Origin: Treponema sp.
GTDB taxonomy: Bacteria; Spirochaetota; Spirochaetia; Treponematales; Treponemataceae
NCBI GenBank assembly: GCA_016288205.1
Contig: JAEEYO010000060.1
Coordinates: forward strand, 1-64,000
DNA length: 64,000 bases
Reading direction: 5' to 3'
Shown: piece by piece, positions 1-64,000 of the stretch
How positions within the stretch are numbered: the first letter of the stretch is position 1
How the letters are laid out: the number at the start of each line of letters is the position of its first letter
The notes under the pieces: model-generated
Database searches by the model: none
Told to the model about the DNA's origin: nothing
Seen by the model: the letters and a program-made list of their open reading frames with translations, nothing else
Made by a program: the position numbers and the translations under genes

Positions 1-69
1 ATTATCAATTATCTTTCGAGCATCACTTAAAATATCGTTCGTGTGTATATTTATTAATTCATTTTCCAT
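1..69 (-). CDS. N-terminal fragment of a third gene in the type I restriction operon
   Basis: Only the first 23 codons lie in the window; the gene runs off the left edge. The ATG is three bases past the hsdM stop codon, and GGAG in the hsdM tail could serve as its ribosome binding site, so it is almost certainly cotranscribed with hsdR and hsdM. The visible peptide is polar and probably helical (ILSDARKIIDN). It resembles the N-terminus of DUF1016/YhcG-type nuclease-like proteins that often sit inside type I restriction loci. It does not obviously resemble a specificity subunit, although hsdS cannot be excluded from 23 residues. The coding frame is well supported; identity is not. Confidence 0.5.
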   Translation of the reverse strand, partial: MENELINIHTNDILSDARKIIDN

Positions 70-72
70 TCT

Positions 73-1722
73 TCAGCTCACTCCTGCAAAATTAAGGCTT
101 GCCAGCTGTTTCTTTATCTCTTTTTCCAACTTATGGCTTTCATCAAACATAGCGTTAAGCTCATCCGTATCAGCCTTCATTTGTGCATTAAATTCCTCTT
201 CGCTTATATCCACATATTCAATCTTAATGTCAAAATACTGGCCTGCACTAAGAACATAGCCTTTTTCTTTTATCTGGTCATAAGTTACGGCTACAGAAAA
301 ATCATCCACGGCTTTCTTATTGCGGAAAGTCTTTACAATCTTTTCAATTTCTTCATCTGTAAGGCGACGCTTTTTTAGACCGTTGGAATCCTTATACTCT
401 TCACCAAGTTTGCTTGCATCTACAAGAATTACCTTATTTGCGCTGTGGGATTTGTCAAAGAAAAGAACGCTGACGTTTGTGCCGGTATTTGCAAACACAT
501 TACTTGGCATAGAGACAACGCCCCAGACAATTTTATCATCAACAATCTTATGAAGGATTTTGTTTTCTATTCCCGATTTTGCGGTAATAAAACCAGTTGG
601 AATTACAATTGCACCTTTACCTCCATCTTTAATCGAATTGACAACATGCTGAATAAAACAGGTATAGATTGCCATTCCCTCTTTTTTTGCCTTTGGAACA
701 TTTGGAACTCCTGCCCAAAAACGAGCTGGCATTGTGGCAATTTTTTCCCTTGTATCGCTAAAATCCATTTTAAACGGGGGATTGGAAACAACAAAATCAA
801 ACTGTTTAAGAGTCGTTCCATCATCTTCTTTATGATACGGACTTACAAGAGTGTCTCCCTGTATCGCATTATCAAGGCTTGAAACAAGATTGTTAAGAAT
901 CAGGTTGAGTTTGAGCATCTTGTTTGAACGCTGGCTTATATCCTGACTGAAAATCGTACATCGGTCTTCACCAATCTGATGAGCAAGAGCCATTAACAAT
1001 GTGCCGGTACCAGCAGAGGGGTCGTAACACTCAATGTTGTGAAGGTCAGCATTATCACCCACCAGGAGGCGTGCCATGATTGTTGCGATTGCGTGTGGCG
1101 TATAATACTCCGCATATTTTCCACCGCCCGCCGTGTTGTAATCCTGAATCAAGTATTCAAAAACAGCCGCAAAAAAATCGTAGCTCTGGGCAAAGGCTTC
1201 CTCAAAACTAAAGTTAGCAAGTTTATCTATGAGTGCGCGTGCAAAATCTGCCCTCTGGCTTGAGTCCGTAACATACTGAGTCAGTCTTTCAAAAATGGGA
1301 ATCTTTGTGTTTGCAACAGTCATTGTGGAAAAAGTCTCCATGTTTACTGTCGCAATGTCTTCCATGGTATCATCAAAAATCTGATCGAAATTCTCTTTAC
1401 CCTGCTGATTCCAAAGCGTGAAAATCAAATGCCTTGTATAAAGGTTCGGACAGTCCGCACCTAAAGAACGACAAACACGTTTCTGTTCTTCATCGCTCAG
1501 TTTTGCATATTCCTCATCCCATTTCTCAGCCTTTGCAAACTGTTTTTTGTATCGTCCTTCCTTATTCTTAAGAGTCCAGCCGAATTTATCGTTCAGGAAT
1601 TTATAGAGAAAAACTTGGGTGATGATTTTAAACTCATTTCCATCGTTTCCCAAACCTTTCTGCTGGCATGTCGCCTTAAGTTCATCAATCAGATTTATTG
1701 TCCTGTCCTTTATATCACTCAT
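73..1722 (-). CDS. hsdM: Type I restriction-modification system DNA methyltransferase subunit HsdM
   Basis: 549 residues. HsdM transfers a methyl group from S-adenosylmethionine to adenine N6 within the site chosen by HsdS. An N-terminal helical HsdM_N region (about 1-170) precedes an N6-adenine methylase domain. The SAM-binding motif PSAGTGTLL is near residue 237 and the catalytic SNPPF motif near residue 314. The length is normal for the family. The start lies three bases after the hsdR stop, so the two are translationally linked. The nearby sequence is more A+T-rich than the opp genes next door, which suggests a transferred restriction island. The specificity subunit is not visible and presumably lies left of the window. 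Confidence 0.96.
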   Translation of the reverse strand: MSDIKDRTINLIDELKATCQQKGLGNDGNEFKIITQVFLYKFLNDKFGWTLKNKEGRYKKQFAKAEKWDEEYAKLSDEEQKRVCRSLGADCPNLYTRHLIFTLWNQQGKENFDQIFDDTMEDIATVNMETFSTMTVANTKIPIFERLTQYVTDSSQRADFARALIDKLANFSFEEAFAQSYDFFAAVFEYLIQDYNTAGGGKYAEYYTPHAIATIMARLLVGDNADLHNIECYDPSAGTGTLLMALAHQIGEDRCTIFSQDISQRSNKMLKLNLILNNLVSSLDNAIQGDTLVSPYHKEDDGTTLKQFDFVVSNPPFKMDFSDTREKIATMPARFWAGVPNVPKAKKEGMAIYTCFIQHVVNSIKDGGKGAIVIPTGFITAKSGIENKILHKIVDDKIVWGVVSMPSNVFANTGTNVSVLFFDKSHSANKVILVDASKLGEEYKDSNGLKKRRLTDEEIEKIVKTFRNKKAVDDFSVAVTYDQIKEKGYVLSAGQYFDIKIEYVDISEEEFNAQMKADTDELNAMFDESHKLEKEIKKQLASLNFAGVS

Positions 1723-1725
1723 TCT

Positions 1726-4700
1726 TTATGCTCCGTATATGCTATGATATTGATTTAAATATTGTCTTGCAACTTTTTTCTGTATAAAATCACAGTCATC
1801 CATTTCAGATTTTATGGCCATGTCATACAATATCTTGTCAATAATCTCATAAACAGTGTTTTCAAAATAGTCATCTTTCTTAAGGATGTTGTTTCGGTCA
1901 AACACTTTTTGGTCAATTCTTGCCTTTACATGTAGCATGGCCTGAACTATGTCATCCTCAAACTCAGAAATAATATATGGCTTTAGATTCTGTTTGCGAC
2001 TTACATTTTCCTCACGGATTCTTTTGTGGATTCGGACAAATTTTGTGTCGCCACCATATTTTTTTGCAAGATTCTCGTTTCTCCTGTTTATGCTCTTTAA
2101 TCTGGATATTATATCATCCAAATCCTTGTTTTCTTCATTAAACTGGGCAAGAGAATTAGGGACAAATCCATGTTGCTTAAACCTGTTCAGAAATGCTGCT
2201 CTGAGGGTGATAAACTCAGGGTCTTCTGGATCAATGTTTATTTCAAATTCCTGCAATGTCCTTTTTCGTTTTTCTTCAAGTTCTTTCCCGCAAGAAATGA
2301 TTTTTAATTCCTCTTCGCCTATTTTTGCAAAATTGAATTTTATGCTGAGCATAGCTTCATTAATAGCAAGTTTTGTTTCATCACTTGTCTTGAATGCTTC
2401 TTTTTGATTTATCAAATCAATGTGATTCTGTACCTCGCTTAGCATCTCCACTACACGTTCAAGTCTTACTTTTGCAAAGGCAACTTTCAAATCTTCATCA
2501 CCAAAAGTTCGCACAAGATTGTTCATGCATTTTGCAGCAAAAAGAGCTTTTTTAAGTTCAAGAAGTTTTTCCTTGTTCTCTATTTCCGAAATCTGTGTGC
2601 TAAAAACTTCCGCATTACCAGTATCATATTCAAAAAGTGTCTGTTTTATCACCTTCATGTCATGGATAATCTGCTCCGGGTTTTCTAGAATCTGAGTGAA
2701 AGTATTCACATTGGTTTTACCATCATCATCTGGATCATTGAATTTATTCAGTTCATTCAGATATTGTCTGTTGATGTCATCAAAATTTGCCTTTATATCC
2801 GCAAAGTCAACAAGATAACCATAACGCATATCTTTATAGGGACGGTTTACACGGGTAATTGCCTGTAAAAGATTATGATCTTTGAGTGCACGCCCAAGAT
2901 AGAGCTTTTTAAGACGAGGGGCATCGAACCCAGTCAAAAGCATATTGAATACAACCAGAACATCTACTGTCATATTCTTCTTATACTCTTTCTGAACTAT
3001 TTGCTTGCGTTCTTCTTTTGTTCCCACATCATGCAGTATAAGGGCATAGTTTAATGTTGTTTTTATTTCCCCCTTTTCTTTCAATTCTAACATCACTTCA
3101 TCAAAATACTTTGAAATCTGTTTTGCCTGAGGACCTGTCTCTGCCACAATCATCGCACCCAACGTAGAGTCGCCCTGAATCGTCCTAAATCTGATAAAGT
3201 CTTTTATAATATAACGAAGAAGTTCTTTGACATATACTTCATGCTCAATTATAGAGGCCTTCGGCACTTCTTTTTGCTGAACAAGAGTATCAAGGGTATT
3301 CTTTTTTGCTTCTTCAAGAAGTTTTTTGCTTACAGATTTCTGTACTTCATTCAACTTTTCCTTATATGATGTTTCTATGTCTTCCCGCAAAAGTTTTACC
3401 GTATAACCGTCAGCAATTGACTCATCATAATAATATGTGTGTATGTAATCACCGAATACCGCACAGCTTTTTCTTTCAGCCTTTAAAAGAGGTGTTCCGG
3501 TCAAAGCAATTTTAATGGCATTTTTATCAGCATCAAAAAGATTTGAAAGAAAACATCCCGCCGGGTCATAACCCCGATGCGCTTCATCAATTATAAAAAT
3601 CCTCTGTAAATTTGTGGAATATGCGGGCAATTCAACCCTTGTTTTGTCTTCTTTGAATTTTTGTATATTCACAACAACGATTTCATGCTCGCCAGTATTT
3701 CCTTCCTTTGACTGATTATTCTTAAACTGTGCCATAAGTTCGTCACGAGTTTCTGCTGTCTTTACTTTTAGTCCCCTGTTCTCAAACTCCTCTGTTGCCT
3801 GTTCCATCAAGTCAATACGGTCTACAATAAAATAAAATTTGGCGACCTTGTTCTGTTTCGCAAAATAATCAGTAAGGATATAATTAAGATGATAAGAAAG
3901 AGCCGTCTTTCCGCTTCCCTGTGTGTGCCAGATAATTCCGCTGCGTTTCCCTTCGTCGAATTTTCGAATTACCGCCATTGAAGCAAAAAACTGCTGATAG
4001 CGCATAATATGTTTTTCATCGCGGATTTCAATTTTACCGTCAACTTCTTTTTCACTCTTTACATAAGCAATTCCATATTTCAATAAATACAGAAGACGCT
4101 CCGGAGAACACATTGACGTTAGGATTTTATTTGTCGGTCTGTCAAAACTCTTGTTTGTCTTGTATTCTTCAGTCTGGAAAATTACCTGACAGTTAAAATC
4201 AGCAAGTACTTCCTGTTCTATTTTTTCATCAAGCTTTTTATATGGATACGATGCGATAAAAGGCTCAATATCATGCTCGGCATAATTTTCTTCACGGAAA
4301 CAGTTAAAGAAAGGCTTTGTGCGTGAACCGGTACAATAAAACGAACCTTGGACTGGCACAATTCCATCCAAAGTATCATATTTCATGTTGTTTGAAAAAA
4401 TCATCAGCTGGGTGATGTTGAAAAACCTTCTGAATGCTTTGTTCGGCATTCTTTGCTCATATATCCGTTTATACTCAGAAACAATCCCCTCGTGATTATT
4501 TGGTTTCTTTACCTCAATAAAAACAAGTGGCAGGCCGTTTATGAAAAGCGTAATGTCAGGTCGAAAATTCTCATCTCCATTACGACAGGTAAATTCTCCA
4601 GTAACAAAAAATGAGTTGTTTCTTGGATTTTCAAAATCAATCAGTCTGTATGGTGATCGGGCGGTAAGCATTTTATAAAAGCCTCGTCCCAGGTCATCAT

Positions 4701-4932
4701 CGTTAAGAAGCTTTTTTACGTCAGAAAAAACATGCTGCCATTCTTTTTCTTTGCCATGATTCAATCTTTCAAATGAGGCATGAAATTCATCTATAAGAAT
4801 ATTTGTCCCGGAATCATATTTTTCGCCAGCGGTTTCTTCATGAATTCTTCCAATATATGTGTAGCCAAGACGAGTCAAATGTAAAATGGCTGGCACCTGA
4901 ACTCTGGTATTCTCACTGAAAGCTTTGCTCAT
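1726..4932 (-). CDS. hsdR: Type I restriction endonuclease subunit HsdR
   Basis: 1068 residues, the usual size for the motor/nuclease subunit that translocates DNA with ATP and cleaves away from the recognition site. The PD-(D/E)xK nuclease domain is N-terminal, with FIEVKKPN near residue 139. A superfamily 2 helicase core follows: Walker A TQGSGKT near 337, DEAH box near 447 and motif VI QAITRVNRPY near 693. The C-terminal third is charged and helical, as expected for the part that docks on HsdM. The start has GGAG eight bases upstream. It lies 38 bases after the oppF stop with no visible terminator, so read-through from the opp operon is possible. Confidence 0.97.
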   Translation of the reverse strand: MSKAFSENTRVQVPAILHLTRLGYTYIGRIHEETAGEKYDSGTNILIDEFHASFERLNHGKEKEWQHVFSDVKKLLNDDDLGRGFYKMLTARSPYRLIDFENPRNNSFFVTGEFTCRNGDENFRPDITLFINGLPLVFIEVKKPNNHEGIVSEYKRIYEQRMPNKAFRRFFNITQLMIFSNNMKYDTLDGIVPVQGSFYCTGSRTKPFFNCFREENYAEHDIEPFIASYPYKKLDEKIEQEVLADFNCQVIFQTEEYKTNKSFDRPTNKILTSMCSPERLLYLLKYGIAYVKSEKEVDGKIEIRDEKHIMRYQQFFASMAVIRKFDEGKRSGIIWHTQGSGKTALSYHLNYILTDYFAKQNKVAKFYFIVDRIDLMEQATEEFENRGLKVKTAETRDELMAQFKNNQSKEGNTGEHEIVVVNIQKFKEDKTRVELPAYSTNLQRIFIIDEAHRGYDPAGCFLSNLFDADKNAIKIALTGTPLLKAERKSCAVFGDYIHTYYYDESIADGYTVKLLREDIETSYKEKLNEVQKSVSKKLLEEAKKNTLDTLVQQKEVPKASIIEHEVYVKELLRYIIKDFIRFRTIQGDSTLGAMIVAETGPQAKQISKYFDEVMLELKEKGEIKTTLNYALILHDVGTKEERKQIVQKEYKKNMTVDVLVVFNMLLTGFDAPRLKKLYLGRALKDHNLLQAITRVNRPYKDMRYGYLVDFADIKANFDDINRQYLNELNKFNDPDDDGKTNVNTFTQILENPEQIIHDMKVIKQTLFEYDTGNAEVFSTQISEIENKEKLLELKKALFAAKCMNNLVRTFGDEDLKVAFAKVRLERVVEMLSEVQNHIDLINQKEAFKTSDETKLAINEAMLSIKFNFAKIGEEELKIISCGKELEEKRKRTLQEFEINIDPEDPEFITLRAAFLNRFKQHGFVPNSLAQFNEENKDLDDIISRLKSINRRNENLAKKYGGDTKFVRIHKRIREENVSRKQNLKPYIISEFEDDIVQAMLHVKARIDQKVFDRNNILKKDDYFENTVYEIIDKILYDMAIKSEMDDCDFIQKKVARQYLNQYHSIYGA

Positions 4933-4970
4933 TTATTGTTCTCCATGCAAAAAATCCGATACCCTAAAAC

Positions 4971-5963
4971 CTACCCCAACAGAAAGCATCTCACCCTGTG
5001 ACCGTTCCCTGCGTCCCTAAACTCAGGAAGCTCCCTTTTGCATCTCTCGGTCGCCTTAGGACATCGGTAAGCAAATGGACAGCACTGCTCCGCCTGCAAG
5101 GTTGTCTTCACCTCAATGTTCGACGAAGTAAGCTCACCCACAGCCCCGTCAAAAAGAATCTTCGTGTACGGATGAAGCGCCTCCTTGTAAAGATTCTGCG
5201 CGGGAGCCTCCTCCACCAAAACGCCCCGGTACATCACTCCGATTACGTCACAAAAATAACAGGCCACCCTCAGGTCGTGCGTAATAAAAACATAGCTCAA
5301 ATTATGCTTCTGCTTCAAATCCTGCAAAAGATTGATTATCTGCCCCTGAATGCTCACGTCCAAAGCTGAAACAACCTCGTCGCAAATCAAAAGCTCAGGA
5401 TTCATAATCAGCCCGCGTGCAATGGAAATGCGTTGCCTCTGTCCACCGGAAAACTCTGCCGGTCTGCGGTTCAAATCTTCAGGAGAAAGTCCCACTTCCG
5501 CAATGATTTTTTCCGCAAGTTCCCACGCATCCTTCTTTCCCTTCCAAAGTGATGAATAACGCAAGCCTGCCGTAATGACATTAAAAACAGAAAGCCTCGG
5601 ATTCAAAGAACGTGCAGGATCCTGAAAAATATACTTGATTTTCTCCCGGTACCGACGCAAATCCTTCTTTGAAAAATCCTCAACCTTGTACTGAACTCCG
5701 TCGCGAGAAGTGTAAATGACGCTCCCTTCCGTCTGCTTGTACATCTGGATTATGAGACGAGCCGTAGTAGTTTTTCCGCAACCCGACTCACCGACGATTC
5801 CGTAAGTCTCACCACGCTTTATGGAAAAAGAGACGTCGTTCACAGCATAAACTTTGTTTTTATTTTTCGCAAAAAAACCGGCCTCCAGATTAAACTGCTT
5901 GGAAAGATTTTTTACTTCTATTATATTGCCGCCGTTACCATTATTGCCGAGCATGCCTTCCAT
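4971..5963 (-). CDS. oppF: Oligopeptide ABC transporter ATP-binding protein OppF
   Basis: 330 residues from the ATG at 5963. That start has AAGGAGAG seven bases upstream, overlapping the end of the previous gene; an ATG at 5999 is in frame but lacks a site and would overlap the oppC-oppD fusion. The protein is one of the two ATPases powering peptide import at the inner membrane. It shows Walker A GESGCGKTT, Q-loop IFQDP, signature FSGGQRQR, Walker B LLICDEVVSALD and an H-loop ITHDLRV. The C-terminal oligopeptide-transporter extension carries the Cys-rich motif CPFAYRCPKATERC. It is the last gene of the oppABCDF block. Confidence 0.95.
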   Translation of the reverse strand: MEGMLGNNGNGGNIIEVKNLSKQFNLEAGFFAKNKNKVYAVNDVSFSIKRGETYGIVGESGCGKTTTARLIIQMYKQTEGSVIYTSRDGVQYKVEDFSKKDLRRYREKIKYIFQDPARSLNPRLSVFNVITAGLRYSSLWKGKKDAWELAEKIIAEVGLSPEDLNRRPAEFSGGQRQRISIARGLIMNPELLICDEVVSALDVSIQGQIINLLQDLKQKHNLSYVFITHDLRVACYFCDVIGVMYRGVLVEEAPAQNLYKEALHPYTKILFDGAVGELTSSNIEVKTTLQAEQCCPFAYRCPKATERCKRELPEFRDAGNGHRVRCFLLG

Positions 5964-5967
5964 AATC

Positions 5968-8142
5968 CTACTCTCCTTCCTTGCTTGAGTTTTGCTCATT
6001 TGCAGATGCTTTCATTTTCCAACACAAAGTAAAATCCGAACTCCTGCACTCATCCTTTGCAAAAGAGCACCGTGGCGCAAAAGGACATCCCGGCTCAGGG
6101 CGCGAAGGATCCGTGACACGCCCCGGAATGGAAATCATTTTTTGCTTTGTGTAGTGGCTTCCGAACTCTGGCAAAGCATTTACAAGAGCCTGCGTATAGG
6201 GATGCCTCGGAGCTTTCATAATCTGATCCGAAGTGCCGCTTTCCATGATTTTTCCGCCGTACATAACCGCAATCCTGTCGCTGATTTGCGCAACAAGATT
6301 TATGTTGTGGCTTATGAAAATAATTGAAAGTCCGCGTTCTTCTTTGAGTCTGAGCAAAAGAGAAACAATCTGTGCCTGAATGGTCACGTCCAAAGCTGTG
6401 GTCGGCTCGTCGGCAATCAAAAGCTCGCAATCCTGAGCAAGGGCAAGCGCAATCCCAATTCTTTGAAGCTGTCCACCGCTGAACTGATGCGGATAAGCCT
6501 TCAACCTGCCCTCGGGATCAGGAAGTCCAACCTCGCGCAAAAGTCCGACCGTTTTTTTATTCGCCTCATCCAAAGTGATTTTCGGATCCATCACCCTGAA
6601 TGTCTCCCAGAAAATTTTTCCCACATTTTGAAGCGGATCAAAACTTCTTCCCGGCTCCTGGAAAATCAAGGCAATTTTTCTTCCACGGTAAGAGCGCAAA
6701 TCTTCTTTTGAAAGCGAAAACAAATCCACAGACTTTCCGCCGTCATTATAAAAAATCCGACCGCCCGCCTCCGCATTTGGTGGCAGAAGTCCCGGAATTG
6801 CCGTAGTCGTTACCGATTTTCCACTTCCCGACTCTCCGACCAGCCCCAGAATCTCTCCTCGCTTTATGTAAAAACTCACGCCCCTCGAAGCATAAACCGG
6901 AATCCATTTTGTCCCACGCAAAATTGTAAAAGTCACCCTAAGGTCCTCAACAGAAAGCAGCCAGTCCGAAGGCAAATCCTGCGGGGAAAGCCTTCCCCCC
7001 GCTCCAGCCGTACCGTCTTTCGCTTCCCCTTCCAGCGGGGCCACCCCGCAACGCCCCGTCTCCTTTTTTCCAAAGCGACCCCGCTTGTTTCTTCTCTTGA
7101 AAACGGCACCATAAGGATCAAAAAAATCACGGAGCACGTCACCAAAAAAGTTGAACGCGAGAGTCACCAAAAGAAGCATCACCACGGGCCACAAAAGCCA
7201 TGGGAAATTCTTCAGGTTCGAAAGAGTTGAGATGTCGCGGTTAATCAAGGAACCCCAGCTCACGGCAGGATCACTAATGCCCAGTCCCAAATAGGAAAGA
7301 GTCGTCTCGCTCATTATGAATCCCGGAACACTCAGTGCCGTACTCACAATAATCAGACTCGCCATCTGCGGAATGATGTGTCTGAAAATCACAATCACCG
7401 GCGGCACTCCCTCCAAATCCGCGTCCATGATAAATTCCTCACGCTTAATGGAATGTACAAGACCACGGATTGTTCTCGCGCTGCCGGGCCATCCCACCAA
7501 GGAAAGAATCAGAGTGATCACCATGTAGGCGGTTCCGCTGTCCATCTTCGTTGTCAAAAGCGAGCGTAAAAAAAGAATGAAATAAAGACCGGGGACAAGC
7601 ATAAAAAATTCCGCGAAACGCATTATGGCCCAGTCGGTCGCCCCCCCGAAATATCCCGAGATGCCTCCGAAAAAAATTGCGAGCAAAAATGAAATGAATG
7701 TGGCCACAAAACCAATCGTGAGAGAAATGCGGCTTCCGAAAACAATCCTGCTGAACAAATCGCGGCCAAGATGATCCGCCCCGAAAATGTAAACCGGATA
7801 TTCAGAGTCCGTGCCGAAAAGATGACGGTCGCATGGAATGAATCCCAAAAGCTTGTACTCGCTTCCCTTCACAAAAAACTTGAGCGAGTGAACAGTCTCG
7901 GCATCCTTCACGCGGGCATACTTCCATGTGGTCCTGTTGATCACACGGTACTCGCGCACTTTTATTCCCTTCATCGTCACCTGCACGTTCGCCGGATGAT
8001 ACGTATTGTTTTCAAAAGTAAGCGTCGAAGGATAAGGTGCGACAAATTCCGCGAAAATCATATTTAAATACAGAAGGATTAAAATCACAAGCGACGCCAC
8101 ACCAAGAGGTCTAGTCTTCAAAAAGTCCCAAAATTTTTTCAT
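5968..8142 (-). CDS. Fused oligopeptide ABC transporter permease-ATPase (OppC-OppD)
   Basis: 724 residues in one uninterrupted frame. Residues 1-345 are an OppC-type permease: a first membrane helix, an extended periplasmic loop to about residue 120, further helices and the EAA-type loop near GVPPVIVIFRHIIP. Residues 395-724 are an OppD-type ATPase with Walker A GESGSGKS (436-443), FQEP, signature FSGGQLQR (554-561), Walker B LLIADEP and the Cys-containing CPFAPRC tail. They are joined by a linker of about 48 residues rich in Gly, Lys and Arg. In most bacteria these are two genes. The fusion lies between oppB (11 bases upstream) and oppF and would tether one ATPase to its permease. A sequencing error removing a stop codon is the main alternative, but the frame stays clean throughout. 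Confidence 0.9.
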   Translation of the reverse strand: MKKFWDFLKTRPLGVASLVILILLYLNMIFAEFVAPYPSTLTFENNTYHPANVQVTMKGIKVREYRVINRTTWKYARVKDAETVHSLKFFVKGSEYKLLGFIPCDRHLFGTDSEYPVYIFGADHLGRDLFSRIVFGSRISLTIGFVATFISFLLAIFFGGISGYFGGATDWAIMRFAEFFMLVPGLYFILFLRSLLTTKMDSGTAYMVITLILSLVGWPGSARTIRGLVHSIKREEFIMDADLEGVPPVIVIFRHIIPQMASLIIVSTALSVPGFIMSETTLSYLGLGISDPAVSWGSLINRDISTLSNLKNFPWLLWPVVMLLLVTLAFNFFGDVLRDFFDPYGAVFKRRNKRGRFGKKETGRCGVAPLEGEAKDGTAGAGGRLSPQDLPSDWLLSVEDLRVTFTILRGTKWIPVYASRGVSFYIKRGEILGLVGESGSGKSVTTTAIPGLLPPNAEAGGRIFYNDGGKSVDLFSLSKEDLRSYRGRKIALIFQEPGRSFDPLQNVGKIFWETFRVMDPKITLDEANKKTVGLLREVGLPDPEGRLKAYPHQFSGGQLQRIGIALALAQDCELLIADEPTTALDVTIQAQIVSLLLRLKEERGLSIIFISHNINLVAQISDRIAVMYGGKIMESGTSDQIMKAPRHPYTQALVNALPEFGSHYTKQKMISIPGRVTDPSRPEPGCPFAPRCSFAKDECRSSDFTLCWKMKASANEQNSSKEGE

Positions 8143-8153
8143 CTGTCCGTCCC

Positions 8154-9278
8154 CTATTTGTATCTGATTCTCGGATCAACAATGGCAAGCAGTATGTCGC
8201 TTATGACCATACCAATCAGGACGAGAGCCGAAATGAACATCGTGTTTGCAAGCACAAGATTTATGTCCTCCTGCATGACAGCCTCGTACATCAGCCTTCC
8301 AATTCCCGGATATGCGAAGATGATTTCCAGAACCAGGCTTCCGCCGAAAAGTCCCGCAAGCAAATTCGCGCTTCCCGTTATATAAGGATTGAGCGTGTTT
8401 CTGAACGCATGGTTAAAATAAACTCTCTTCTCACTTATCCCCCTCGCACGGAGGGCAAAAATATAGGGCATTCCCATCTGGTCGAGCATGGTCGCTCGGA
8501 TCATCCTCATGGTTCCTCCCACGCCGCCAAGGAAAGACGTGAGCAAGGGAAGAAAAATGTGGTGCGCATAACTGAACGTGAATTTCACCGGAGTCTCGGC
8601 GAATGTAAAATCCGGGTAGGCCGTGACAGGAAAAAGACCCGTGACGGACGCGAAAAGCTGAAGGAGAATCAAAAGCAAAATGCCCGGGAAAGCATGGAAG
8701 AAAAGAGCGAAGAAAGTCGCCGCGGTATCTATCTTGGTTCCCGCCTTGGTCGAAAAAAAGACTCCCAGCGCAAAGGAAAATCCCGTGATGAAAACGAGCG
8801 AGATTAAATTCAGCAGGACCGAATTCCACAATCTGCTCCTGATTAAAAATCCAACCGGCGCGCGTGAGACAAGGCTTGTTCCCAAATCATGATTCACAAA
8901 AACACGCTTGAGCCATTTGAAATACTGCACGTAAAAAGGCTTGTCCAGTCCGAACTCAGCCCTGAGGCTTTCCATCTGCGTCTGCGAAAAAAATTTGTCG
9001 TCCCCGGAGCCGCCCAAAGCACCAGAGGGAGAAGCCCCGTTTTTCGGTGAGTTTCCCTCCACGCTTGACATTAGCTGCTGCGACATCATCTGGTCCACAA
9101 TATCACCCGGAGCAAGTTCCATCAGACCGAACAATGCGAATCCCAGAAAGAAAAGAAGGAAAAGCATGGTCACGACACGTCCGGTAATAAAAGACAGAAG
9201 AGGCGATTTCGCGCGGAACTTTTTCCAGGGCATGGAAACCGTAGCCGCCAGATTCTTAAAAAAATTTCCTGCTTTCAT
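8154..9278 (-). CDS. oppB: Oligopeptide ABC transporter permease OppB
   Basis: 374 residues. This is an inner-membrane permease that pairs with the OppC half of the next gene to form the peptide channel. It has an N-terminal membrane helix (GRVVTMLFLLFFLGFALFG), a periplasmic stretch with a low-complexity Ser/Gly insertion at about 85-105, then the binding-protein-dependent transport domain. The EAA loop is near ARGISEKRVYFNHAFRNTL. It is slightly longer than standard OppB because of the insertion. The start has GGGTGGGA upstream. Gene order is oppA-oppB-oppC/D-oppF. Confidence 0.95.
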   Translation of the reverse strand: MKAGNFFKNLAATVSMPWKKFRAKSPLLSFITGRVVTMLFLLFFLGFALFGLMELAPGDIVDQMMSQQLMSSVEGNSPKNGASPSGALGGSGDDKFFSQTQMESLRAEFGLDKPFYVQYFKWLKRVFVNHDLGTSLVSRAPVGFLIRSRLWNSVLLNLISLVFITGFSFALGVFFSTKAGTKIDTAATFFALFFHAFPGILLLILLQLFASVTGLFPVTAYPDFTFAETPVKFTFSYAHHIFLPLLTSFLGGVGGTMRMIRATMLDQMGMPYIFALRARGISEKRVYFNHAFRNTLNPYITGSANLLAGLFGGSLVLEIIFAYPGIGRLMYEAVMQEDINLVLANTMFISALVLIGMVISDILLAIVDPRIRYK

Positions 9279-9313
9279 TTTATCCCACCCATTTAAAGCA
9301 AATAATTTTTTTT

Positions 9314-11170
9314 CTACATAGATTCCTTAAGGAATACATGCGATGTCTCAGTTCCGTTTCTGTTGTCAAAATAAACGTTGCTCAAATCCCAGCGGTTCCT
9401 GATTGCGAAGAAGCTGCGGCTCCTCATCAGGTAGATTACCGGGCACTCCTCAAGCAGAATCTGCTGGTACTCGTCCCAAATCACCTTGGCCTTGTCATGG
9501 TCAATCGTGTAGCAGCCCTCGTTGTAAAGATAGTCCACACGCGCCTCCCAATCCGTGGCGGGCTTTTCCTGAAGCGGATACCACAAGTGCAGGTTTCCGT
9601 TGCTCGGCCACACGTTGCTTCCCTGGGATGGGAATGAGTTTGTTCCGAGTCCTATGAAAATGCTCTGCCAGTCATAGGTGGAAGAGAGCATCTCAACAAG
9701 CTTTTGGAAATCAATCTGACGGATGTTGATTTTTACTCCGAGCTTCGAGGCCTCGTCCACAATAATCTGCGCGATGTCGTTCAGGACAGTGTTGGACGCA
9801 GCGAACGTAAGGTCGAATTCCAAAAGATTTCCGTTCCAGTCGTAATACATTCCGTCCTTTTTCGTGAACCCGGCCTTTTCGAGCAGCTCCCCGGCGCGCT
9901 TCAAATCATAGCGGTACTGCAAGGTAATCTCGGGATTATAATACGGATTCGTCTCCGGGAAAAAGTCGTACTTAGCCTGAGCAAGTCCCCTGTAAGTCTG
10001 ACTCGCAACCCTGTCGCGGTTAAAGACACAGCTCATGGCCTGACGGAATTCCTTTTTCGTAAACCACTCATAAAACGGCTGGTCCTTGTTCACCGGATTC
10101 TGATTGAAAGACCACATTGAGGCTCCCATCGATCCTTCCGCATTGAAAACAGTGTAGTCATCCTTCTGATTTTCTATCAAATCGCTCACATCCTCCGGGC
10201 GAGGTGAATAGGCTTCGGTCTGTCCCTGCTTGAACAAAAGATAGTCCGTATTCTGGTCGCCGATAATCTGACAGACAAGCTGCTCGTAATATGGAACAGA
10301 AACACCGTTCCCGTCCTTTTCCCAGTAATATGGATTTCTCGTGAAAACAAGACGGCGGGCCGGGATGTACTCCGTTATATAATACTTACCGCACGAGGGA
10401 ATGGTCTTTGGATCCACGTCAATGCTGAAAAGATTTTTCACGGCCTCAGCGCCACCCTTTTCCTTCGCCGGCTTAAAGATGAATGAAGGACAAAGATCCA
10501 TGTTCGTTGCAAGAATCGGGTCCGCGACTATGCGTGGGAAAATAAAATCAAAACGCTTGTCATCAATTTTCACGCAGTCAATGTGCGCCTCATCCCCGTT
10601 TTCCAGAGTGACCCACTGTTGGCCGTATCCGCTTGAGCTGAACTGTGGATCTCCCGCAATCTCGTTGTACCAGAAAACAAAGTCGTCCGAAGTGACGGGG
10701 ATTTTCTCATCCTTTCCGTAATAAGTCCAAAAAGCGTCGTCCCGGATCGTAAAGTGCACGGTCAAGGTATTTTTTTCCTCATCCGTCTCAATCTCGAAGT
10801 TGGCAATCCGTCCCTTCCATTCGCGGGTAGCAGGCTCATAGTCCGAGAGATAGTCCAATGTGTGGCTGATTATTCCAGAGCTCTCACCGTCACGCTCCGC
10901 AATGAGCTGATTGAAAGTCTTCGGGTCGTTGATGATTGTGTCGTTCCATACACCGCCCACTTTTCCGTCAACGAAATCTCCGCCGGTCCATTTTTTTGTC
11001 ACCGTCTTCTGAATCAGGGCCAGATCATCCGAGACATTGTTCTCAATATCGGAAAGCTCCATCTCCTCGGTCTTGGAACATCCGCAAATCATGGAAGTGA
11101 AGACCAATGAAAAACCAAAAAGAGCCGCAAGCGAGCGGGTACCAATCTTATTAAATGAAATCTTACGCAT
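9314..11170 (-). CDS. oppA: Oligopeptide-binding lipoprotein OppA (solute-binding family 5)
   Basis: 618 residues from the ATG at 11170. It captures peptides in the periplasm and hands them to OppB/OppC. The N-terminus is a lipoprotein signal with charged MRK, a hydrophobic core and lipobox ICGC. The body has family 5 landmarks: FEIETDEEKNTLTVHFTIRDDAFWTYY, DDFVFWYNEI and the repeated NPYYWEKDGNG and FRQAMSCVFNRDRVA segments. A longer in-frame start at 11218 would place the promoter inside the gene and spoil the signal peptide, so it is rejected. There is no ribosome binding site; a consensus promoter abuts the ATG, suggesting a leaderless message. Confidence 0.94.
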   Translation of the reverse strand: MRKISFNKIGTRSLAALFGFSLVFTSMICGCSKTEEMELSDIENNVSDDLALIQKTVTKKWTGGDFVDGKVGGVWNDTIINDPKTFNQLIAERDGESSGIISHTLDYLSDYEPATREWKGRIANFEIETDEEKNTLTVHFTIRDDAFWTYYGKDEKIPVTSDDFVFWYNEIAGDPQFSSSGYGQQWVTLENGDEAHIDCVKIDDKRFDFIFPRIVADPILATNMDLCPSFIFKPAKEKGGAEAVKNLFSIDVDPKTIPSCGKYYITEYIPARRLVFTRNPYYWEKDGNGVSVPYYEQLVCQIIGDQNTDYLLFKQGQTEAYSPRPEDVSDLIENQKDDYTVFNAEGSMGASMWSFNQNPVNKDQPFYEWFTKKEFRQAMSCVFNRDRVASQTYRGLAQAKYDFFPETNPYYNPEITLQYRYDLKRAGELLEKAGFTKKDGMYYDWNGNLLEFDLTFAASNTVLNDIAQIIVDEASKLGVKINIRQIDFQKLVEMLSSTYDWQSIFIGLGTNSFPSQGSNVWPSNGNLHLWYPLQEKPATDWEARVDYLYNEGCYTIDHDKAKVIWDEYQQILLEECPVIYLMRSRSFFAIRNRWDLSNVYFDNRNGTETSHVFLKESM

Positions 11171-11205
11171 AAGAAGATTATAATTTGTTATGGTTGAGTA
11201 GTCAA
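11171..11205 (-). promoter_or_regulatory. Promoter of oppA, geometry of a leaderless transcript
   Basis: On the minus strand TTGACT (11205-11200) is followed after 17 bases by a perfect TATAAT (11182-11177). Only CTTCTT then separates it from the ATG at 11170. Initiation the usual 6-7 bases after the -10 box would start the RNA at the A of the ATG. No purine-rich binding site exists between box and start. Confidence 0.8.
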
Positions 11206-11279
11206 GACAGATGCACAACAGGAGCCAGCTATAGCTTAAACCTATTATATTTAATAGAAGAAAAGTCTTACCATACCCA

Positions 11280-11308
11280 TTGACAATTACCCAGTGAAAC
11301 GATATTTT
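11280..11308 (+). promoter_or_regulatory. Promoter of the family 3 binding protein
   Basis: TTGACA (11280-11285), a 17-base spacer and TATTTT (11303-11308) lie just ahead of the gene at 11345. The leader would be about 30 bases and includes the ribosome binding site TAGGAGGT. Confidence 0.65.
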
Positions 11309-11344
11309 TAATCCCGTATTCCAAAAGGATGTTAGGAGGTATTT

Positions 11345-12190
11345 ATGAAAAAGAACGGAATTATAAAGGGAGCTTTGCTTGGAGCTACACTCGCGCTTAT
11401 GACGCTGGGACTTGCAGGATGCAACGGAAACGGAACAAAGGCAAGGAGCATCGAGCAGATTAAAAAGAGCGGCAAGATTAAGATTGCCGTTTTCAGCGAC
11501 AAGAAGCCCTTCGGTTATGTTGACGAGAACGGAAATTACAAGGGATATGACGTTTACTTCGGAGACCGCATCGCCAAGGATCTTGGTGTGAAGGCCGATT
11601 ATGTTCCTGTTGAGGCAGCGAGCCGCGTTGAGGTTCTTGCCACAGGTAAGGTTGATTTGGTCCTCGCCAATTTTACAGTCACTCCTGAGCGTGCGGAGAA
11701 AGTTGATTTTGCACTCCCCTACATGAAGGTCGCCCTTGGAGTCGTCTCTCCGGAATCAGATTTGATCACTTCACCCGAGCAGCTGAACGGAAAGAAGCTG
11801 ATTGTAAGCAAGGGAACTACGGCGGAGACATATTTCACGAACAATTATCCTGAGGTTGAGCTCTTGAAGTTCGACCTTTACTCAGAGGCATACAACGCGC
11901 TTCTTGACGGACGTGGAGCAGGTCTTTCCACCGACAACACCGAGGTTCTCGCATGGGCCATTGAAAATCCGGGATTCGCGGTCGGAATTGACAGCCTCGG
12001 AAGCCTTGACTCCATTGCACCCGCAGTGCAGAAGGGAAACACGGAGCTTCTCAACTGGGTTAACGACGAAATCAAATCTCTTGCCGCGGAGAACTTCTTC
12101 CACAAAGATTACGAGGAGACTCTGCGCCCGGTCTATGGTCCCGCAGCCGATGCAGACAGCCTTGTAGTTGAGGGCGGAGCAATCAATTAA
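11345..12190 (+). CDS. Amino-acid ABC transporter substrate-binding lipoprotein (family 3)
   Basis: 281 residues. A lipoprotein signal ends at LGLAGC. The mature part is a typical bilobed family 3 domain: IKIAVFSDKKPFGYVDENGN and YKGYDVYFGDRIAKDLG, then the ligand-site region LVLANFTVTPERAEKVDF and the hinge strand KKLIVSKGTTAETYF. Such proteins bind polar or sulfur amino acids in the periplasm for an inner-membrane permease; the exact ligand cannot be read from sequence. No permease or ATPase gene is adjacent, so it is an orphan binding protein that must work with components encoded elsewhere. The binding site TAGGAGGT is strong. It is divergent from oppA, with both promoters in the short gap. 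Confidence 0.92.
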   Translation: MKKNGIIKGALLGATLALMTLGLAGCNGNGTKARSIEQIKKSGKIKIAVFSDKKPFGYVDENGNYKGYDVYFGDRIAKDLGVKADYVPVEAASRVEVLATGKVDLVLANFTVTPERAEKVDFALPYMKVALGVVSPESDLITSPEQLNGKKLIVSKGTTAETYFTNNYPEVELLKFDLYSEAYNALLDGRGAGLSTDNTEVLAWAIENPGFAVGIDSLGSLDSIAPAVQKGNTELLNWVNDEIKSLAAENFFHKDYEETLRPVYGPAADADSLVVEGGAIN

Positions 12191-12238
12191 GCGCTCAAAT
12201 AATTAAAAAAAATTAAGTCCAAGAATACTTGCGATACC

Positions 12239-12267
12239 TTGCATGACTTTTAATTACAGAGTATAAT
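12239..12267 (+). promoter_or_regulatory. Promoter of the rubrerythrin-ilvD operon
   Basis: TTGCAT (12239-12244), a 17-base spacer and a perfect TATAAT (12262-12267). The start site would fall near 12274, immediately before the leader hairpin. Confidence 0.75.
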
Positions 12268-12280
12268 AGGTCTATTATTT

Positions 12281-12313
12281 GGTGCCTCCGGGATTACACG
12301 TTTTGGAGGCGCC
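12281..12313 (+). other. Leader hairpin upstream of rubrerythrin
   Basis: GGTGCCTCC (12281-12289) pairs with GGAGGCGCC (12305-12313): nine pairs with one G-U and a 15-base loop. It lies at the very 5' end of the predicted message, before the ribosome binding site AAGGAGAAGG. Only three T residues follow, so it is more likely a stabilising or regulatory leader structure than an efficient terminator. Confidence 0.55.
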
Positions 12314-12334
12314 TTTCATTGTAAGGAGAAGGAC

Positions 12335-12895
12335 ATGAGCAATTACGCAGGAACGAAGACTGAAAAAAATCTTTTAGCGGCATTCGCAGGTGAGTCACAG
12401 GCCAGGAACAAGTATATTTATTTTTCCCAGGTCGCACAAAAAGAAGGACAGGACAAGATTGCAAAAATCTTTGAGAAGACGGCGGCAAATGAGGAGCAGC
12501 ATGCAAAGATGTGGCTCAAGGAGCTGGACGGAATAAAGGACAGCACGACGAACCTGAAGGCTGCGGCTGACGGAGAGAACCATGAGTGGACAGACATGTA
12601 CGTGGGATTCGCAAAGACCGCCGAGGAAGAGGGATTCCCTGAGCTTGCAAAAAAATTCCGCGCCGTGGCAGAGATTGAAAAACGCCATGAGGAACGCTAT
12701 CGTGCCCTGCTGAATGACGAGGATACATCCAAAAAAATCAAGGACAGCACAGTAAAAATCTGGGAATGTCTCAAATGCGGCCACATCGTAGTGGGTCCGA
12801 CGGCTCCCGAATACTGCGTGACCTGCGGCGAGTACAACGCATATTTTGAAGTGCGCGAAGACAACTACGACCTGATAATGACTTGGGGCAAATAA
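12335..12895 (+). CDS. rbr: Rubrerythrin
   Basis: 186 residues. This cytoplasmic peroxidase reduces hydrogen peroxide to water in anaerobes. The N-terminal four-helix domain carries the di-iron ligands in [21 protein letters not shown] and [10 protein letters not shown]. The C-terminal rubredoxin-like domain binds a single iron through CLKCGH and CVTCGE. Length and domain order are standard. The ribosome binding site is AAGGAGAAGG. ilvD starts 11 bases after the stop codon, so the pair is very probably one transcript from the promoter at 12239. Confidence 0.96.
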
Positions 12896-12906
12896 GAGGT
12901 ATTAAT

Positions 12907-14595
12907 ATGAAGAGAAGTGATAACGCAACCAAGGGAATGGCACGTGCCCCCCACCGCTCGCTTTTTTATGCAATGGGCTACACGGACGAAGAGCTTGAGA
13001 GACCGCTTGTTGGTATCTGCTGCGCGAAGAATGAAATCATCCCGGGACACATTGAGCTTGACCGCATTGCCGAGGCCGTAAAAGCAGGTGTCCGCATGGC
13101 AGGTGGAACCCCGATCGAATTCCCCGCCATCGGTGTTTGTGACGGAATCGCTATGGGACACGAGGGCATGAAGTATTCTCTCGTCACCCGCGAGCTGATT
13201 GCAGACAGCGTTGAGTGCATGACTACGGCACATCAGTTCGACGCCCTGGTTATGATTCCGAACTGCGACAAGATTGTTCCGGGTATGTTGATGGCAGCAG
13301 CCCGTCTTGACCTTCCGACCGTATTCGTTTCAGGTGGAGCCATGATGCCGGGTCATCTTCCAAGCCACGAGGCAGGAAATCCCTACTCGGACAAAAACCT
13401 CTCGCTCACAGATATGTTCGAGGGAGTCGGTGCCGTCGCGTCAGGAAAAATCACCGAGGCACAGCTTAAGGAAATGGAGCACTGCGCTTGTCCCGGATGC
13501 GGATCCTGCTCAGGTATGTTCACCGCAAATTCCATGAACTGTCTTACCGAGGTTCTTGGTCTCGGACTTCCCGGAAACGGAACCATCCCCGCCACGACAG
13601 GTGAAAGAATCGCACTTGCAAAGCACGCAGGTATGGCCGTAATGAATCTTTACAACAAGGGAATCACCGCAAGACAGATGATGACGGTGGACTCTTTCCG
13701 AAACGCACTTGCCGCAGACATGGCCCTGGGATGCTCATCCAACACCATGCTGCACGTTCCCGCAATCATGCACGAGGCCGGTCTTGAGCTTGACCTCCAT
13801 GAAGTGAACGAAATCTCCGAGCGCACACCGAACCTCTGTCACTTGGCACCCGCAGGACACACATTCATCTGTGAGCTTAACGACGCCGGTGGAGTTCAGG
13901 CCGTGCTTGCCGAACTTGCGAAGAAAAATCTGATTAAGACCGACCTGATTACGGCTACCGGAAAGACAATCGCGGAAAACATCAAGGGAGTAAGGAACCG
14001 CAATCCCGAAATCCTCCGCCCCATCGAAAATCCATTCAGCGACAACGGTGGAATCGCAATCCTTTTCGGAAATCTTGCACCGAACGGAACAGTCGTAAAA
14101 CGCTCTGCATGTGCAAAGGAACTGATGAAGCACTCAGGACCCGCACGTGTTTTCAATGACGAGAGCGAGGCGATGGAAGCCGTACAGAAACGCGAGATTC
14201 ATGCAGGAGATGTCGTCGTAATCCGCTACGAGGGACCAAAGGGAGGCCCCGGAATGAGGGAAATGCTCGCCGTTACAGCCGCTCTTGCAGGACAGGGACT
14301 CGACAAGGAAGTTGCCCTGATTACCGACGGAAGATTCAGCGGAGCCACAAGAGGCGCATCACTCGGACACTGCTCACCCGAAGCCGCAGACGGAGGACCG
14401 ATCGCATTGGTTCAGGAAGGAGACATAATCAGCCTGGACATCAACAACTATAAGATTCATCTTGAGGTTTCCGACGAGGAGCTTGCGAAGAGAAAAGCAG
14501 AGTGGAAGGCACCCGCGCCGAAAGTTACGCACGGATATCTTGCACGCTATGCGAAGCTGGTCTCAAGCGCCGACAAGGGAGCAATCCTCCAGTAG
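12907..14595 (+). CDS. ilvD: Dihydroxy-acid dehydratase IlvD
   Basis: 562 residues from the ATG at 12907, chosen because AAGAGGT lies seven bases upstream and [18 protein letters not shown] is the usual family N-terminus; the in-frame ATG at 12883 lies inside rbr. The enzyme dehydrates dihydroxyisovalerate and dihydroxymethylvalerate in valine, isoleucine and pantothenate synthesis. Fe-S and substrate motifs are clear: [27 protein letters not shown] and the C-terminal GRFSGATRG. No other branched-chain synthesis gene is nearby. Cotranscription with a peroxide-scavenging rubrerythrin is notable, since this class of enzyme loses its cluster under oxidation. Confidence 0.96.
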
Positions 14596-14621
14596 AAAAA
14601 TTAACGTCTAAAATCCAAAGA

Positions 14622-14654
14622 CTTCCTCCGGCAAAAAAAATCCACCGGGGGGAG
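14622..14654. terminator. Hairpin between the convergent ilvD and DUF2259 genes
   Basis: CTTCCTCCGG (14622-14631) can pair with CCGGGGGGAG (14645-14654), ten pairs including three G-U, with a 13-base A-rich loop. It sits between convergent stops and could end both transcripts, but neither side has a good T-run. Confidence 0.4.
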
Positions 14655-14686
14655 CCGATGGATTAGTCATCATCTAAAAATCAATG

Positions 14687-15397
14687 TCAGAAGCGTACCG
14701 TCTCAACCATGTATCTGATTGAAAGTCCCGTATCATCCTGCTGAGTCTTTTCCACGATGAACACAAAGCTCTTTCCGCTCTTGTCCGTGAAAATCTTGTC
14801 GATGCGGTACTTCACCACACCCTTGCGCCTGAATTCGGGAGTGCCGACTATGCAGCTTGCGAGCAGATTTCCTTCCGAATCCTTTTTCTCCATGCAGATA
14901 TGAAACTTCGACTCAAGATTTTTTCCCGAGCCGTAAAAAGTCGGAACCAGCTGAATATTATAGTAGATTGATTTTTCCGCTGTCGATGATTCAAAATCCT
15001 TGAACTGAATTACCTCGGTGGGCTTTTTGCTCTCGGACTCCCTCACATAAAGCAAAGTTCCTACGGACGACGGAGTGCAGTTGTATTTTTTCCAGTACCA
15101 GCCCGTCTTTTTAATAAGGGACTCAAACGCTGATTTTCCGGAAAAAGACGCGGTCTCTGCTGACGGCTTGGTTTTGAAGACACCGTTCGGCACAAAATCA
15201 TTCTTCGCAACGTCCACAGTGTACACCTCAGCCCACGCCTCATAGCGAACGTCGGTTTTTCCGTACTGTCCGAAAATATATGTCAGTCCATCTTCTGAAA
15301 ATCCAATGTCTGAAAATACGGCCGCATCACCCGCAAAAGCTCCACATGAAAAAAGTGCGAATGCAACGCCGAGAAGTGATTTTAAAAACCTTTTCAT
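14687..15397 (-). CDS. Secreted protein of the DUF2259 family
   Basis: 236 residues from the ATG at 15397 (site GGGAGGAG seven bases upstream); an in-frame ATG at 15424 lies before the ribosome binding site. A signal peptide (MKRFLKSLLGVAFALFSCGAFA) implies export to the periplasm or beyond. The mature N-terminus FSEDGLTYIFGQYG with the later EVYTVDVAKNDFV matches the DUF2259 pattern of a beta-propeller-like blade followed by a domain rich in strands. Function is unknown in the family. It stands alone, convergent to ilvD, and is followed upstream by about 280 bases of A+T-rich sequence in which only a weak promoter can be guessed. Confidence 0.75.
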   Translation of the reverse strand: MKRFLKSLLGVAFALFSCGAFAGDAAVFSDIGFSEDGLTYIFGQYGKTDVRYEAWAEVYTVDVAKNDFVPNGVFKTKPSAETASFSGKSAFESLIKKTGWYWKKYNCTPSSVGTLLYVRESESKKPTEVIQFKDFESSTAEKSIYYNIQLVPTFYGSGKNLESKFHICMEKKDSEGNLLASCIVGTPEFRRKGVVKYRIDKIFTDKSGKSFVFIVEKTQQDDTGLSIRYMVETVRF

Positions 15398-15674
15398 ATC
15401 TCCTCCCAAAAATGGAATACCCAATACCCTCTTTCATTATCGGAATCAGGCTCACCGGTCTTTATAAAAACTTATTTTCCCGCGCGAGTTTGTGGTTTCA
15501 ATCACCATACCCCGCCACACGAATAAGAAAACCACCGTATCTTCCGTGCGAAACAAAAAAAATCAAAAAAATTTAAAAAAATTTGCAAATTTGTTTACCG
15601 TGGTGAAGATTTGCGGCTATTACTATAGTGAGGGAAAAAAATCCCTTAATCCAAATCAAAAAAAGAGGTGAACG

Positions 15675-16775
15675 ATGGAAAAAAGAAAGACATTAAAAAA
15701 AATACTGAGGGAGACAGTGGTTCCGTCACTGCTGCTGATTTTTTCAGTCCTTCTGAGTGTAATCCCGGGAGGATGCCGCACATCCATAGACGGAGTGGAA
15801 TTCCTTTCAGGAGATTTTACCATCCCGCAGGTGGAGGAAGTGCAGGTCGTTGACGCAAGCCATTTGTCGATGCTTCTTTCAAAGGAAGTAAGCGTAAACC
15901 GTGCGTGCGTGAAGACTGAGGAAAACGAGGATGACGGCAGGATTGAGATAGACGTGGAAAGCGCGATCTCCGAGGACGGCCACAGGATTGATTTTAATCT
16001 TGCGGAAAACACAAAGGTCGGCGGGCTCTATGTTCTTGAGGCTGAGCTTGAGGACTCAAGGGGCAACACTCTAACACTCAGCGTGGATTTCAAGGGATTC
16101 AACGACCGGGTGCCTGTCATGGCGTTTTCGGAAATCAGGACGGGAGCTTCGGCTTCAAAGTCCCAGTTTGAGTTCGTGGAATTGTACGTATTAAAGGAAG
16201 GAAATACGTCGGGTCTTTCCATCGTGAGCGCGGCGGACGGACTTGAAAGACGCTATCAGTTTCCTGCCATCGAGGTAAAAAAGGGAGAGCGGATTGTCGT
16301 GCATTACAGAAACTATGACAAGACCTGCGTGGATGAGACCGGGGAAAACCTGCTTGCGGCGAGCGCGGAAGATTGCAGTTCTGCCCGAGACCTTTTCATG
16401 CCACAGAACGAAAAGAGCTGCCTCGGCGACAAGACCGATGTAATCTTCTTGAAAAGCGATGACACAAAAATCATCTACGACGCGTTCGTGTATCTTGAGA
16501 AAGGAAAAAAGACGGCGTTCGATGAAAAGTACACATCTGCTTTGAGCGAGCTTGAGGAAAGCGGAATCTGGACGGACGCAAACGGAAACGCAGTGTGTTC
16601 CGCGGATTCTGCCTTTGACGGAAGCCAGATAAAAAGCGCGGCCCACTCGGTGAACAGAAAGTCGGTGACTTCCCTGCCCTGCGACGGCTCTTTGAAATCT
16701 GACAGAAGCCAGTGGTATGACATCGGGAAAAAGGCATTGCAGACTCCGGGGAAAGCAAATTCCCTGCCGCAGTAG
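15675..16775 (+). CDS. Lipoprotein with an Ig-like/lamin-tail-like layout
   Basis: 366 residues. The signal sequence ends in a relaxed spirochaetal lipobox (IPGGC). The mature part has two regions. About 45-145 looks like a bacterial Ig-like sandwich that ends ADLEDSRGNTLTLSVDFKG-style. About 150-360 opens VMAFSEIRTGASASKSQFEFVELYV and then ERIVVHYRNYD, a pattern seen in lamin-tail domains of Treponema surface proteins. It is probably anchored in a membrane, with a binding or structural role; no enzyme motif is visible. The ribosome binding site AAGAGGTG is clear. It ends 61 bases before the exporter promoter, so it may or may not belong to the secretion locus. Confidence 0.7.
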   Translation: MEKRKTLKKILRETVVPSLLLIFSVLLSVIPGGCRTSIDGVEFLSGDFTIPQVEEVQVVDASHLSMLLSKEVSVNRACVKTEENEDDGRIEIDVESAISEDGHRIDFNLAENTKVGGLYVLEAELEDSRGNTLTLSVDFKGFNDRVPVMAFSEIRTGASASKSQFEFVELYVLKEGNTSGLSIVSAADGLERRYQFPAIEVKKGERIVVHYRNYDKTCVDETGENLLAASAEDCSSARDLFMPQNEKSCLGDKTDVIFLKSDDTKIIYDAFVYLEKGKKTAFDEKYTSALSELEESGIWTDANGNAVCSADSAFDGSQIKSAAHSVNRKSVTSLPCDGSLKSDRSQWYDIGKKALQTPGKANSLPQ

Positions 16776-16835
16776 AGATTTTTGAGGAAATCAATAAAAA
16801 AATCAATCTTTTTTTAAGAATTTGTTTTACTTTTA

Positions 16836-16863
16836 TTGATTTTTTTCATTTTCTTCGTACAAT
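16836..16863 (+). promoter_or_regulatory. Promoter of the type I secretion locus
   Basis: TTGATT (16836-16841), a 16-base T-rich spacer and TACAAT (16858-16863). The predicted start near 16870 leaves a short leader with GAGG before the TTG start at 16893. Because promoter and leader read as hydrophobic codons, the exporter frame could be mis-extended upstream to 16836. Confidence 0.7.
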
Positions 16864-16892
16864 CTAACTTCTATAAAGTTGAGGACTTGAAA

Positions 16893-19055
16893 TTGAGCTA
16901 CAACAAAAAGTTTTGTTTCGTAAAACAATTGGATGAGACTGACTGTGGAGCTGCCTGCATTGCGACGGTATCCAAGTATTACGGAAAATCCCTCTCATTC
17001 GCAAAGATAAGGGAACTTGCGGACACAGATTCCTTGGGCACAAGCGTAAAGGGAATGCAGAAAGCCGCGAAATGTCTGAACATGACATGCAAGGTTCTCA
17101 TATCAAAAGAAAAAACACTTAAGGACGACTATAATTATCCGTTGATATGCCACACCATCATAAACGGACTCAACCATTACGTCGTCGTTCTAAAAACCAA
17201 GCGCGACATGGTTCTTGTGGCAAACCCGGCGGAAAAAATCTCATGGGTAAAGAAGGATCAATTTCTTCAATGGTGGACGGGAGTATTTTTGTCTCTCGCA
17301 CCGACGATAGAATTTGAAAAGAACTCGGAGGACAAATCCTTTCTCGCACGCTTTTTATATCTATTAAAAGGCAGCAGATCCGTGGTCACTCTGGTCATAA
17401 TATCAAGCCTGTTCCTTACCCTGCTCGGGATTTTGGGCGCGTTCTATTTCCGCTTCCTGATTGACGACGTTCTTTATTCGCACATGAAGACTACGCTTGT
17501 AGCCATATCGCTTGGATACCTTGTCGCAATCATCTTTCAAAACATCCTGGGATACTCAAGGAACCATCTGGTCATGTTCCTGGGAAATAAAATAGAAGCG
17601 AAACTTCTCTTGAATTTTTTCCGGCACATAATGAGGCTGCCTCTGGATTATTTTGTGAAAAGAAAGGACGGTGAAATTCTCTCCCGGCTCTCCGACATCA
17701 ACTCAATAAAGAACGCGCTTTCGGCAATGACGGTCGGAGTGATTCTGGACAGCATAATGTTCATCTTCGGCGGCATCGTTCTCTTCGCGTTCAGTCCCAA
17801 GCTGGTTTTTGTCGCGATGATTCCGGTGATTCTTTCAGGGATTACGGTGCTCCTTTCATCATCCACATACAAACGTCTTATTTACAACAGGGCAGCGGTT
17901 GAGGCGGACAAGTACTCACATTTCGTGGAAAGCATAAGCGGCATCTCGACCATAAAGGCGCTCTCCGTGGAAAATGATTCTTATGGGAAAGCCGAGCTTA
18001 AAATCATCGACTCAATCCAAAAAGGTTTTTCACTCAACAACTTCGGGAACGCCATCGCAACGGTGGAATCCTTTCTTTCCCAGATAGGAAATCTGGTTGT
18101 CTATTTCTACGGAAGCATACTCATTATGAGGGGCGACATGTCTTTGGGCGAGCTGATTTCTTTCGTGACTTTACTCGGATTTTTCCTCGGACCGCTGAGC
18201 AGACTAATCACCTTGCAGCCACAGATTCAGGAGCTGTCCGTCGCGGGAAAAAGGCTCGGTGAGATATTTGACTCAAAGGAAGAAAGTGCGGAAAAAGATT
18301 TCTCATTCCATCTGGATAAAAAACATGACTTCAAGAAAATCAGCGTAAAAAACCTTTCGTTTGCATTCGGCTCCAGGGGAAACACCTTGCAGGACATAAA
18401 CCTTGAGATCAATGCGGGTCAGAAAGTCGCGTTCGTGGGAAGCTCGGGATCAGGGAAAACGACATTGATGAAACTGCTTTTGAAATTTTACAGCCCTGAC
18501 AAAGGAAAAATTCTTCTGGATGACAAAAACATCACGGACTACAACACAAGCGATTACAGAAATTATTTCGGTTATGTGCCGCAGGAAACTCTTTTGTTCA
18601 GCGACACCATACAGGGAAACATCGCGCTTGGAAATTACGATGCGTCTCCTGAGGAGATAAAAAAAGCCGCGGAAGATGCGGATGCCTTGGGATTCATCGA
18701 AAGACTGGATGAGGGATTTTCAACAAAGGTCGGGGAAAAAGGAGCCTCGCTTTCCGGAGGTGAGCGGCAGAGACTTTCGCTTGCAAGGGTTTTACTAAGG
18801 AAGCCGAAGATTCTTATTCTTGATGAAGCAACGTCCAGTCTGGACAGTCTCTCAGAAGCTTCAATCATGAACACAATTGACAATCTTCCGGAAGGGACAA
18901 CAACAATCATTGTGGCGCACCGTCTTTCCACAGTAACGAAGTGTGACAAAATCTTCGTGCTCGATGAAGGTAAGCTGGTGGAAGAAGGAACCCATGAAGA
19001 GCTTCTAAATAAGAACGGTTTTTATTCACGGCTGTGGAAGAGCCAGAATAAATAA
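16893..19055 (+). CDS. Peptidase-containing ABC exporter (C39 peptidase, membrane domain, ATPase)
   Basis: 720 residues from a TTG start at 16893, eight bases after GAGG; this gives the family N-terminus just before VKQLDETDCGAAC. Such exporters cut a double-glycine leader off their substrate and pump the mature protein across the inner membrane. Residues 1-125 are the C39 peptidase with Cys18 and His95; the third catalytic position, normally Asp, is Asn111. A six-helix membrane domain spans about 165-440. The ATPase has Walker A GSSGSGKTT, signature SLSGGERQR, Walker B ILILDEATSSLD and H-loop AHRLST. The next gene encodes a protein with a matching leader, and the adaptor and outer-membrane factor lie downstream. 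Confidence 0.94.
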   Translation: MSYNKKFCFVKQLDETDCGAACIATVSKYYGKSLSFAKIRELADTDSLGTSVKGMQKAAKCLNMTCKVLISKEKTLKDDYNYPLICHTIINGLNHYVVVLKTKRDMVLVANPAEKISWVKKDQFLQWWTGVFLSLAPTIEFEKNSEDKSFLARFLYLLKGSRSVVTLVIISSLFLTLLGILGAFYFRFLIDDVLYSHMKTTLVAISLGYLVAIIFQNILGYSRNHLVMFLGNKIEAKLLLNFFRHIMRLPLDYFVKRKDGEILSRLSDINSIKNALSAMTVGVILDSIMFIFGGIVLFAFSPKLVFVAMIPVILSGITVLLSSSTYKRLIYNRAAVEADKYSHFVESISGISTIKALSVENDSYGKAELKIIDSIQKGFSLNNFGNAIATVESFLSQIGNLVVYFYGSILIMRGDMSLGELISFVTLLGFFLGPLSRLITLQPQIQELSVAGKRLGEIFDSKEESAEKDFSFHLDKKHDFKKISVKNLSFAFGSRGNTLQDINLEINAGQKVAFVGSSGSGKTTLMKLLLKFYSPDKGKILLDDKNITDYNTSDYRNYFGYVPQETLLFSDTIQGNIALGNYDASPEEIKKAAEDADALGFIERLDEGFSTKVGEKGASLSGGERQRLSLARVLLRKPKILILDEATSSLDSLSEASIMNTIDNLPEGTTTIIVAHRLSTVTKCDKIFVLDEGKLVEEGTHEELLNKNGFYSRLWKSQNK

Positions 19056-19061
19056 TTGTAT

Positions 19062-19100
19062 ATGACGGGTATCATTCGCTATCCACAACAAAAAAAGAGG
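19062..19100 (+). repeat. Intergenic hairpin element, copy A
   Basis: First of four related elements in the secretion locus. After ATGAC comes stem GGGTA, loop TCATTCGC and stem TATCC (19067-19084), then CACAAC, an A-run and the ribosome binding site of the double-glycine protein. The stem pairs with one G-U. Confidence 0.8.
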
Positions 19101-19106
19101 TGAAAA

Positions 19107-20468
19107 ATGTTTAAGAGATTTAGGAACAACAAGAAGAGTTTTTACAAAGAACTTGTAGTGCCTGAAGGATGCCGTGAGCTGACAGACGAGGAGATGTTCA
19201 GGATCAACGGCGGAAGCACGGAGAAAAAAGACGGATCTCAGGGTTCTCAGGACTCAAAGGGAGAGTCTCAGAGCAGTTCTGTCACGGTACAGAGCGGCAA
19301 CACAATGAGCCAGATTGTGAGCGACTACAACAAGGCTAACGGCACGAATTACACCGTGAACGAAATTGCACAGAAAAATGGAATCTCGAATCCCGATGTC
19401 ATTCATCCGGGGCAGCATATCAATTTTGGAGATTCCTCATCAGGGGCTGGAAATCCGGCAAATTCTCCATCCGCTTCACAAGCAAATGGAAACTACGGCG
19501 CAAACGGTTCGTATGGTTCAAACGGTGTCTACGCATCAAACACGCCAACAAAATCTTCAAGCGAATCGGGAAAGATGACATCCACAGCGTCCTCTACAGG
19601 AACAAGTTACTCTTCCAGAGAGAGTACCCCACTAAGCCAGTTCAGCACAAAAGTTTCGAATACCTTCAAAAGAACTAAAACCCAGCTTGCAGAAAAAGCG
19701 AAAAAAGGAAATGCTGTTAGCGGAGAGGAGAGCATTGGCATTCAAGCAAATGGAAACAGCATTATAGGACAAAATGTTTCAGCCAGTCTAAGAGAGTTAA
19801 AAGAAAAACTGGTTTCAAAAACAAAAAATGAAAAAGCAGCCAATCAGACTCCTAACTCTGCAAATTGGGGCAAGCTTGAAAATCAGGATGCTTTGACAAT
19901 GCGAATGCAGGATTATAGGGACTATAAGGATGTGGCGAATAAAAAAAATCAAGCGAATATAAACGCCAAAGATACACAGATGAATGGGAGCAACTCTTTC
20001 AGTCTGTCAGGATGCAAAATGTGCGGGGCGGCAAAGATTGCAAGCGAGGTCGCTGGACGTAAAATCGAGATGAAAGACGACATCAATGATAAATACGATG
20101 CAAATGCAGATGGCTATATGTCACTTGAAGAAGTCACTTCCGCAATCAATGCAAATGTGCCTGAGGGCAAGACGCTGAAGAGCGATTGGTTTGAGAAAAC
20201 TTTGACCAAAGAAAAACTTGACGAGATAGCCGGCTGGGATGGAACCACATACATTCTAGGAAAAGCTGAGAATGTACATAACGGGGATCCTCACTGGGTC
20301 GTGCTTTCTGGCTATTCCGTAAATAATTTGGGACAGTTGCAATTTGATTACTCACCAACAAGCATAAATGATACAAAAAACAACAGATCATATATTCTTA
20401 GTGATCCCAAGGACGGACAAACAAATACTTACAAGATTGTAAAGATTGAAACATTTAATATTCAATAA
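19107..20468 (+). CDS. Secreted double-glycine-leader protein with LysM, EF-hand and C39-like Cys/His domain
   Basis: 453 residues. Residues 1-36 form a leader ending in Gly35-Gly36, with Leu25 (-12), Met30 (-7) and Ile33 (-4) at consensus positions, so the exporter upstream should cut after Gly36. A Ser/Gln-rich spacer is followed by a LysM-like domain (about 59-110), suggesting peptidoglycan binding. Then comes a Ser/Asn/Gly/Tyr-rich stretch (110-175) and a helical Lys-rich part. The C-terminal domain (about 300-453) has Cys306 in the context CGAA and His396 in DPHWVVLSGY, the arrangement of C39-like papain-fold peptidases. Between them a 12-residue EF-hand loop (331-342) has D, N, D, G and E at the ligand positions. 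This is far larger than a bacteriocin. Peptidase activity, target and cleavage are inferred. Confidence 0.8.
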   Translation: MFKRFRNNKKSFYKELVVPEGCRELTDEEMFRINGGSTEKKDGSQGSQDSKGESQSSSVTVQSGNTMSQIVSDYNKANGTNYTVNEIAQKNGISNPDVIHPGQHINFGDSSSGAGNPANSPSASQANGNYGANGSYGSNGVYASNTPTKSSSESGKMTSTASSTGTSYSSRESTPLSQFSTKVSNTFKRTKTQLAEKAKKGNAVSGEESIGIQANGNSIIGQNVSASLRELKEKLVSKTKNEKAANQTPNSANWGKLENQDALTMRMQDYRDYKDVANKKNQANINAKDTQMNGSNSFSLSGCKMCGAAKIASEVAGRKIEMKDDINDKYDANADGYMSLEEVTSAINANVPEGKTLKSDWFEKTLTKEKLDEIAGWDGTTYILGKAENVHNGDPHWVVLSGYSVNNLGQLQFDYSPTSINDTKNNRSYILSDPKDGQTNTYKIVKIETFNIQ

Positions 20469-20476
20469 TAGGAGAA

Positions 20477-20573
20477 AACAACATGAATAAATTTTTTAAA
20501 GTCTACTCACTTATGATGCTTTTGGCTTTCTTAATTTCCTGTAACAATGTCAAAACAGAGAAAAGCAAAGAGG
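20477..20573 (+). repeat. Direct repeat covering a lipoprotein signal peptide, copy 1
   Basis: 97 bases, identical at 96 positions to 22854-22950; the single difference is G at 20565 versus T at 22942. It spans the bases just before the ATG, the whole signal peptide and the first residues after the lipobox Cys. Downstream of it the two genes are unrelated. Confidence 0.95.
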
Positions 20574-21478
20574 CAAATTCACCAAGTGAAACAGCAACAT
20601 TATCTGTAGAGAGTACAGGTTCCGTGGAAAACAAAGTTCCAAAAGTTTTTGCTTCATATTTTTCACAAATGCTTCCAAATTATGATTTTTTAATAAGAAA
20701 TTCACTTTTTCAAGAATATCTTTATATTGAAAACCTAGACATGGTAAAAGACAAAATAGTCAAGGTGGAGCAAGAACGGTACACTCTCTATAACGGTAAC
20801 AAGTCTTGGGAAGGAGACGGCGATACTCAGGTTAAAATATGGAATTACTATGCGTTTGATTCTGACGGATTTATTACCGACGAATACAGTCTGTTCAGGG
20901 AAACTCCTGAAGATGGATACGTAACCTACTGGTTCCACTCCAAATATCGCTATGACGGAAACAGAATTTATGTGTCTACGAAAGACTATTGTGACAACAG
21001 CTCCTCTGAGTCCTATTACGAATTCACAGAAGACGGAGACAAGCTGATTTTTAAGTCCAAGGCCGCCACATCAGTGACTGAGTACCTTAAGGACAAACAG
21101 ATTTATTACCCTGACTACAGCGACAAATCCAAATTCACTGAGACCATCTTTGTTGGAGACAGACAAATTAACAACGACTGGAGGGATGGAGAAATCGTCT
21201 GGATAACGGAAATGGAACGCGGCGCACAGGTAAAAAGGCAGTTCCCATATCTGAAACGCATTGCAACGGAAACGTATGAGTTTAACGGAGAGGAAGGAGT
21301 AATCAAACTGGACGGAGAAATCACAGGAAAAGTACGGAGAAAAATGCATCCCGCGGGATTTGTGGAAGAGGACGAGAAAGGTCCGGTTGAAGACGGTTCG
21401 AACGGCGTATACGAGATTAAATATACAAAAATCTTGGATGCCCCGGATGAAATATTAAAAAAATACTTTGAGTTTTGA
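20483..21478 (+). CDS. Lipoprotein of the secretion locus (unknown function)
   Basis: 331 residues starting 15 bases after the stop of the double-glycine protein, with AGGAG upstream, so the two are tightly coupled. The signal peptide ends in lipobox LISC. The mature protein begins with a polar linker and continues as a strand-rich domain with many Tyr/Asp/Gly turns (for example YRYDGNRIYVSTKDY and YYEFTEDGDKLIF), a pattern of MORN-like or antiparallel beta-repeat proteins. I do not recognise a family. Its position directly behind a candidate secreted peptidase makes an immunity, inhibitor or surface-docking role worth testing. It lacks the hairpin element found before other genes of the locus. 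Confidence 0.8.
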   Translation: MNKFFKVYSLMMLLAFLISCNNVKTEKSKEANSPSETATLSVESTGSVENKVPKVFASYFSQMLPNYDFLIRNSLFQEYLYIENLDMVKDKIVKVEQERYTLYNGNKSWEGDGDTQVKIWNYYAFDSDGFITDEYSLFRETPEDGYVTYWFHSKYRYDGNRIYVSTKDYCDNSSSESYYEFTEDGDKLIFKSKAATSVTEYLKDKQIYYPDYSDKSKFTETIFVGDRQINNDWRDGEIVWITEMERGAQVKRQFPYLKRIATETYEFNGEEGVIKLDGEITGKVRRKMHPAGFVEEDEKGPVEDGSNGVYEIKYTKILDAPDEILKKYFEF

Positions 21479-21613
21479 ATGCTCATTGATTCGACCAAAA
21501 GGCATCATGTAAAATAAGTTTTACAATGCTTAAAGATTTAGAAGAGGAAACAAGGTGAGCCTTGAAAAAAAGCTTTTAGATGCCAACATTTACAACTATT
21601 TACAGGAGAAATT

Positions 21614-22792
21614 ATGAAAAAAAATATTTTGAAATCTGTTCTTGCCATTTGTACCTTGATTTTTGCCGCATGCACAAACAAGCAGGAGCAGAACACGGAC
21701 TTAACATCTTCATTGGAAAAACAGAACAATGAGACTGTTCAGGAAAAAAACGTCACACCACAGGACGACAGGATTTATATAAAGTTCTTATATGAAAAAA
21801 ACTATGGCTTACTGGACTCAAAATTAAATATCATTGAGAAAAATAATTACAGGGATATATTTCTCATAAATGATAATATCTTTTTCCTTGATGCAAATGA
21901 GGTCAGAATTACTGATTTAGATTTGAAGCCAAAAGCCGAAGTGAAAATGAATGCTGACAACAAGATTATGAATATCTTCTATTTAATTGATGATTTTTAC
22001 TGTCTGAAAATGTTTGATACAAATGATATTGTCTATAACATGAAGAGCGGTGAGAGCGTTTCGTACGGACAGTTGGATTCCAATCATTCAAACAAATCAA
22101 CTTCATTCTTGCAACCTGTTTGGACCAGAGGATATTATGTTTCTCTGCTTGACGGAAAACAGTATTTTAACGACAGGAATTATGAAAAAACATTTCAGTT
22201 CTCAAACGGACTCGCGGCAGTCCTAAAGGAAGATTGGTCAAAGGCTTTAATCAATGAGGACGGAACAATCATTCTTGATGATGTAGTGAATTGCGGAAAA
22301 GCTTTTACTAATGGACTTATGCCCGTCATAACGAAAAAAACTTCCGGCTACATCAACGGAAATGGTGAGTTTGTCTTCAACTGTGATTTGGTAGACGAGG
22401 ACTGGAGAACGAATGTAAGTGGACGCCCAACGCTACGCGGAAGTTTCACAGAGGATTATGCTTATGTTCACACGAAAGATAATTGCTGGACGATTATGGC
22501 AATGGACGGAACAATAATAAAAGACAATATCCCGTATGAAACACGGAGCGACGGTTTCTCATGTGGCCTGATTAATGTATACAGCAATGGAAAATCTGGA
22601 TATGCCAACAGAAGCGGGGAACTTGCAATTCCAATGGTCTTTGATTCCTCAGAAGATTTCTCAAATGGATACGCGATGGTAATCTATCAGGGAGAAAATG
22701 GAATCCTCGATACAAATGGAAATGTCTATCTATGCAAGGACTTATTTAACGGCAACAAAAAACCTTTTGTAAATGTGACAGACATTCAATAG
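21614..22792 (+). CDS. WG-repeat lipoprotein
   Basis: 392 residues. Lipobox FAAC, then a polar linker. The mature part contains degenerate WG-type beta repeats of about 35-40 residues: FSNGLAAVLKEDWSKALINE, FTNGLMPVITKKTSGYING, FSCGLINVYSNGKSGYANRSG and FSNGYAMVIYQGENGILD. WG repeats form extended beta folds and usually mediate binding rather than catalysis. The ribosome binding site is ACAGGAG. The 135 bases before it hold no convincing gene, only a possible 20-codon GTG frame that would end over the start codon. The coding sequence is clearly A+T-rich compared with the TolC gene of the same locus. Confidence 0.82.
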   Translation: MKKNILKSVLAICTLIFAACTNKQEQNTDLTSSLEKQNNETVQEKNVTPQDDRIYIKFLYEKNYGLLDSKLNIIEKNNYRDIFLINDNIFFLDANEVRITDLDLKPKAEVKMNADNKIMNIFYLIDDFYCLKMFDTNDIVYNMKSGESVSYGQLDSNHSNKSTSFLQPVWTRGYYVSLLDGKQYFNDRNYEKTFQFSNGLAAVLKEDWSKALINEDGTIILDDVVNCGKAFTNGLMPVITKKTSGYINGNGEFVFNCDLVDEDWRTNVSGRPTLRGSFTEDYAYVHTKDNCWTIMAMDGTIIKDNIPYETRSDGFSCGLINVYSNGKSGYANRSGELAIPMVFDSSEDFSNGYAMVIYQGENGILDTNGNVYLCKDLFNGNKKPFVNVTDIQ

Positions 22793-22802
22793 TTAAATAT
22801 TT

Positions 22803-22853
22803 TTGACGACACATGACGGATACCATTCACTATCCACAACAAAAAAAAGAGAG
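22803..22853 (+). repeat. Intergenic hairpin element, copy B
   Basis: TTGACGACACATGAC, then stem GGATA, loop CCATTCAC and stem TATCC (22818-22835), then CACAAC, an A-run and AGAGAG. The stem is perfectly paired; relative to copy A and C a G-U pair has become A-U. Confidence 0.85.
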
Positions 22854-22950
22854 AACAACATGAATAAATTTTTTAAAGTCTACTCACTTATGATGCTTTT
22901 GGCTTTCTTAATTTCCTGTAACAATGTCAAAACAGAGAAAATCAAAGAGG
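22854..22950 (+). repeat. Direct repeat covering a lipoprotein signal peptide, copy 2
   Basis: Second copy of the 97-base segment at 20477-20573 with one mismatch. It supplies the start codon context and signal peptide of the lipoprotein at 22860. Confidence 0.95.
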
Positions 22951-23882
22951 ATGAAGTTGCTGTCAATATTGATCAGTCTGCATCCCCTGTAAAATCCGCC
23001 AGTGCCAAAGAAACGGAAACGAAAGAACCGATGCCGGTTGTGGACATGGGGTTTTCATTTGAAAAATATTACATCACAAGTTTATCCTGCACATTTGGTG
23101 GAATGGATATCAAAGATGGAAAAATTGCCTATACAGCCGGCACAACAACTGCCCCTGATTCTGATTCCGAAAAAATGCCAACGGAAGTCACCTATGAGTT
23201 CACGCATATAGACGGGATGCCGTTTATTAAAATGGAAAAGCCTTTTCCAAAGGAGTTTCTTTCTGATTATGTTAATTATGGCACGGACGCAAAGCCTGAT
23301 AACAAAATGCTTTTCCTTGTATGTAAAACAAAAGAGTTGGGAATTCAGGCACTTGGCATTACCCGCGCGAATGATTCAGATTTTATGATTATAGAACCTC
23401 GTTGGATGGAGATGTCATCAAGAATTTACAAAGACGAGACATCGCACTTTATTGAAAAAAACGGAGTGGAATATCCGGTAAAAAACCTTTGCAAAATGGA
23501 CTCCGAAACTCCTTGGGCAGAAGGAGCTACCGGACATGGAATCGGAGAATCCTTTGTTCTGGAAAACACCTGGGGAACAGTGTACAAAACCCTACTTATA
23601 ATGAACGGTTATATTTCTTATGAAAGGCCGTATCTTTACAAGGAGAACGGACGCATAAAGAAAATAAAAGTAGCCGGCGTAAAAAGCGGTAAAGAAAAAA
23701 TACTTGATGTCCTTGACACGCCACACCCCCAGAGCGTGGACATAGGTTTCATCACAGAGCCGGAAGATTTGAGGATAACAATAGAAGATGTTTATCCTGG
23801 AACAAAATATGAGGACACATGCATTCATTTTATGATTACATCTATGGATGAAGTTGTCCCATACGAGCTTTCGATTAAGTAA
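22860..23882 (+). CDS. Lipoprotein of the secretion locus sharing a signal peptide with the 20483 gene
   Basis: 340 residues from the ATG at 22860. An earlier in-frame start at 22803 would run through hairpin copy B and hide the signal peptide, so it is rejected. The signal peptide and first mature residues are identical to those of the lipoprotein at 20483 except one Ser/Ile difference, while the rest is unrelated. The mature domain has about 300 residues with a Cys/Gly-rich stretch (TSLSCTFGGMDIKDGKIAYT) and mixed strands; no family is recognised. Exchange of mature domains behind a constant signal sequence is typical of rapidly diversifying surface or immunity genes. Confidence 0.8.
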   Translation: MNKFFKVYSLMMLLAFLISCNNVKTEKIKEDEVAVNIDQSASPVKSASAKETETKEPMPVVDMGFSFEKYYITSLSCTFGGMDIKDGKIAYTAGTTTAPDSDSEKMPTEVTYEFTHIDGMPFIKMEKPFPKEFLSDYVNYGTDAKPDNKMLFLVCKTKELGIQALGITRANDSDFMIIEPRWMEMSSRIYKDETSHFIEKNGVEYPVKNLCKMDSETPWAEGATGHGIGESFVLENTWGTVYKTLLIMNGYISYERPYLYKENGRIKKIKVAGVKSGKEKILDVLDTPHPQSVDIGFITEPEDLRITIEDVYPGTKYEDTCIHFMITSMDEVVPYELSIK

Positions 23883-23900
23883 ACAAGAATTAAGAAATTT

Positions 23901-23952
23901 TTGACGACACATGACGGGTATCATTCACTATCCACAACAAAAAAAAGAGAGA
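23901..23952 (+). repeat. Intergenic hairpin element, copy C
   Basis: Nearly identical to copy B over about 50 bases. TTGACGACACATGAC precedes stem GGGTA, loop TCATTCAC and stem TATCC, followed by CACAAC, an A-run and AGAGAG before the HlyD-family start. Confidence 0.85.
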
Positions 23953-23959
23953 TAAAAAA

Positions 23960-25102
23960 ATGTTAGTTTATTCAGATCAAAATCTTACAAGGACACAGGA
24001 ATTTTTCTTCAAGCAAAAACCCACGATGCAGCGGAATCTGATAATTGCAATCATTGTCTCCATCGTCGTGACACTTGCCTGGTTTGTATTCGCGCCGTTT
24101 GAGGAAGTAATCAGATGCTCAGGATACATAAGGCCACGAAGCAATATATCCACATTGTCAAATGCCGTAACCGGAAGAATAATAAAAGTGGATTACAATC
24201 CCGGAAAAGCGGTAAAGAAAGGGGACCTGCTTTTAAGCATAGATCCAACGCAGATATTAAAAGAAAAGGAATCCGTTGCCACCGAGCTGAGCGAGCAAGA
24301 GAAAAGATTGCAGGGATTGAAATATATCAATGAAAGCATAGCTCAAGGAAGGAATCTTATTCCAACTGAGTATAAAGAGGCTGATTTAAGATTCAAAAAA
24401 TGGCAGGAAGATATCAGGCAGCTGGAGAAGACAAAAAACTACAATCTCCAGATTTTGAATGAAGAAAAGAACCTGCCGGTGAACATGACCACGGAAGCAC
24501 GTCTGAGGGATTATTCGTACAGATACAATTCTGCCCTGAACGAGTACACCGCCCTTAACACATCATTCAGGCACGACGTAACTCAGGAAATAGAGGTCTT
24601 GGAAAAAAACATAAAGCTCAACAAAACAAAGCTGGAGCAGATTGAGGACTCGCTGAAATACACGAACGTCATCGCACCCATTGACGGAATCATTCAGGAG
24701 ATATCGGCACTCAATCCCGGTGACTGGATTCAGAGCGGACAGAAATTGTTCAATATAGTGCCATGCGGAAACAAGGATTGCATTGTGGAGCTGTCTGTCC
24801 CCGCAACCCAGGCAGGAAGACTTACGGAAGAGTCGGAAGTAAAACTTCGTTTTCCCAGTCTGCCATACTATGAATATGGAGGAGCAAAAGGAAAGATATT
24901 GACAATCGACCCTGATATTTCTGCGACAAGCAATGGAACGGCAGTTTTTGTGGTTCGCACGGACATGGATAAAAACACCTTGAATGGAAAATCAGGAAAA
25001 AACTTTCCATTGAGGATCGGATTGCAGACTGACGCAAGAATAATAGTGAGCAAAAGAACCTTATTGGGATATGTTTTGGAGAAATTGAACCTATGGTATT
25101 GA
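23960..25102 (+). CDS. HlyD-type periplasmic adaptor of the type I secretion system
   Basis: 380 residues. It has a short cytoplasmic N-terminus, one membrane helix (about 26-46, LIIAIIVSIVVTLAWFVFAP), then a biotinyl-lipoyl half (VTGRIIKVDYNPGKAVKKGDLLLSID), a long alpha-hairpin (about 95-235) and the second lipoyl half (VIAPIDGIIQEISALNPGDWI). The C-terminal beta domain ends RIIVSKRTLLGYVLEKLNLWY as in HlyD/LcnD adaptors. It bridges the inner-membrane exporter and the TolC-type channel encoded next. Its last ten bases overlap the next gene. Confidence 0.93.
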   Translation: MLVYSDQNLTRTQEFFFKQKPTMQRNLIIAIIVSIVVTLAWFVFAPFEEVIRCSGYIRPRSNISTLSNAVTGRIIKVDYNPGKAVKKGDLLLSIDPTQILKEKESVATELSEQEKRLQGLKYINESIAQGRNLIPTEYKEADLRFKKWQEDIRQLEKTKNYNLQILNEEKNLPVNMTTEARLRDYSYRYNSALNEYTALNTSFRHDVTQEIEVLEKNIKLNKTKLEQIEDSLKYTNVIAPIDGIIQEISALNPGDWIQSGQKLFNIVPCGNKDCIVELSVPATQAGRLTEESEVKLRFPSLPYYEYGGAKGKILTIDPDISATSNGTAVFVVRTDMDKNTLNGKSGKNFPLRIGLQTDARIIVSKRTLLGYVLEKLNLWY

Positions 25103-26574
25103 GAACAAAAGTCATCGCAATTCTGTTTCTCCTCTTTTCAACAGGACACATGTTTTCCCAGGAAACAAGAGGCGGTAACTACGCGGTCTCCGTGATCGGC
25201 ACTGTCCTGAGGGAGTCTCCGGAGGGGATAATCATCCGGAACAATGTTGACGCAAGCGGAACGGCAATCTCCCAGCAGGAGAAGTCATGGCTGCCGTCCG
25301 TCCAGTTGGATTTCTCCGCGGACTCAAGGCTCGTGCAGGGAGAATACCGGTACATCAAAAACGGAGGAGTCATCACGGCACCCCAGATCATCACCTCCCC
25401 CTCCGCAGGAATCGCACTGTCACAGAGGCTGCCCGGAAACGGAAGCCTGTCACTCGGCGCGGGCTACTCGGTCTCATGCCTTACAGGACGAGACGCATAC
25501 ATCCAGCAGCCCTACATTCAGGTCAGTCTCTCGCAGAGCATTGCCCCGGGAGCGTTCTTTCTCACGAAGGATCCGTCCTTAGAGATGATCAAGAACCAGA
25601 GGGATCTCCTGATCATGGAAAGCGACGGCGCGATGTTCGAGCTCGCTGTCAGCTTCATCACGGCGGTGCAGGACTACGACCTCGCATTGCAGGAGAAGGA
25701 ATATTACGGCGCGATGCTGAGGAAGTCGGACGCTGAGTACGAGGAGCAGAGCCACAGGCACAGGAGCGGACAGAGGAACAACATCGAGCTCTTCAACTCG
25801 CACATGAGCCATACTCAGGCGGCGCAGGGATACCAGGAGGCAGGGCGGAAACTCAGCGAGGCGGAGGCAGTCCTTGGACGCTACAAAATATGCGGCATAG
25901 AAAATCAATGCGGACAGTTCAGGGACGGAGTCAGAATCCTGCTGGATATACCTTACGAGGGCAGGGATAGCCAGACCATGCAGGAATATGAGATTCTGAG
26001 CGAGATAACGAGCGAGGAGCTTTCCCTGAGGATTGACAGGTCAAAACTCGCGCCACAGATCTACATGCAGGCATCCGTCTCGCCGGACCAGAACAAGAAC
26101 GGTGAGTACAGGGACATGAGCCGTTCTCTGAGGGATCTCGCGGACACGCCATACGCATGGACAATGGACGCGACGGTCGGGGTCAGCATCGCACTGGACC
26201 TTGCCTCGCAGGGAAAGGCATTGCGTGAGGTGTCGGACAAAAAAATCAGGAGCCTGAGCCTGCAGCTGGACGTACTCCGTGACGAGCAGGAGAAAATGAG
26301 GGGCCTGTACCGTGAGTGGTGCGTGTCATTCTCCGCATATTGCGCTCAGATGGAGCGTGCTCTGGGCGAGGAGGAGGAATTCAGGAGGGACATGAAAACC
26401 CTGCTTGAGAGGAACGAGATAACCGAGGCGCAGTACTGGGCGACCGAGACAAGCTACTACGAGACGCGGCTGAGCTATTACCGAAGCGTCTGGGGCATGA
26501 TCCAGGGGAAGCTCGGCATACTGAGGCTCTCGTCCGGATGGATGGATTTTATCAGACAATTTATGGAGGCATGA
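25093..26574 (+). CDS. TolC-type outer-membrane efflux protein
   Basis: 493 residues, overlapping the adaptor gene by ten bases. It has a Sec signal peptide (VIAILFLLFSTGHMFSQ). The mature protein shows the two-fold alpha-hairpin and beta-strand plan of the family: long helices around 170-260 and 385-470, each beside short amphipathic strands. It should form the outer-membrane exit duct for the double-glycine substrate. The codon choice is different from the preceding genes, with abundant AGG and CTG and a visibly higher G+C, while translational overlap shows that it now functions in the same operon. The domain identification rests on overall pattern rather than a sharp motif. Confidence 0.85.
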   Translation: MVLRTKVIAILFLLFSTGHMFSQETRGGNYAVSVIGTVLRESPEGIIIRNNVDASGTAISQQEKSWLPSVQLDFSADSRLVQGEYRYIKNGGVITAPQIITSPSAGIALSQRLPGNGSLSLGAGYSVSCLTGRDAYIQQPYIQVSLSQSIAPGAFFLTKDPSLEMIKNQRDLLIMESDGAMFELAVSFITAVQDYDLALQEKEYYGAMLRKSDAEYEEQSHRHRSGQRNNIELFNSHMSHTQAAQGYQEAGRKLSEAEAVLGRYKICGIENQCGQFRDGVRILLDIPYEGRDSQTMQEYEILSEITSEELSLRIDRSKLAPQIYMQASVSPDQNKNGEYRDMSRSLRDLADTPYAWTMDATVGVSIALDLASQGKALREVSDKKIRSLSLQLDVLRDEQEKMRGLYREWCVSFSAYCAQMERALGEEEEFRRDMKTLLERNEITEAQYWATETSYYETRLSYYRSVWGMIQGKLGILRLSSGWMDFIRQFMEA

Positions 26575-26575
26575 T

Positions 26576-27091
26576 ATGAAAAAGTTTTTTGGGGCATGTT
26601 TATTGCTTTTATTCTCACTCGCAGGATGCACAATGCTCAATGCACCAGAGGGAACTGCGGAGATTTCGGAGCCGACTGTCCGCACAAGGATTGAACGCCC
26701 TACAGCAAGCGAGGAGGTCGTGTATTGCAGCGCGGACGTGAAGATCTCCAACACGAGCGACAAGACCATATACGGCTGCACCGTCACGGCTGTGGCGACA
26801 TCCGACACGGGCATAGAGCATTATGTGACGCTGAGCTATGACGTGAACATACCGCCGTCGCAGAGCATATATGTCACAATTGAGTGGAGCCTTGTAAGGC
26901 AGATAGATACCAAGACCAAAGTGGTATCAGAAACCAGCTCGCATATACCGGGCTCAAGTGTAACAAGCTCAACATCAAGTTCATCAAGCTCAACTTCTAC
27001 CACAAGCACGACAGCGAGTGTCACGGATTCAAACGAGGAGAAGGACTGGAACAAGAGCTCCGTAAGGATAGTGGATTATTTTTTCAATTAA
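26576..27091 (+). CDS. Small lipoprotein with Ser/Thr-rich tail, last gene of the secretion operon
   Basis: 171 residues starting one base after the TolC stop. Lipobox LAGC. Residues 40-115 look like a small FxLYD/DUF-type beta sandwich (VYCSADVKISNTSDKTIYGC then IPPSQSIYVTIEW), a layout common in lipoproteins that decorate outer-membrane complexes. Residues 120-150 are almost entirely Ser/Thr. It shares the higher-G+C codon style of the TolC gene and probably arrived with it. It could assist assembly or anchoring of the channel; this is inference. Its stop is followed by hairpin copy D and the operon terminator. Confidence 0.75.
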   Translation: MKKFFGACLLLLFSLAGCTMLNAPEGTAEISEPTVRTRIERPTASEEVVYCSADVKISNTSDKTIYGCTVTAVATSDTGIEHYVTLSYDVNIPPSQSIYVTIEWSLVRQIDTKTKVVSETSSHIPGSSVTSSTSSSSSSTSTTSTTASVTDSNEEKDWNKSSVRIVDYFFN

Positions 27092-27106
27092 ATATTTTAC
27101 GTCCGG

Positions 27107-27140
27107 ACATGACGGGTATCATTCAATGCCCACAAAAAAA
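27107..27140 (+). repeat. Intergenic hairpin element, copy D
   Basis: Degenerate fourth copy after the last gene. ACATGAC, stem GGGTA, loop TCATTCAA, stem TGCCC, then CACA and an A-run. The right arm differs from the other copies (TGCCC instead of TATCC), yet still pairs fully with GGGTA allowing one U-G. Confidence 0.75.
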
Positions 27141-27143
27141 TGG

Positions 27144-27203
27144 AACTTCCGCAAGCTCAGGAACACAATCGGTTTACGTGAACCAAGCAAGCGGAAGTTT
27201 TAA
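27144..27203 (+). terminator. Rho-independent terminator of the secretion operon
   Basis: AACTTCCGC (27144-27152) pairs perfectly with GCGGAAGTT (27191-27199) and a T-run follows. An inner hairpin GGTT...AACC sits in the loop. On the other strand it could also help to end the convergent membrane-protein genes at 27227. Confidence 0.8.
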
Positions 27204-27226
27204 TCAAAAAAAGCTGTCGGGTCAGT

Positions 27227-27511
27227 TTATGCCCTGGCTTTCTTCATCTTATTGGCAACGAGCATCAGGGCAAATATTGCAAGACCGGAACCAAGGATTA
27301 TGAATCCAAGGATTGTGTCCTCCATGCTGATGTCGAAGAAAGACTCCCCCTCAGCGACACACGCGATTCCGTCAACCGCCCACATCAGGGCAGCTCCCCA
27401 GAACATGAGCATGGTTGCAAAAATCGGCTTGGAAAATTTACCATTGCTCTTTTGAGCGATGAAAATAATGGAAAAAATAACGGCGGCACAAATAGTCATA
27501 ATCTCACACAT
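27227..27511 (-). CDS. Small integral membrane protein
   Basis: 94 residues with about three hydrophobic helices (TICAAVIFSIIFIA, PIFATMLMFWGAALMWAVDG and TILGFIILGSGLAIFALMLVA) and a basic C-terminus (NKMKKARA). No family recognised. Its ATG shares a base with the stop of the preceding gene (TGATG), so the two are translated together and their products probably interact in the inner membrane. The orientation opposes the secretion operon. Confidence 0.75.
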   Translation of the reverse strand: MCEIMTICAAVIFSIIFIAQKSNGKFSKPIFATMLMFWGAALMWAVDGIACVAEGESFFDISMEDTILGFIILGSGLAIFALMLVANKMKKARA

Positions 27512-27906
27512 CAGGCTTTACCTTCGATCAGATTTTGGTTCTTTCCCTTCAAGATTGATGAAAGTCCGACGGCAATTCCCCACACCGCGGTGACAAGGAC
27601 TGCCATTCCGACTCCTACCGTCGCTATTTCATGCAGCATCTCGGGAACATCAGCCGGATTTCGCATCGCTGTAAGGAAAGGCGGATAAAGAACGACCTCC
27701 CCATGATAGATGTGCTCAATGGCGAGCAATGCGCTTCCACCATAAAGCATATTCTGAAGCCAGCCAAGTTTCTGCTTGATTGAAACAGTCTTGCCGGTGT
27801 CCTTTGATTCCGCAACAACATCCGCCGCAGATTTTTTGTTTCCCACAAGTCCTTTAATTGCCGAAACAACAATCGCCTCAGCCAAGGGTGCTAAAAAACA
27901 TGCCAT
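27511..27906 (-). CDS. Conserved small membrane protein, partner of the 27227 gene
   Basis: 131 residues. The N-terminal helix (FLAPLAEAIVVSAIKGLVG) is followed by a polar loop, then helices near LQNMLYGGSALLAIEHIYHG and IATVGVGMAVLVTAVWGIAVG. The central His-containing GEVVLYPPFLTAM segment could face the membrane surface. No catalytic motif. Site AGGAGG gives a firm start. The two-gene membrane pair stands between a secretion operon and an Fe-S reductase; a redox or ion role cannot be shown from sequence. Confidence 0.75.
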   Translation of the reverse strand: MACFLAPLAEAIVVSAIKGLVGNKKSAADVVAESKDTGKTVSIKQKLGWLQNMLYGGSALLAIEHIYHGEVVLYPPFLTAMRNPADVPEMLHEIATVGVGMAVLVTAVWGIAVGLSSILKGKNQNLIEGKA

Positions 27907-27929
27907 AAATTCCTCCTGATTTTAGATCC

Positions 27930-27958
27930 GCTGACTAAAGATTGAATATCTTATCAGC
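27930..27958 (-). other. Imperfect hairpin ahead of the membrane-protein pair
   Basis: On the minus strand GCTGATAAGAT and ATCTTTAGTCAGC form a stem with one bulge and a five-base loop, between the reductase stop and the ribosome binding site of the 27511 gene. There is no T-run, so it may be an RNA stability or processing element. Confidence 0.35.
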
Positions 27959-27971
27959 AAAGTCCGGTTAT

Positions 27972-29099
27972 TTAGTTTTCAAATAAAGCCGCAATTTCCT
28001 GCAGATGTTTGATGATGGGCAAATGCTGTGGACACGCGCTCTCACATTGTCCGCACTGAATGCACTCGCTCGGTTTGGCGTTGTTGCTCGTCGCCCATCC
28101 GAAGGACATTTTTGCCGCCGCGAAGTCATTGTATATGAGCTTTCTGTTCATCGCGTCAAAGAGAGACGGTATGGAAATCTGGACAGGGCAGCCAGCCACG
28201 CAATAACGGCAGGACGTACAAGGAATCTGCTCGACTTTTGACAACGCATCCTGAGCCGCAAGGATGACCTTTTTTTCCTCCTCGTCCAAAGGCTTGAAGT
28301 CCTTCATGTAGCTCAGGTTGTCCTCCATCTGTTGAACGTTGGACATGCCGCTGAGAACCGTGAGTATTCCGTCAAGAGAGGCCGCGAATCTAATTGCCCA
28401 TGATGCCATGGAAACCGAGGGATTCGCCTTGTGCAGGATTTCCTTTACGCTATCCGGGGGATTTGCAAGAGCACTTCCCTTCACCGGCTCCATGACGACA
28501 ATCGACTTGCCGTGTTTTCTCGCGACTTCATAGCAGAGCCTTGACTCAACCGTGTTGCTTTCCCAGTCCGCATAGTTTATCTGAAGCTGGATAAAATCCA
28601 CGTCAGGATGATCAGTCAAAAGCTTGTCCAAAAATTCGTGGTCATCGTGGAATGAAAAGCCCCAGTATTTAATCAGGCCCTTGTCGCGCAATTCCTTTAC
28701 ATAATCCCAGATGTGGAAATCATCATAAAACTGGATGTTGCCCTTGCCCAGCGCGTGAAGAAGATAATAGTCAAAATATCCAGCGCCGGTACGCTCCAAG
28801 CTCGTGTAAAACTGCTGCTTGGCATCCGTCTCGTTTTTGGCAACACCTGCGTTCAACTTTGTGCAGAGAGTAAAAGATTCACGTGGATAACGGTCAACGA
28901 GAGCGATTTTCGCCGCCTTTTCCGACTCACCGCCTTCGTAGACATAAGCTGTATCAAAATAGGTAAGACCGGCTTTCATGAACAAATCAACCATAGTCTT
29001 GGTCTGCTCAATGTCGATGGTTTTACCGTCCTCCAGTTTCGGAAGCCGCATCAGTCCAAATCCCAGCTTGGGAACTTCTTTACCAAAATAATCTGACAT
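27972..29099 (-). CDS. Aldo/keto reductase with C-terminal ferredoxin-like domain
   Basis: 375 residues. The N-terminal barrel (1-275) has the aldo/keto reductase signatures: FGLMRLP, GLTYFDTAYVYEGGESE with catalytic Asp and Tyr, TKLN with catalytic Lys and YYLLHAL with the His. The C-terminal 100 residues carry CTSCRYCVAGCP and CIQCGQCESACP, two typical 4Fe-4S motifs. Proteins of this kind are common in anaerobes and probably exchange electrons with ferredoxin or a flavin partner; the substrate is unknown. The ribosome binding site is AGGAGGA. A long 5' leader with a hairpin lies upstream. Confidence 0.92.
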   Translation of the reverse strand: MSDYFGKEVPKLGFGLMRLPKLEDGKTIDIEQTKTMVDLFMKAGLTYFDTAYVYEGGESEKAAKIALVDRYPRESFTLCTKLNAGVAKNETDAKQQFYTSLERTGAGYFDYYLLHALGKGNIQFYDDFHIWDYVKELRDKGLIKYWGFSFHDDHEFLDKLLTDHPDVDFIQLQINYADWESNTVESRLCYEVARKHGKSIVVMEPVKGSALANPPDSVKEILHKANPSVSMASWAIRFAASLDGILTVLSGMSNVQQMEDNLSYMKDFKPLDEEEKKVILAAQDALSKVEQIPCTSCRYCVAGCPVQISIPSLFDAMNRKLIYNDFAAAKMSFGWATSNNAKPSECIQCGQCESACPQHLPIIKHLQEIAALFEN

Positions 29100-29201
29100 T
29101 ATTCCTCCTTAGATTTAGATATACCATAGAAGCAGATAATAATCCAATTATTTTTTGCGATTTAATAGGAAATTTTTGTCATTCAATGCGGATGCAGATG
29201 T

Positions 29202-29257
29202 ATTTAAGGAAATCTCAAAAAGAATCTGAAACTTCCTTAAATTTGTGTGAAATTATA
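29202..29257 (-). promoter_or_regulatory. Possible promoter and leader inverted repeat of the Fe-S reductase gene
   Basis: On the minus strand a perfect TATAAT (29257-29252) lacks a strong -35. About ten bases later ATTTAAGGAA (29242-29233) begins a perfect 10-bp inverted repeat with TTCCTTAAAT (29211-29202) around a 21-base loop. This would put a hairpin or operator at the 5' end of a leader of about 145 bases. Confidence 0.45.
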
Positions 29258-29283
29258 TTGAAGCAGAGCAAAATAAGGAAAAT

Positions 29284-29553
29284 TTAGATTCGGTGCATTT
29301 CCGTGAACACTTTTTCGGCCATCATGTTGACTTCAACGCCCATCGCCTTTCCTTCCTCGGTGAGTGCCTTGCGTGTATTGTCAATGGAAAGATCCGACTT
29401 GCTCAAATCCACCATCATCATCATGACAAAATTGCCGCTGAGGATGGTCTGAGTTATGTCGTCAATGTTGATAGAATGTTCTGACAAAAAGGCTGACACG
29501 CGGGCAATGATACCTACCCTGTCGCCGCCTACAACTGTAATAATCGCTTTCAT
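29284..29553 (-). CDS. ACT domain protein (UPF0237 type)
   Basis: 89 residues from the ATG at 29553. An upstream in-frame start at 29640 would read through the promoter and is rejected. The whole protein is one ACT domain starting MKAIITVVGGDRVGIIARVS, a small-molecule sensing module in UPF0237 proteins, which often dimerise and bind amino acids. The Met-rich strand FVMMMMVDLS is typical. There is no ribosome binding site; the -10 box lies seven bases before the ATG, so the message is probably leaderless. It is divergent from rny. Confidence 0.9.
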   Translation of the reverse strand: MKAIITVVGGDRVGIIARVSAFLSEHSINIDDITQTILSGNFVMMMMVDLSKSDLSIDNTRKALTEEGKAMGVEVNMMAEKVFTEMHRI

Positions 29554-29589
29554 AGAATATATTATAATCGAACGTGCTTTTTTTTGCAA
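29554..29589 (-). promoter_or_regulatory. Promoter of the ACT gene, leaderless geometry
   Basis: Minus strand: TTGCAA (29589-29584), 17 bases, perfect TATAAT (29566-29561), then ATATTCT and the ATG at 29553. Transcription should begin at or one base before the ATG. Confidence 0.75.
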
Positions 29590-29633
29590 TAGAAAAAAAA
29601 TGGACAAATATTGAAAAAAATCTCCAAAAGCAT

Positions 29634-29662
29634 TTGACATTATATGCTTAATACTTTAGTAT
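29634..29662 (+). promoter_or_regulatory. Promoter of rny
   Basis: TTGACA (29634-29639), a 17-base spacer and TAGTAT (29657-29662). The predicted start near 29669 gives a leader of about 30 bases with a TTGGAG ribosome binding site. Confidence 0.75.
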
Positions 29663-29698
29663 ATATAAGAATAATTCTATAGTAATTTGGAGAACAAA

Positions 29699-31237
29699 AT
29701 GGAACCAATTCAATTGATTTTGTATATCGTTCTCCCTGTTGCTGGAATTGTTCTTGGATGGACTATTCGCTGGGTTTATGCCAGATTTCAACTTTCCGCA
29801 TCGGAACAAAAAGCCGAGCGGGTTAAACAGGACGCATTAAAAGAAGCTGAGGCCTTGAAAAAGGAGGCACAGCTCCAAGCAAAAGAACAACTCATTCAGG
29901 ATCGAAACCAGCAGGAAAGGGAGAACCGCGAGCGACGCAAGGAATTGCAGACTTACGAAAATCGCGTAAACAAAAAAGAGGAACTCCTTGAGCAGAGGAA
30001 CCAGGAGCTGGACAAGAAGGAAAAGGATTACGCATCCCGCCTTTCGCAGATGGAAAAGCATGAGACAATGCTTAACGAGCGCGAGGAGACACTGAGGACT
30101 GAGCTGGAAAGAATCTCCGGTCTCACACAGTCCGAGGCAAAGGCCCTTATTATCCAGAGTCTTGAGAACGATGCCCGCCATGACGCACAGGCACTTCTCA
30201 ACAAGATTGACCAGGAGGCACAGCTTTCCGCCGAAAAGAAGGCCCAGGAAATCCTTGTGACGACCATTCAGCGTCTCGCCACCGAAACGACCAGTGAAAT
30301 TACGGTTGCGACGGTATCTCTGCCAAGCGACGAGATGAAGGGACGCATTATTGGACGCGAGGGACGCAACATCAGGGCGCTGGAGACACTTACCGGAGTG
30401 GATATCATCATCGACGACACCCCGGAAGCCGTTGTCATCAGCTGCTTTGACCCGGTTCGCAAGGAGATTGCAAAGGTCGCCCTTGAGAGACTTATTACCG
30501 ACGGACGAATCCACCCGGCCCGCATTGAGGAAGTGGTGCAGAAAGTCACCCGTGAGATTCAGCAGAAGATTTACGAGGAAGGCGAAAAGGTGCTCTTTGA
30601 CCTTGGCATCCACAACATGAGCCAGGATTGCGTAAGGGCACTCGGAAGACTCCACTACCGCACAAGCTACGGTCAGAACGTGCTGATCCACTCAAAGGAA
30701 GTGGCTGAGCTTGCAAGCATGATCGCGGCGGAAGTCGGTGCAAACAGGGATCTTGCCAAAAGAGCAGCTTTGCTCCACGACATTGGAAAGGGAGCCGAGA
30801 CTGACTCAGACCAGAACCATGCCGAGGTCGGTGCCGAGATGGTTCGCAAGATGGGAGAGGATGCACGCGTAGTAAATGCCGTGGCAGCCCACCACAACGA
30901 CTGTGAGCCAGAGACCGTGGAAGCCGTCATCGTACAGATTGCGGATGCCATCAGTGCGGCTCGTCCTGGTGCAAGACGTGAAACCGTGGACAATTATGTG
31001 AAACGCCTTGAGAACCTTGAGGAAATCGCAAAGAAGTTCACCGGTGTCGAGCAGGCCTATGCAATCCAGGCGGGACGTGAGCTGAGAATCCTCGTGAACA
31101 ACGAAAAGATTCCCGACGATCAGGTTAAGGATCTTGCACGGAACATAGCAAAGCAGATTGAAAACGACCTGCGCTATCCGGGAAGAATCAAAATCACGAT
31201 GATACGTGAGACAAGAATCATAGAATACGCTCGCTAG
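29699..31237 (+). CDS. rny: Ribonuclease Y
   Basis: 512 residues from the ATG at 29699, seven bases after GGAG (an in-frame TTG at 29687 is part of that site). RNase Y is a membrane-anchored endoribonuclease that starts bulk mRNA decay. It shows one N-terminal membrane helix (IQLILYIVLPVAGIVLGWTI), a long Lys/Glu-rich coiled coil (about 30-190), a KH RNA-binding domain with GRIIGREGRNIRALE, and an HD domain with HSKEVAELAS and LLHDIGKGAE carrying the metal-binding residues. Length and order match the family. A strong terminator follows. Confidence 0.97.
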   Translation: MEPIQLILYIVLPVAGIVLGWTIRWVYARFQLSASEQKAERVKQDALKEAEALKKEAQLQAKEQLIQDRNQQERENRERRKELQTYENRVNKKEELLEQRNQELDKKEKDYASRLSQMEKHETMLNEREETLRTELERISGLTQSEAKALIIQSLENDARHDAQALLNKIDQEAQLSAEKKAQEILVTTIQRLATETTSEITVATVSLPSDEMKGRIIGREGRNIRALETLTGVDIIIDDTPEAVVISCFDPVRKEIAKVALERLITDGRIHPARIEEVVQKVTREIQQKIYEEGEKVLFDLGIHNMSQDCVRALGRLHYRTSYGQNVLIHSKEVAELASMIAAEVGANRDLAKRAALLHDIGKGAETDSDQNHAEVGAEMVRKMGEDARVVNAVAAHHNDCEPETVEAVIVQIADAISAARPGARRETVDNYVKRLENLEEIAKKFTGVEQAYAIQAGRELRILVNNEKIPDDQVKDLARNIAKQIENDLRYPGRIKITMIRETRIIEYAR

Positions 31238-31265
31238 TCCGAAAAAAAAGACAGCGGGTAAAACC

Positions 31266-31312
31266 ATGGCGGAATGGAATCCGGGAGACTGGAACCTTCC
31301 GCCATTTTTTTA
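31266..31312 (+). terminator. Rho-independent terminator of rny
   Basis: ATGGCGGAA (31266-31274) pairs perfectly with TTCCGCCAT (31297-31305), and a run of T follows at once. Confidence 0.85.
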
Positions 31313-31340
31313 TCCTATCTAATATGCCCGCACAAGATAT

Positions 31341-31384
31341 AAAAAAATCCCCCGGAACAAGCTTTTAACTTAAGTCCCGGAGGA
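31341..31384 (-). terminator. Rho-independent terminator of tkt
   Basis: Minus strand: CCTCCGG (31383-31377) pairs with CCGGGGG (31355-31349), one U-G, then ATTTTTTT. It is separate from the rny terminator facing it. Confidence 0.75.
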
Positions 31385-31406
31385 TTCATCGTATTATGAC
31401 TCTATA

Positions 31407-33371
31407 CTATCTAGCAAGAACCTTGGCGAAATCTGCGGCTGTAAAGTGCAGGTGCTCGGCGACCTTGTTTGCGGGTCCTGACTCACCGAAGTCATCGAGA
31501 GTGAAGAGATCTTCCTTCTTGGCGTATCCTTCCCATCCCATGCGGCATCCGGCCTCTGCGACCACTACCCTCGGAGCCTTTCCGAGAATCTGTGTGCGGA
31601 ATGCGTCATCCTGCTTTTCGAAGAGAGTCTTGTCCACGATGGAAACAACCCTGATCTTCTTTCCGGAAACCTGCTTTGCGGCCTCAAGTGCCATTGAAAC
31701 CTCGGAACCAGTAGCCAAAACAGTGATGTCTGGAGAAGCGCCACCCTCCTGAACGATGTATGCGCCCTTCAAAGCTGTAGTCTTCCAATCCTTATCGAAC
31801 TTTTCGTAAACCGGGAGTCCCTGTCTTGTGAACGCCATACAAACAGGATGATCCTTGCTTGCAAGAGCCATCTCCCATGCGAGCTGAGTTTCCTCGGCAT
31901 CACCCGGGCGGAGAACCTGAACGTTCGGAATGCAGCGGAGTGCGGCAACAGTCTCGATCGGCTGGTGTGTGGGTCCGTCCTCACCGACATAGATTGAGTC
32001 GTGGGTAAGAACGTAGATGTTCGGAAGCTTGCTGAGAGCTGCGACACGGAGAGAAGGCCTGAGGTAGTCGCTGAACACAAGGAACGTCGCGCCAAATGCA
32101 CGGAGACCACCGTGGAGGTTGATTCCGCTCTGGACCTGGCTCATTGCGAACTCACGGATTCCGTACTCAATCGTGCGTCCCATGCGGTTCTCTGCGTTGT
32201 ATGTTCCGTCGTCATTCTTTACCTTGGTCTTGTTCGGTCCCTGGAGGTCAGCTGATCCACCGACGAGCCACTTGAAGCGGTCCGCCATGCAGTTCAGGCT
32301 CTTTCCGGATGCGTCTCTTGTCGCGAGCACGTCACCCACCTTGTATGCGGGAGCCGCTGCGTCACCAGTCTGCTCTGCGTTCCAGAATGCGTCCCACATC
32401 TTCCTGAGATCGGGATTCTCCTTGCTCCATGCATCAAACTCAGCCTTCCAATCAGCCTCGGCCTGAGCAAGTTCCTTTCTTTTTTCCTCGAAATATGCAT
32501 AAGCATCTGGATGCACGTAGAAAGTCTGATCCTCGGGGAGTCCCAGAGTCTTTTTGGCTTCCTTAACTCCGTCATCACCAAGAGGAGCACCGTGAACGTC
32601 GGCTGTACCCTGCTTCGGAGCACCCTTTCCGATAACGGACTTCAAAATGATAAGAGTCGGCTTGTGCTGTGACTTTGCAAAGTTCACCAGATCAGCAATC
32701 TCGCCCATGTTGTACATTGATCCGCGGAGAACGAGCCATCCGTAAGACTCATAGCGCTTCTGGATGTCGTCCGTAAATGTGATGTCAGTACTTCCGTCGA
32801 TGGAAATCTTGTTCTCGTCATAGAAAACAATCAGCTTCTCAAGCTTGAGGTTTCCTGCGAGTGAACATGCCTCGGATGAGACTCCTTCCTCAAGACATCC
32901 CTCACCGACGAGAGCGTAAGTGTAGTGATCCACGATTGTGTGGCGGGCTGTGTTGAAGCGTGCTGCGAGCATTGACTCCGCGATGGCCATACCAACAGAA
33001 AGAGCGACTCCCTGACCAAGCGGGCCTGAAGTGCACTCAACGCCGTCTGTCATGCCGTACTCAGGATGTCCCGGGCACTTTGATCCGACCTGGCGGAAAG
33101 ATTTGATGTCATCCATTGAGACCTTGTAGCCTGCAATGTGAAGGATGGAATAAAGCAGCATGGATCCGTGTCCTGCTGAAAGAACAAAGCGGTCCCTGTC
33201 AACCCATTTTGAGTCAGCGGGATTATGCTTCATCACCTCGCCATAAAGAACTGCGGCAAGCTCAGCGGCTCCAAGCGGAAGACCGGGATGTCCAGACTTA
33301 GCCTTCTGAATGGCATCCATTGAAAGGCTGCGGATTGAAAGCGCGGTGGCTTCAAGACCTTTTGAATTCAT
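31407..33371 (-). CDS. tkt: Transketolase
   Basis: 654 residues. Transketolase moves two-carbon units between sugar phosphates in the pentose phosphate pathway with thiamine diphosphate. The N-terminal domain has GHPGLPLGAAELAAVLYGE, CSLAGNLKLEKLIVFYDEN and the cofactor motif around GEGCLEEGVSSEA. The central pyrimidine-binding domain includes GIREFAMSQVQSGINLHGG, and the conserved DGPTHQPIE follows. Length is standard. The ribosome binding site is AAGGAGTG. The PTS IIA gene lies 56 bases upstream in the same direction. Confidence 0.97.
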   Translation of the reverse strand: MNSKGLEATALSIRSLSMDAIQKAKSGHPGLPLGAAELAAVLYGEVMKHNPADSKWVDRDRFVLSAGHGSMLLYSILHIAGYKVSMDDIKSFRQVGSKCPGHPEYGMTDGVECTSGPLGQGVALSVGMAIAESMLAARFNTARHTIVDHYTYALVGEGCLEEGVSSEACSLAGNLKLEKLIVFYDENKISIDGSTDITFTDDIQKRYESYGWLVLRGSMYNMGEIADLVNFAKSQHKPTLIILKSVIGKGAPKQGTADVHGAPLGDDGVKEAKKTLGLPEDQTFYVHPDAYAYFEEKRKELAQAEADWKAEFDAWSKENPDLRKMWDAFWNAEQTGDAAAPAYKVGDVLATRDASGKSLNCMADRFKWLVGGSADLQGPNKTKVKNDDGTYNAENRMGRTIEYGIREFAMSQVQSGINLHGGLRAFGATFLVFSDYLRPSLRVAALSKLPNIYVLTHDSIYVGEDGPTHQPIETVAALRCIPNVQVLRPGDAEETQLAWEMALASKDHPVCMAFTRQGLPVYEKFDKDWKTTALKGAYIVQEGGASPDITVLATGSEVSMALEAAKQVSGKKIRVVSIVDKTLFEKQDDAFRTQILGKAPRVVVAEAGCRMGWEGYAKKEDLFTLDDFGESGPANKVAEHLHFTAADFAKVLAR

Positions 33372-33427
33372 AAAACACTCCTTGTAATGCGGGCATTGCC
33401 CATGATGTATATTTTCAATATGCGAAA

Positions 33428-33901
33428 CTATCTGTTAAGCAAGATTTCCTTGATTTTCTCAATCAGCACTTCCATGTCCGGCTTCGTGTCAAGGAATTTC
33501 CTGAAATCAGCGTCGTGAATCAAGCGAGCAAGCTCGGAAAGAGTCTGCAAATGGAACTGGGATGATTTCGTGAGCAGGACAAACATGACGGATACTTTTC
33601 TTTCGTCGGGGGCGGACATTTCGATCGGGGTTTTAAGGTAGCAGACCATCATCATCTGGTTCTCTTCCTCGACGACAAGAGATTTCCTCGGATGGGGTAT
33701 GGCGATTCCGTTACCGACGGCCGTACTCAAAATCTTCTCGCGCTCGGACAGTTCCTCAACAAGATTTTTCTTGTCAAAACCCGCCGGAAAATCAATCTGG
33801 GCGCACAAGTTCTCAAAAACTTCCTTGGGAGTACTTCCCTCCACGTCCTTAAAAACTCCTCCGTTCCTAATCAAACCACTTATTGATGATTCACTTAGCA
33901 T
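33428..33901 (-). CDS. PTS EIIA-type domain protein (fructose/nitrogen class)
   Basis: 157 residues forming a single EIIA type 2 domain. The phosphorylatable His is in AVGNGIAIPHPRKSLV. The segments FVLLTKSSQFHLQTLSELARLI and FRKFLDTKPDMEVLIEKI complete the fold. No EIIB or EIIC partner is nearby, so it is more likely a PtsN-like regulatory protein than part of a sugar transporter. Site AGGAGAC fixes the start. It follows the unknown gene at 33921 by 19 bases and may share its transcript. Confidence 0.88.
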   Translation of the reverse strand: MLSESSISGLIRNGGVFKDVEGSTPKEVFENLCAQIDFPAGFDKKNLVEELSEREKILSTAVGNGIAIPHPRKSLVVEEENQMMMVCYLKTPIEMSAPDERKVSVMFVLLTKSSQFHLQTLSELARLIHDADFRKFLDTKPDMEVLIEKIKEILLNR

Positions 33902-33920
33902 AAAAATGTCTCCTGCCTAA

Positions 33921-35372
33921 TCAAAAAACCTTAAATCGATTGCACAGATGCTCTTCCACCGCAGCCTCAAGCTCCCCCCGGATATCCTCAAAGTTCCATT
34001 TCATACCGTCAAGCGAAAGAAGAACAGCGTCCGTATCCTTTTCGATGGACGGATCCTCCTCCACAGTCTGAAGAATCTTGTAAAGGTGTCCGAAAAGCTG
34101 AGTCAGTATGACAAGCTCCTGTTGTGGGAAGTCCTTGATTGTATTTCCGGCGGTCTTGTCAATTCTGTACACAAGTGCATTCACCTTGCTGAAAAGTTCC
34201 AGAGCCTGATTTCGTATGAGCCCCTTCGACTGATCCGCGAACCAGTTGTACGAGCGTGAAATCAATTCGTTCCTTTCCTTAAGTTCCATCATTATACAAG
34301 ATTTTTCATCTTTATGGAATACATAATCAGCAGGATAAATCTTTTCAAGTAATTTTTTGTAGTCTTTTTCACGGAGATAGTTCATATCAAGTATGTACTG
34401 ATCCAAAATCTCCTGGGAAAGCATGAATCCGATCCCGCCGTTCCCGTAGACCGACCTGATGAGATTCACGTTCCATTTTCCGACAGCCGGCACGTTCTGG
34501 CCCTTGAACCAAAAGCGCGTCTCAACCCCGAAATGCTCAATTCCGACGCGATCCGCGTACCGGTTTATGTACTCCTCCACGGATCCGCACGAGGGACCGC
34601 AAAGGGTGCTCATGTTCTCGAAAAACACGTTGGCAATCTGCTCTTCCATCGTTCCGCAGGGGCCCATTCGGTCAAAGCTCTCAAGAAGCGCGCACTCAAG
34701 ATTGTCGTACCAGTCAAGCCTAGCGCCACCGTCCAAGCCACGGTCAAAAGGATTGTCCCCGTCCTGCTCGACGCACAGATCAATGATGCCGAGGTTCCAG
34801 TCCCTGACCGTACACAGCAGCCTGTCTCCCTTCCTCAATCCGTACTTATTAATAAGAAGACTTAAATCAAATCCGCTGATCGCAATCTTATTCGGAAGCT
34901 CGAAATCCCTCGCCGCCATGTCCATGTTTACGTTCGCAGGATCCGCCGCAATGTACTGGGGAGCATATTCCTCGCCGTAGAGAATGAAAAAATCAATGGC
35001 CATGTCGCTGTCAAAGACACCCGTTTTCTGCGGAAGGCGCTCATTGTTCACAAAGAACTTCAGATCGGACGAAAGCATCTCTCCGTCAACAAAGGGCATA
35101 CACCTCGAACCGGGCACAAAAAGACCCTGATCGTATTCCTGGGGCGTGGGACGAATGCTGAAAAGCTCGCCGGTAAACGCACCCGCCTTGGTTATGTAGG
35201 TTCCGTTCTCCAGAGGGAAAACCCAGGGACATGCCTCAAGATAATCCGTGCATTCTCGTGCGGTCGCCTTCACTCCAATCTTGGAAAAAAAGCGGCACAT
35301 ATCACGGACCGTGAACCTGTCCAAAAAGGTTCGGAGAAAATGTTCTGTCATTGCCTGAGTTTTAAAATTCAT
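33921..35372 (-). CDS. Conserved-looking protein of unknown function
   Basis: 483 residues, soluble, acidic, no signal peptide. The N-terminal 60 residues look like a winged-helix or similar small helical domain (TVRDMCRFFSKIGVKATARECTDYLEA then WVFPLENGTYITKAGAF). A central part has the strand pattern KIAISGFDLSLLINKYGLRKGDRLLCTVRDW, and the C-terminal 150 residues are helical. I do not recognise a family. A TATAAA five bases before the ATG hints at a short-leader promoter, but no -35 is visible and no good ribosome binding site exists; ATG at 35351 is an alternative. It precedes the PTS IIA gene, and a regulatory role is only a guess. Confidence 0.7.
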   Translation of the reverse strand: MNFKTQAMTEHFLRTFLDRFTVRDMCRFFSKIGVKATARECTDYLEACPWVFPLENGTYITKAGAFTGELFSIRPTPQEYDQGLFVPGSRCMPFVDGEMLSSDLKFFVNNERLPQKTGVFDSDMAIDFFILYGEEYAPQYIAADPANVNMDMAARDFELPNKIAISGFDLSLLINKYGLRKGDRLLCTVRDWNLGIIDLCVEQDGDNPFDRGLDGGARLDWYDNLECALLESFDRMGPCGTMEEQIANVFFENMSTLCGPSCGSVEEYINRYADRVGIEHFGVETRFWFKGQNVPAVGKWNVNLIRSVYGNGGIGFMLSQEILDQYILDMNYLREKDYKKLLEKIYPADYVFHKDEKSCIMMELKERNELISRSYNWFADQSKGLIRNQALELFSKVNALVYRIDKTAGNTIKDFPQQELVILTQLFGHLYKILQTVEEDPSIEKDTDAVLLSLDGMKWNFEDIRGELEAAVEEHLCNRFKVF

Positions 35373-35504
35373 TCTACTTTATAAGATAATGCAAAATTGA
35401 TATTTTGAAAACAGGATTTTAAAATTTTTTTTCATATTGCCTTAAAATAAAAAATTATTTTATTGATTTCATCTTAATCAATCACACACTCCGACACATC
35501 GAGC

Positions 35505-35543
35505 AAAAGATGGCGCACAAAGCCCGGAATAGCGCATCATTTT
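35505..35543 (-). terminator. Terminator downstream of the HD-GYP-like gene
   Basis: On the minus strand AAAATGATGCGC and GCGCCATCTTTT can pair with a one-base bulge around a CCGGGC-containing loop and end in a T-run. The region 35373-35504 before the next gene is otherwise A+T-rich without a recognisable gene. Confidence 0.55.
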
Positions 35544-35563
35544 CAAGTCAACGCTTTTCGTTT

Positions 35564-36847
35564 TCAGCTTTTGGCGGTTTTGCTCAATGCGGCGACAACA
35601 TCGGAGGCTTCCTTGGTGTCAAGCACGCGGACAATCTTCACGTCGGTTCCGTTCGTCTGCATGGTTACGGGGCTTCCGTCCGGATTTTTCATTCCCACAA
35701 TCTGAACGATGGGGTTCCTCGGATCCGTCGGGTTAACGTCAACAACCTGCGCGACCTTACCGTTCGAAAGATAGGCATAGGCTCCGATCGGATAAAGCGA
35801 CAGACTGAAAAGCAATGCCTTGACGACGGTCTCATCATAGAGATGGTTCTCGTTCTTGAGCATCTCAACCATGGCCTCGTAGGTCGTCCTTGCCTCCTTG
35901 AATTCCCTTGGTGCGGTAATGGCCTCGAAAGTACACACGGTCGCAATAATCTTCGCGTAATAGGAGATGTCGGGTCCCTTCCTGTGTCTCGGATATCCGC
36001 TTCCGTTTTCCCTCTCGTGGTGATCCAGAACTCCCATGAGGATTGGAAGAGAGAACTCCGCTGACTTAAGGATATTGTAGCTTACGAGCGGGTGAGTCAA
36101 AATCATCTTACGCTCGGCTGCGGTGAGAGGCTTGTTGTTCATGTAGAGCTGCGGAGAGATTGTCAGCATACCGATCTCATGAAGAATGGTCGCGACTCCG
36201 AGTTCCACAAGCTTGTCCTCACTCATCCTGAGCTGCAAACCGATCGTTATGGCAAGAACCGTGGAGCGGATGCTGTGATAGACAAGGAAATAGTTGCGTC
36301 TGTCCTGGGGAACTGAAATTCTGAGCATATAACGCTGGTTGACCTTGATGAACTTGCACAAAGAGCGCACCGTACCGAAAATCTCGCTTTTCTTGAAATC
36401 CTTGTTCGTGGCGTAATATGTGTAGACCTGGTTGATGTATTCCATGTATGCCATGTAAACATCCTGAACCATCTCCATTCTCTCGCGGTCGTTGGAAATA
36501 GACGCCCTTCTCTCCTCGGCTTTCTGAAGAGCTGCCTGAACGCTCGGCTCAACGGACTCCTCGGTGTTTTCCTTTTCCTTGGGCTTTTCAATGACAAGCT
36601 CAGTAACGTCCTCGGTGGCGGCGGAAATTTCCTTTTTGACCTCTTCATTTACCACAGGCTTTGGAGGAGCTGCCACAACCACGGCACTTTCGGCACTGAC
36701 CGACGTAAAACTCCACTCAAGAAGAGCCTTTATGATTTCCTGCGGCAGAGGGCATTTTGCGGGACATAGGAGGAACTTGGCATCCAGCATCAGGTCCCCG
36801 GTATATTCGTTATTCGCTTTCAAATCTGAGACTGTAATCGTTTCCAT
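35564..36847 (-). CDS. Degenerate HD-GYP domain protein
   Basis: 427 residues from the ATG at 36847 (site AGAGGT; a GTG just upstream is not needed). The N-terminus (1-60) resembles the small DUF3391-like cap. A Pro/Glu-rich linker (60-110) is followed by the HD-GYP-like domain. The landmarks are altered: LHEIGM replaces the catalytic HD and GK of LHDIGK, HHERENGSGYP keeps the GYP loop, and TVCTFEAITA replaces the usual ADxFDALT. c-di-GMP hydrolysis is therefore doubtful, and a sensing or scaffold role is more likely. The C-terminal 60 residues add a strand-rich tail. A GGDEF protein is encoded nearby at 39359. Confidence 0.8.
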   Translation of the reverse strand: METITVSDLKANNEYTGDLMLDAKFLLCPAKCPLPQEIIKALLEWSFTSVSAESAVVVAAPPKPVVNEEVKKEISAATEDVTELVIEKPKEKENTEESVEPSVQAALQKAEERRASISNDRERMEMVQDVYMAYMEYINQVYTYYATNKDFKKSEIFGTVRSLCKFIKVNQRYMLRISVPQDRRNYFLVYHSIRSTVLAITIGLQLRMSEDKLVELGVATILHEIGMLTISPQLYMNNKPLTAAERKMILTHPLVSYNILKSAEFSLPILMGVLDHHERENGSGYPRHRKGPDISYYAKIIATVCTFEAITAPREFKEARTTYEAMVEMLKNENHLYDETVVKALLFSLSLYPIGAYAYLSNGKVAQVVDVNPTDPRNPIVQIVGMKNPDGSPVTMQTNGTDVKIVRVLDTKEASDVVAALSKTAKS

Positions 36848-36922
36848 CACTTACCTCTTTTTAAAGAAACCGGCGTTTCCTAAAGTATCGGCATTTACAA
36901 ACGATTTCAACACCCAAAACCC

Positions 36923-37705
36923 CTAATTGAACAGGAATCTCTCCCGCTCGACCTCTTTCTTAAACTGCTCGTCGATTACCGGAGGATGGCTGTTGAAATA
37001 GAGAATCTGCTCCAGTTCCTCCATCGTATGCACGCCCCACACAGGAGAAACGTTCTCGAACTGAAGGAAAAATCCCAGCGCAAGGGGAATGTTCGCGACG
37101 AGACCTCCGCAAAGAGGCTGGGAAGCCACGCAACCAACATCCCTTTCGGCACAAAGACGCACCAAGTCCTGAGATTTTTTGTCCGTGAGTATGCTGAAGG
37201 GAAACTGAACCGCGTCATAAAGTCCGCTTTCCACCGCTTCCTGAGCCAGCTCCACGCTTTCCGTGGCAAAACCGATGTGTCCGACCTCACCCTTCTGCTG
37301 CAGCCTGAGCATTTCGTTATAGAGTCCGTCGGGCCCGTCCTTTTTCGGAACTATCCCCAGATTGTCGAACTCATACAGCTCCACCGAGTCGCTTTCAAGA
37401 AGCTCAAGACTCTCCTCCAGGTCCCGCCTCAAATCAGAGACGGTCTGTGCGGCAGATTTCGTGCAGATGTTCACGTTATGGCGGATTCCATGCAGCGCGG
37501 CACCCAGTCTCCTCTCGCACTCAGGCCTGGTGTGGGACAAATCAAAGAAATTCATCCCTCCCTCGTATGCCTTGTGAACAATCTCGGAGACCTTCTCATC
37601 CGCTTCCGGGCCGAAATCCTCTATTTCCTTGCAGTCAAGACTCATTGCACCGAACGCGACCCGGCTCACGAGCATCTTTGCCCTTCCTAAAGATATGTAT
37701 TCCAT
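36923..37705 (-). CDS. Aldo/keto reductase-like protein lacking classical catalytic residues
   Basis: 260 residues, a shortened barrel. The N-terminus MEYISLGRAKMLVSRVAFGAMSLD-type segment and GMNFFDLSHTRPECERRLG align with the reductase pattern. The catalytic Tyr (normally in a YGxSE context) is replaced by TRPE, and the substrate-pocket His is replaced by Asp in YEFDNLG. The Lys in CTKSA remains. It may bind nicotinamide without reducing a carbonyl, or have another role. It starts 15 bases after glyQS without a clear ribosome binding site. An internal ATG at 37675 has AGGAAGG upstream but would remove the first strand. Confidence 0.78.
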   Translation of the reverse strand: MEYISLGRAKMLVSRVAFGAMSLDCKEIEDFGPEADEKVSEIVHKAYEGGMNFFDLSHTRPECERRLGAALHGIRHNVNICTKSAAQTVSDLRRDLEESLELLESDSVELYEFDNLGIVPKKDGPDGLYNEMLRLQQKGEVGHIGFATESVELAQEAVESGLYDAVQFPFSILTDKKSQDLVRLCAERDVGCVASQPLCGGLVANIPLALGFFLQFENVSPVWGVHTMEELEQILYFNSHPPVIDEQFKKEVERERFLFN

Positions 37706-37720
37706 AGCTTTAAGCTGCTT

Positions 37721-39178
37721 TTAACGCTGCACTGGCTTGTAGTTGCGGATTGCGTTGTGGAGGAATCCTGAAAGCTCGCTGATTTTCACGCGCTCCTGGG
37801 CCATGCTGTCACGGAAACGGACCGTAACTGTGTCAAAGTTGGGACTGTCCTTAGTGATTGTGTCATAATCGACGGTGATGCAATAAGGAGTTCCAATCTC
37901 ATCCTGTCTGCGGTATCTCTTTCCGACATTTCCGCTCTGGTCGTAGTCGGTCACGTATTCTTCCTTCAATGCGGTCCTGATTTCCTGCGCCTTCTCCGCC
38001 ATTCCGTCCTTTTTCATAAGGGGAAGGACAGCGACAGTAACAGGAGCGAGCTGAGGATGCAGATGAAGGACTGTGCGGTAATCCTCGGATCCTTCTCCAC
38101 CCACGTTCTCCTCCTCGTAAGCCTCACAGAGGAACGCAAGGAAGTTGCGGTTGAGTCCCGCGGATGTCTCAATGACATAGGGCGTATAGTTCTTGTTTCC
38201 GTCATCCTGGTCCATGTAGCTCATGTCCTTTCCGGAAACCTTTGTGTGCTGGCTCAGGTCAAAGTCAGTGCGGTTGTGGATTCCCTCAATCTCCTCGAAT
38301 CCGATCGGGAAGTTGTACTGGATGTCGTAAGCGTCCTTCGCATAGTGGGCGAGCTTGTCGTGGTGATGCCAGTTCAGGTTCTTTTCCGCGATTCCGTACT
38401 TGAGGTAGAAATTCCAGCGGTCCTTTCTCCAGTTCTGGAAAATCTCGTCATCGGTGCCGGGCTTGCAGAAATATTCCATCTCCATCTGCTCGAACTCACA
38501 TGTGCGGAAGATAAAGTTCTTGAAGATAATCTCGTTGCGGAAGGATTTTCCCACCTGCGCGACTCCGAAAGGAATCTTCATGCGGTTTGACTGCACGATG
38601 TTCTTGAAGTCGGTAAAGATTCCCTGGCAGGTCTCCGGGCGGAGATAAATAAGATGCGCGTCATCGGCGATCGGTCCCTGATGGGTCTTGAACATAAGGT
38701 TGAACTCGCGGACGGCGGTATACTTGCGGTTTGTGCTTCCACAGGTGGGACAGTTGATGTTCGCGTCGATGAAAGCCTTCATTTCCTCATGGGTCATTGT
38801 GTCAACTGGCTTTCCGGGATCCTTATCGGGGTTCTTGCGGACGAAATCCTCAATCAGCTGGTCGGCGCGGAATCTTGCCTTACACTCGGTACAGTCAATC
38901 ATCGGGTCGGAGAAGTGCGCCACGTGACCAGATGCCTCCCATGTCTTATGATGCTGGAAAATCGCGGAATCAAGTCCCACAACGTCGTCATGCAGCTGGG
39001 TCATGTAATGCCACCACGCGTTCTGAATGTTGCGCTTGAATTCCACACCAAGTGGACCATAATCCCAAGCTCCGGCCTGTCCTCCGTAAATCTCGCTGGC
39101 CTGATAGACAAAACCACGTCTTTTGCACAATGAGATGATTTTGTCCAAAGTGCAGGAATGATCAACTTTCTTTTCCAT
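37721..39178 (-). CDS. glyQS: Glycine--tRNA ligase, single-chain type
   Basis: 485 residues from the ATG at 39178 (AGGAG upstream); a longer in-frame start at 39304 would include the promoter. This class II synthetase charges tRNA-Gly. It is the eukaryote/Gram-positive alpha2 type, with FVYQASEIYGGQAGAWDYGPLG at the N-terminus (motif 1 region), CTECKARF and CPTCGST zinc-like Cys pairs in the insertion, RPETCQGIF (motif 2) and ETSAGLNRNFLAFL (motif 3). The C-terminal anticodon-binding domain begins near PQLAPVTVAVLPL. The aldo/keto reductase-like gene follows at once. Confidence 0.97.
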   Translation of the reverse strand: MEKKVDHSCTLDKIISLCKRRGFVYQASEIYGGQAGAWDYGPLGVEFKRNIQNAWWHYMTQLHDDVVGLDSAIFQHHKTWEASGHVAHFSDPMIDCTECKARFRADQLIEDFVRKNPDKDPGKPVDTMTHEEMKAFIDANINCPTCGSTNRKYTAVREFNLMFKTHQGPIADDAHLIYLRPETCQGIFTDFKNIVQSNRMKIPFGVAQVGKSFRNEIIFKNFIFRTCEFEQMEMEYFCKPGTDDEIFQNWRKDRWNFYLKYGIAEKNLNWHHHDKLAHYAKDAYDIQYNFPIGFEEIEGIHNRTDFDLSQHTKVSGKDMSYMDQDDGNKNYTPYVIETSAGLNRNFLAFLCEAYEEENVGGEGSEDYRTVLHLHPQLAPVTVAVLPLMKKDGMAEKAQEIRTALKEEYVTDYDQSGNVGKRYRRQDEIGTPYCITVDYDTITKDSPNFDTVTVRFRDSMAQERVKISELSGFLHNAIRNYKPVQR

Positions 39179-39239
39179 AATATATACGCTCCTAAAGTTC
39201 CCATGCCGGTTCGCAGGGGAAAAATTGCAATTTCCGCTT

Positions 39240-39268
39240 AGTATATCAGAAATGGGGAACAATGGCAA
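39240..39268 (-). promoter_or_regulatory. Promoter of glyQS
   Basis: Minus strand TTGCCA (39268-39263), 17-base spacer, TATACT (39245-39240). The start near 39233 would leave a leader of about 55 bases. Confidence 0.6.
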
Positions 39269-39277
39269 GACAAGCGA

Positions 39278-39299
39278 GTGGAAAGTTGAAAGTTGAAAG
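39278..39299 (+). repeat. Dispersed heptamer repeat, site 1
   Basis: GTGGAAA, GTTGAAA, GTTGAAA in tandem between the divergent glyQS and GGDEF genes. The same heptamer family occurs at 50938, 54119 (opposite strand) and 62203. Confidence 0.7.
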
Positions 39300-39338
39300 C
39301 TCAATTCACAATTATCTGTAGCTTTTTTTTGGGGGATG

Positions 39339-39347
39339 TGATATAAT
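39339..39347 (+). promoter_or_regulatory. Extended -10 promoter of the GGDEF gene
   Basis: TGATATAAT (TGn plus a perfect -10 box) ends 11 bases before the ATG at 39359. No good -35 is present, as allowed for extended -10 promoters. The predicted leader is only about 4-5 bases and has no ribosome binding site. Confidence 0.6.
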
Positions 39348-39358
39348 AGAAAATACTT

Positions 39359-41275
39359 ATGATTTTTGGGCGCAAGATAATTGCATTATGCACGGCACAA
39401 ATTACCAAGCCTCTCTGTAAGGATTACCTTACGACCTTGAGCAAAGGTCTTTCTGCTCACAATTTCTCCGTATTCGTCTACAATATGTGCTCGAGCCTTT
39501 ACTGGAACGACAATCAGAATTTCCCTGAGACGGCGGTTTACGACCTGATTGACTACGAGAACACCGACATCATCATAATAATGGACGAAAGAATCAAGAG
39601 CAGGGCAACAGCCTCAAAAATCATAGCCAAGGCGGAGAAATACGGAAAGCCGGTCATAATGCTGGACGGCCAGTACGACAAGGGAATCAGCGTCTGCTTC
39701 GACTACAAAAACGGATTCGAGACCATCGTAAGGCATGTGGTAAAGCATCACAAGCGGAAAAAGGTCTATTTCATGGGCGGAATTCCGGGAAACAGATTCT
39801 CTGAAGAGCGCAAGGAAGTCTATCTGAAAGTCATGCGCGAAAACGGACTTGAGGTAAAGGACTCCATGATCAGCCACGGATATTTTCTGCCGGGAGGGGC
39901 TCAGGAGGCTGCAGAGGCGATTGTCACTTCCGGAGAGCTTCCCGACGCGATAATCTGCGCCAACGACATAATGGCCCTGAACACCATGCTGATTTTGCAG
40001 AGATTCGGAATAGACGTGCCGGGTCAGGTGATTGTGACGGGCTTCGACGGAATTGACGAAATCTACTTTTCAACGCCCCAGCTCACATCGGGATTCTGCA
40101 ATTATGATAAAATCGCGGAGATGACGGTGGACATAATCCTGAGACTGTACGACCACCCTGATGACTCCCAAATCAACGAAAAATCTCTCGCAAGCCTCAT
40201 AGGAACAACGCACAATCTTCTGCCGGAGACAATAATCGCCGGCTCATGCGGATGCGTCGAGAACTATCTTGCGCCAGTGAACTATCTGACCCAGCTCAAC
40301 AACAGAACAACGACGACCGCGGAGGAGAACAGGGCAATCTTCAGAATCATGGAGAGAATGCAGAACTCAAGCTCCATAGAAGAGGCCTCCGAGAGCATGA
40401 ACCACGACCCGATTCACTCGATTGACGTGCTGCTGAACAAAAGCTACACACTTTGGAACAACAATCCCGCCATCAGACAGGACGGCCCGATCTTTGAGGA
40501 TGACATGTTCCTCTTTTTCAAATCCAACACCAAGGATTTCGCACCAAGCGACATAAAAAAATCCGACGTGATAGAAAATCTCAAGCCTTACGTGGACATG
40601 GGGTTCCCGCTGATTTTCAACACGCTCGACTACATCAACATTCCGTTCGGATTCGCATGCTTCCATTTCGCAAACTACAACGAGCTGAACTACTCTAAGA
40701 TACCGCTGATCGTCACGGCCATTCGAAACGCCATCGGAGGATTCTCGACCATCCAGTACCAGAAATACATGTCCAAGCAGATGGAAGAAATCTACAAGAT
40801 TGACTCTCTCACGGGACTTTACAACCGCGCAGGATTCTCAAGGCACTTTCAGGACATGCAGAAAAGGCTCAAGGCAACAAAGGGACCCGTCACGGTAATC
40901 CTTTCGGATTTGGACAGGCTCAAGAAAATAAACGACATTTACGGACACTCGGCGGGAGACAGCGCCATCCAGCAGTCAGCACGCGCACTTAAGCTCTCAT
41001 GCCCCGAAGATGCCCTCTGCGTAAGATTCGGAGGAGACGAGTTTCTTGCGGTAATCGAGGGAGATGTCGACACCGATGAAATCAAGAAAAAAATCGACTC
41101 ATATCTGTGCGAGTACAACGCGAACTCCAACCGCCCGTATGAGGTAAGCTCCAGCATAGGAATCTACAAAACCACCGGCGCGGACGATATCGACTTTGAG
41201 ACCCTGATCAAAAAGGCCGACGAGTCCATGTACAAGGAAAAGACCGAGCATCATAAAAAATCTGAGCATTCTTAA
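39359..41275 (+). CDS. Diguanylate cyclase with LacI-type periplasmic-binding-like sensor half
   Basis: 638 residues, no signal peptide or membrane helix, hence cytoplasmic. Residues 1-300 resemble the ligand-binding half of LacI-family regulators, with the domain ending in PDAIICANDIMALNTML and GIDVPGQVIVTGFDGIDE, but no DNA-binding helix-turn-helix precedes it. A linker follows, then GGDEF (about 470-630) with RFGGDEFLAV intact and IDSLTGLYNRAGF at its start. The inhibitory RxxD site is absent (CPED at that place), so product inhibition through it is not expected. It probably makes c-di-GMP in response to a sugar-like cytoplasmic ligand. Confidence 0.9.
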   Translation: MIFGRKIIALCTAQITKPLCKDYLTTLSKGLSAHNFSVFVYNMCSSLYWNDNQNFPETAVYDLIDYENTDIIIIMDERIKSRATASKIIAKAEKYGKPVIMLDGQYDKGISVCFDYKNGFETIVRHVVKHHKRKKVYFMGGIPGNRFSEERKEVYLKVMRENGLEVKDSMISHGYFLPGGAQEAAEAIVTSGELPDAIICANDIMALNTMLILQRFGIDVPGQVIVTGFDGIDEIYFSTPQLTSGFCNYDKIAEMTVDIILRLYDHPDDSQINEKSLASLIGTTHNLLPETIIAGSCGCVENYLAPVNYLTQLNNRTTTTAEENRAIFRIMERMQNSSSIEEASESMNHDPIHSIDVLLNKSYTLWNNNPAIRQDGPIFEDDMFLFFKSNTKDFAPSDIKKSDVIENLKPYVDMGFPLIFNTLDYINIPFGFACFHFANYNELNYSKIPLIVTAIRNAIGGFSTIQYQKYMSKQMEEIYKIDSLTGLYNRAGFSRHFQDMQKRLKATKGPVTVILSDLDRLKKINDIYGHSAGDSAIQQSARALKLSCPEDALCVRFGGDEFLAVIEGDVDTDEIKKKIDSYLCEYNANSNRPYEVSSSIGIYKTTGADDIDFETLIKKADESMYKEKTEHHKKSEHS

Positions 41276-41300
41276 TTTCGCCTTTTTTCCTTTCCGGTAC

Positions 41301-41329
41301 TTGACAAAAATCGCCAAATATGCAAAAAT
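41301..41329 (+). promoter_or_regulatory. Probable rpsU promoter
   Basis: TTGACA (41301-41306) with a weak AAAAAT (41324-41329) after 17 bases. Confidence 0.4.
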
Positions 41330-41373
41330 AAGGCTCCCGTGATACTTCACTGGCAAGGATGGTGAGAAAAGAT

Positions 41374-41583
41374 ATGGCAACAATCAATGTTGACGAGAAT
41401 GAGAACCTGGAGAAGGCCATCAAGCGTTTCAAGAGAATGGTTGAAAAGGAAGGCATTATCCGCGAGTACAAGAAGCGCGAGTATTATGAGAAGCCCTCAA
41501 CAATCCTTAACCGCAAGAACAAGACATTGCAGCGCAAGTTGCAGAAGAAGAACCACAGGTCACATGACGGAAAAGCATACTAA
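41374..41583 (+). CDS. rpsU: 30S ribosomal protein S21
   Basis: 69 residues from the ATG at 41374. The family N-terminus [21 protein letters not shown] supports this start; an ATG at 41359 has no properly spaced site. The conserved [17 protein letters not shown] core and a basic tail are present. S21 lies near the anti-Shine-Dalgarno end of 16S rRNA in the 30S subunit, and it helps ordinary initiation. The tail overlaps the start of the next gene by 20 bases. Confidence 0.96.
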
Positions 41584-42472
41584 TTCTGCGGTTCAGATAA
41601 AAAGGACTTCCAGATTTTTCTGGGGGTTCTTTTTTTTACTCCTGATTTCACTCCTCACATCCTGTCAAAGTCTCTCGTTCGGAAAACGCAGCTCCAGAAT
41701 CAATGAGCCAAAATCCGAGTACATCCCTGATTTTTTTGAGTGGACCGCAATCTGTCCCGGAATCAAGTCATGCACATTCGAAAATCCATCCTTCCCGCTG
41801 CGCTATATAATAGTAGAAATTGATTTGTCCACGCCGAATCTGGAAATTTGCACATGGCCTGACCCGCAATCCTTCAGACACAAGTACAGTCCCCTGCCCC
41901 GCAAAAGCATTGAGGACTTCGCAAGGGAAAAATCCTGCGTGGTTGCATGGAACACATGTCCGTTCGAACTTTGGAAATCCACCGGCGCGACCATTGAGGG
42001 TGTGTACAAAAAGGACGGAAAAATCCTCTCGGAAGCGATGGAAAAATATGCCATGCTCCTGATAAGAAAATGCGGCGACGGTTCCGGTTATGAGGCTTCC
42101 ATTTCGGAAACCCAGGACGAAAAAGCGACCGAGGATTGGGACATCGCCATCGGGGGATTTTACCAGACGCTTTCGGACGGAGAACCATGCGGGACATTCA
42201 GAAAAACCAACGACTCAAGGACAGCCGTGGGACTTTCGGAGGACGGACGCACCATGTACGTGCTTTCGGTTGAAGGTGAGGACGCGGAATCCAGCACGGG
42301 ACTTTCCTACGAGCAATGCAACGAAATCTTCATGGCACTGGGGTGTTGGAGCGCGATTCAGTTCGACGGCGGAGGCTCCACCAATCTCTTTTTGAACGGA
42401 GAGCGGCCACTTTCATACCCCGAGGAAAGATTCAGTCCCTGCTACATGGGAGTTTTACGAGTGGAAAGATAA
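41564..42472 (+). CDS. Phosphodiester glycosidase (NAGPA)-family lipoprotein
   Basis: 302 residues from the ATG at 41564, inside the end of rpsU. A basic N-terminus and hydrophobic core ([18 protein letters not shown]) end in a lipobox. The mature domain has NAGPA-family features: [49 protein letters not shown] and the hallmark [13 protein letters not shown] near the C-terminus. Family members cleave N-acetylglucosamine phosphodiesters or bind glycans in the envelope. A terminator-like hairpin lies within the signal-peptide codons. Translational coupling with rpsU is likely. Confidence 0.82.
41603..41637 (+). terminator. Terminator-like hairpin after rpsU, inside the next coding sequence
   Basis: AGGACTTCCAG (41603-41613) pairs with CTGGGGGTTCT (41620-41630), including three G-U pairs, and a run of T follows. 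It would end most rpsU transcripts while letting some continue into the lipoprotein gene. The T-run also encodes Phe codons of the signal peptide, so chance is possible. Confidence 0.5.
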
Positions 42473-42477
42473 GAGTG

Positions 42478-42560
42478 TTTCGGTGGCATTTTAAACGGTT
42501 TTCAATCATTTTTCGGTGGCATTTTAAGCGGTTTTACTTGATTTTTCGGTGGCATTTTAG
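42478..42560 (+). repeat. Three 33-bp direct repeats ahead of the DUF4143 ATPase gene
   Basis: Units begin at 42478, 42511 and 42544 with an exact 33-base period, about three helical turns. Each starts TTTCGGTGGCATTTTA; units 1 and 2 add an A and then (A/G)CGGTTTT. Unit 3 forms the spacer between the -35 and -10 boxes of the downstream promoter. Confidence 0.9.
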
Positions 42561-42572
42561 TACACTTTAACT
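42538..42572 (+). promoter_or_regulatory. Promoter of the DUF4143 ATPase gene, leaderless geometry
   Basis: TTGATT (42538-42543), 17 bases, TACACT (42561-42566), then TTAACT and the ATG at 42573. There is no ribosome binding site. Repeat unit 3 lies between the boxes, so a protein on the repeats would block the polymerase. Confidence 0.7.
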
Positions 42573-43904
42573 ATGGCGATGGAATACACTGAAAGGAAAA
42601 TAGACAATACACTTCTCGAATGGAAAAATGAAAAGGACCGAAAACCTTTGCTATTGCGGGGGGCAAGACAGGTGGGAAAAACATCTGCCGTGCGACATCT
42701 GGCCGAATCATTCGAATATTATATCGAAATTGATTTTTTAAGCTCGGACAACTCAGACATTGCGGCTCTTTTTTCCCAAAGCATTTCCACAAAGGAGCTC
42801 TGTCAGAAAATTGCCGTCATAAAGGGAATTCCGCTTGAAGAGGGAAAAACGCTTCTTTTTTTGGACGAAATTCAATCATGTCCCAAGGCAATAGAAAAGC
42901 TACGATACTTTTACGAGCAGATTCCAAACCTGCATCTGATTGCCGCAGGATCGCTTTTGGAATTTGCTCTTGAAGAACTCCCCTCTTTTGGTGTCGGCAG
43001 AATCCGATCGGTTTTTATGTATCCGCTCAGTTTTGAGGAATTCCTGACCTTTCAAAATCTAAATGCTCTCCGGGATGAAATGAACAACGCCTCGCACCAG
43101 AAACCGCTTGACGAAATCTTCCACAAAAGACTGCTGCAGGAATTCCGCAATTTTTTGATTCTTGGTGGAATGCCCGAAGTTGACTCATACTGGTGCGAAA
43201 CCCACGATTTCCTAAAATGCCGTCAGATTCAAAATGACCTTTTGATTTCGTACAATGATGATTTTTCAAAATACAAAAAAAGAATACCCGCGTCAAGGAT
43301 TCAGGAAGTTTTCCGCTCGGTGGCAATACAGGGGCAGGGAAAATTCGTATATAAAAAAGCAAATCCCGATCTCCGTACCGACCAGATAAAATCAGCCCTT
43401 GAAACCCTCATTATGGCAGGACTTGTCTATCCCGTCACACACACATGCGCAAACGGAATCCCTCTTGGTGCTGAGCTTCGGGAGGACTACAAGCGGATGA
43501 TTTATTTTGACACAGGACTCCTGCAACGTCAGCTGAACCTAAAGGCCGAAGACATTCTTGTGTCAGATGATTTTGACGTCATAAACAAGGGAGCCATCGC
43601 GGAGACTTTCGTGGGAACCGAACTTATGAAAGCAGGATCTTTTTACGAAAAAAACGAATTGTACTGCTGGCACAGAGAAGATGCGGGAAGCAATGCCGAA
43701 GTTGATTATGTGATTCAAAACGGCAACGAAATCATTCCCATAGAAGTCAAGGCAAGCAAAAAGGGCTCCATGCAAAGTCTGCGCCGATTTCTTGCTCTCA
43801 AAGGGAAACCCTACGGCATCCGCACATCCCTTGAAAATTTCTGCGAGTACGACGACATAAAAGTCTACCCTCTGTACGCCATAAAAAATGCACGGGAGAG
43901 TTGA
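42573..43904 (+). CDS. AAA-type ATPase with DUF4143 C-terminal domain
   Basis: 443 residues. The N-terminal AAA_14-like ATPase shows Walker A RGARQVGKTSAV, Walker B TLLFLDEIQSCP and sensor LIAAGSLLEFAL. The C-terminal DUF4143 region ends in a nuclease-like pattern: AEVDYVIQNGNEIIPIEVKAS, with Asp, Glu and Lys spaced as in PD-(D/E)xK folds. Proteins of this family occur in many copies in gut and oral bacteria and have no settled role; mobile or defence functions have been considered. The gene is alone, with its own repeat-controlled promoter and different flanks, as expected of a mobile cassette. Confidence 0.9.
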   Translation: MAMEYTERKIDNTLLEWKNEKDRKPLLLRGARQVGKTSAVRHLAESFEYYIEIDFLSSDNSDIAALFSQSISTKELCQKIAVIKGIPLEEGKTLLFLDEIQSCPKAIEKLRYFYEQIPNLHLIAAGSLLEFALEELPSFGVGRIRSVFMYPLSFEEFLTFQNLNALRDEMNNASHQKPLDEIFHKRLLQEFRNFLILGGMPEVDSYWCETHDFLKCRQIQNDLLISYNDDFSKYKKRIPASRIQEVFRSVAIQGQGKFVYKKANPDLRTDQIKSALETLIMAGLVYPVTHTCANGIPLGAELREDYKRMIYFDTGLLQRQLNLKAEDILVSDDFDVINKGAIAETFVGTELMKAGSFYEKNELYCWHREDAGSNAEVDYVIQNGNEIIPIEVKASKKGSMQSLRRFLALKGKPYGIRTSLENFCEYDDIKVYPLYAIKNARES

Positions 43905-43958
43905 ACGCTAGACGAATGGCAAGTTTTTTTGAAAATTTTCGATTAATTCACAAATTTC

Positions 43959-43974
43959 ATACCCATTAGGGTAT
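43959..43974. other. Short inverted repeat downstream of the ATPase gene
   Basis: ATACCC, ATTA, GGGTAT: a perfect 6-bp stem with a 4-base loop in the 136-base gap between convergent genes. No T-run follows. It could be an operator or a weak terminator. Confidence 0.4.
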
Positions 43975-44040
43975 ACAACCAATTTAATGACTCAAAAAAC
44001 TCAGGGAAGCGGGGCTGTTCTTTACAACAATTTGCCACCC

Positions 44041-44694
44041 TTACAAATCCAGCTCCATGATGTCATAAAAGTTACAACGCAAAACTTGTGCCAGTGAATT
44101 GATTGCGCTTCCGCTTGCCCTGTTTATGTCTTTTGCTCCGATCTCATACTGCTGCAAGGTGCGGAGATTAACTCCCGACAATTCGGACAACTCTTTTTGA
44201 GTCAGGCCGGCGTCTTTCCTGAGACGGTGAAGATTTGTCCCTTTGTGCAATTTTTTTTCCTGAATGATTTTGTTCATCACATCAAGAAATTTTTCCTGAG
44301 GGGCTTCATGCAGCGGATTGTACATTCCGACTATCTGGGAAAACGGCACATAATCACGGATTTTTGAAAATGAAAGCTTTGTCTCCCACTGGTAGTAAGC
44401 CAAAATCCATCCTGCCCAGTATTCAGGTGAACGGTCAAAACTGAAAAAACTACTGGAATCAATCTGCACGGGAAAGCCAACTCTCTCAAAAACACTTAGC
44501 GCAAGTTCAGTCCCCGAGCAAGCGCACACAAAAGCAGGAGATCCTATTTCTATGGCTCCGGCAATTTTAGAGGCGACAAAAAAACCGTAAAACGAATCTG
44601 GCGGAACCTTGCATCCATTCACAGCAAAATCAAACGCAAAGCCCATTTTTTTCATCATATCAGGAAGGAAAAATTTATCGTAAGCGTGGGTCAT
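44041..44694 (-). CDS. XRE-family helix-turn-helix protein, partner of the DUF3990 protein
   Basis: 217 residues. The C-terminal 60 residues are a clear helix-turn-helix domain (LHRLRKDAGLTQKELSELSGVNLRTLQQYEIG). The N-terminal 140 residues are a separate unrecognised domain with a Gly/Ala/Cys-rich stretch and YWAGWILAYYQWETKLSF. Its start overlaps the DUF3990 gene by 20 bases. This is the layout of a toxin-antitoxin pair in which the second protein binds both the toxin and the promoter; the palindrome at 45364-45377 is the obvious target. The role is inferred from context. Confidence 0.82.
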   Translation of the reverse strand: MTHAYDKFFLPDMMKKMGFAFDFAVNGCKVPPDSFYGFFVASKIAGAIEIGSPAFVCACSGTELALSVFERVGFPVQIDSSSFFSFDRSPEYWAGWILAYYQWETKLSFSKIRDYVPFSQIVGMYNPLHEAPQEKFLDVMNKIIQEKKLHKGTNLHRLRKDAGLTQKELSELSGVNLRTLQQYEIGAKDINRASGSAINSLAQVLRCNFYDIMELDL

Positions 44695-45352
44695 CTTTTT
44701 TCACCTCATCCAAAATCAAGTCGCGAATAAAGATTCCGGATATGTCAGAATCCTCCAATGATTTTTTGTAATCCCTTTTTGCATTGTCCATTCGGCTCAT
44801 CCGCATGGCACAGTATTTTTTCCCTTCGGCAATTTCAAAATTCTTGAATTCAATCTGATTGAATGCTTTCTGGCTCTTTAAAACAATCTGCTCGCCCAGT
44901 TTTCCCAATTTCATTGCATTTTGCAGCTGCGAATAGGAAATCTGATTTGAAAGAAATGCCTGTGCAAAGGAAAAATAGGAATCATCAGCCCTGTAGCCTT
45001 TTATCGCATCACATTCAGAAATATCCGGCAGAAAATTTGTCTTAAGATAATACGCTCCCTGACGCATGATCGGGGTGTCCATATCAAAGCGACGATTTAC
45101 AATAAGAATTGCAAGCCAGTGAAGTGTGCAGAACTGCTCGGACTTCAAATCCAAAATACGTAATCCGTCGGTTTCAAGCTCATAACAGTTGGAAAAACCA
45201 TCATCAGGGGTCGGACAGGCCCATTCCTTTGCCAGCTCAATATTTTGCGTGCAATAAAATCCCAGACCATAATCATTATAGACTTTTCCTTTTCCAAAAA
45301 CTGGCTTTGAGACTATTTTATCTGACCCATGAAACAAAATCATCTTCGACAT
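44675..45352 (-). CDS. DUF3990 protein, candidate ADP-ribosyltransferase-like toxin
   Basis: 225 residues. The N-terminus has LFHGSDKIVSKPVFGKGK followed by YNDYGLGFYCTQNIELAKEWA. This His-Gly / Gly-x-Gly-Phe-Tyr pattern is that of DUF3990 proteins, which to my knowledge are related to ADP-ribosyltransferase folds. The C-terminal half is helical. It starts with no ribosome binding site and has a promoter abutting the ATG, so it is probably translated from a leaderless message. Being first in the pair and autoregulated through a spacer palindrome fits a toxin-antitoxin module. No activity is proven. Confidence 0.8.
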   Translation of the reverse strand: MSKMILFHGSDKIVSKPVFGKGKVYNDYGLGFYCTQNIELAKEWACPTPDDGFSNCYELETDGLRILDLKSEQFCTLHWLAILIVNRRFDMDTPIMRQGAYYLKTNFLPDISECDAIKGYRADDSYFSFAQAFLSNQISYSQLQNAMKLGKLGEQIVLKSQKAFNQIEFKNFEIAEGKKYCAMRMSRMDNAKRDYKKSLEDSDISGIFIRDLILDEVKKDDPRLR

Positions 45353-45388
45353 GGTAAAATTATACTTCTATAGAAGTAGTTTTGTCAA
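45353..45388 (-). promoter_or_regulatory. Promoter and palindromic operator of the DUF3990/XRE pair
   Basis: Minus strand: TTGACA (45388-45383), 18 bases, TATAAT (45364-45359), TTTACC, then the ATG at 45352. The spacer contains the perfect 14-bp palindrome ACTTCTATAGAAGT (45364-45377), an ideal site for a repressor. The message would be leaderless. Confidence 0.82.
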
Positions 45389-45449
45389 TCCATTAAAAAC
45401 TCCCTTGAAAAAGTGCAGAGCATTTTATACAAATTTTTCAAAGTCCCTC

Positions 45450-45505
45450 TTGACAAGTATACTTTGCATGCGTATAATCAGAATCATACCAAGTATACTT
45501 TGCAT
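45450..45505 (+). promoter_or_regulatory. Promoter with two direct-repeat operators for the Fe-S/DUF6442/XRE operon
   Basis: TTGACA (45450-45455), a 17-base spacer and TATAAT (45473-45478). CAAGTATACTTTGCAT occurs at 45454-45469, between the boxes, and again at 45490-45505, just past the start site. Each contains the palindrome AAGTATACTT; centres are 36 bases apart. Confidence 0.85.
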
Positions 45506-45524
45506 ACAAAACAGGAGGCTTTTT

Positions 45525-46259
45525 ATGACACTGCAGAAAATCAGGAAGTTCACAATCATCATTTCCATGCTGCTTTTTCCAATCACAATCTGGTACTTCT
45601 CGCCCTACCTCATCATCATGGCGGCGATGCAGCACATCATCAACGGAAGCTTCATTGTCTTTACGCTGATGTTTTTGTTCGGAATGTTTTTCGGCCGTCT
45701 CTGGTGCGGATTTTTTTGTCCCACGGGCGGCATGAGCGAATGTTTTGCGACCTTCTCCGACAAGGCACCGAAGCAGGGATGGCGCAATTACATCAAGTAC
45801 GGAATCTGGCTTGTGTGGATTTCAGGAGTCGTCACCTGCCACATACTCGGAAAAGGCGACTACACGATCCAGCCCTTTTTTATGACCGACCACGGCATAT
45901 CAATTTCAAACATCTACAGCTACGTGATTTATTACGGAATAGTGATTCTGTTTTTGATTCCGGCACTCATCCACGGAAAACGCGCGAACTGCCATTACAT
46001 CTGCTGGATGGCTCCCTTCATGATTGCGGGCTACAAGCTCGGAAGGATTCTCCATCTGCCGCAAATGAAAATCAAGTCAGAGAAATCAAAATGCACGGGC
46101 TGCGGAATGTGCGAGAAAAAATGTCCGATGAGTCTCAGCATAAAGTCGCTCATGGAAAGCGGAGAGATAAAATCAGCGGAGTGTATTTTGTGCGGCGAGT
46201 GCGTGAGTGCATGCAAAAACAAAGTGCTCTCAATTAAAATGACAAACAAAAGGAGCTAA
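45525..46259 (+). CDS. Membrane-bound 4Fe-4S protein of the NapH/NosR/FixG type
   Basis: 244 residues from the ATG at 45525 (CAGGAGG upstream); a longer in-frame reading from 45351 runs through the operators. Four to five membrane helices contain a cytoplasm-facing Cys motif CGFFCPTGG in the first loop. The C-terminal domain binds two 4Fe-4S clusters: CTGCGMCEKKCP and CILCGECVSAC. Such proteins carry electrons across or along the inner membrane from ferredoxin-like donors. The partner is not encoded here. It is cotranscribed with a small membrane protein and an XRE regulator. Confidence 0.9.
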   Translation: MTLQKIRKFTIIISMLLFPITIWYFSPYLIIMAAMQHIINGSFIVFTLMFLFGMFFGRLWCGFFCPTGGMSECFATFSDKAPKQGWRNYIKYGIWLVWISGVVTCHILGKGDYTIQPFFMTDHGISISNIYSYVIYYGIVILFLIPALIHGKRANCHYICWMAPFMIAGYKLGRILHLPQMKIKSEKSKCTGCGMCEKKCPMSLSIKSLMESGEIKSAECILCGECVSACKNKVLSIKMTNKRS

Positions 46260-46261
46260 AT

Positions 46262-46600
46262 ATGACAAAGGAAGAAATTTTGAAAATGGGTCGCGAGGAC
46301 AACGGCGGGCGTGACATTGAGGATCTGGAGGTCCAGAACGTGGCGGCAAAAATCGCTTATTTTTCATCCCTCGGTCTGTGCGCGGTTGTCTCCATCCTGA
46401 GCTGGATTTTTACGAAGCGTGTGAGCGTCCAGTGCTGGATAATTTTTTTCGGCATGCTCAGCGTCGCATTTTTCGTAAAGTATCTGAAGAAGAAAAAACT
46501 GCACGAGCTTTTTGTTGCGCTTGGATATCTTGTGATTTTCATTCTGCTCATCGTCACGTTTATCTTTGAGCTGACAGGCCGCCTCGGAGGAAAGATATGA
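46262..46600 (+). CDS. Small membrane protein (DUF6442-like)
   Basis: 112 residues starting two bases after the previous stop. The N-terminus is a conserved-looking MTKEEILKMGREDNGGRD motif, followed by three membrane helices: IAYFSSLGLCAVVSILSWIF, CWIIFFGMLSVAFFV and LVIFILLIVTFIF. This matches the DUF6442 type commonly found next to a short XRE regulator. Function unknown. Its end overlaps the regulator gene by four bases. Confidence 0.8.
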   Translation: MTKEEILKMGREDNGGRDIEDLEVQNVAAKIAYFSSLGLCAVVSILSWIFTKRVSVQCWIIFFGMLSVAFFVKYLKKKKLHELFVALGYLVIFILLIVTFIFELTGRLGGKI

Positions 46601-46803
46601 ACGAGTCGCTTGTTTTGAAAAATCATCTCAAGGAAATCAGGACGGAAAAGGAACTCTCCCAGTCGGAACTCGCTCAGATGGTCGGTGTGTCTCGGAACAC
46701 AATCAGCTCCATAGAAACCCTGCAGTTCTGCCCCACAGCAAAACTCGCACTGCTTCTCTGCGTCGCCTTGGACAAAAAATTCGAGGACATTTTTTATTTT
46801 TGA
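46597..46803 (+). CDS. Short XRE-family transcriptional regulator
   Basis: 68 residues, all one helix-turn-helix domain (LKEIRTEKELSQSELAQMVGVSRNTISSIE), followed by a short hydrophobic end (FEDIFYF) typical of this small regulator type. It overlaps the DUF6442-like gene by ATGA. It probably binds the AAGTATACTT repeats in the operon promoter and represses its own synthesis. Confidence 0.9.
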   Translation: MNESLVLKNHLKEIRTEKELSQSELAQMVGVSRNTISSIETLQFCPTAKLALLLCVALDKKFEDIFYF

Positions 46804-46822
46804 TTGTCCCGCAAAATCCCGA

Positions 46823-46851
46823 TTGTAAAAAATCTGAAGCCGTGGTATTCT
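46823..46851 (+). promoter_or_regulatory. Promoter of the phosphoesterase gene
   Basis: TTGTAA (46823-46828), 17 bases, TATTCT (46846-46851). The leader of about 27 bases contains AGGAAG before the ATG at 46885. Confidence 0.6.
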
Positions 46852-46884
46852 GTTTAAAACTATATTTTAAATAGGAAGCGCATT

Positions 46885-47610
46885 ATGTCAAAGATTATTT
46901 TTTTAGCAGACTTACATGGAAACATGCCGGCGACTCTCACACTTGAAAAAGAAATTGAAAAAATCCAGCCCGATGACATTTGGTTTTTGGGTGACGCGGT
47001 CGGCAAGGGACCTGAGAACGACAAAACTTTGGACTGGGTGCGCAATCACTGCAAGCATTACATTTCGGGAAACTGGGATGTCGGATGCGTACAGGGAGCG
47101 AAAAAAGCGACATCGGAGGACGATCCCGCGGCGGACTCATTTTACTGGAAGCAGCTCGGAAAGGAAAGACTGGACTGGCTTGAGTCTCTGCCACTTGAGG
47201 ATGAGGTGACAATCAGCGGAATCAATTTCAGGCTGATTCACGGACGGCCTCTTGCAATCAACTATCACTCCTATCTTTCAATGGATGAGCTGAAGGACGG
47301 ATTCACCGACACAAAGGGAAAGCTCCACGGCGGATTCATCAGCGCTGACTGCCACATGCCGTACATCCGCGAGACTGATTTGGGATACGCAATCAACACA
47401 GGGAGCGTCGGTAACTCGCTGGGACTTCCACGCTGCCACGCTCTTTTGGTCGAAGGGGAACTGGGTTCGCCGGAACTCTCTCCAATCAGCATGAGCATCC
47501 TGAGCATTCCTTACGACAATCAGCTTGCGGCAAAAATCGCGGACGACTATCCGGTACCGAACAGGGAAGCTTACAAAAAAGAGGTTCTCACGGGCGTTTA
47601 CTCAAGATGA
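46885..47610 (+). CDS. Metallophosphoesterase (YfcE/ApaH-like)
   Basis: 241 residues. The metal-binding motifs are in order: DLHGN near the start, GDAVGKGP, SGNWD (GNHD in most relatives) and IHGRP. The last motif, usually GHTH, reads SADCHMPY here, keeping the His. The fold cleaves phosphomonoesters or phosphodiesters, often of nucleotides; the substrate is not predictable. No partner gene is attached. Cytoplasmic, with no signal peptide. Confidence 0.88.
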   Translation: MSKIIFLADLHGNMPATLTLEKEIEKIQPDDIWFLGDAVGKGPENDKTLDWVRNHCKHYISGNWDVGCVQGAKKATSEDDPAADSFYWKQLGKERLDWLESLPLEDEVTISGINFRLIHGRPLAINYHSYLSMDELKDGFTDTKGKLHGGFISADCHMPYIRETDLGYAINTGSVGNSLGLPRCHALLVEGELGSPELSPISMSILSIPYDNQLAAKIADDYPVPNREAYKKEVLTGVYSR

Positions 47611-47638
47611 TTTACGCAAAGATTTTCAAAAATCATCC

Positions 47639-47675
47639 TTGATATTTTACTCGCGCTTGTGATAGAATCGCGGGT
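47639..47675 (+). promoter_or_regulatory. Promoter of the MATE gene, leaderless geometry
   Basis: TTGATA (47639-47644), 18 bases, TAGAAT (47663-47668), then CGCGGGT and the ATG at 47676. Confidence 0.65.
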
Positions 47676-49007
47676 ATGAAAGAGACTACCATCAATATGA
47701 CGGAAGGAAATCCTGTCCGCTTGATTTTGATTTTTTCCCTGCCCATGCTCATCGGGAATATTTTCCAGCAGCTGTATAATTTTGTTGATTCTGTGATTGT
47801 CGGTCAGTTTGTCGGGGCAGATGCATTGGCTGCAATCGGTGCGACGGCATCAATCACGTTTTTCTTTTTTGCGCTCTGTAATGGAATCGGATCTGCGGGC
47901 GGAATTATAACATCGCAATTTTTTGGCGAGGGCAACACCGACAAGGTTAAGAACTGCATTGCGAACACGGCGTACATCATGCTCGTAATTCCAGTCACAA
48001 TCGGAATAATCGCTTTTTTTGCGGCGGGACCAATCCTTGAGCTGCTGAAGACTCCGGACCTGATTCTGCATGATGCGAAGGTCTACATGAGGATTATGTG
48101 CGTGAGCCTTGTTTTGGTTTCCGCATACAATTTTGCATCCTCCATGCTGCGCGCACTCGGGGACTCAAAGACGCCCCTTTACTTCCTGATTTTTGCCTGC
48201 ATCCTGAATGCCATCCTGGATTTGTTTTTTGTAATCAAGCTGCACATGGGCGTTTTCGGTGCCGGCATTGCGACTCTGATTTCCAATTTTATCTGCGCGA
48301 TTTTGTGTCTTGCCTTTGCATTTAAGACCAATCAGTATTTCAAGCTTTCAAAATCAGACTGGAGGGTGAATTCCACATTGCTCGGAAAGTGCATAAAGCT
48401 CGGCGTGCCCCTTTCACTGCAATTCTCCCTGATCGCAATCTCATGCATGGCATTGCAGCGCGTGGTGAATTCATTTGGCCCTGTTGCGGTTGCGGCATTT
48501 ACGGCGACGAGCAGAATCGAGCAGCTGATACATCAGCCTTATGGAACCCTGGGTACAGCCCTTGCGACTTACTGCGGTCAAAACTACGGAGCGAAAAAGA
48601 AGGACCGTATGCTTGAGGGCTACAGAAAAACTTTGCTCATGATGGCCATTTTCACAGCCGCCATGATTCCAATCATCCAGATTTTCGGAAACCCCATCAC
48701 TTCCCTTTTCGTAAAGGAGCCGGAGGTCATAAGAATGGGAGCAAAGGCACTCAGGATTACAAGCCTCTTCTACATCTTCCTTGGAATAATATACGTGGCT
48801 CGTGGAATCCTGAATGGAATCGGGGATGCGACCTTCGCCTTGATCAACGGTATTACCGAAGTGGTCGGTCGCTTTGTGGTTCCTGTTCTTCTTACATCGG
48901 TCGCGTTCATCGGCGTGTGGGGCATCTGGTGGTCGGTCGGAATCGTCTGGTTCCTGAGCGGACTCACGGCATGGCTCCGTTACCTTTACATGAAGAACAG
49001 GATTTGA
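47676..49007 (+). CDS. MATE-family multidrug/sodium antiporter
   Basis: 443 residues with twelve predicted membrane helices and the two-fold MatE repeat. The first repeat begins PVRLILIFSLPMLIGNIFQQLYNFVDSVIVGQFVG, a strong family signature, and the second KLGVPLSLQFSLIAISCMALQRVVNSFG. It exports cationic compounds in exchange for sodium ions or protons. The N-terminus MKETTINMTEGNP is typical. It ends exactly where the convergent gene at 49008 ends, with no gap. Confidence 0.93.
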   Translation: MKETTINMTEGNPVRLILIFSLPMLIGNIFQQLYNFVDSVIVGQFVGADALAAIGATASITFFFFALCNGIGSAGGIITSQFFGEGNTDKVKNCIANTAYIMLVIPVTIGIIAFFAAGPILELLKTPDLILHDAKVYMRIMCVSLVLVSAYNFASSMLRALGDSKTPLYFLIFACILNAILDLFFVIKLHMGVFGAGIATLISNFICAILCLAFAFKTNQYFKLSKSDWRVNSTLLGKCIKLGVPLSLQFSLIAISCMALQRVVNSFGPVAVAAFTATSRIEQLIHQPYGTLGTALATYCGQNYGAKKKDRMLEGYRKTLLMMAIFTAAMIPIIQIFGNPITSLFVKEPEVIRMGAKALRITSLFYIFLGIIYVARGILNGIGDATFALINGITEVVGRFVVPVLLTSVAFIGVWGIWWSVGIVWFLSGLTAWLRYLYMKNRI

Positions 49008-50039
49008 TTATTCTTTTGGTACACAATACGCGCCGAAGACCCAGCCTTTGGTTCCGGTTCCGTCGTCCACGTAGTACCAGTAATCGTCATTTCCGTCCAT
49101 GCTGTAGGTTGCGGCAGTTCTCTCATAAGCCATTACACCTGACTGATTTGGCAGCTGCTTCAGAACATTTCCGTTGACTGGTGCGGCCCTGAGATTTACG
49201 CTTGAGTCATCGCTCGTGTATATCATGCGGGACTCTCCGTTTTCATCAAGCTTGACCGTCTCCAGTTTGTCTGACGAGCTCTCCTCCCCCATATCGTCCA
49301 TATTCTGCATCTCGGACTCATCATCCTCAGATTCCTCAGGCTCTTCAAATTCTTCCAACGCCTTGTCAAGAAGCTCCTGAACGGACGGTGAGATGGAAAG
49401 CTGGCTTATGCTGTCCAACATGGCAAAGCGGCGGTTCTCATCTGTGATATTCTCAGCCTGCTTCAAGAGTTTCATCGCCGTGATGTCATCCTTGCTGGTG
49501 CTTACCTTTTCCTTTTTGATGTAGCCGATTCTCACGCGATACTGATTTTCATCGTAGAATGTAAGCTCATACAGTTTAAGTCCCTGGACACTTACTTCCT
49601 CACCGACTGCAATGACGGTTCCGTGTGGAAGGGCAGTCTTTCTTACATCAGCAAGATTCTTCGTAAGATATGTCGCCGCACTTCTGATTACAACGGCAGG
49701 CTTCTGATAAGCGGCAATTCTGTTCGCAATCACATAATAGTCTTTTCCCTGATAGTTGACCCTCGCAAAGTTCATGGTCTGACCTTTTTTTGCGTTGGTC
49801 CATGAAGAGACAACAATATCAGGCTTTTTTCTTCCCTGAGAATCCGTGTCACGTCCAAGGTAAACTTCAAGCACAGTACCCGGATCAAGGTCTTTCTTCG
49901 CCCATTCCATCATTCCAGGCTCTTTCTCATTCCAAAGAGCGGTGTCTTTCTGCAATGCAACCGCTGTGGTTGTCTCCTGAGCAAATGCGGCACACAACGC
50001 AAGCAGGGAAATCAAAAATATAGATGCTATTTTTTTCAT
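49008..50039 (-). CDS. Secreted SH3-like protein
   Basis: 343 residues with a cleavable signal peptide (MKKIASIFLISLLALCAAFAQ). The mature part holds about three SH3-like modules: DLDPGTVLEVYLGRDTD, ATYLTKNLADVRKTALPHGTVIAVGEEV and, after an acidic stretch (EEFEEPEESEDDESE), a C-terminal SSVNLRAAPVNGNVLKQLPNQSG ending WYYVDDGTGTKGWVFG. Bacterial SH3 modules often bind cell wall. It is a paralogue of the lipoprotein encoded at 50064, in the same direction and probably the same operon. Confidence 0.82.
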   Translation of the reverse strand: MKKIASIFLISLLALCAAFAQETTTAVALQKDTALWNEKEPGMMEWAKKDLDPGTVLEVYLGRDTDSQGRKKPDIVVSSWTNAKKGQTMNFARVNYQGKDYYVIANRIAAYQKPAVVIRSAATYLTKNLADVRKTALPHGTVIAVGEEVSVQGLKLYELTFYDENQYRVRIGYIKKEKVSTSKDDITAMKLLKQAENITDENRRFAMLDSISQLSISPSVQELLDKALEEFEEPEESEDDESEMQNMDDMGEESSSDKLETVKLDENGESRMIYTSDDSSVNLRAAPVNGNVLKQLPNQSGVMAYERTAATYSMDGNDDYWYYVDDGTGTKGWVFGAYCVPKE

Positions 50040-50063
50040 ATCAATCTCCTCTTTTCAGATGCC

Positions 50064-50837
50064 CTAGAATGTCAAGAATTCAAGGTTATCCATAAGTTCC
50101 TCAAGCACGATCGGATCCGTCTTGCCCTCAGCCCTCAGCTTCTTGTATTTGTCCGAAACCATGACGGCCGCAACATCACTCTCCTCAAAGCTCAGAGAGC
50201 TGTTCATAAGATATCCGTTGACCGTAAATGTCTTTCCGTCCGGAACATAGTAGCGGATTTTCTTGAAGAGCTTTTCCTCATCCTCAGGAATCTTTTCAGA
50301 GAACGCGGCGACGATGGTTGACTCAGGCACGGTGTTCTTTCCGATGTTGGCAAGATCCGGCTTGCTATAGATATAGGCGGAAGAATTCATTACGACCGCG
50401 GCAACGGCATCTACGGCAATCGAATAATCACGCACATAATAATCCTCACCGTCGTAGCGCACATGGATGAAATCTTTTTTCGCACCGTCAATCGGAACTT
50501 CCTTAAGCATCTCCGCTCCCTTGTTTTCGTCGTTGGCATCGTAAAATCCGTAAACCTCAACCTCGGTTCCAACAATGGCTTCAAAATCGGCGGACATTGT
50601 TTTTATCGTAACGCCATCTTCCTCATAAACTGGATCATAATACCAACCTGAAATCATAACACCCTTCATTGTCGGTTTTGGCTTTGACGGGGTTGCTGGA
50701 GTTGGATCTTCCACTTCTTCACTGGCCCACTCTCCTTCCTGGGACTCAGTTTCCTGACCTACCTGGTTCTCTCCCTTTTTACAGGCAGGAATCAAAAGCA
50801 GAAGAGCTAAGAAAAATAAGACGCTTACTTTTTTCAT
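50064..50837 (-). CDS. SH3-like lipoprotein, paralogue of the 49008 product
   Basis: 257 residues. Lipobox IPAC; a Glu/Pro/Thr linker follows. The mature domain shares the DYYV...AAVVMNSSAYIYSKPDLANIGKNTVPEST pattern with the neighbour (DYYV...AVVIRSAATYLTKNLADVRKTALPHGT), showing duplication followed by divergence. It is the first gene of the pair, with AAGGAAGC as a ribosome binding site. Envelope-located; binding partner unknown. Confidence 0.82.
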   Translation of the reverse strand: MKKVSVLFFLALLLLIPACKKGENQVGQETESQEGEWASEEVEDPTPATPSKPKPTMKGVMISGWYYDPVYEEDGVTIKTMSADFEAIVGTEVEVYGFYDANDENKGAEMLKEVPIDGAKKDFIHVRYDGEDYYVRDYSIAVDAVAAVVMNSSAYIYSKPDLANIGKNTVPESTIVAAFSEKIPEDEEKLFKKIRYYVPDGKTFTVNGYLMNSSLSFEESDVAAVMVSDKYKKLRAEGKTDPIVLEELMDNLEFLTF

Positions 50838-50937
50838 ACAAAGCTTCCTTAAAAATTTAGTTTTCTTCCATATAATTTGAAAGATATAGAACTATAATAA
50901 AAAATCGAGGAAAATACAAGAGGGGGGGAGGATTAAA

Positions 50938-50979
50938 GTGGAAAACGGAAAGTGGAGAGTGGAAAGTTGAAAGTTGGGG
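50938..50979 (+). repeat. Dispersed heptamer repeat, site 2
   Basis: Six tandem heptamers of the type G(T/C)(G/T)GAAA with minor variation: GTGGAAA, ACGGAAA, GTGGAGA, GTGGAAA, GTTGAAA, GTTGGGG. The fifth contributes the -35 box of the MazEF-type promoter. Confidence 0.75.
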
Positions 50980-50995
50980 ATTTTTGTGGTACAAT
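50967..50995 (+). promoter_or_regulatory. Promoter of the MazEF-type pair
   Basis: TTGAAA (50967-50972), 17 bases, TACAAT (50990-50995), then a leader of about 10 bases with GGAGGTG before the ATG at 51013. Confidence 0.65.
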
Positions 50996-51012
50996 AAAAA
51001 TGGAGGTGCAAT

Positions 51013-51246
51013 ATGTCGGCAATGGCTTTAAGAAAAGAAGCAACAACTTTAGTTGAAAGCTTGGATGAATCTCAACTCATGTATGTTATTCAGTTTATGA
51101 AATTCATAAATCAGCAGAATGCAATGAAAAAACAAAAAGAAAACCGTGATAAAAGAGATTACGAATTGATCAATGCATCTTGCGGAAAGCTGAATGAAGA
51201 GGCTGAAGAGAATCTTGATTTCCAAGCAGATATTTGGAGTGACTAA
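51013..51246 (+). CDS. Antitoxin-like partner of the MazF-family protein
   Basis: 77 residues. The N-terminal half ([29 protein letters not shown]) is a helical dimerisation region seen in DUF2281-like and related antitoxins. The C-terminal half is acidic and flexible ([16 protein letters not shown]), suitable for wrapping a toxin. It ends one base into the next gene (TAATG), the usual antitoxin-first arrangement. Assignment rests on size and on the toxin next to it. Confidence 0.75.
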
Positions 51247-51572
51247 TGAAACGTGGTGAATTGTATCTAGTTGAACACGCTACTAAAACTGATGTTAAAA
51301 AACAGAGAGTTTTTGTTGTGGTTTCTAGACAAGTTGTTATTGATTCAAAGTATTCGACGGTAATTTGTGCTCCTGTATATACAAACACAGAGGGAATTAG
51401 CACCCAAGTTCCAGTAGGCATAGATGACGGTTTGAAACATCAAAGCTGGATACGTTGTGATGAACTTGTTAGTATAAGAAAATCTGAATTAACAAACTAT
51501 GTTGGTAGTCTTGGTACTAATTCTTTAATCAAATTAAATGAGGCCTTAAAAATCGCCTTGGATATTGAATAA
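51246..51572 (+). CDS. MazF/PemK-family toxin
   Basis: 108 residues. The protein begins [12 protein letters not shown], then [26 protein letters not shown] and [23 protein letters not shown], the classic order of MazF/PemK ribonucleases, which cut mRNA at short sequences. The catalytic Arg/Ser/Thr-type positions seem preserved. It shares one base with the antitoxin gene. Confidence 0.9.
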
Positions 51573-51587
51573 ACAAAAGGAGACTGC

Positions 51588-52199
51588 ATGAATCAGAAGG
51601 AAAGGATGCTGGCGGGATTGCCCTACAAGGCTTGGCTGGACGGATTGAGCGAGGATCGGCTTGAGAATAAAAAAAGAATTTTCAGATTCAACAATCTGGA
51701 GCCGGGACATTTCGCGGAGAAGGACAAGCTTCTTAAAGAGATTCTCGGAAAGACCGGGGAAAGAGTCAACATTGAGGCTCCCTTTCACTGCGACTACGGC
51801 TACAACATTGAGGTCGGCGAGGATTTTTTTGCGAACTACAATTTTACCGTGCTGGATGTCGGAAAGGTAAAGATCGGGGCGAACGCACAGATTGCGCCGA
51901 ACGTTTCCATTTACACAGCGGGTCATCCCATTCATCCTGAGTCAAGGAATTCCGGCTACGAGTACGGCATTGAGATTACAATCGGGGACAATGTTTGGAT
52001 CGGAGGAAACACCTGCATCATGCCCGGAGTGAAGATTGGAAACAATGTGGTTATAGGGGCAGGCAGCGTTGTGACAAAGGATCTTCCAGACAATGTAATC
52101 GCCGTCGGAAATCCGTGCAGGGTAATCAGGGAAATAAGCGAAGAGGACCGCGACTTTTATTACAAGGACAGAAGATTTGATGTCGAGGATTACAAATGA
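51588..52199 (+). CDS. maa: Sugar O-acetyltransferase (maltose/galactoside acetyltransferase type)
   Basis: 203 residues. It carries out acetyl-CoA-dependent O-acetylation of sugars. An N-terminal helical Mac region (KERMLAGLPYKAWLDGLSEDR) precedes a left-handed beta helix of hexapeptide repeats (VGKVKIGANAQIAPNVSIY, VWIGGNTCIMPGVKIGNNVVIGAGSVVTKDLP). The catalytic His lies in TAGHPIHPESR. Standard length. AAAGGAGAC gives the start. The next gene overlaps it by four bases. Confidence 0.93.
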   Translation: MNQKERMLAGLPYKAWLDGLSEDRLENKKRIFRFNNLEPGHFAEKDKLLKEILGKTGERVNIEAPFHCDYGYNIEVGEDFFANYNFTVLDVGKVKIGANAQIAPNVSIYTAGHPIHPESRNSGYEYGIEITIGDNVWIGGNTCIMPGVKIGNNVVIGAGSVVTKDLPDNVIAVGNPCRVIREISEEDRDFYYKDRRFDVEDYK

Positions 52200-52723
52200 A
52201 AATCTGGAAGGGAAAAATGAAAAATAAAAAAATCACCGGGCTTATAAACTTGATTTGCATCGCGTGTCTTGCATTCACATCATGTGTGAGCGCCGGAAAA
52301 AATTTCGAGCCGCAATATCTGATTCATGCGAAGAACGACAACGGATTTGTCTCGGCGTACAAGGCATATTTCGCGATTGAGGGTGACAGCATCAGAAAAA
52401 TTTCTTCCCGCAGCTTTGAGTCTCTTACGCTTGAGGAGGACTCTCAATACAAGGTCATCAGTCCCCAGGTACAGTCATTCGACAAAGGCAATCCTGCGGA
52501 TGAATCAGTTTTGCGCGACCTGGAAGCGATGGGCATTGCATACACGGACTCGCTTTATGTGCTTGTCACCACATTCGATGAGTACAAAATCATTCAGGTG
52601 ACGACGCTCGACGGCAACGTGGCTCTGGACGAGAGCTATGCCATGTTCCGAAACGGCTCCCCCATGCAGATTCCGAAAGACATCAATCTCAGCTGCCTCT
52701 TCAGATTCTACAGGCACAAGTAG
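52196..52723 (+). CDS. Small lipoprotein of unknown function
   Basis: 175 residues from the ATG at 52196, which overlaps the acetyltransferase stop; the ATG at 52217 has the better binding site (GGAAGGG) and is an equally good start. Lipobox FTSC. The mature 130 residues form a strand-rich single domain (YVLVTTFDEYKIIQVTTLDGNVAL) with no recognised family. It ends 20 bases before the convergent phosphorylase gene. Confidence 0.72.
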   Translation: MKIWKGKMKNKKITGLINLICIACLAFTSCVSAGKNFEPQYLIHAKNDNGFVSAYKAYFAIEGDSIRKISSRSFESLTLEEDSQYKVISPQVQSFDKGNPADESVLRDLEAMGIAYTDSLYVLVTTFDEYKIIQVTTLDGNVALDESYAMFRNGSPMQIPKDINLSCLFRFYRHK

Positions 52724-52742
52724 CGACTCCCTTGGGAATCTT

Positions 52743-53507
52743 CTACAACTCCAGCACAATCTCCTTGCAGAGAGTCACAAGATTGTAGCGGATTCCCTCG
52801 CGGGTGTTCCATCCCCTGTCCGTCCATTCTTCGGAAGCAACGTCATCGCCGCCGTAAATAATCGCGCCATAATCAAAACCACGGAACTGTGCCACGGCAA
52901 TGCATCCGGCCTGCTCCATCTCCACGATTTTCGCTCCCTCGCTTTTCCGAAGCTCCACTTTTTCCGCAGTCTCACGGAACAATGCGTCGGTCGTCCAGCA
53001 GAGTCCACGGAGATAGGGAACATTGCATTTCTCAAGATACTGCGCGATTTTGTCAGTCACTTTTTTGTCTGTGTAAATGCAGCGTGACGGCTCCACATAA
53101 TGATAGGAAAATCCCTCGTCACGGATCGCACCTTCCACGAGCAGAAGCTGTCCCACTTTGATGTTTCGGTCAAGAACCCCGCCGCCGCCACAGAACATCA
53201 CTTTCGTAACTCCGAACGCGTTGAACAAATCAAGGTTTCCGCCGCATGCAGGACATCCCACCTGACCATGCACGATGAGCACATCCGGTTCCTTTACGAA
53301 ACGGTAAATTGTAAACGGATTCTCGCCCGCAACCTCATAATAAGGCTCAATCTCTTTTCTTGAGGCAAGCTTGTTCACAACCTCGGGGAAAAAAGTAATC
53401 ACCATGCGTGTGGCGTCAAATTTTTTATCAGCCAGAGTCGCAGGATTCAGCTTCGCAATTTTATCCGTGTCAAATTCCAAAACGGGAAACTCTTTCTTTT
53501 CTATCAT
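52743..53507 (-). CDS. Nucleoside phosphorylase-family protein
   Basis: 254 residues from the ATG at 53507; an in-frame start at 53525 would lie before the promoter's -10 box. PNP/UDP-family features: VLIVHGQVGCPACGGNLDL, VTKVMFCGGGGVLDRNIKVGQLLLVEGAIRDEG and KIVEMEQAGCIAVAQFRGFDYGAIIYGGDD, where the Glu and Met bind ribose. It probably splits a nucleoside with phosphate for base salvage, but the exact base is uncertain. Its first bases overlap the end of the Nudix gene by four. It has its own leaderless-type promoter within that gene. Confidence 0.85.
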   Translation of the reverse strand: MIEKKEFPVLEFDTDKIAKLNPATLADKKFDATRMVITFFPEVVNKLASRKEIEPYYEVAGENPFTIYRFVKEPDVLIVHGQVGCPACGGNLDLFNAFGVTKVMFCGGGGVLDRNIKVGQLLLVEGAIRDEGFSYHYVEPSRCIYTDKKVTDKIAQYLEKCNVPYLRGLCWTTDALFRETAEKVELRKSEGAKIVEMEQAGCIAVAQFRGFDYGAIIYGGDDVASEEWTDRGWNTREGIRYNLVTLCKEIVLEL

Positions 53508-54109
53508 GAGGTCAGAATAGCACAATCTGAAAAATATTTCAAGAAAACGGGAGACGGCTCTGATGGAATTCCCGCAAGCATCTCAAGCACACGGAGGTCA
53601 CGCGCAATCATCACGATGTTAAAAGCGTCGCTGTCACTGTACGCACGGTTTGCAGATATGGCCTCCTCCAGCGGGACCACACGCAGCTCAAATCCCGCCT
53701 CATCCTCATAGTCGTCAAGGTTCTGCCTCGTGATTTTAAGGCCGTCCCTGCCCTCGCCCGCATCCGAACTTCTCTCGACATCGCATGTATAATAGAAGGA
53801 ATCCTGCACGAAAATCTCATCCGCCTTTCTCGTCGATTTTTGAAAACGATGCGCCACGCCGTATTCCCTCACGCTTTCAGGCACAACCACAAGTCCCGTT
53901 TCCTCAGCGACCTCACGCACAAGAGCCGCAATTTTATCCTCATCCTCGTGGATGCCTCCGCCCGGGAATTTATAGTAGCCCAGATTCTTCGCATAAACCA
54001 GCGCAATTCTTCCGTCATCAAGCCTGATTATAGCCCTGGCCGAATGTCTCTCCGACCGCTTCCATTCCGGTTTGTAATTTTTTATGTCCAACGTAAAAAG
54101 TGTTTTCAT
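53504..54109 (-). CDS. Nudix hydrolase
   Basis: 201 residues from the ATG at 54109 (GAGGAGGA upstream); a frame open from 54301 is only the shadow of uvrC. The Nudix box GGIHEDEDKIAALVREVAEETGL is complete, with both metal-binding Glu residues. Nudix enzymes remove nucleoside diphosphate-linked groups, often to clean up damaged nucleotides. The C-terminal 40 residues add a helix. It sits between uvrC and the nucleoside phosphorylase, a DNA-repair and nucleotide-hygiene setting. Confidence 0.9.
   Translation of the reverse strand: MKTLFTLDIKNYKPEWKRSERHSARAIIRLDDGRIALVYAKNLGYYKFPGGGIHEDEDKIAALVREVAEETGLVVVPESVREYGVAHRFQKSTRKADEIFVQDSFYYTCDVERSSDAGEGRDGLKITRQNLDDYEDEAGFELRVVPLEEAISANRAYSDSDAFNIVMIARDLRVLEMLAGIPSEPSPVFLKYFSDCAILTS
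53508..53542 (-). promoter_or_regulatory. Promoter of the nucleoside phosphorylase gene, leaderless geometry
   Basis: Minus strand: TTGAAA (53542-53537), 17 bases, TATTCT (53519-53514), GACCTC, then the ATG at 53507. It lies in the last codons of the Nudix gene. Confidence 0.7.
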
Positions 54110-54118
54110 ATATCCTCC

Positions 54119-54146
54119 TCTCAGCTTTCCACTTTCAACTTTCATC
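54119..54146 (-). repeat. Dispersed heptamer repeat, site 3
   Basis: On the minus strand GATGAAA, GTTGAAA, GTGGAAA, GCTGAGA. It covers the last codons and the stop of uvrC and runs up to the ribosome binding site of the Nudix gene. Confidence 0.65.
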
Positions 54147-56186
54147 TTGCGAGGCCACCATCGGCACATCGTCATCCTCACCGGCGAGGCTTGCCAAATC
54201 TGCGACCATCTTGTAATGGGCTGCGTTCTGCCATGTGGTTCCAGCCTCGTCAAGGGACTGCATCTGCTCGGATTTTCTTTCGTTCTGTTTCGAAAGTGCA
54301 AGTTTCGCTTTCATCAGAAGCTCGGTGGCTGCGTCTGCCCTCATGTGAAGAAGCTGTGCGACCTCGGACTCAGGGGCTGCTGCCAATGCGGAAAGAGTGC
54401 CGTATTTTTTCATCAGAATTTTGTCCTTCGCGGGCCCCACTCCGGGCAGCTTGATAAAGGGACTCACGGTATTTTCCTTTGTCCTGAGCTCCTGGTTTCT
54501 GCTCGTCGCGAATCGGTGAGTCTCATCACGGACACGCTGCAAGAGTCTGAGTGCGTCGCTTCTTTTCGGAAGACACACGGGTTCACTCGCATGTGGTCTC
54601 CAGATTTCCTCATCCCTTTTCGCAAGCCCCGCAATCGGTATGTCAAGGTCAAGGGATTTCAGCACAGCGTCCACCGCGTTCACCTGTCCGATTCCTCCGT
54701 CAATCAGAATCAGATCCGGGAGAGGCTTTTCCTCATTCACGAGCCTTGAGTAACGGCGGGATGTCGCTTCCCTCATGGACTGGAAATCATCAATGTATCC
54801 CTCGGTGGTTTTGAGCCGGAAATAGCGGTAGTTCTTTTTGTCGGGATTTCCGTTGTAAAAACTTATGAGAGACGCAACCGGGAATTTTCCGCCGATGTGC
54901 GCGATGTCGAATCCCTCAATGCGTACCGGAAGCGTGGGAAGTGAAAGCAGGTTCCTGAGCTCCTCCATTGCTGGATAATCCCCCCTCTCCCTCACTCGCC
55001 GTATGATGTCCTCCTTCGCGTTCTCCCTGGCCATATCAAGGGCAGCCCTGTGCATTTTGGCTCCGGGAATGGAATCCGAGACAGGAATAATCTCACATTC
55101 GGCATGGCAGGCCTCCGAAATCCACCGTCTCATAATCTCAATTCCGCAGTCATCCGCGACGTAAATTTTGGGAGGGAACATCTCTTTTTGCGTGTAGTAC
55201 GCGCTCATGAACTCTGCAAGAACCTCATCATCCTCGCTCAGAGTCACCGTCCTGTAATTGTCGCGTCCCAAAAGTTTTCCGCCCCTGATTTTGAGCACGG
55301 TAAAACTCACGAGCTCTCCCTCGCCGAAGGACGCTATGTAATCCCTGTCATCACCGTCAAATCCCTCCACGGTATTCTGGTTGCGGAGTACGGAAAGTGC
55401 CTTTATACCGTCCCTGAGTCTCGCGGCCTTTTCAAAATCCAGCGACTTGGCGGCGGCTTTCATCTCATCCTCAAGTTTTTTGTCGCTTCCCTCCGCTTTA
55501 TTCTCAAGTATGGTGCAGATTTCTTCGATATATTCAGTATAGGTGGAGTGGGCTACCTCGCGACAGCATGGTGCCTTGCATCTTCCTATGTGATAGTACA
55601 TGCATGGGGAAGCCTTTTTCCTGAACTTGCGGCAGTGCCTTAGCGGATAGATTTCGTAAAGAGTCTCCAAAAAGGTGTCGAGCGCGGAGGCATCGGGAAA
55701 GGGGCCGAAATAGCGGGATCCGTCGTGGATTATGCGTCTGGTCTTGTAGATTCGCGGATATTCTTCCTTAGTAATGCGCAGCACCGGATAGGATTTTCCG
55801 TCCTTGAGGTCGATGTTGTACTTGGGCGTGTACTTTTTGATGAGGTTGTTCTCAAGAAGAAAGGCCTCGTACTCATTGTTCGTGGTGATGTACTCAATAT
55901 TCCGGGCACTGGCTATCAGAAGCCTTGTCTTAATGTCCTTTTTTCCGCTAAAATAGGAGGAAAGACGGTTTTTAAGGCTCTTTGCCTTGCCCACATAAAT
56001 GACGGTTCCACCCTCGTCGCGCCAAAGATAGACGCCGCTCTGGGACGGAGCCTTTAGGGCTGTCTGGTGCAGAATCTCCCTTGAGTCTTGGGAATCCTGT
56101 CCATCAGGCTGTGAAAGAGAACGGGAAGGTTCTGACGAACTCTTCTCTGGTAATGTTGAATCGAACGGGTGGTCGGACTTATGCAT
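54135..56186 (-). CDS. uvrC: Excinuclease ABC subunit C
   Basis: 683 residues. UvrC makes the two cuts of nucleotide excision repair. After an unusual 45-residue polar extension comes the GIY-YIG nuclease (SGVYLWRDEGGTVIYVGKAKSLKNRL), a Cys cluster (CMYYHIGRCKAPCC), the UvrB-binding UVR motif (SLDFEKAARLRDGIKAL), the RNase H-like second nuclease (GFDIAHIGG, LPDLILIDGGIGQVNAV) and a C-terminal helix-hairpin-helix (LPGVGPAKDKILMKKYG). No ribosome binding site precedes the ATG; a promoter abuts it. If translation starts later, the extension would be untranslated. Confidence 0.95.
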   Translation of the reverse strand: MHKSDHPFDSTLPEKSSSEPSRSLSQPDGQDSQDSREILHQTALKAPSQSGVYLWRDEGGTVIYVGKAKSLKNRLSSYFSGKKDIKTRLLIASARNIEYITTNNEYEAFLLENNLIKKYTPKYNIDLKDGKSYPVLRITKEEYPRIYKTRRIIHDGSRYFGPFPDASALDTFLETLYEIYPLRHCRKFRKKASPCMYYHIGRCKAPCCREVAHSTYTEYIEEICTILENKAEGSDKKLEDEMKAAAKSLDFEKAARLRDGIKALSVLRNQNTVEGFDGDDRDYIASFGEGELVSFTVLKIRGGKLLGRDNYRTVTLSEDDEVLAEFMSAYYTQKEMFPPKIYVADDCGIEIMRRWISEACHAECEIIPVSDSIPGAKMHRAALDMARENAKEDIIRRVRERGDYPAMEELRNLLSLPTLPVRIEGFDIAHIGGKFPVASLISFYNGNPDKKNYRYFRLKTTEGYIDDFQSMREATSRRYSRLVNEEKPLPDLILIDGGIGQVNAVDAVLKSLDLDIPIAGLAKRDEEIWRPHASEPVCLPKRSDALRLLQRVRDETHRFATSRNQELRTKENTVSPFIKLPGVGPAKDKILMKKYGTLSALAAAPESEVAQLLHMRADAATELLMKAKLALSKQNERKSEQMQSLDEAGTTWQNAAHYKMVADLASLAGEDDDVPMVASQDES

Positions 56187-57680
56187 ACCAAAAGGATACT
56201 GATTTTTGCGACAGTTTGTCTAGTGATTTCTGCTATAAGCATGGCTGGAATTTTTGCTGAGGAAAGCGTGATTACGCTGGGAGGCAAGAACGGCTGGTCA
56301 AGGATACAGAAAATGGACGGAGTTGTAATCGGCTCCGGAAGATACGGATACGACTGCATCCAGCTGGACACTAACAACCGCAATGTTTCTGACGGCACGG
56401 ACCTGCTCCTTGACTTTGAGGACGAGCCTTTTGCCGACATAGCAGGAAACTACAACACGGCGGAGAACAATCTGCTTTTGTCCACATCCGCAAAAATGGG
56501 TCGTGGCGCGGGATTAAGCCGTGGCAACGGAGGAATCAGGCTCTCTGGAACCAGGAACGCGCTCTTCGGAAAGCAGGGACTCACCGGCTCCTTCATCATT
56601 GAATTCTGGCTCTGTCCTTCAATCGCGGAAAACGGAGAGATGGTTTTCTCATGGAGATCATCACGCACCGAAAGAAACTATCCGCTCTACCAGATGATTT
56701 CAGCAAGCTTCTACAGCAATCACTTGAAATGGGACTTCACCAACGTGTTCAACGGCTACAAAGACAACGGCGGCGAGATTTCCATAATGAGTTACAGGAC
56801 AATCATCCCGAACAAATGGGCGCATCACTCAATCAGCTTCGACCAGGACACAGGACTCCTTGAGTACCGCATTGACGGAAAGCTTGAGGACTTGAAATAC
56901 ATCACCACAAACGGAAGGGAAAGCGGCGGAGAAATCCACAGTCCCTATCTCGGAGTTGCGGCTGACATTGAGATTTGTCCCTCATACACAGGACGCATTG
57001 ACGACTTCCACATCCAGCACAAGTCCACGAGCAACACTACGAAAACACTTCGCTATGACACATACAAAAAAACCGGCGGACGCTTTGTAACAGAGCCGAT
57101 CCAGGTTCCTCTGAGCTCAAGCCTTATCAAGGTTGATGCAGTAACCAACGAGCCCTCACAGACCGAGGTTGCAATCTACGTGAGAAGCGGAGACAGCTAT
57201 TTCAAATGGAACGACGAGGAGCCCGAATGGATTCCCGCAAAGAACCACGGAGACATTGAGGGTGTGACAGGAAAATATTTCCAGGTCGCGGTGGATTTAT
57301 ATCCGGACGGCACTGGCGCAAAGACACCTTCAGTAACACAGATTGACCTGCACTACACCAAGGTCGCTCCTCCCCTCCCCCCATTCACGGTAATCGCGGA
57401 GGCAGGAAACGGACAGGTCACGTTGAGCTGGAGTTATTCAGTTGAAGATGAAGTGGGCGGATATTACGTCTATTACGGAGAGAGACCCGGAGAGTATCTT
57501 GGAAGGGAAGCATTCCAGGGAGAGTCGCCGGTAAATGTGGGCAACGTGGCAAAGGTCACGCTAAAGGGACTTAAAAACGGAAAGATTTATTACTTTGCGG
57601 TGGCAACCTACTCAAGCAGGGACAGCCGGATTGTGGGAACCCTTTCGAAAGAAGTTTATGCCCGACCGCTAAGAAAATAG
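56181..57680 (+). CDS. Secreted LamG-like/fibronectin type III protein
   Basis: 499 residues from the ATG at 56181, with GGGTGG eight bases upstream; a GTG at 56169 is an alternative. A signal peptide (ILIFATVCLVISAISMAGIFA) is followed by a concanavalin/LamG-like domain (about 70-280; SFIIEFWLCPSIAENGEMVFSW, WAHHSISFDQDTGLLEYRIDG, YTGRIDDFHI) and a C-terminal FN3 domain (TVIAEAGNGQVTLSWSYS ... GLKNGKIYYFAVATYSS). It is likely surface or periplasmic, with carbohydrate- or protein-binding ability. The TPR gene follows 12 bases later, so the pair is an operon. Its ATGCAT start overlaps the uvrC start on the other strand. Confidence 0.82.
   Translation: MHTKRILIFATVCLVISAISMAGIFAEESVITLGGKNGWSRIQKMDGVVIGSGRYGYDCIQLDTNNRNVSDGTDLLLDFEDEPFADIAGNYNTAENNLLLSTSAKMGRGAGLSRGNGGIRLSGTRNALFGKQGLTGSFIIEFWLCPSIAENGEMVFSWRSSRTERNYPLYQMISASFYSNHLKWDFTNVFNGYKDNGGEISIMSYRTIIPNKWAHHSISFDQDTGLLEYRIDGKLEDLKYITTNGRESGGEIHSPYLGVAADIEICPSYTGRIDDFHIQHKSTSNTTKTLRYDTYKKTGGRFVTEPIQVPLSSSLIKVDAVTNEPSQTEVAIYVRSGDSYFKWNDEEPEWIPAKNHGDIEGVTGKYFQVAVDLYPDGTGAKTPSVTQIDLHYTKVAPPLPPFTVIAEAGNGQVTLSWSYSVEDEVGGYYVYYGERPGEYLGREAFQGESPVNVGNVAKVTLKGLKNGKIYYFAVATYSSRDSRIVGTLSKEVYARPLRK
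56187..56222 (-). promoter_or_regulatory. Promoter of uvrC, leaderless geometry
   Basis: Minus strand: TAGACA (56222-56217), 18 bases, TATCCT (56198-56193), TTTGGT, then the ATG at 56186. It overlaps the first codons of the divergent secreted-protein gene. Confidence 0.55.
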
Positions 57681-57692
57681 AGAGGAATAAGT

Positions 57693-60600
57693 ATGAACGA
57701 GCCAAATTCAACCTACCGGCTTATGCTGGACAGGGCACACTCAGCAGTGCTTTCACATGACTATACGCTGGCATCGCGCTTGTATAAAAATCTCCTGCGA
57801 ACGGATCCGGGCAACACCGAGCTTCTTTTCGAGCTTGGGGACCTTTACCAGAAATCCGGGAACGACTCTCAGGCCATTCCGCTCTACAATCAGATTGTCG
57901 CGACAAATCCGAATGACGTAAAGGCACTCAACAGCCTTGGCTCAATCTACCGGCGCTTGGAAAGATACGACGAGTCAATCGCTGTGCTTGAAAAGGCCGT
58001 AATCGCGGATGAGAGCAACGTGCAGACTTTCTACAACCTGGGATTCACGTACAAGCTCATGGGCAACAATGCCGACGCCATCCAGTGCTTCAATACCGTT
58101 GTCGAAGAAAATCCGAATGACGTTCTCGCATACAACCACCTCGGCTCAATCTACGCGGAGGAAAAAGATTACGAGAAGGCCATCGCATCATATCAGAGGG
58201 GACTCAAGGTTGACCCGAACCACCCCATCCTGCACTTGAACCTTGCGAAGAGTTACGAAAAACAGGGTGCGTCAGACCTTGCCGAAAAAGAATATGAGTC
58301 CGCGCTCAGGTCGAAACCGGGCTGGCTCGATGCCATTGACGGATACGCCGATCTTCTGATTGCGAAAAATCAGACACGTTATGCGTCGGAACTCCTTCAG
58401 CAGGCAATCCAGCTCAATCCGCAGAACCCCTCTGTGCACGCGAAAATGGGAAACGTGTACGACAGGCAAAATGATCTGGACAACGCCGAGTATGAGTACA
58501 GCACATCACTCAAGCTCAATCCGAAAAACCCGGCCGTGCTCTCAAGTCTTGCGGCAATCTACTCAAGGGGCGGAAAGGATAACGAGGCCATCCGCATGAT
58601 GGAAAAATACGAGAAGGAAACTCCCGGAAATCCAGACATGCTCAGGCAGTACGCCGACATCCTGATTACAGCCGACCGTCTCAACGCAGCGTCACAGAAA
58701 ATCAAGGAAGTGTGGGACATGAATCCCAACGACGTGCAGACCCTGAACCTGCTCGCACAGTATTACATCTGCCGTGGACAGGAAGACAAGGCCGAGGCAT
58801 GCTTCAGGAAGATTTCTGCCCTCAATCCGGCGTACACCGAATACTATGTGGACGGAGCAAAGCGTTACAGACAGACGGGCAAATACGAAAAGGCGGAAAA
58901 GCACGCGAAAAAATATCTCCAGATAAACTCACCCAGCGCGAAGGCATCAACAATTCTTGCCGAAAGCTACGAGGGACAGAACCGCTATCAGGAGGCTCTG
59001 AACGAATTCCAGATTCTCGCATCCGAGGACGACGCAAACCTGCTCTACAGAAAGGGAATCGAAAGAATCACCTTGAAGATGGACCGCAGCAAGTCGCAGA
59101 ATCCGGAAGAGGACGCGAACCTGATTGGAGGAAGCGAGGAAGAGGAAAAGCCGGACAGTCTGGAGCAGCAGCTTTCAAAGGCGGGTGGAGACGATGAGAG
59201 CGGAGCAATCATGCCCGACATCGATTTCAACAACATAGAAGACAGCCGCATGTCACAGTCCGATATGGTCAAGGCAAAAAACAAGGGATACAGTTTCGAA
59301 AACCTGACCGAAGAGGACAACAGCGGAGGTTCCCCCTTCTCCAAGCACATGGACGACGACATCATGGCAAGCAATGTCAATGACGATGATTTGACAAATC
59401 TTGTTCCAAAGCAGGAGGACGACACCGACGAGCAGCTTTCCTACATGGGTTCCTCTGATCCAGGAATGCTCGGTGGTCCCGCGGAAGATTTGATGGACTC
59501 AAATTTCATGGACGAGGATATCAAGGGTGAGCGCCGCAATCCTCCGTCAAGCACAATAGATGTCTCAGACGGATTGGACGAGCCGGAACCGGAGCCCGAG
59601 TACACGCCGAGGGAAGAACCGAAGCGCAGGGAGCCGAAACCAGAGTCACACCGCGAGCCTGAGCCAATACGTGAGCCCGAACCAGAGCCTGAGCCGGAAC
59701 CGATTGCGGATTCTGAGCCTGACTTTGACATTGAGCCGGAGCCTGTTTCAGAGCCGAGCCCATACAAGAGCGAGGAGACTTTCCCGGCGGATGATGTCGA
59801 GCCGATGAATGAAGTTGAACCGGAGCCTGAAAGCGATTACACATTTGAAAGCGAGGTACCTGCGGCGAGCGAGGAAATCAGCGCGGACGAGACGTTTGAC
59901 GAAAATGCCGACGGAGCTGATGATTATTCCTTCTCCAACGAGGAGCCTCTGCCGACCGAAGAGAATTCACTTGCGGAACTTGCCGAGGACAATGAGGATT
60001 TCGTATTCGACAACACACCCCCGGAGTCAGATTTTGAGAGCGAAGATGAACCAGAGAGTGAAAGCGTTGATGAGGTTGAGACAGAAGACGTAGCGGAGAC
60101 AAGCGAAGAGACCTTTGACGATGGTCTGCCCTCCTTCGAGGATGAGACCGTTGAGGGACTCAGAGAAGAGGAAGTCTTTACTGAAAACGTCGGCGGCATG
60201 GAGGAAGAAGAGGAAAATGACCTTGACACCTTCATCAGCAGCGACGAGCCTGAATATCCCGATGCAGATGACGAGGTGGTGACATTTGAGGAAGAGAGCG
60301 ACGTAACATCAAGCGACTTCGATTCCGACAATGAGAGCGAGCCGGAGAGCACTGCTGAAGAAGAAAGCGAATCTGAGACTGAAGCTGAGAGCATTGAAGA
60401 AAACGAGGATGATTTCGACATTGACTCTGAGCCGGAATCTGAATCCGAAGATGACACTGAATCCACAGAGGATGAAGAAGGCAGCGAGGACGAGGAAACC
60501 AGCGAGGAAGAAGCCCTCACTCCCGATCTCTTCATCAAGCTCAAGAACCTGAGCGAATATCTGCCTCTTGAAAAGCGCAGGGAATTCCTCAAGAGCCGTG

Positions 60601-60833
60601 AGAACATGCAGCTTGAGTACCTCATAAAGAAACTCGGCGGTTCACCAGGATTCCTCCACACCGCATCCAATTTAAGAGGAGACAGCATTGAAGTTGCGGA
60701 TGAGTCACCGGTAACCCTTGATGAAATCCGCGGCATCTTTGATTATGTAAAATCCCTTCTTCCCTCACTCCCGGATACAAATCTTGCGGACGTGCTCAGG
60801 GAAGAGATGGACAGGGTGCTTGAAAAACTCTAA
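57693..60833 (+). CDS. Large TPR protein with acidic repeat region
   Basis: 1046 residues, no signal peptide. Residues 1 to about 440 are tandem tetratricopeptide repeats (YKNLLRTDPGNTELLFELGDLYQKSGN, YNLGFTYKLMGNNADAIQCFN and many more), a protein-docking solenoid. Residues 440-940 are extremely acidic and Glu/Pro/Ser/Asp-rich, with EPEPEPEP-type runs, and are probably disordered. A folded basic/hydrophobic end (about 945-1046, LFIKLKNLSEYLPLEKRREFLKSRENM) resembles a small conserved tail. It may scaffold an envelope or motility complex. The start has GAGAGGAA. The ATP-grasp gene begins eight bases after the stop. Confidence 0.88.
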   Translation: MNEPNSTYRLMLDRAHSAVLSHDYTLASRLYKNLLRTDPGNTELLFELGDLYQKSGNDSQAIPLYNQIVATNPNDVKALNSLGSIYRRLERYDESIAVLEKAVIADESNVQTFYNLGFTYKLMGNNADAIQCFNTVVEENPNDVLAYNHLGSIYAEEKDYEKAIASYQRGLKVDPNHPILHLNLAKSYEKQGASDLAEKEYESALRSKPGWLDAIDGYADLLIAKNQTRYASELLQQAIQLNPQNPSVHAKMGNVYDRQNDLDNAEYEYSTSLKLNPKNPAVLSSLAAIYSRGGKDNEAIRMMEKYEKETPGNPDMLRQYADILITADRLNAASQKIKEVWDMNPNDVQTLNLLAQYYICRGQEDKAEACFRKISALNPAYTEYYVDGAKRYRQTGKYEKAEKHAKKYLQINSPSAKASTILAESYEGQNRYQEALNEFQILASEDDANLLYRKGIERITLKMDRSKSQNPEEDANLIGGSEEEEKPDSLEQQLSKAGGDDESGAIMPDIDFNNIEDSRMSQSDMVKAKNKGYSFENLTEEDNSGGSPFSKHMDDDIMASNVNDDDLTNLVPKQEDDTDEQLSYMGSSDPGMLGGPAEDLMDSNFMDEDIKGERRNPPSSTIDVSDGLDEPEPEPEYTPREEPKRREPKPESHREPEPIREPEPEPEPEPIADSEPDFDIEPEPVSEPSPYKSEETFPADDVEPMNEVEPEPESDYTFESEVPAASEEISADETFDENADGADDYSFSNEEPLPTEENSLAELAEDNEDFVFDNTPPESDFESEDEPESESVDEVETEDVAETSEETFDDGLPSFEDETVEGLREEEVFTENVGGMEEEEENDLDTFISSDEPEYPDADDEVVTFEEESDVTSSDFDSDNESEPESTAEEESESETEAESIEENEDDFDIDSEPESESEDDTESTEDEEGSEDEETSEEEALTPDLFIKLKNLSEYLPLEKRREFLKSRENMQLEYLIKKLGGSPGFLHTASNLRGDSIEVADESPVTLDEIRGIFDYVKSLLPSLPDTNLADVLREEMDRVLEKL

Positions 60834-60841
60834 GTCCCAAA

Positions 60842-62224
60842 ATGAGGATTGTCTTTTTCAGCACGAACTCAAATAATTATGCCGGGGATGAAACTTCTCT
60901 CCGGCAATTCCCTTCCAACACGGACAGACTGTGCCGCCTCCGACAATATCTTGGGGACGACACATTTTCCGTGGCAACCGCCCTTCCCGGCTCCTTTTTG
61001 AGGGACACACGGGGCAGCTCTTTTTTCACTCCACCGTGCGACGGAAATCAAAAGCAAGATGAAAATCAAGCAGAATTCAGGGACCTGAGCGGAATGGATT
61101 CACAGCAGGCGGCAGAGACCATAGCGGCATTGAATCCTGATTTTGCCATAGCAGTCTCGGCATGGGTCACTCCCTTTGACTGGCTTGGACTCATGGACGC
61201 GATGACTTCCGATATCCTCCGCGAAAAAGGCATCCCGGTTTTATGCTCGTCCGCCGAAACACAGATGCTCTGCTTTGACAAAAATCTGACACACAAGTTC
61301 CTCACTGAAAACTCATTCCCCTGCCCCAGTGCAATTTATGTCCACCACGAGCTCTTTTGGTCGGAGAGAGGCCGAAAGGAAATTGCAAGAAACGTCTACC
61401 GGGACTACATTTTTTCAAAGGTAAGCGGCATGGAATTTCCCGTCGTAATCAAGGACACTGTGGGACTGAGCTCATACGGAATGGAAGTCGCCGTGTCTTA
61501 CAAAGAGACCCTGCACTATCTTAAGATGGGACGCACAAAATCAGACCGCATGGTTGAAAAATACATCAACGGACTGCACTTCGGCGCGGAGATTTACGGA
61601 ACTCCCGGAAATTATTTTGTCACTGACCCCTTCATTTTTTCCCTGAACAGATTCGGAATCACCAGCCCAAAGCTCAGCGTAAAAATCGGCCCCGTAAGCT
61701 GCGGTCAATCTGACAGATTTAGAATCCCCGAGCTGAAAATCCTGCTTGAGTCCCTTGCCGAAAAATTGCAGATTCAGGGATGCGCCCAGGTGGACTTGGT
61801 TTTTGACGGTGAAAAATGGTTCGTCATAGAAATCAACCCGCGTCTCTCGGGACTCACGGAAAGCTACTGCATCGCTTACGGGAAGGACATCCTGCAAACC
61901 CTCGCCGACTGTGCCATGAAAAAAGATCCGGGACTGGAGGAAAAAGGAAAAGTCTGCTGCATGAAGATTCCCTTGCAGGAAGAAAGCGAGCTTGAAAAAA
62001 TCAGCCGTATTCCGAACATCCGCCACCTGAAACAGATTTTCTACAGCGGCGCAAAGCAGGAGCGCGAAAAGGGATACTGCGAAATCATCTTCGGTCCCGC
62101 CCCGGATTTCGACCAGCTTTCAAAAATGATGGATGAAATCAAATCCGCACGCCCGGATATAATAGAAGACATCCCCCAAGAAGGATTCCGCAATCTACTT
62201 TGTAAGTTGAAAACTGAAAACTGA
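60842..62224 (+). CDS. ATP-grasp family protein
   Basis: 460 residues. The N-terminal 110 residues form a Rossmann-like preATP-grasp domain (MRIVFFSTNSNNYAGDETSLRQFP). The ATP-grasp body has KNLTHKFLTENSFPCPSAI, VVIKDTVGLSSYGMEV (ATP-binding Lys), MVEKYINGLHFGAEIY and VIEINPRLSGLTESY with the metal-binding Glu and Asn. Such enzymes join a carboxylate to an amine or thiol; the substrate is unknown. It probably shares the transcript of the TPR gene. Its last codons (KLKTEN) lie in heptamer repeat site 4, so the C-terminus may be recently altered. Confidence 0.85.
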   Translation: MRIVFFSTNSNNYAGDETSLRQFPSNTDRLCRLRQYLGDDTFSVATALPGSFLRDTRGSSFFTPPCDGNQKQDENQAEFRDLSGMDSQQAAETIAALNPDFAIAVSAWVTPFDWLGLMDAMTSDILREKGIPVLCSSAETQMLCFDKNLTHKFLTENSFPCPSAIYVHHELFWSERGRKEIARNVYRDYIFSKVSGMEFPVVIKDTVGLSSYGMEVAVSYKETLHYLKMGRTKSDRMVEKYINGLHFGAEIYGTPGNYFVTDPFIFSLNRFGITSPKLSVKIGPVSCGQSDRFRIPELKILLESLAEKLQIQGCAQVDLVFDGEKWFVIEINPRLSGLTESYCIAYGKDILQTLADCAMKKDPGLEEKGKVCCMKIPLQEESELEKISRIPNIRHLKQIFYSGAKQEREKGYCEIIFGPAPDFDQLSKMMDEIKSARPDIIEDIPQEGFRNLLCKLKTEN

Positions 62225-62268
62225 AAACGGAAAAGTTAAATTCTCAACTTTCACCTTTCAACTTTCCT
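62203..62268. repeat. Dispersed heptamer repeat, site 4 (inverted arrangement)
   Basis: TTGAAAAC, TGAAAAC, TGAAAAC, GGAAAAG on the plus strand are followed by CAACTTTCACCTTTCAACTT, the complement of the same motif. The two halves could fold back on each other between two genes, at the end of the ATP-grasp gene. Confidence 0.6.
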
Positions 62269-62270
62269 AA

Positions 62271-62300
62271 TTGACCCACGAGGGCGTTTTATGCTAAAAT
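62271..62300 (+). promoter_or_regulatory. Promoter of the acyl-CoA synthetase gene
   Basis: TTGACC (62271-62276), 18 bases, TAAAAT (62295-62300). The leader of about 29 bases has TGGAGGA before the ATG at 62336. Confidence 0.65.
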
Positions 62301-62335
62301 ATTTCGACATTTGCGGTATTTTTTATGGAGGAATT

Positions 62336-64000
62336 ATGAATCTCTTGGATCGTTTTATCAACTGCCGGCCTGAAGCTGATTATGAGGAACTGAAAAATTA
62401 TAAAATCAAGGTTCCCGAGAACTTTAACTTTGCCTACGACGTAATTGACGTATACGCATCCGAAGCCCCGAACAAAAGGGCCTTGGTCTGGTGCGATGAC
62501 ACGGATGAGGAGCACATCTTCACATTCAGCGAAATCTCACGCTACTCTCAGCAGGCGGCGAATTTTCTTGTGGACAAGGGAATCAAAAAGGGCGACCGCG
62601 TAATGCTTTTCCTCCGACGACGCTACGAATTCTGGTGGCTCATGCCCGCACTCCACCGCATTGGTGCAATCGCCATTCCCGCGACAACACAGCTTTTGGA
62701 CGAGGACATAGTTTACCGAAACAACTCCGCCGACATCAAGATGATTATTGCGATGGATGACGGAAAGATTGAAAAGCAGGTTGATTTGGCCATGCGCCGT
62801 TCACCGTCCGTGGAATACCTCGTTACAGTGAGCGGACCAAGACCGGGCTGGATTGATTTCCATGCCGAGCTTGAAAAATACGGAACCTCTTTCCCCCGCC
62901 CCACAGGAGACGCGGCGACCAAAAACGAAGATCCCATGCTCATGTACTTTACGAGCGGAACTTCGGGATATCCGAAAATGGTGCTTCACAATTTCCTCTA
63001 CCCGCTCGGACACATCACAACTGCAAGATTCTGGCAGCAGGTAAGGGACGACGGACTCCATCTGAGCATTGCCGAAACAGGATGGGCAAAGGCTGCATGG
63101 GGAAAAATCTACGGACAGTGGATTGCGGGAACAGGTCTTTTCGTTTACGACATGCTGGGCTTCACTCCCGACGCATTCTTCAAGAGACTCGTCCATTATC
63201 AGGTTACAACTTTCTGTGCTCCGCCGACAGTCTACCGATTCTTAATCAGGCAGGACTTGAAAAAATACGACCTCTCTTGCCTCAAATACGCATGTACAGC
63301 AGGTGAGGCATTGAACGCCGAGGTCTACCGCTCATTCTACGAGCAGACGGGTCTCAAGATTTTCGAGGGATTCGGTCAGTCAGAGTCATCGGTTCTGGTC
63401 GGAAACTTCCCCGGAATGGAACCAAAGCCAGGCTCCATGGGAAAACCCGCCCCCGGATATGACATCGAGCTGGTTGACGAGGACGGAAAGCGATGCCCCC
63501 CGAATCAGATTGGACATCTCATCGTTCATCTGGAAAAAGGACATCCCATCGGACTCTTCTGCGGATACTACAGAAACGAGGACCAGACAAAAGAGGCCCT
63601 TGGTGGACCGTGGTACGACACAGGCGACACAGGCTACTACGACGAGGACGGATACATCTGGTACGTGGGCCGCTCGGACGACATCATCAAGAGCTCAGGA
63701 TTCCGCGTGAGTCCCTTCGAGGTAGAGAGCGTCCTGCAGGAGCATCCCGGAGTGCTTGAGTGCGCCGTAACAGGAATCCCCGACGCGAGCAGAGGCCAGC
63801 TGGTAAAAGCGACAATCGTTCTCAACAAGGGATATACCGCAAGCAAGGCACTGGAGATGGAGATTAAAACCTTCGTCACTGAAAGACTCGCCGTTTACAA
63901 GATTCCGCGCCGCATTGAATTTGTGGACGAGCTCCCGAAAACCACAAGCGGTAAAATCCGCCGCATGGAAATCCGCAAAAAGGATAGCGAGGGAACTCAG
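62336..64000 (+). CDS. Acyl-CoA synthetase / AMP-binding enzyme (medium-chain type), partial
   Basis: 555 codons are visible; the frame is still open at the window end, but the C-terminal Lys (TTSGKIRRMEIRKKD) is already present, so little is missing. It activates carboxylic acids to acyl-CoA through an acyl-adenylate. Motifs: MYFTSGTSGYPKMV (phosphate loop), GFGQSESSVLVG, WYDTGDTGYYDEDG and SSGFRVSPFEVESVL. The layout follows the MACS group (butyrate/medium-chain). The N-terminal LLDRFINCRPEADYEEL and the site TGGAGG fix the start. Confidence 0.93.
   Translation, partial: MNLLDRFINCRPEADYEELKNYKIKVPENFNFAYDVIDVYASEAPNKRALVWCDDTDEEHIFTFSEISRYSQQAANFLVDKGIKKGDRVMLFLRRRYEFWWLMPALHRIGAIAIPATTQLLDEDIVYRNNSADIKMIIAMDDGKIEKQVDLAMRRSPSVEYLVTVSGPRPGWIDFHAELEKYGTSFPRPTGDAATKNEDPMLMYFTSGTSGYPKMVLHNFLYPLGHITTARFWQQVRDDGLHLSIAETGWAKAAWGKIYGQWIAGTGLFVYDMLGFTPDAFFKRLVHYQVTTFCAPPTVYRFLIRQDLKKYDLSCLKYACTAGEALNAEVYRSFYEQTGLKIFEGFGQSESSVLVGNFPGMEPKPGSMGKPAPGYDIELVDEDGKRCPPNQIGHLIVHLEKGHPIGLFCGYYRNEDQTKEALGGPWYDTGDTGYYDEDGYIWYVGRSDDIIKSSGFRVSPFEVESVLQEHPGVLECAVTGIPDASRGQLVKATIVLNKGYTASKALEMEIKTFVTERLAVYKIPRRIEFVDELPKTTSGKIRRMEIRKKDSEGTQ

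What the first reader, a model, noticed from the sequence alone, without database searches (positions are those of the whole stretch)
16836..27203. A complete type I secretion locus for a large double-glycine protein with cell-wall-binding and peptidase-like domains
Seen: a peptidase-containing ABC exporter, a 453-residue protein with a leader ending Gly35-Gly36 and correctly placed Leu25/Met30/Ile33, then lipoproteins, an HlyD adaptor and a TolC-type channel, ended by a strong terminator. The substrate carries a LysM-like domain, a canonical EF-hand loop (331-342) and a C39-like domain with Cys306 and His396. Known: double-glycine leaders normally belong to small bacteriocins, and C39 exporters cut them. 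Inference: this is an effector-type secretion system in a spirochaete that places a calcium-controlled, wall-bound cysteine peptidase outside the cell, with the neighbouring lipoproteins as possible immunity, inhibitor or anchoring partners. I know of no described system with this combination.
Basis: partly seen in the sequence, partly recalled or inferred. Interest (0 to 1): 0.88.

Follow-up and report, generated by a model that had tools for sequence, protein, structure and literature searches.

The report
Spirochaete antibacterial toxin-and-immunity export locus
A gut-type Treponema carries a one-step export machine whose cargo is one of a large, mix-and-match family of probable cell-wall-attacking toxins, each paired with its own protective protein, which points to a so far undescribed way in which spirochaetes may fight rival bacteria.

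Summary
The locus is real. A C39 peptidase-ABC exporter is followed by a 453-aa protein with a textbook double-glycine leader, a LysM domain and a C-terminal domain with a canonical EF-hand, then three lipoproteins, HlyD, an OEP channel and a fourth lipoprotein. The C-terminal domain folds as a papain/C39-like peptidase (AlphaFold pLDDT 87). One detail is wrong: the invariant nucleophile is Cys303, not Cys306; the proposed triad is Cys303-His396-Asp422.

The cargo is one member of a polymorphic family. I found 69 large proteins near C39 exporters or carrying related modules in Treponema; nearly all have the leader, and their C-termini vary: M23, VanY/M15, phage lysozyme, Ntox44 and several papain-like classes. 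Each is followed by a secreted or membrane protein, and that protein's family tracks the toxin class (41 of 45 homologous pairs; 0 of 10,000 permutations). The window's toxin domain also sits on VgrG spikes and a related one on RHS proteins. So this is a polymorphic toxin-immunity system exported by a double-glycine type I pathway. The closest described system is T. denticola TepA1B1, whose large cargo is secreted but of unknown function. The lipoproteins are cognate (LP1) and probably orphan (LP2, LP3) immunity. Toxicity and target are untested.

The parts
16836..19055 (+). C39 peptidase-containing ABC exporter (739 aa if the TTG start is used)
   Evidence: TIGR01193 582 bits, PF03412 113 bits; only C39 domain in the genome
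19048..19103 (+). Intergenic repeat copy 1, left border of the toxin-immunity cassette
   Evidence: the repeat finder D2; core found only three times in the genome at up to 3 mismatches
19107..20468 (+). Polymorphic toxin (cargo), 453 aa: double-glycine leader 1-36, LysM 60-105, Ser/Asn/Gly-rich linker, EF-hand papain-like domain about 252-453
20013..20015 (+). Codon of Cys303, predicted nucleophile (with His396 and Asp422)
   Evidence: invariant in 18 of 18 relatives; residue positions
20483..21478 (+). LP1, predicted cognate immunity lipoprotein
   Evidence: family directly downstream of the same toxin class at seven places in six genomes; decayed toxin upstream in two more
21614..22792 (+). 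LP2, WG-repeat lipoprotein, predicted orphan immunity
   Evidence: homologues follow class-4 toxins in three genomes
22799..22854 (+). Intergenic repeat copy 2
22803..23882 (+). LP3, lipoprotein with NADase-type glycan-binding domain, predicted orphan immunity; likely true start at 22860; its 5' end is 95% identical to that of LP1 over 111 nt
   Evidence: NF047619 105 bits; repeat D1; homologue follows another toxin in L036
23897..23952 (+). Intergenic repeat copy 3, right border of the cassette
23960..25102 (+). HlyD-type periplasmic adaptor
   Evidence: PF13437, TIGR01843
25093..26574 (+). OEP/TolC-type outer-membrane channel
   Evidence: PF02321 25.1 bits, cut-off 22
26576..27091 (+). LP4, lipoprotein that travels with the exporter, probably part of the apparatus
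   Evidence: 19 family members in the loci, most directly after an ORF of 490-553 aa (the OEP where tested)
27141..27203 (+). Terminator-like stem-loop
   Evidence: -23 kcal/mol, z -4.85

Best explanation
The locus is a polymorphic toxin-immunity system whose export route is a double-glycine (C39/PCAT) type I secretion system. SHOWN from sequence: one shared N-terminal export module (leader, often LysM) on many different C-terminal domains; a class-specific secreted or membrane protein next to each; the same toxin domain on other delivery platforms. INFERRED: the cargo is made with its leader, the C39 domain cuts after Gly36, and the mature protein (from Ser37) leaves in one step through ABC-HlyD-OEP. 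LysM then docks it on peptidoglycan of a competing cell, most likely a relative. There the EF-hand papain-like domain, folded with extracellular calcium, uses Cys303/His396/Asp422 to cut an envelope bond, most likely a peptidoglycan peptide. LP1 protects the producer from self and kin in the periplasm or at the surface. LP2 and LP3 are spare immunity genes against toxins that this cassette does not encode. Cassettes are exchanged by recombination at short repeats and shared leader or signal sequences.
For: 69 clustered large proteins; C-termini include M23, VanY/M15, phage lysozyme and Ntox44 above Pfam cut-offs. 60 of 66 downstream genes have an N-terminal hydrophobic segment against 38% of background. 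41 of 45 homologous downstream pairs share the toxin class, permutation maximum 14. Window toxin class in 23 of 196 genus genomes and LP1 family in 15 of 196; 7 of the 16 genomes with strong toxin hits have LP1 (p 2.6e-5), and the toxin lies directly upstream of LP1 at 7 places. Toxin remnants upstream of orphan LP1 in two genomes. Same domain on two VgrG/Pvc8-like proteins of T. succinifaciens plasmid pTRESU01, each followed by a homologous signal-peptide protein; related domain on three RHS proteins, two of them followed by a lipoprotein. Fold: best VIA-align match the PCAT1 C39 domain (Z 10.0), Foldseek first hit the CdiA-CT toxin 8ssm (E 6e-4); viral library first hit a mycobacteriophage Lysin A (E 4.8e-3). 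T. denticola secretes its large double-glycine proteins (PMC11879956).
Against: No toxicity has been shown for any member; T. denticola inhibited none of seven tested oral strains (PMC11879956). How a ~44-kDa protein would pass a competitor's outer membrane is unexplained. Peptidoglycan as the target is inferred from LysM and from sibling domains, only 5 of 70 of which Pfam recognises as wall hydrolases; known papain-like toxins (Cpe1) cut cytosolic proteins (PMC12136450). LP1 and the VgrG-linked downstream family are not detectably related.
Confidence: 0.78

Rival explanations
1. The cargo is a housekeeping or nutritional wall enzyme or protease: secreted to remodel the cell's own wall or to digest peptidoglycan or protein in the gut, with the lipoproteins as anchors or regulators.
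For: LysM plus hydrolase domains are common in autolysins; peptidoglycan hydrolases are among the siblings.
Against: Patchy distribution (23 of 196 genomes), C-terminal exchange, Ntox44, class-specific neighbours, orphan neighbours with decayed toxins, the same domain on VgrG and RHS.
Confidence: 0.08
2. The papain-like domain is an interbacterial toxin but targets a protein (envelope or cytosol), like Cpe1, rather than peptidoglycan. This differs from the best explanation only in the target.
For: Papain-like CDI/T6SS toxins are among the best structural matches (8ssm, 9l5u); Cpe1 cleaves GyrB/ParE (PMC12136450).
Against: LP1 has a lipoprotein signal, so protection is outside the cytoplasm; the module carries LysM; siblings include wall hydrolases. 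An envelope protein target is not excluded.
Confidence: 0.3
3. The cargo is a host-directed protease, with the lipoproteins as chaperones or surface anchors.
For: Host-associated genus; papain-like bacterial effectors such as AvrPphB and YopQ appear among the fold matches.
Against: Peptidoglycan-hydrolase siblings in the same family of loci and class-matched immunity-like neighbours.
Confidence: 0.06

Closest known systems
Treponema denticola TepA1-TepB1 with TDE_0416/0422/0424 and clustered lipoproteins (PMC4947327, PMC11879956)
   Same: C39-ABC plus HlyD exporter next to large (607, 614 aa) double-glycine proteins and lipoproteins; the proteins are found in the supernatant. I recognise the locus as L178 from the protein lengths and gene order.
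   Different: Described cargo has no LysM or peptidase; function reported as unknown; no toxin-immunity reading. The same region holds a 395-aa double-glycine + LysM protein beside a lipoprotein that I did not find mentioned in the parts of the two papers I read.
Polymorphic toxin systems (Zhang et al. 2012, PMC3482391), including Tox-PL-C39 domains
   Same: Conserved trafficking N-terminus, exchangeable C-terminal toxin, adjacent immunity gene, orphan immunity, the same domain on VgrG and RHS.
   Different: The held text of the survey contains neither 'T1SS' nor 'type I secretion' nor 'double-glycine'; the export module here is a double-glycine leader.
Caulobacter Cdz system (PMC5380434)
   Same: Bacteriocin pair secreted by a type I system, with an immunity protein.
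   Different: Small glycine-zipper proteins that aggregate on the surface; one fixed toxin pair; membrane immunity protein; no enzyme domain.
Class II bacteriocins/microcins exported by PCATs
   Same: Leader consensus and C39-ABC exporter.
   Different: Those are small peptides; here 453 aa with enzyme and wall-binding domains.
Cpe1/Cpi1 and CdiA-CT papain-like toxins (PMC12136450; PDB 8ssm, 9l5u)
   Same: Papain-like fold toxin followed by an immunity gene.
   Different: CDI/T6SS delivery and, for Cpe1, cytosolic targets; here EF-hand insert, double-glycine export and lipoprotein immunity.

Membership tests
Polymorphic toxin system | Conserved N-terminal export module with exchangeable C-terminal domains | tested here: met
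   69 proteins fall into 26 C-terminal clusters under shared leaders
Polymorphic toxin system | Class-specific immunity gene directly downstream | tested here: met
   41 of 45 homologous downstream pairs share the toxin class; 0 of 10,000 permutations; genomic association only
Polymorphic toxin system | Toxin domain shared between delivery platforms | tested here: met
   VgrG and, in related form, RHS
Polymorphic toxin system | Orphan immunity genes and toxin remnants | tested here: met
   G033 and G121; LP2 and LP3 in the window
Polymorphic toxin system | Toxicity and neutralisation by the cognate immunity protein | not testable with these tools
   needs experiment
Double-glycine (PCAT) export | Leader with Leu(-12), Met/Leu(-7), Ile/Val(-4), GG(-2,-1) and a C39-ABC exporter | tested here: met
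   15.8 bits against a cut-off of 15.7
Double-glycine (PCAT) export | Actual cleavage after Gly36 and secretion | not testable with these tools
   needs mass spectrometry of a culture
Class II bacteriocin | Small peptide | tested here: not met
   453 aa
RTX-type type I substrate | RTX nonapeptide repeats | tested here: not met
   no RTX/hemolysin-type calcium-binding family among the Pfam matches of the cargo; N-terminal leader instead
Papain-like cysteine peptidase superfamily | Papain fold | tested here: met
   pLDDT 87.2; PCAT1 C39 Z 10.0 (3.1 A over 133 residues), staphopain Z 9.6
Papain-like cysteine peptidase superfamily | Conserved Cys-His-Asp | tested here: met
   Cys303, His396 and Asp422 invariant in 18 relatives; geometry not measured
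Peptidase C39 / C39_2 (Pfam) | Profile match of the C-terminal domain | tested here: not met
   no match up to E = 1; so works like, not filed as, Pfam C39
EF-hand protein | Canonical 12-residue loop | tested here: met
   DANADGYMSLEE; Asp, Gly, Glu invariant; Pfam EF-hand below cut-off in the window protein; calcium binding untested

The most novel reading that the evidence does not exclude
Double-glycine type I secretion is a general, unrecognised delivery route for polymorphic toxins in Treponemataceae, with a wall-docking LysM module, calcium-dependent folding as a switch that keeps the peptidase off inside the cell, and repeat-bracketed cassettes that swap toxins and collect spare immunity genes.
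Probability: 0.45. Interest if true: 0.85.

Novelty: new variant of a known kind. Interest (0 to 1): 0.74.

Why it matters
Antibacterial weapons of spirochaetes are little studied. This gives a testable function to the large 'bacteriocin-type signal' proteins and 'clustered lipoproteins' reported in T. denticola without known activity, adds a type I route to polymorphic toxin delivery, and names defined toxin-immunity pairs (window cargo/LP1; class-4 toxin/LP2 family). It also offers a reason for negative killing tests: strains that hold orphan immunity genes would resist, so the indicator strain must be chosen by immunity-gene content.

Tried and rejected
Cys306 as nucleophile: rejected, not conserved. 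RTX substrate or small bacteriocin: rejected. My first grouping by full-length profiles drifted to all leader-bearing proteins, so the classes were redone on the last 190 residues. The intergenic repeat as part of the hlyD start: dropped, since a partial copy also follows LP4. LP1 related to the VgrG-linked downstream family: not detectable. Phages: no match to the domain; plasmids: only T. succinifaciens. In the phylum sample the domain was found only in the same genus. The NlpC/P60- or CHAP-like reading of class 4 is by eye (Cys and His motifs); the class-4 members scanned had no Pfam match to such a family.

Full report
WHAT IS THERE. The window lies in a 3.5-Mb, 77-contig Treponema genome (G000:C72; the genus follows from matches to T. 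succinifaciens and T. denticola relatives). From 16836 to 27091 the + strand holds: C39-ABC exporter; cargo (453 aa); lipoproteins LP1, LP2, LP3; HlyD; OEP channel; lipoprotein LP4; then a stable stem-loop. The exporter is the only C39 protein of the genome. The cargo's leader fits the double-glycine consensus (LTDEEMFRINGG, TIGR01847 just over its cut-off), followed by a significant LysM and a C-terminal domain with an EF-hand.

CORRECTION. In an alignment of 18 relatives, Cys303, His396, Trp397, Ser419, Asp422 and Arg427 and the EF-hand Asp, Gly and Glu are invariant; Cys306 is not (positions counted from residue 252). The nucleophile is therefore most likely Cys303 in the motif GC[KL]M. AlphaFold gives a confident model (pLDDT 87.2, pTM 0.85). 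VIA-align puts it with the PCAT1 and ComA C39 domains (Z 10.0 and 9.8), phytochelatin synthase, staphopain, the pseudomurein endoisopeptidase PeiR (9.1) and two papain-like toxins, 9l5u and 8ssm (8.9). Foldseek's first hit is the CDI toxin 8ssm; in the viral library it is a phage Lysin A. These Z values are close to one another, so they fix the fold and not the function.

ONE OF MANY. The cargo gene has two siblings in its own genome (contig 53) with the same leader and LysM but other C-termini. C39 matches occur in 86 of 200 genus genomes. I fetched about 105 such regions and called ORFs: 69 large proteins remained, nearly all with the leader; 27 of 74 loci with a full-length C39 exporter hold at least one. 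Their last 190 residues form 26 clusters. Pfam finds M23 (2), VanY/M15 (2), phage lysozyme (1), Ntox44 (1) and DUF4329 (1) among 70 scanned; LysM in 9. The window's class is the largest (17). Other classes look papain-like by motif or, with tiny membrane neighbours, like pore formers; those two readings are mine. The system extends to other genera of the family, including T. denticola.

IMMUNITY. Of 66 same-strand genes directly downstream of a cargo gene, 60 begin with a hydrophobic segment (background 38%). Homology between downstream proteins, with the signal region removed, follows the toxin class: 41 of 45 homologous pairs, against at most 14 in 10,000 permutations. These pairs come from related genomes and are not independent, so the count is support and not a formal probability. 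LP1's family occurs in 15 of 196 genus genomes and the toxin domain in 23 (16 strongly); 7 of those 16 also have LP1 (hypergeometric p 2.6e-5), and the toxin is directly upstream of LP1 at 7 places. In G033 and G121 only toxin fragments remain upstream of an LP1 homologue. LP2 homologues follow class-4 toxins in three genomes; LP3's closest homologue follows a different toxin. So the window holds one cognate and two apparently orphan immunity genes. LP4 instead follows the channel gene in most loci and is probably apparatus.

CASSETTE. In G033 the exporter and hlyD genes abut behind the same upstream gene; in the window the toxin-immunity genes lie between them, bracketed by a 56-nt repeat (19048, 23897) with a third copy before LP3. 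Its core occurs nowhere else in the genome at up to three mismatches; a partial fourth copy follows LP4. LP1 and LP3 share 111 nt at 95% over their 5' ends. This suggests exchange by homologous recombination; direction and mechanism are inferred.

OTHER PLATFORMS. On T. succinifaciens plasmid pTRESU01 the same domain ends two VgrG/Pvc8-like proteins, each followed by a homologous signal-peptide protein; the plasmid carries further VgrG genes, one next to a 'polymorphic toxin type 44' gene. Related domains end three RHS proteins of 1,900-2,000 aa, two of them followed by a lipoprotein. A domain that moves between type I cargo, contractile spikes and RHS proteins is best read as a toxin domain.

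KNOWN AND NEW. Double-glycine export, papain-like toxins and polymorphic toxins are each known. T. denticola's TepA1B1 locus is a described relative; its large proteins are secreted, no killing was seen, and function was left open (PMC4947327, PMC11879956). The 2012 survey of polymorphic toxin export routes does not mention type I secretion in the text held, and nine paper searches found no description of this combination; the library is open-access only, so absence is weak evidence. I file it as a new variant of polymorphic toxin systems.

LIMITS. No toxicity, cleavage, calcium effect or binding has been shown. The wall target is the least certain step: about 0.5 for a peptidoglycan peptide and 0.3 for a protein. 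Entry into a target cell is unexplained. ORF calling was simple and some starts are uncertain. Most genomes are drafts, so cassette counts are lower bounds.

Noticed in passing
window 19048-19103, 22799-22854, 23897-23952 and about 27110-27140: A 56-nt intergenic repeat at cassette borders; three close copies and one partial copy after LP4, core not found elsewhere in the genome.
   Followed up: partly
window 20463-20573 and 22840-22950: LP1 and LP3 share 111 nt at 95% identity (signal peptide region), then diverge fully: a recombinant 5' end.
   Followed up: partly
window 15675-16775: A 366-aa protein upstream of the exporter is conserved in the same place in G033 (621.8 bits, L036); no Pfam match.
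   Followed up: no
L178:16697-17884 (-) and 15666-16682 (-): In the T. denticola tepA1 region, a 395-aa double-glycine + LysM protein lies next to a TPR-like repeat lipoprotein.
   Followed up: no
L170, L171 (NC_015386 30937-98000): T. succinifaciens plasmid with many VgrG/Pvc8 and baseplate-V genes near different toxin-like genes: a spike-borne arsenal.
   Followed up: partly
L033:9061-13011: Second cargo locus of the same genome: two leader+LysM proteins with other C-termini; a nearly identical C-terminus and downstream gene to the first occur in G052 (L034:5454-7419).
   Followed up: partly
L212:4611-10421, L213:1-5739, L214:4888-10779: RHS proteins with a related papain-like C-terminus.
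   Followed up: partly
L138, L140, L152 and others: Many C39 loci in the genus encode only small (50-160 aa) double-glycine proteins, several copies in a row in some: ordinary-size bacteriocin candidates.
   Followed up: no

What the first reader, a model, noticed from the sequence alone, without database searches (positions are those of the whole stretch)
19062..27140. A hairpin element repeated four times in the secretion locus, with compensatory stem changes
Seen: ATGAC, a 5-bp stem, an 8-base loop (T/C)CATTC(A/G)(C/A) and CACA plus an A-run at 19062, 22803, 23901 and 27107. Stem pairs are GGGTA/TATCC (A and C), GGATA/TATCC (B) and GGGTA/TGCCC (D). Each combination pairs, so arms have changed together while the loop stayed constant. 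Three copies lie directly upstream of a ribosome binding site. Inference: a conserved RNA element for processing, stability, translation control or protein binding that coordinates the genes of one secretion operon. It may alternatively be a DNA inverted-repeat operator.
Basis: seen in the sequence. Interest (0 to 1): 0.78.

Follow-up and report, generated by a model that had tools for sequence, protein, structure and literature searches.

The report
Conserved leader of secreted-protein gene cassettes
A 26-base sequence repeated between the genes of a Treponema protein-secretion locus is real and conserved in two relatives, where it sits mostly in front of the genes for the secreted proteins, but the claim that its hairpin is proven by paired mutations does not hold.

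Summary
The repeat is real. Four copies of ATGACGGRTAYCATTCRMTRYCCACA lie in the locus, none elsewhere in the genome within 3 mismatches. A profile search adds a fifth, degraded copy before a broken double-glycine (GG) precursor ORF on another contig. Only two other genomes have credible copies: G080 (Treponema sp. UBA3649; four, one degenerate) and G146 (one). Of the 10 copies, 7 precede a GG precursor gene (one broken).

Where fourfold-degenerate sites are near saturation (identity 0.23-0.45), the element stays 17-23 of 24 identical, so it is probably constrained.

The covariation claim fails: one of five pairs changed on both sides, and 213 of 500 or 254 of 500 shuffles do as well. One copy has no stem, and several stems are weak in context. 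It is not a conserved small ORF, a terminator, a consistent sigma-70 promoter or an Rfam family.

Best reading: a short mRNA leader/intercistronic element that travels at the front of cargo cassettes. The window's copies A to C mark a cargo block lying between exporter genes that abut in relatives. How it acts is inferred.

The parts
19062..19087 (+). Element copy A, between the C39-peptidase ABC exporter gene and the double-glycine (GG) precursor gene
   Evidence: 63.1 bits
22813..22838 (+). Element copy B, upstream of the NADase_transloc-domain lipoprotein gene; the unit shared with C is 22799-22854
   Evidence: 67.3 bits
23911..23936 (+). Element copy C, upstream of the HlyD-family gene; the unit shared with B is 23897-23952
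   Evidence: 69.4 bits
27109..27134 (+). Element copy D, 17 nt after the stop of the last exporter-side lipoprotein gene, with no gene directly after it
   Evidence: 50.3 bits
27142..27200 (+). Strong inverted repeat followed by T's, terminator-like, directly after copy D
   Evidence: 121-nt stretch 27090-27210: -31.4 kcal/mol, z -3.7, 0 of 200 shuffles
16836..19055 (+). Peptidase C39-containing ABC exporter
   Evidence: Peptidase_C39 1.2e-32; TIGR01193 above cut-off; of 78 matches in the own genome it is the only one that reaches into the peptidase part
19107..20468 (+). GG-leader secreted precursor with LysM domain (cargo)
20483..21478 (+). Lipoprotein-like gene (cargo block)
   Evidence: no family; signal-peptide-like start seen
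21614..22792 (+). Lipoprotein-like gene with WG repeat (cargo block)
22860..23882 (+). Lipoprotein-like gene with NADase_transloc / NADase-type glycan-binding domain (cargo block)
23960..25102 (+). HlyD-family adaptor
   Evidence: HlyD_3 2.5e-20
25093..26574 (+). Outer membrane efflux (OEP/TolC-like) protein
   Evidence: 1.7e-5
26576..27091 (+). Lipoprotein-like gene ending the exporter block; in relatives the element and a GG precursor follow its homologue
   Evidence: (no family)

Best explanation
The element is a short conserved leader or intercistronic sequence of the mRNA, about 26 nt plus an A-rich linker and ribosome-binding site, that sits at the front of cargo cassettes (GG-leader secreted proteins and their lipoprotein partners) of a peptidase-ABC secretion locus in a few Treponema species. 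Shown: its place, orientation, spread, and conservation beyond near-neutral sites. Shown by comparison: the exporter genes ABC and HlyD abut in relatives, and here a cargo block lies between them with element copies at both ends and one inside. Inferred: the copies arose by duplication and rearrangement of cassettes together with their front. Inferred, and least certain: the element acts in the RNA, as a small hairpin or single-stranded target just upstream of the ribosome-binding site, so that cargo is translated or its mRNA processed separately from the exporter genes.
For: Orientation: all 10 copies read in the direction of their genes. Position: 8 of 10 are followed by an A-rich stretch and a ribosome-binding-like site; D has no gene and G146 has a longer, less A-rich linker. 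Cargo link: 6 of the 13 GG-leader matches at E <= 1e-4 in the three genomes carry it, plus a broken GG-like ORF in the own genome. Junctions, my count: 6 of 6 boundaries between exporter genes and cargo or locus end have a copy, 0 of 10 boundaries within the exporter block (ABC to lipoprotein) do. Constraint: D, G080a, G080c and G146, all just after homologues of the same lipoprotein gene, are 17-23 of 24 identical in 6 of 6 pairs, while fourfold sites of the locus genes are 0.23-0.45 identical in 18 gene-pair comparisons and the intergenic flanks are not recognisably alike by eye. Not coding: as an ORF the variable columns in 8 intact copies fall 0, 6 and 3 (of 8 each) on codon positions 1, 2 and 3, and no variable codon is synonymous-only.
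Against: No covariation beyond shuffles. Copy G080d has no stem. The stem's mean pairing probability in context is 0.00-0.66 for A and 0.00-0.09 for G146, and shifts with flank length for C, G080a, G080b and the fifth copy. 7 of 13 GG-leader matches have no element, so it is not required for such genes. Copy D has no downstream gene. B and C stand before non-precursor genes. Similarity between copies could also be kept by recombination or transfer rather than by selection at each site. No RNA data were available.
Confidence: 0.45

Rival explanations
1. Recombination seam: the element has no regulatory job of note; it is the shared short homology through which cargo cassettes were duplicated, inserted and lost, and its spread records those events.
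For: The four copies sit in four unrelated gene contexts. ABC and HlyD (or its remnant) are 0-3 nt apart in both G080 loci and in G146 but are split here by a block with copies at its ends. B and C share a 56-nt unit. The lipoprotein starts at 20463-20573 and 22840-22950 are 95% alike over 111 nt. G080d is a copy whose left half is the end of the gene before it. T. denticola has three duplicated lipoprotein/GG-protein gene sets with high DNA identity (PMC11879956, Discussion read).
Against: 17-23 of 24 identity between copies after the same lipoprotein homologue, with near-saturated neutral sites, calls for constraint or repeated transfer. No recombinase among 20 locus and neighbouring proteins scanned against Pfam. 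A 26-nt homology is short for ordinary recombination (general knowledge).
Confidence: 0.25
2. DNA operator or internal promoter: a regulator binds the imperfect inverted repeat GGATA-N8-TATCC and controls transcription of each cassette.
For: Inverted arms (wobble allowed) in 9 of 10 copies. G146 has a good -10/-35 pair just upstream (10 of 12 matches, 13 of 300 shuffles as good).
Against: The conserved part is asymmetric: letters of ATGAC on one side and of CATTCA in the middle are about as conserved as the arms. The other 9 of 10 copies have no sigma-70 match better than shuffles (64 to 300 of 300 shuffles as good), nor at a common place. No regulator gene was recognised among the 20 proteins scanned. 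Other sigma factors were not tested.
Confidence: 0.2
3. Small upstream ORF (MT-x-x-I-x-Y-P...) ending near the start of the next gene, coupling translation.
For: Open in 8 intact copies over 8 codons and, read by eye, to near the next start in most.
Against: Changes concentrate on second codon positions and none is synonymous-only. The fifth copy has a one-base deletion that shifts the frame, and G080d has lost the ATG. No ribosome-binding site is evident before the ATG in most copies (by eye).
Confidence: 0.04

Closest known systems
Duplicated lipoprotein/GG-signal protein gene clusters with bacteriocin-type ABC exporters in Treponema denticola (TDE_0416, TDE_0422, TDE_0424; tepA1-B1)
   Same: Treponema, bacteriocin-type ABC exporter, GG-leader secreted proteins with lipoprotein partners, duplicated gene sets (PMC11879956: passages, Discussion)
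   Different: That paper's main text has no hit for 'intergenic', 'promoter' or 'hairpin'.
Intercistronic RNA elements that give genes of one operon different output (REP elements, processing sites; recalled, general knowledge)
   Same: Short sequence at gene boundaries on the coding strand
   Different: Known examples rest on stable stems or mapped cuts; here the stem is weak and there are no RNA data.

Membership tests
Structured RNA family with covariation | Compensatory changes beyond chance | tested here: not met
   1 of 5 pairs with a both-sided change; 213/500 (9 copies) and 254/500 (10 copies) shuffles as good
Structured RNA family with covariation | Match to a described Rfam family | tested here: not met
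   whole window, 0 matches at gathering score; 15400-27400, E up to 5: 3 matches far below gathering scores, none at a copy
REP-like dispersed palindromic element | Many copies across the genome | tested here: not met
   4 copies within 3 mismatches, 5 credible with the profile (9 matches at E <= 10, 4 of them E above 2)
Intrinsic terminator | G+C-rich stem followed by a T run on the same strand | tested here: not met
   Copies are followed by A runs; one search lists none at a copy
Sigma-70 promoter | -35/-10 boxes at a common place in the copies | tested here: not met
   Only G146 beats shuffles (13/300); the other 9 do not
Tyrosine recombinase core site (inverted arms around a constant 6-8 bp centre; recalled) | Inverted arms and a constant centre | tested here: inconclusive
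   Arms GGATA/TATCC and centre CATTC mostly kept, but G080d lacks the left arm
Tyrosine recombinase core site (inverted arms around a constant 6-8 bp centre; recalled) | Recombinase gene linked to the sites | tested here: not met
   None among 20 proteins of the locus and its neighbours; the rest of the genome was not searched for one
Conserved small ORF | Synonymous changes favoured, frame kept | tested here: not met
   frame shift in the fifth copy
Bacteriocin-type (TIGR01193) secretion locus | C39-ABC exporter with GG-leader substrate and accessory proteins | tested here: met

The most novel reading that the evidence does not exclude
A dedicated boundary element of a modular secretion locus: a short RNA sequence that marks every junction between exporter and cargo genes, lets cargo cassettes be exchanged, and sets cargo expression apart from the exporter.
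Probability: 0.15. Interest if true: 0.55.

Novelty: new member of a known kind. Interest (0 to 1): 0.32.

Why it matters
If the element does set cargo apart from exporter genes, it offers a sequence tag for finding secreted proteins of some Treponema species and a simple target for testing how they are controlled. If it is only a seam, it still shows how cargo cassettes have moved within such loci.

Tried and rejected
Covariation as proof of the hairpin: rejected. Small ORF: rejected. Sigma-70 promoter and terminator: no consistent match. Rfam: none. Presence in viral contigs: 0 exact matches.

Wider spread and rows dropped. Family pattern search (274 genomes, up to 3 mismatches): 6 genomes with a match, the own genome included, 11 places. 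I kept 7 (4 own, 3 in G080) and set aside 4 (G100, G129, G132, G136) as chance because, read by eye, they lie in what looks like unrelated coding sequence. Order pattern search (291 genomes, up to 2 mismatches): two further single matches (G355, G235), set aside because open reading frames run through them. Profile search in 196 genus genomes: 17 places at E <= 0.1, of which 10 kept (5 own, 4 G080, 1 G146) and 7 set aside (G059, G060, G202, G141, G233, G229, G074; E 2.8e-4 to 0.057) because the printed sequence (plus strand of each locus, read by eye) shows no GG-type or secretion context; their reading frames were not worked out. The kept fifth own copy has an E-value (3.9e-4) no better than the best of those dropped; it is kept for its context before a GG-like ORF beside two GG precursor genes.

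An idea that the block entered by microhomology with the start of HlyD in G080 rested on letters I had inferred from the protein; one search showed other letters and I dropped it. Literature: four searches showed nothing on such an element in their listings; one paper was opened (PMC11879956: passages, Discussion). That the element is not described rests on these searches alone.

Full report
WHAT IS THERE. The window is part of contig C72 of a 3.5-Mb genome (99.3% complete); its near relative G080 is Treponema sp. UBA3649 by matching contig lengths and copies. Four copies of ATGACGGRTAYCATTCRMTRYCCACA lie at 19062, 22813, 23911 and 27109 on the + strand; none more within 3 mismatches in the whole genome. 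The genes are a C39-peptidase ABC exporter, a GG-leader LysM protein, three lipoprotein-like genes, HlyD, an outer membrane efflux protein and a small lipoprotein-like gene. Copies lie between ABC and the GG gene (A), before the NADase_transloc-domain gene (B), before HlyD (C) and after the last gene (D). B and C are recent duplicates (96% over 56 nt).

WIDER SPREAD. The family pattern search (274 genomes) gave further credible copies only in G080, three of them. A profile built from 9 copies (model R1) was searched in 196 genus genomes. I keep 10 of its 17 places: 5 in the own genome, 4 in G080 and 1 in G146; the 7 set aside are named in Tried and rejected. Nine of the 10 built the model, so only the fifth own-genome copy (C53:43622, 35.8 bits, E 3.9e-4) is an independent find, and its score alone does not separate it from the best of those set aside; its context does. 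It precedes a short broken GG-like ORF next to two GG precursor genes that lack the element. An exact search of named genomes found only Treponema sp. UBA3649 (3 stretches). Viral contigs: 0. I fetched 40 regions around HlyD relatives; 3 of these 40 (two of G080, one of G146) hold a copy.

GENE ORDER. In G080 C59, G080 C169 and G146 the ABC gene is followed directly by HlyD (or its remnant), and the element lies after the small lipoprotein gene and before a GG precursor. In the window, cargo genes stand between ABC and HlyD with copies at both ends, and copy D remains at the place where relatives have the element, with no precursor after it. By my count, 6 of 6 boundaries between exporter block and cargo (or end) carry a copy, 0 of 10 boundaries inside the exporter block do, and among cargo genes some do and some do not. 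In the three genomes 6 of 13 GG-leader matches at E <= 1e-4 have the element.

CONSERVATION. The four copies after homologues of the same lipoprotein gene (D, G080a, G080c, G146) share 17 to 23 of 24 letters in the six pairs. Fourfold-degenerate sites of ABC, HlyD, OEP and the lipoprotein gene share 0.23 to 0.45 in 18 comparisons. Such sites are close to saturation, so the element is constrained, or has been re-supplied by recombination or transfer. I cannot fully separate these.

THE HAIRPIN. Alone, the 29-nt copies fold at -3.0 to -7.5 kcal/mol, except G080d, which does not fold (9 copies). In context the stem is likely in B, D and G080c, variable in A, C, G080a, G080b and the fifth copy, nearly absent in G146 and absent in G080d (10 copies). 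One of five pairs shows a both-sided change; two pairs never vary. Shuffles match the observed pairing in 213 of 500 and 254 of 500 cases. The slid controls pair far less (20-47%), but that is expected when the structure was read from the same sequences. So the hairpin is possible, not shown.

OTHER READINGS TESTED. As an ORF, variable columns fall on codon positions 1, 2, 3 as 0, 6, 3 of 8, with no synonymous-only codon, and the fifth copy shifts frame. Sigma-70 matches beat shuffles only in G146. Rfam has nothing. No recombinase or regulator was recognised in 20 proteins scanned.

VERDICT. A real, narrowly spread, probably constrained element, most often the leader of GG-protein cassettes, copied with them. 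Its action in RNA is an inference (0.45). Recombination seam (0.25) and DNA operator or promoter (0.2) remain open. T. denticola has similar duplicated lipoprotein/GG-protein sets (PMC11879956), so the duplication itself is not surprising.

Noticed in passing
window 20463-20573 and 22840-22950: The starts of two lipoprotein genes are 95% identical over 111 nt while the rest of the genes differ, a sign of recent exchange or duplication.
   Followed up: partly
window about 15630-15648: A GGGA-A-run-TCCC inverted repeat at the presumed start of the operon, with a similar one at the same place in G080 (L042).
   Followed up: no
L114 (G000:C53:33000-52900), about 6062-10800: A second array of GG-leader precursor genes in the same genome, with no exporter gene recognised beside it; one search found only one ABC match that reaches into the peptidase part, so that exporter may serve both.
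   Followed up: partly
L043 9544-10503 (-): In G080 C169 the HlyD and efflux-protein genes are reduced to one fused reading frame (HlyD residues 1-113, then the end of the efflux protein).
   Followed up: no
window 22860-23882: Lipoprotein-like protein with an NADase_transloc / NADase-type glycan-binding domain in a GG-secretion locus.
   Followed up: no
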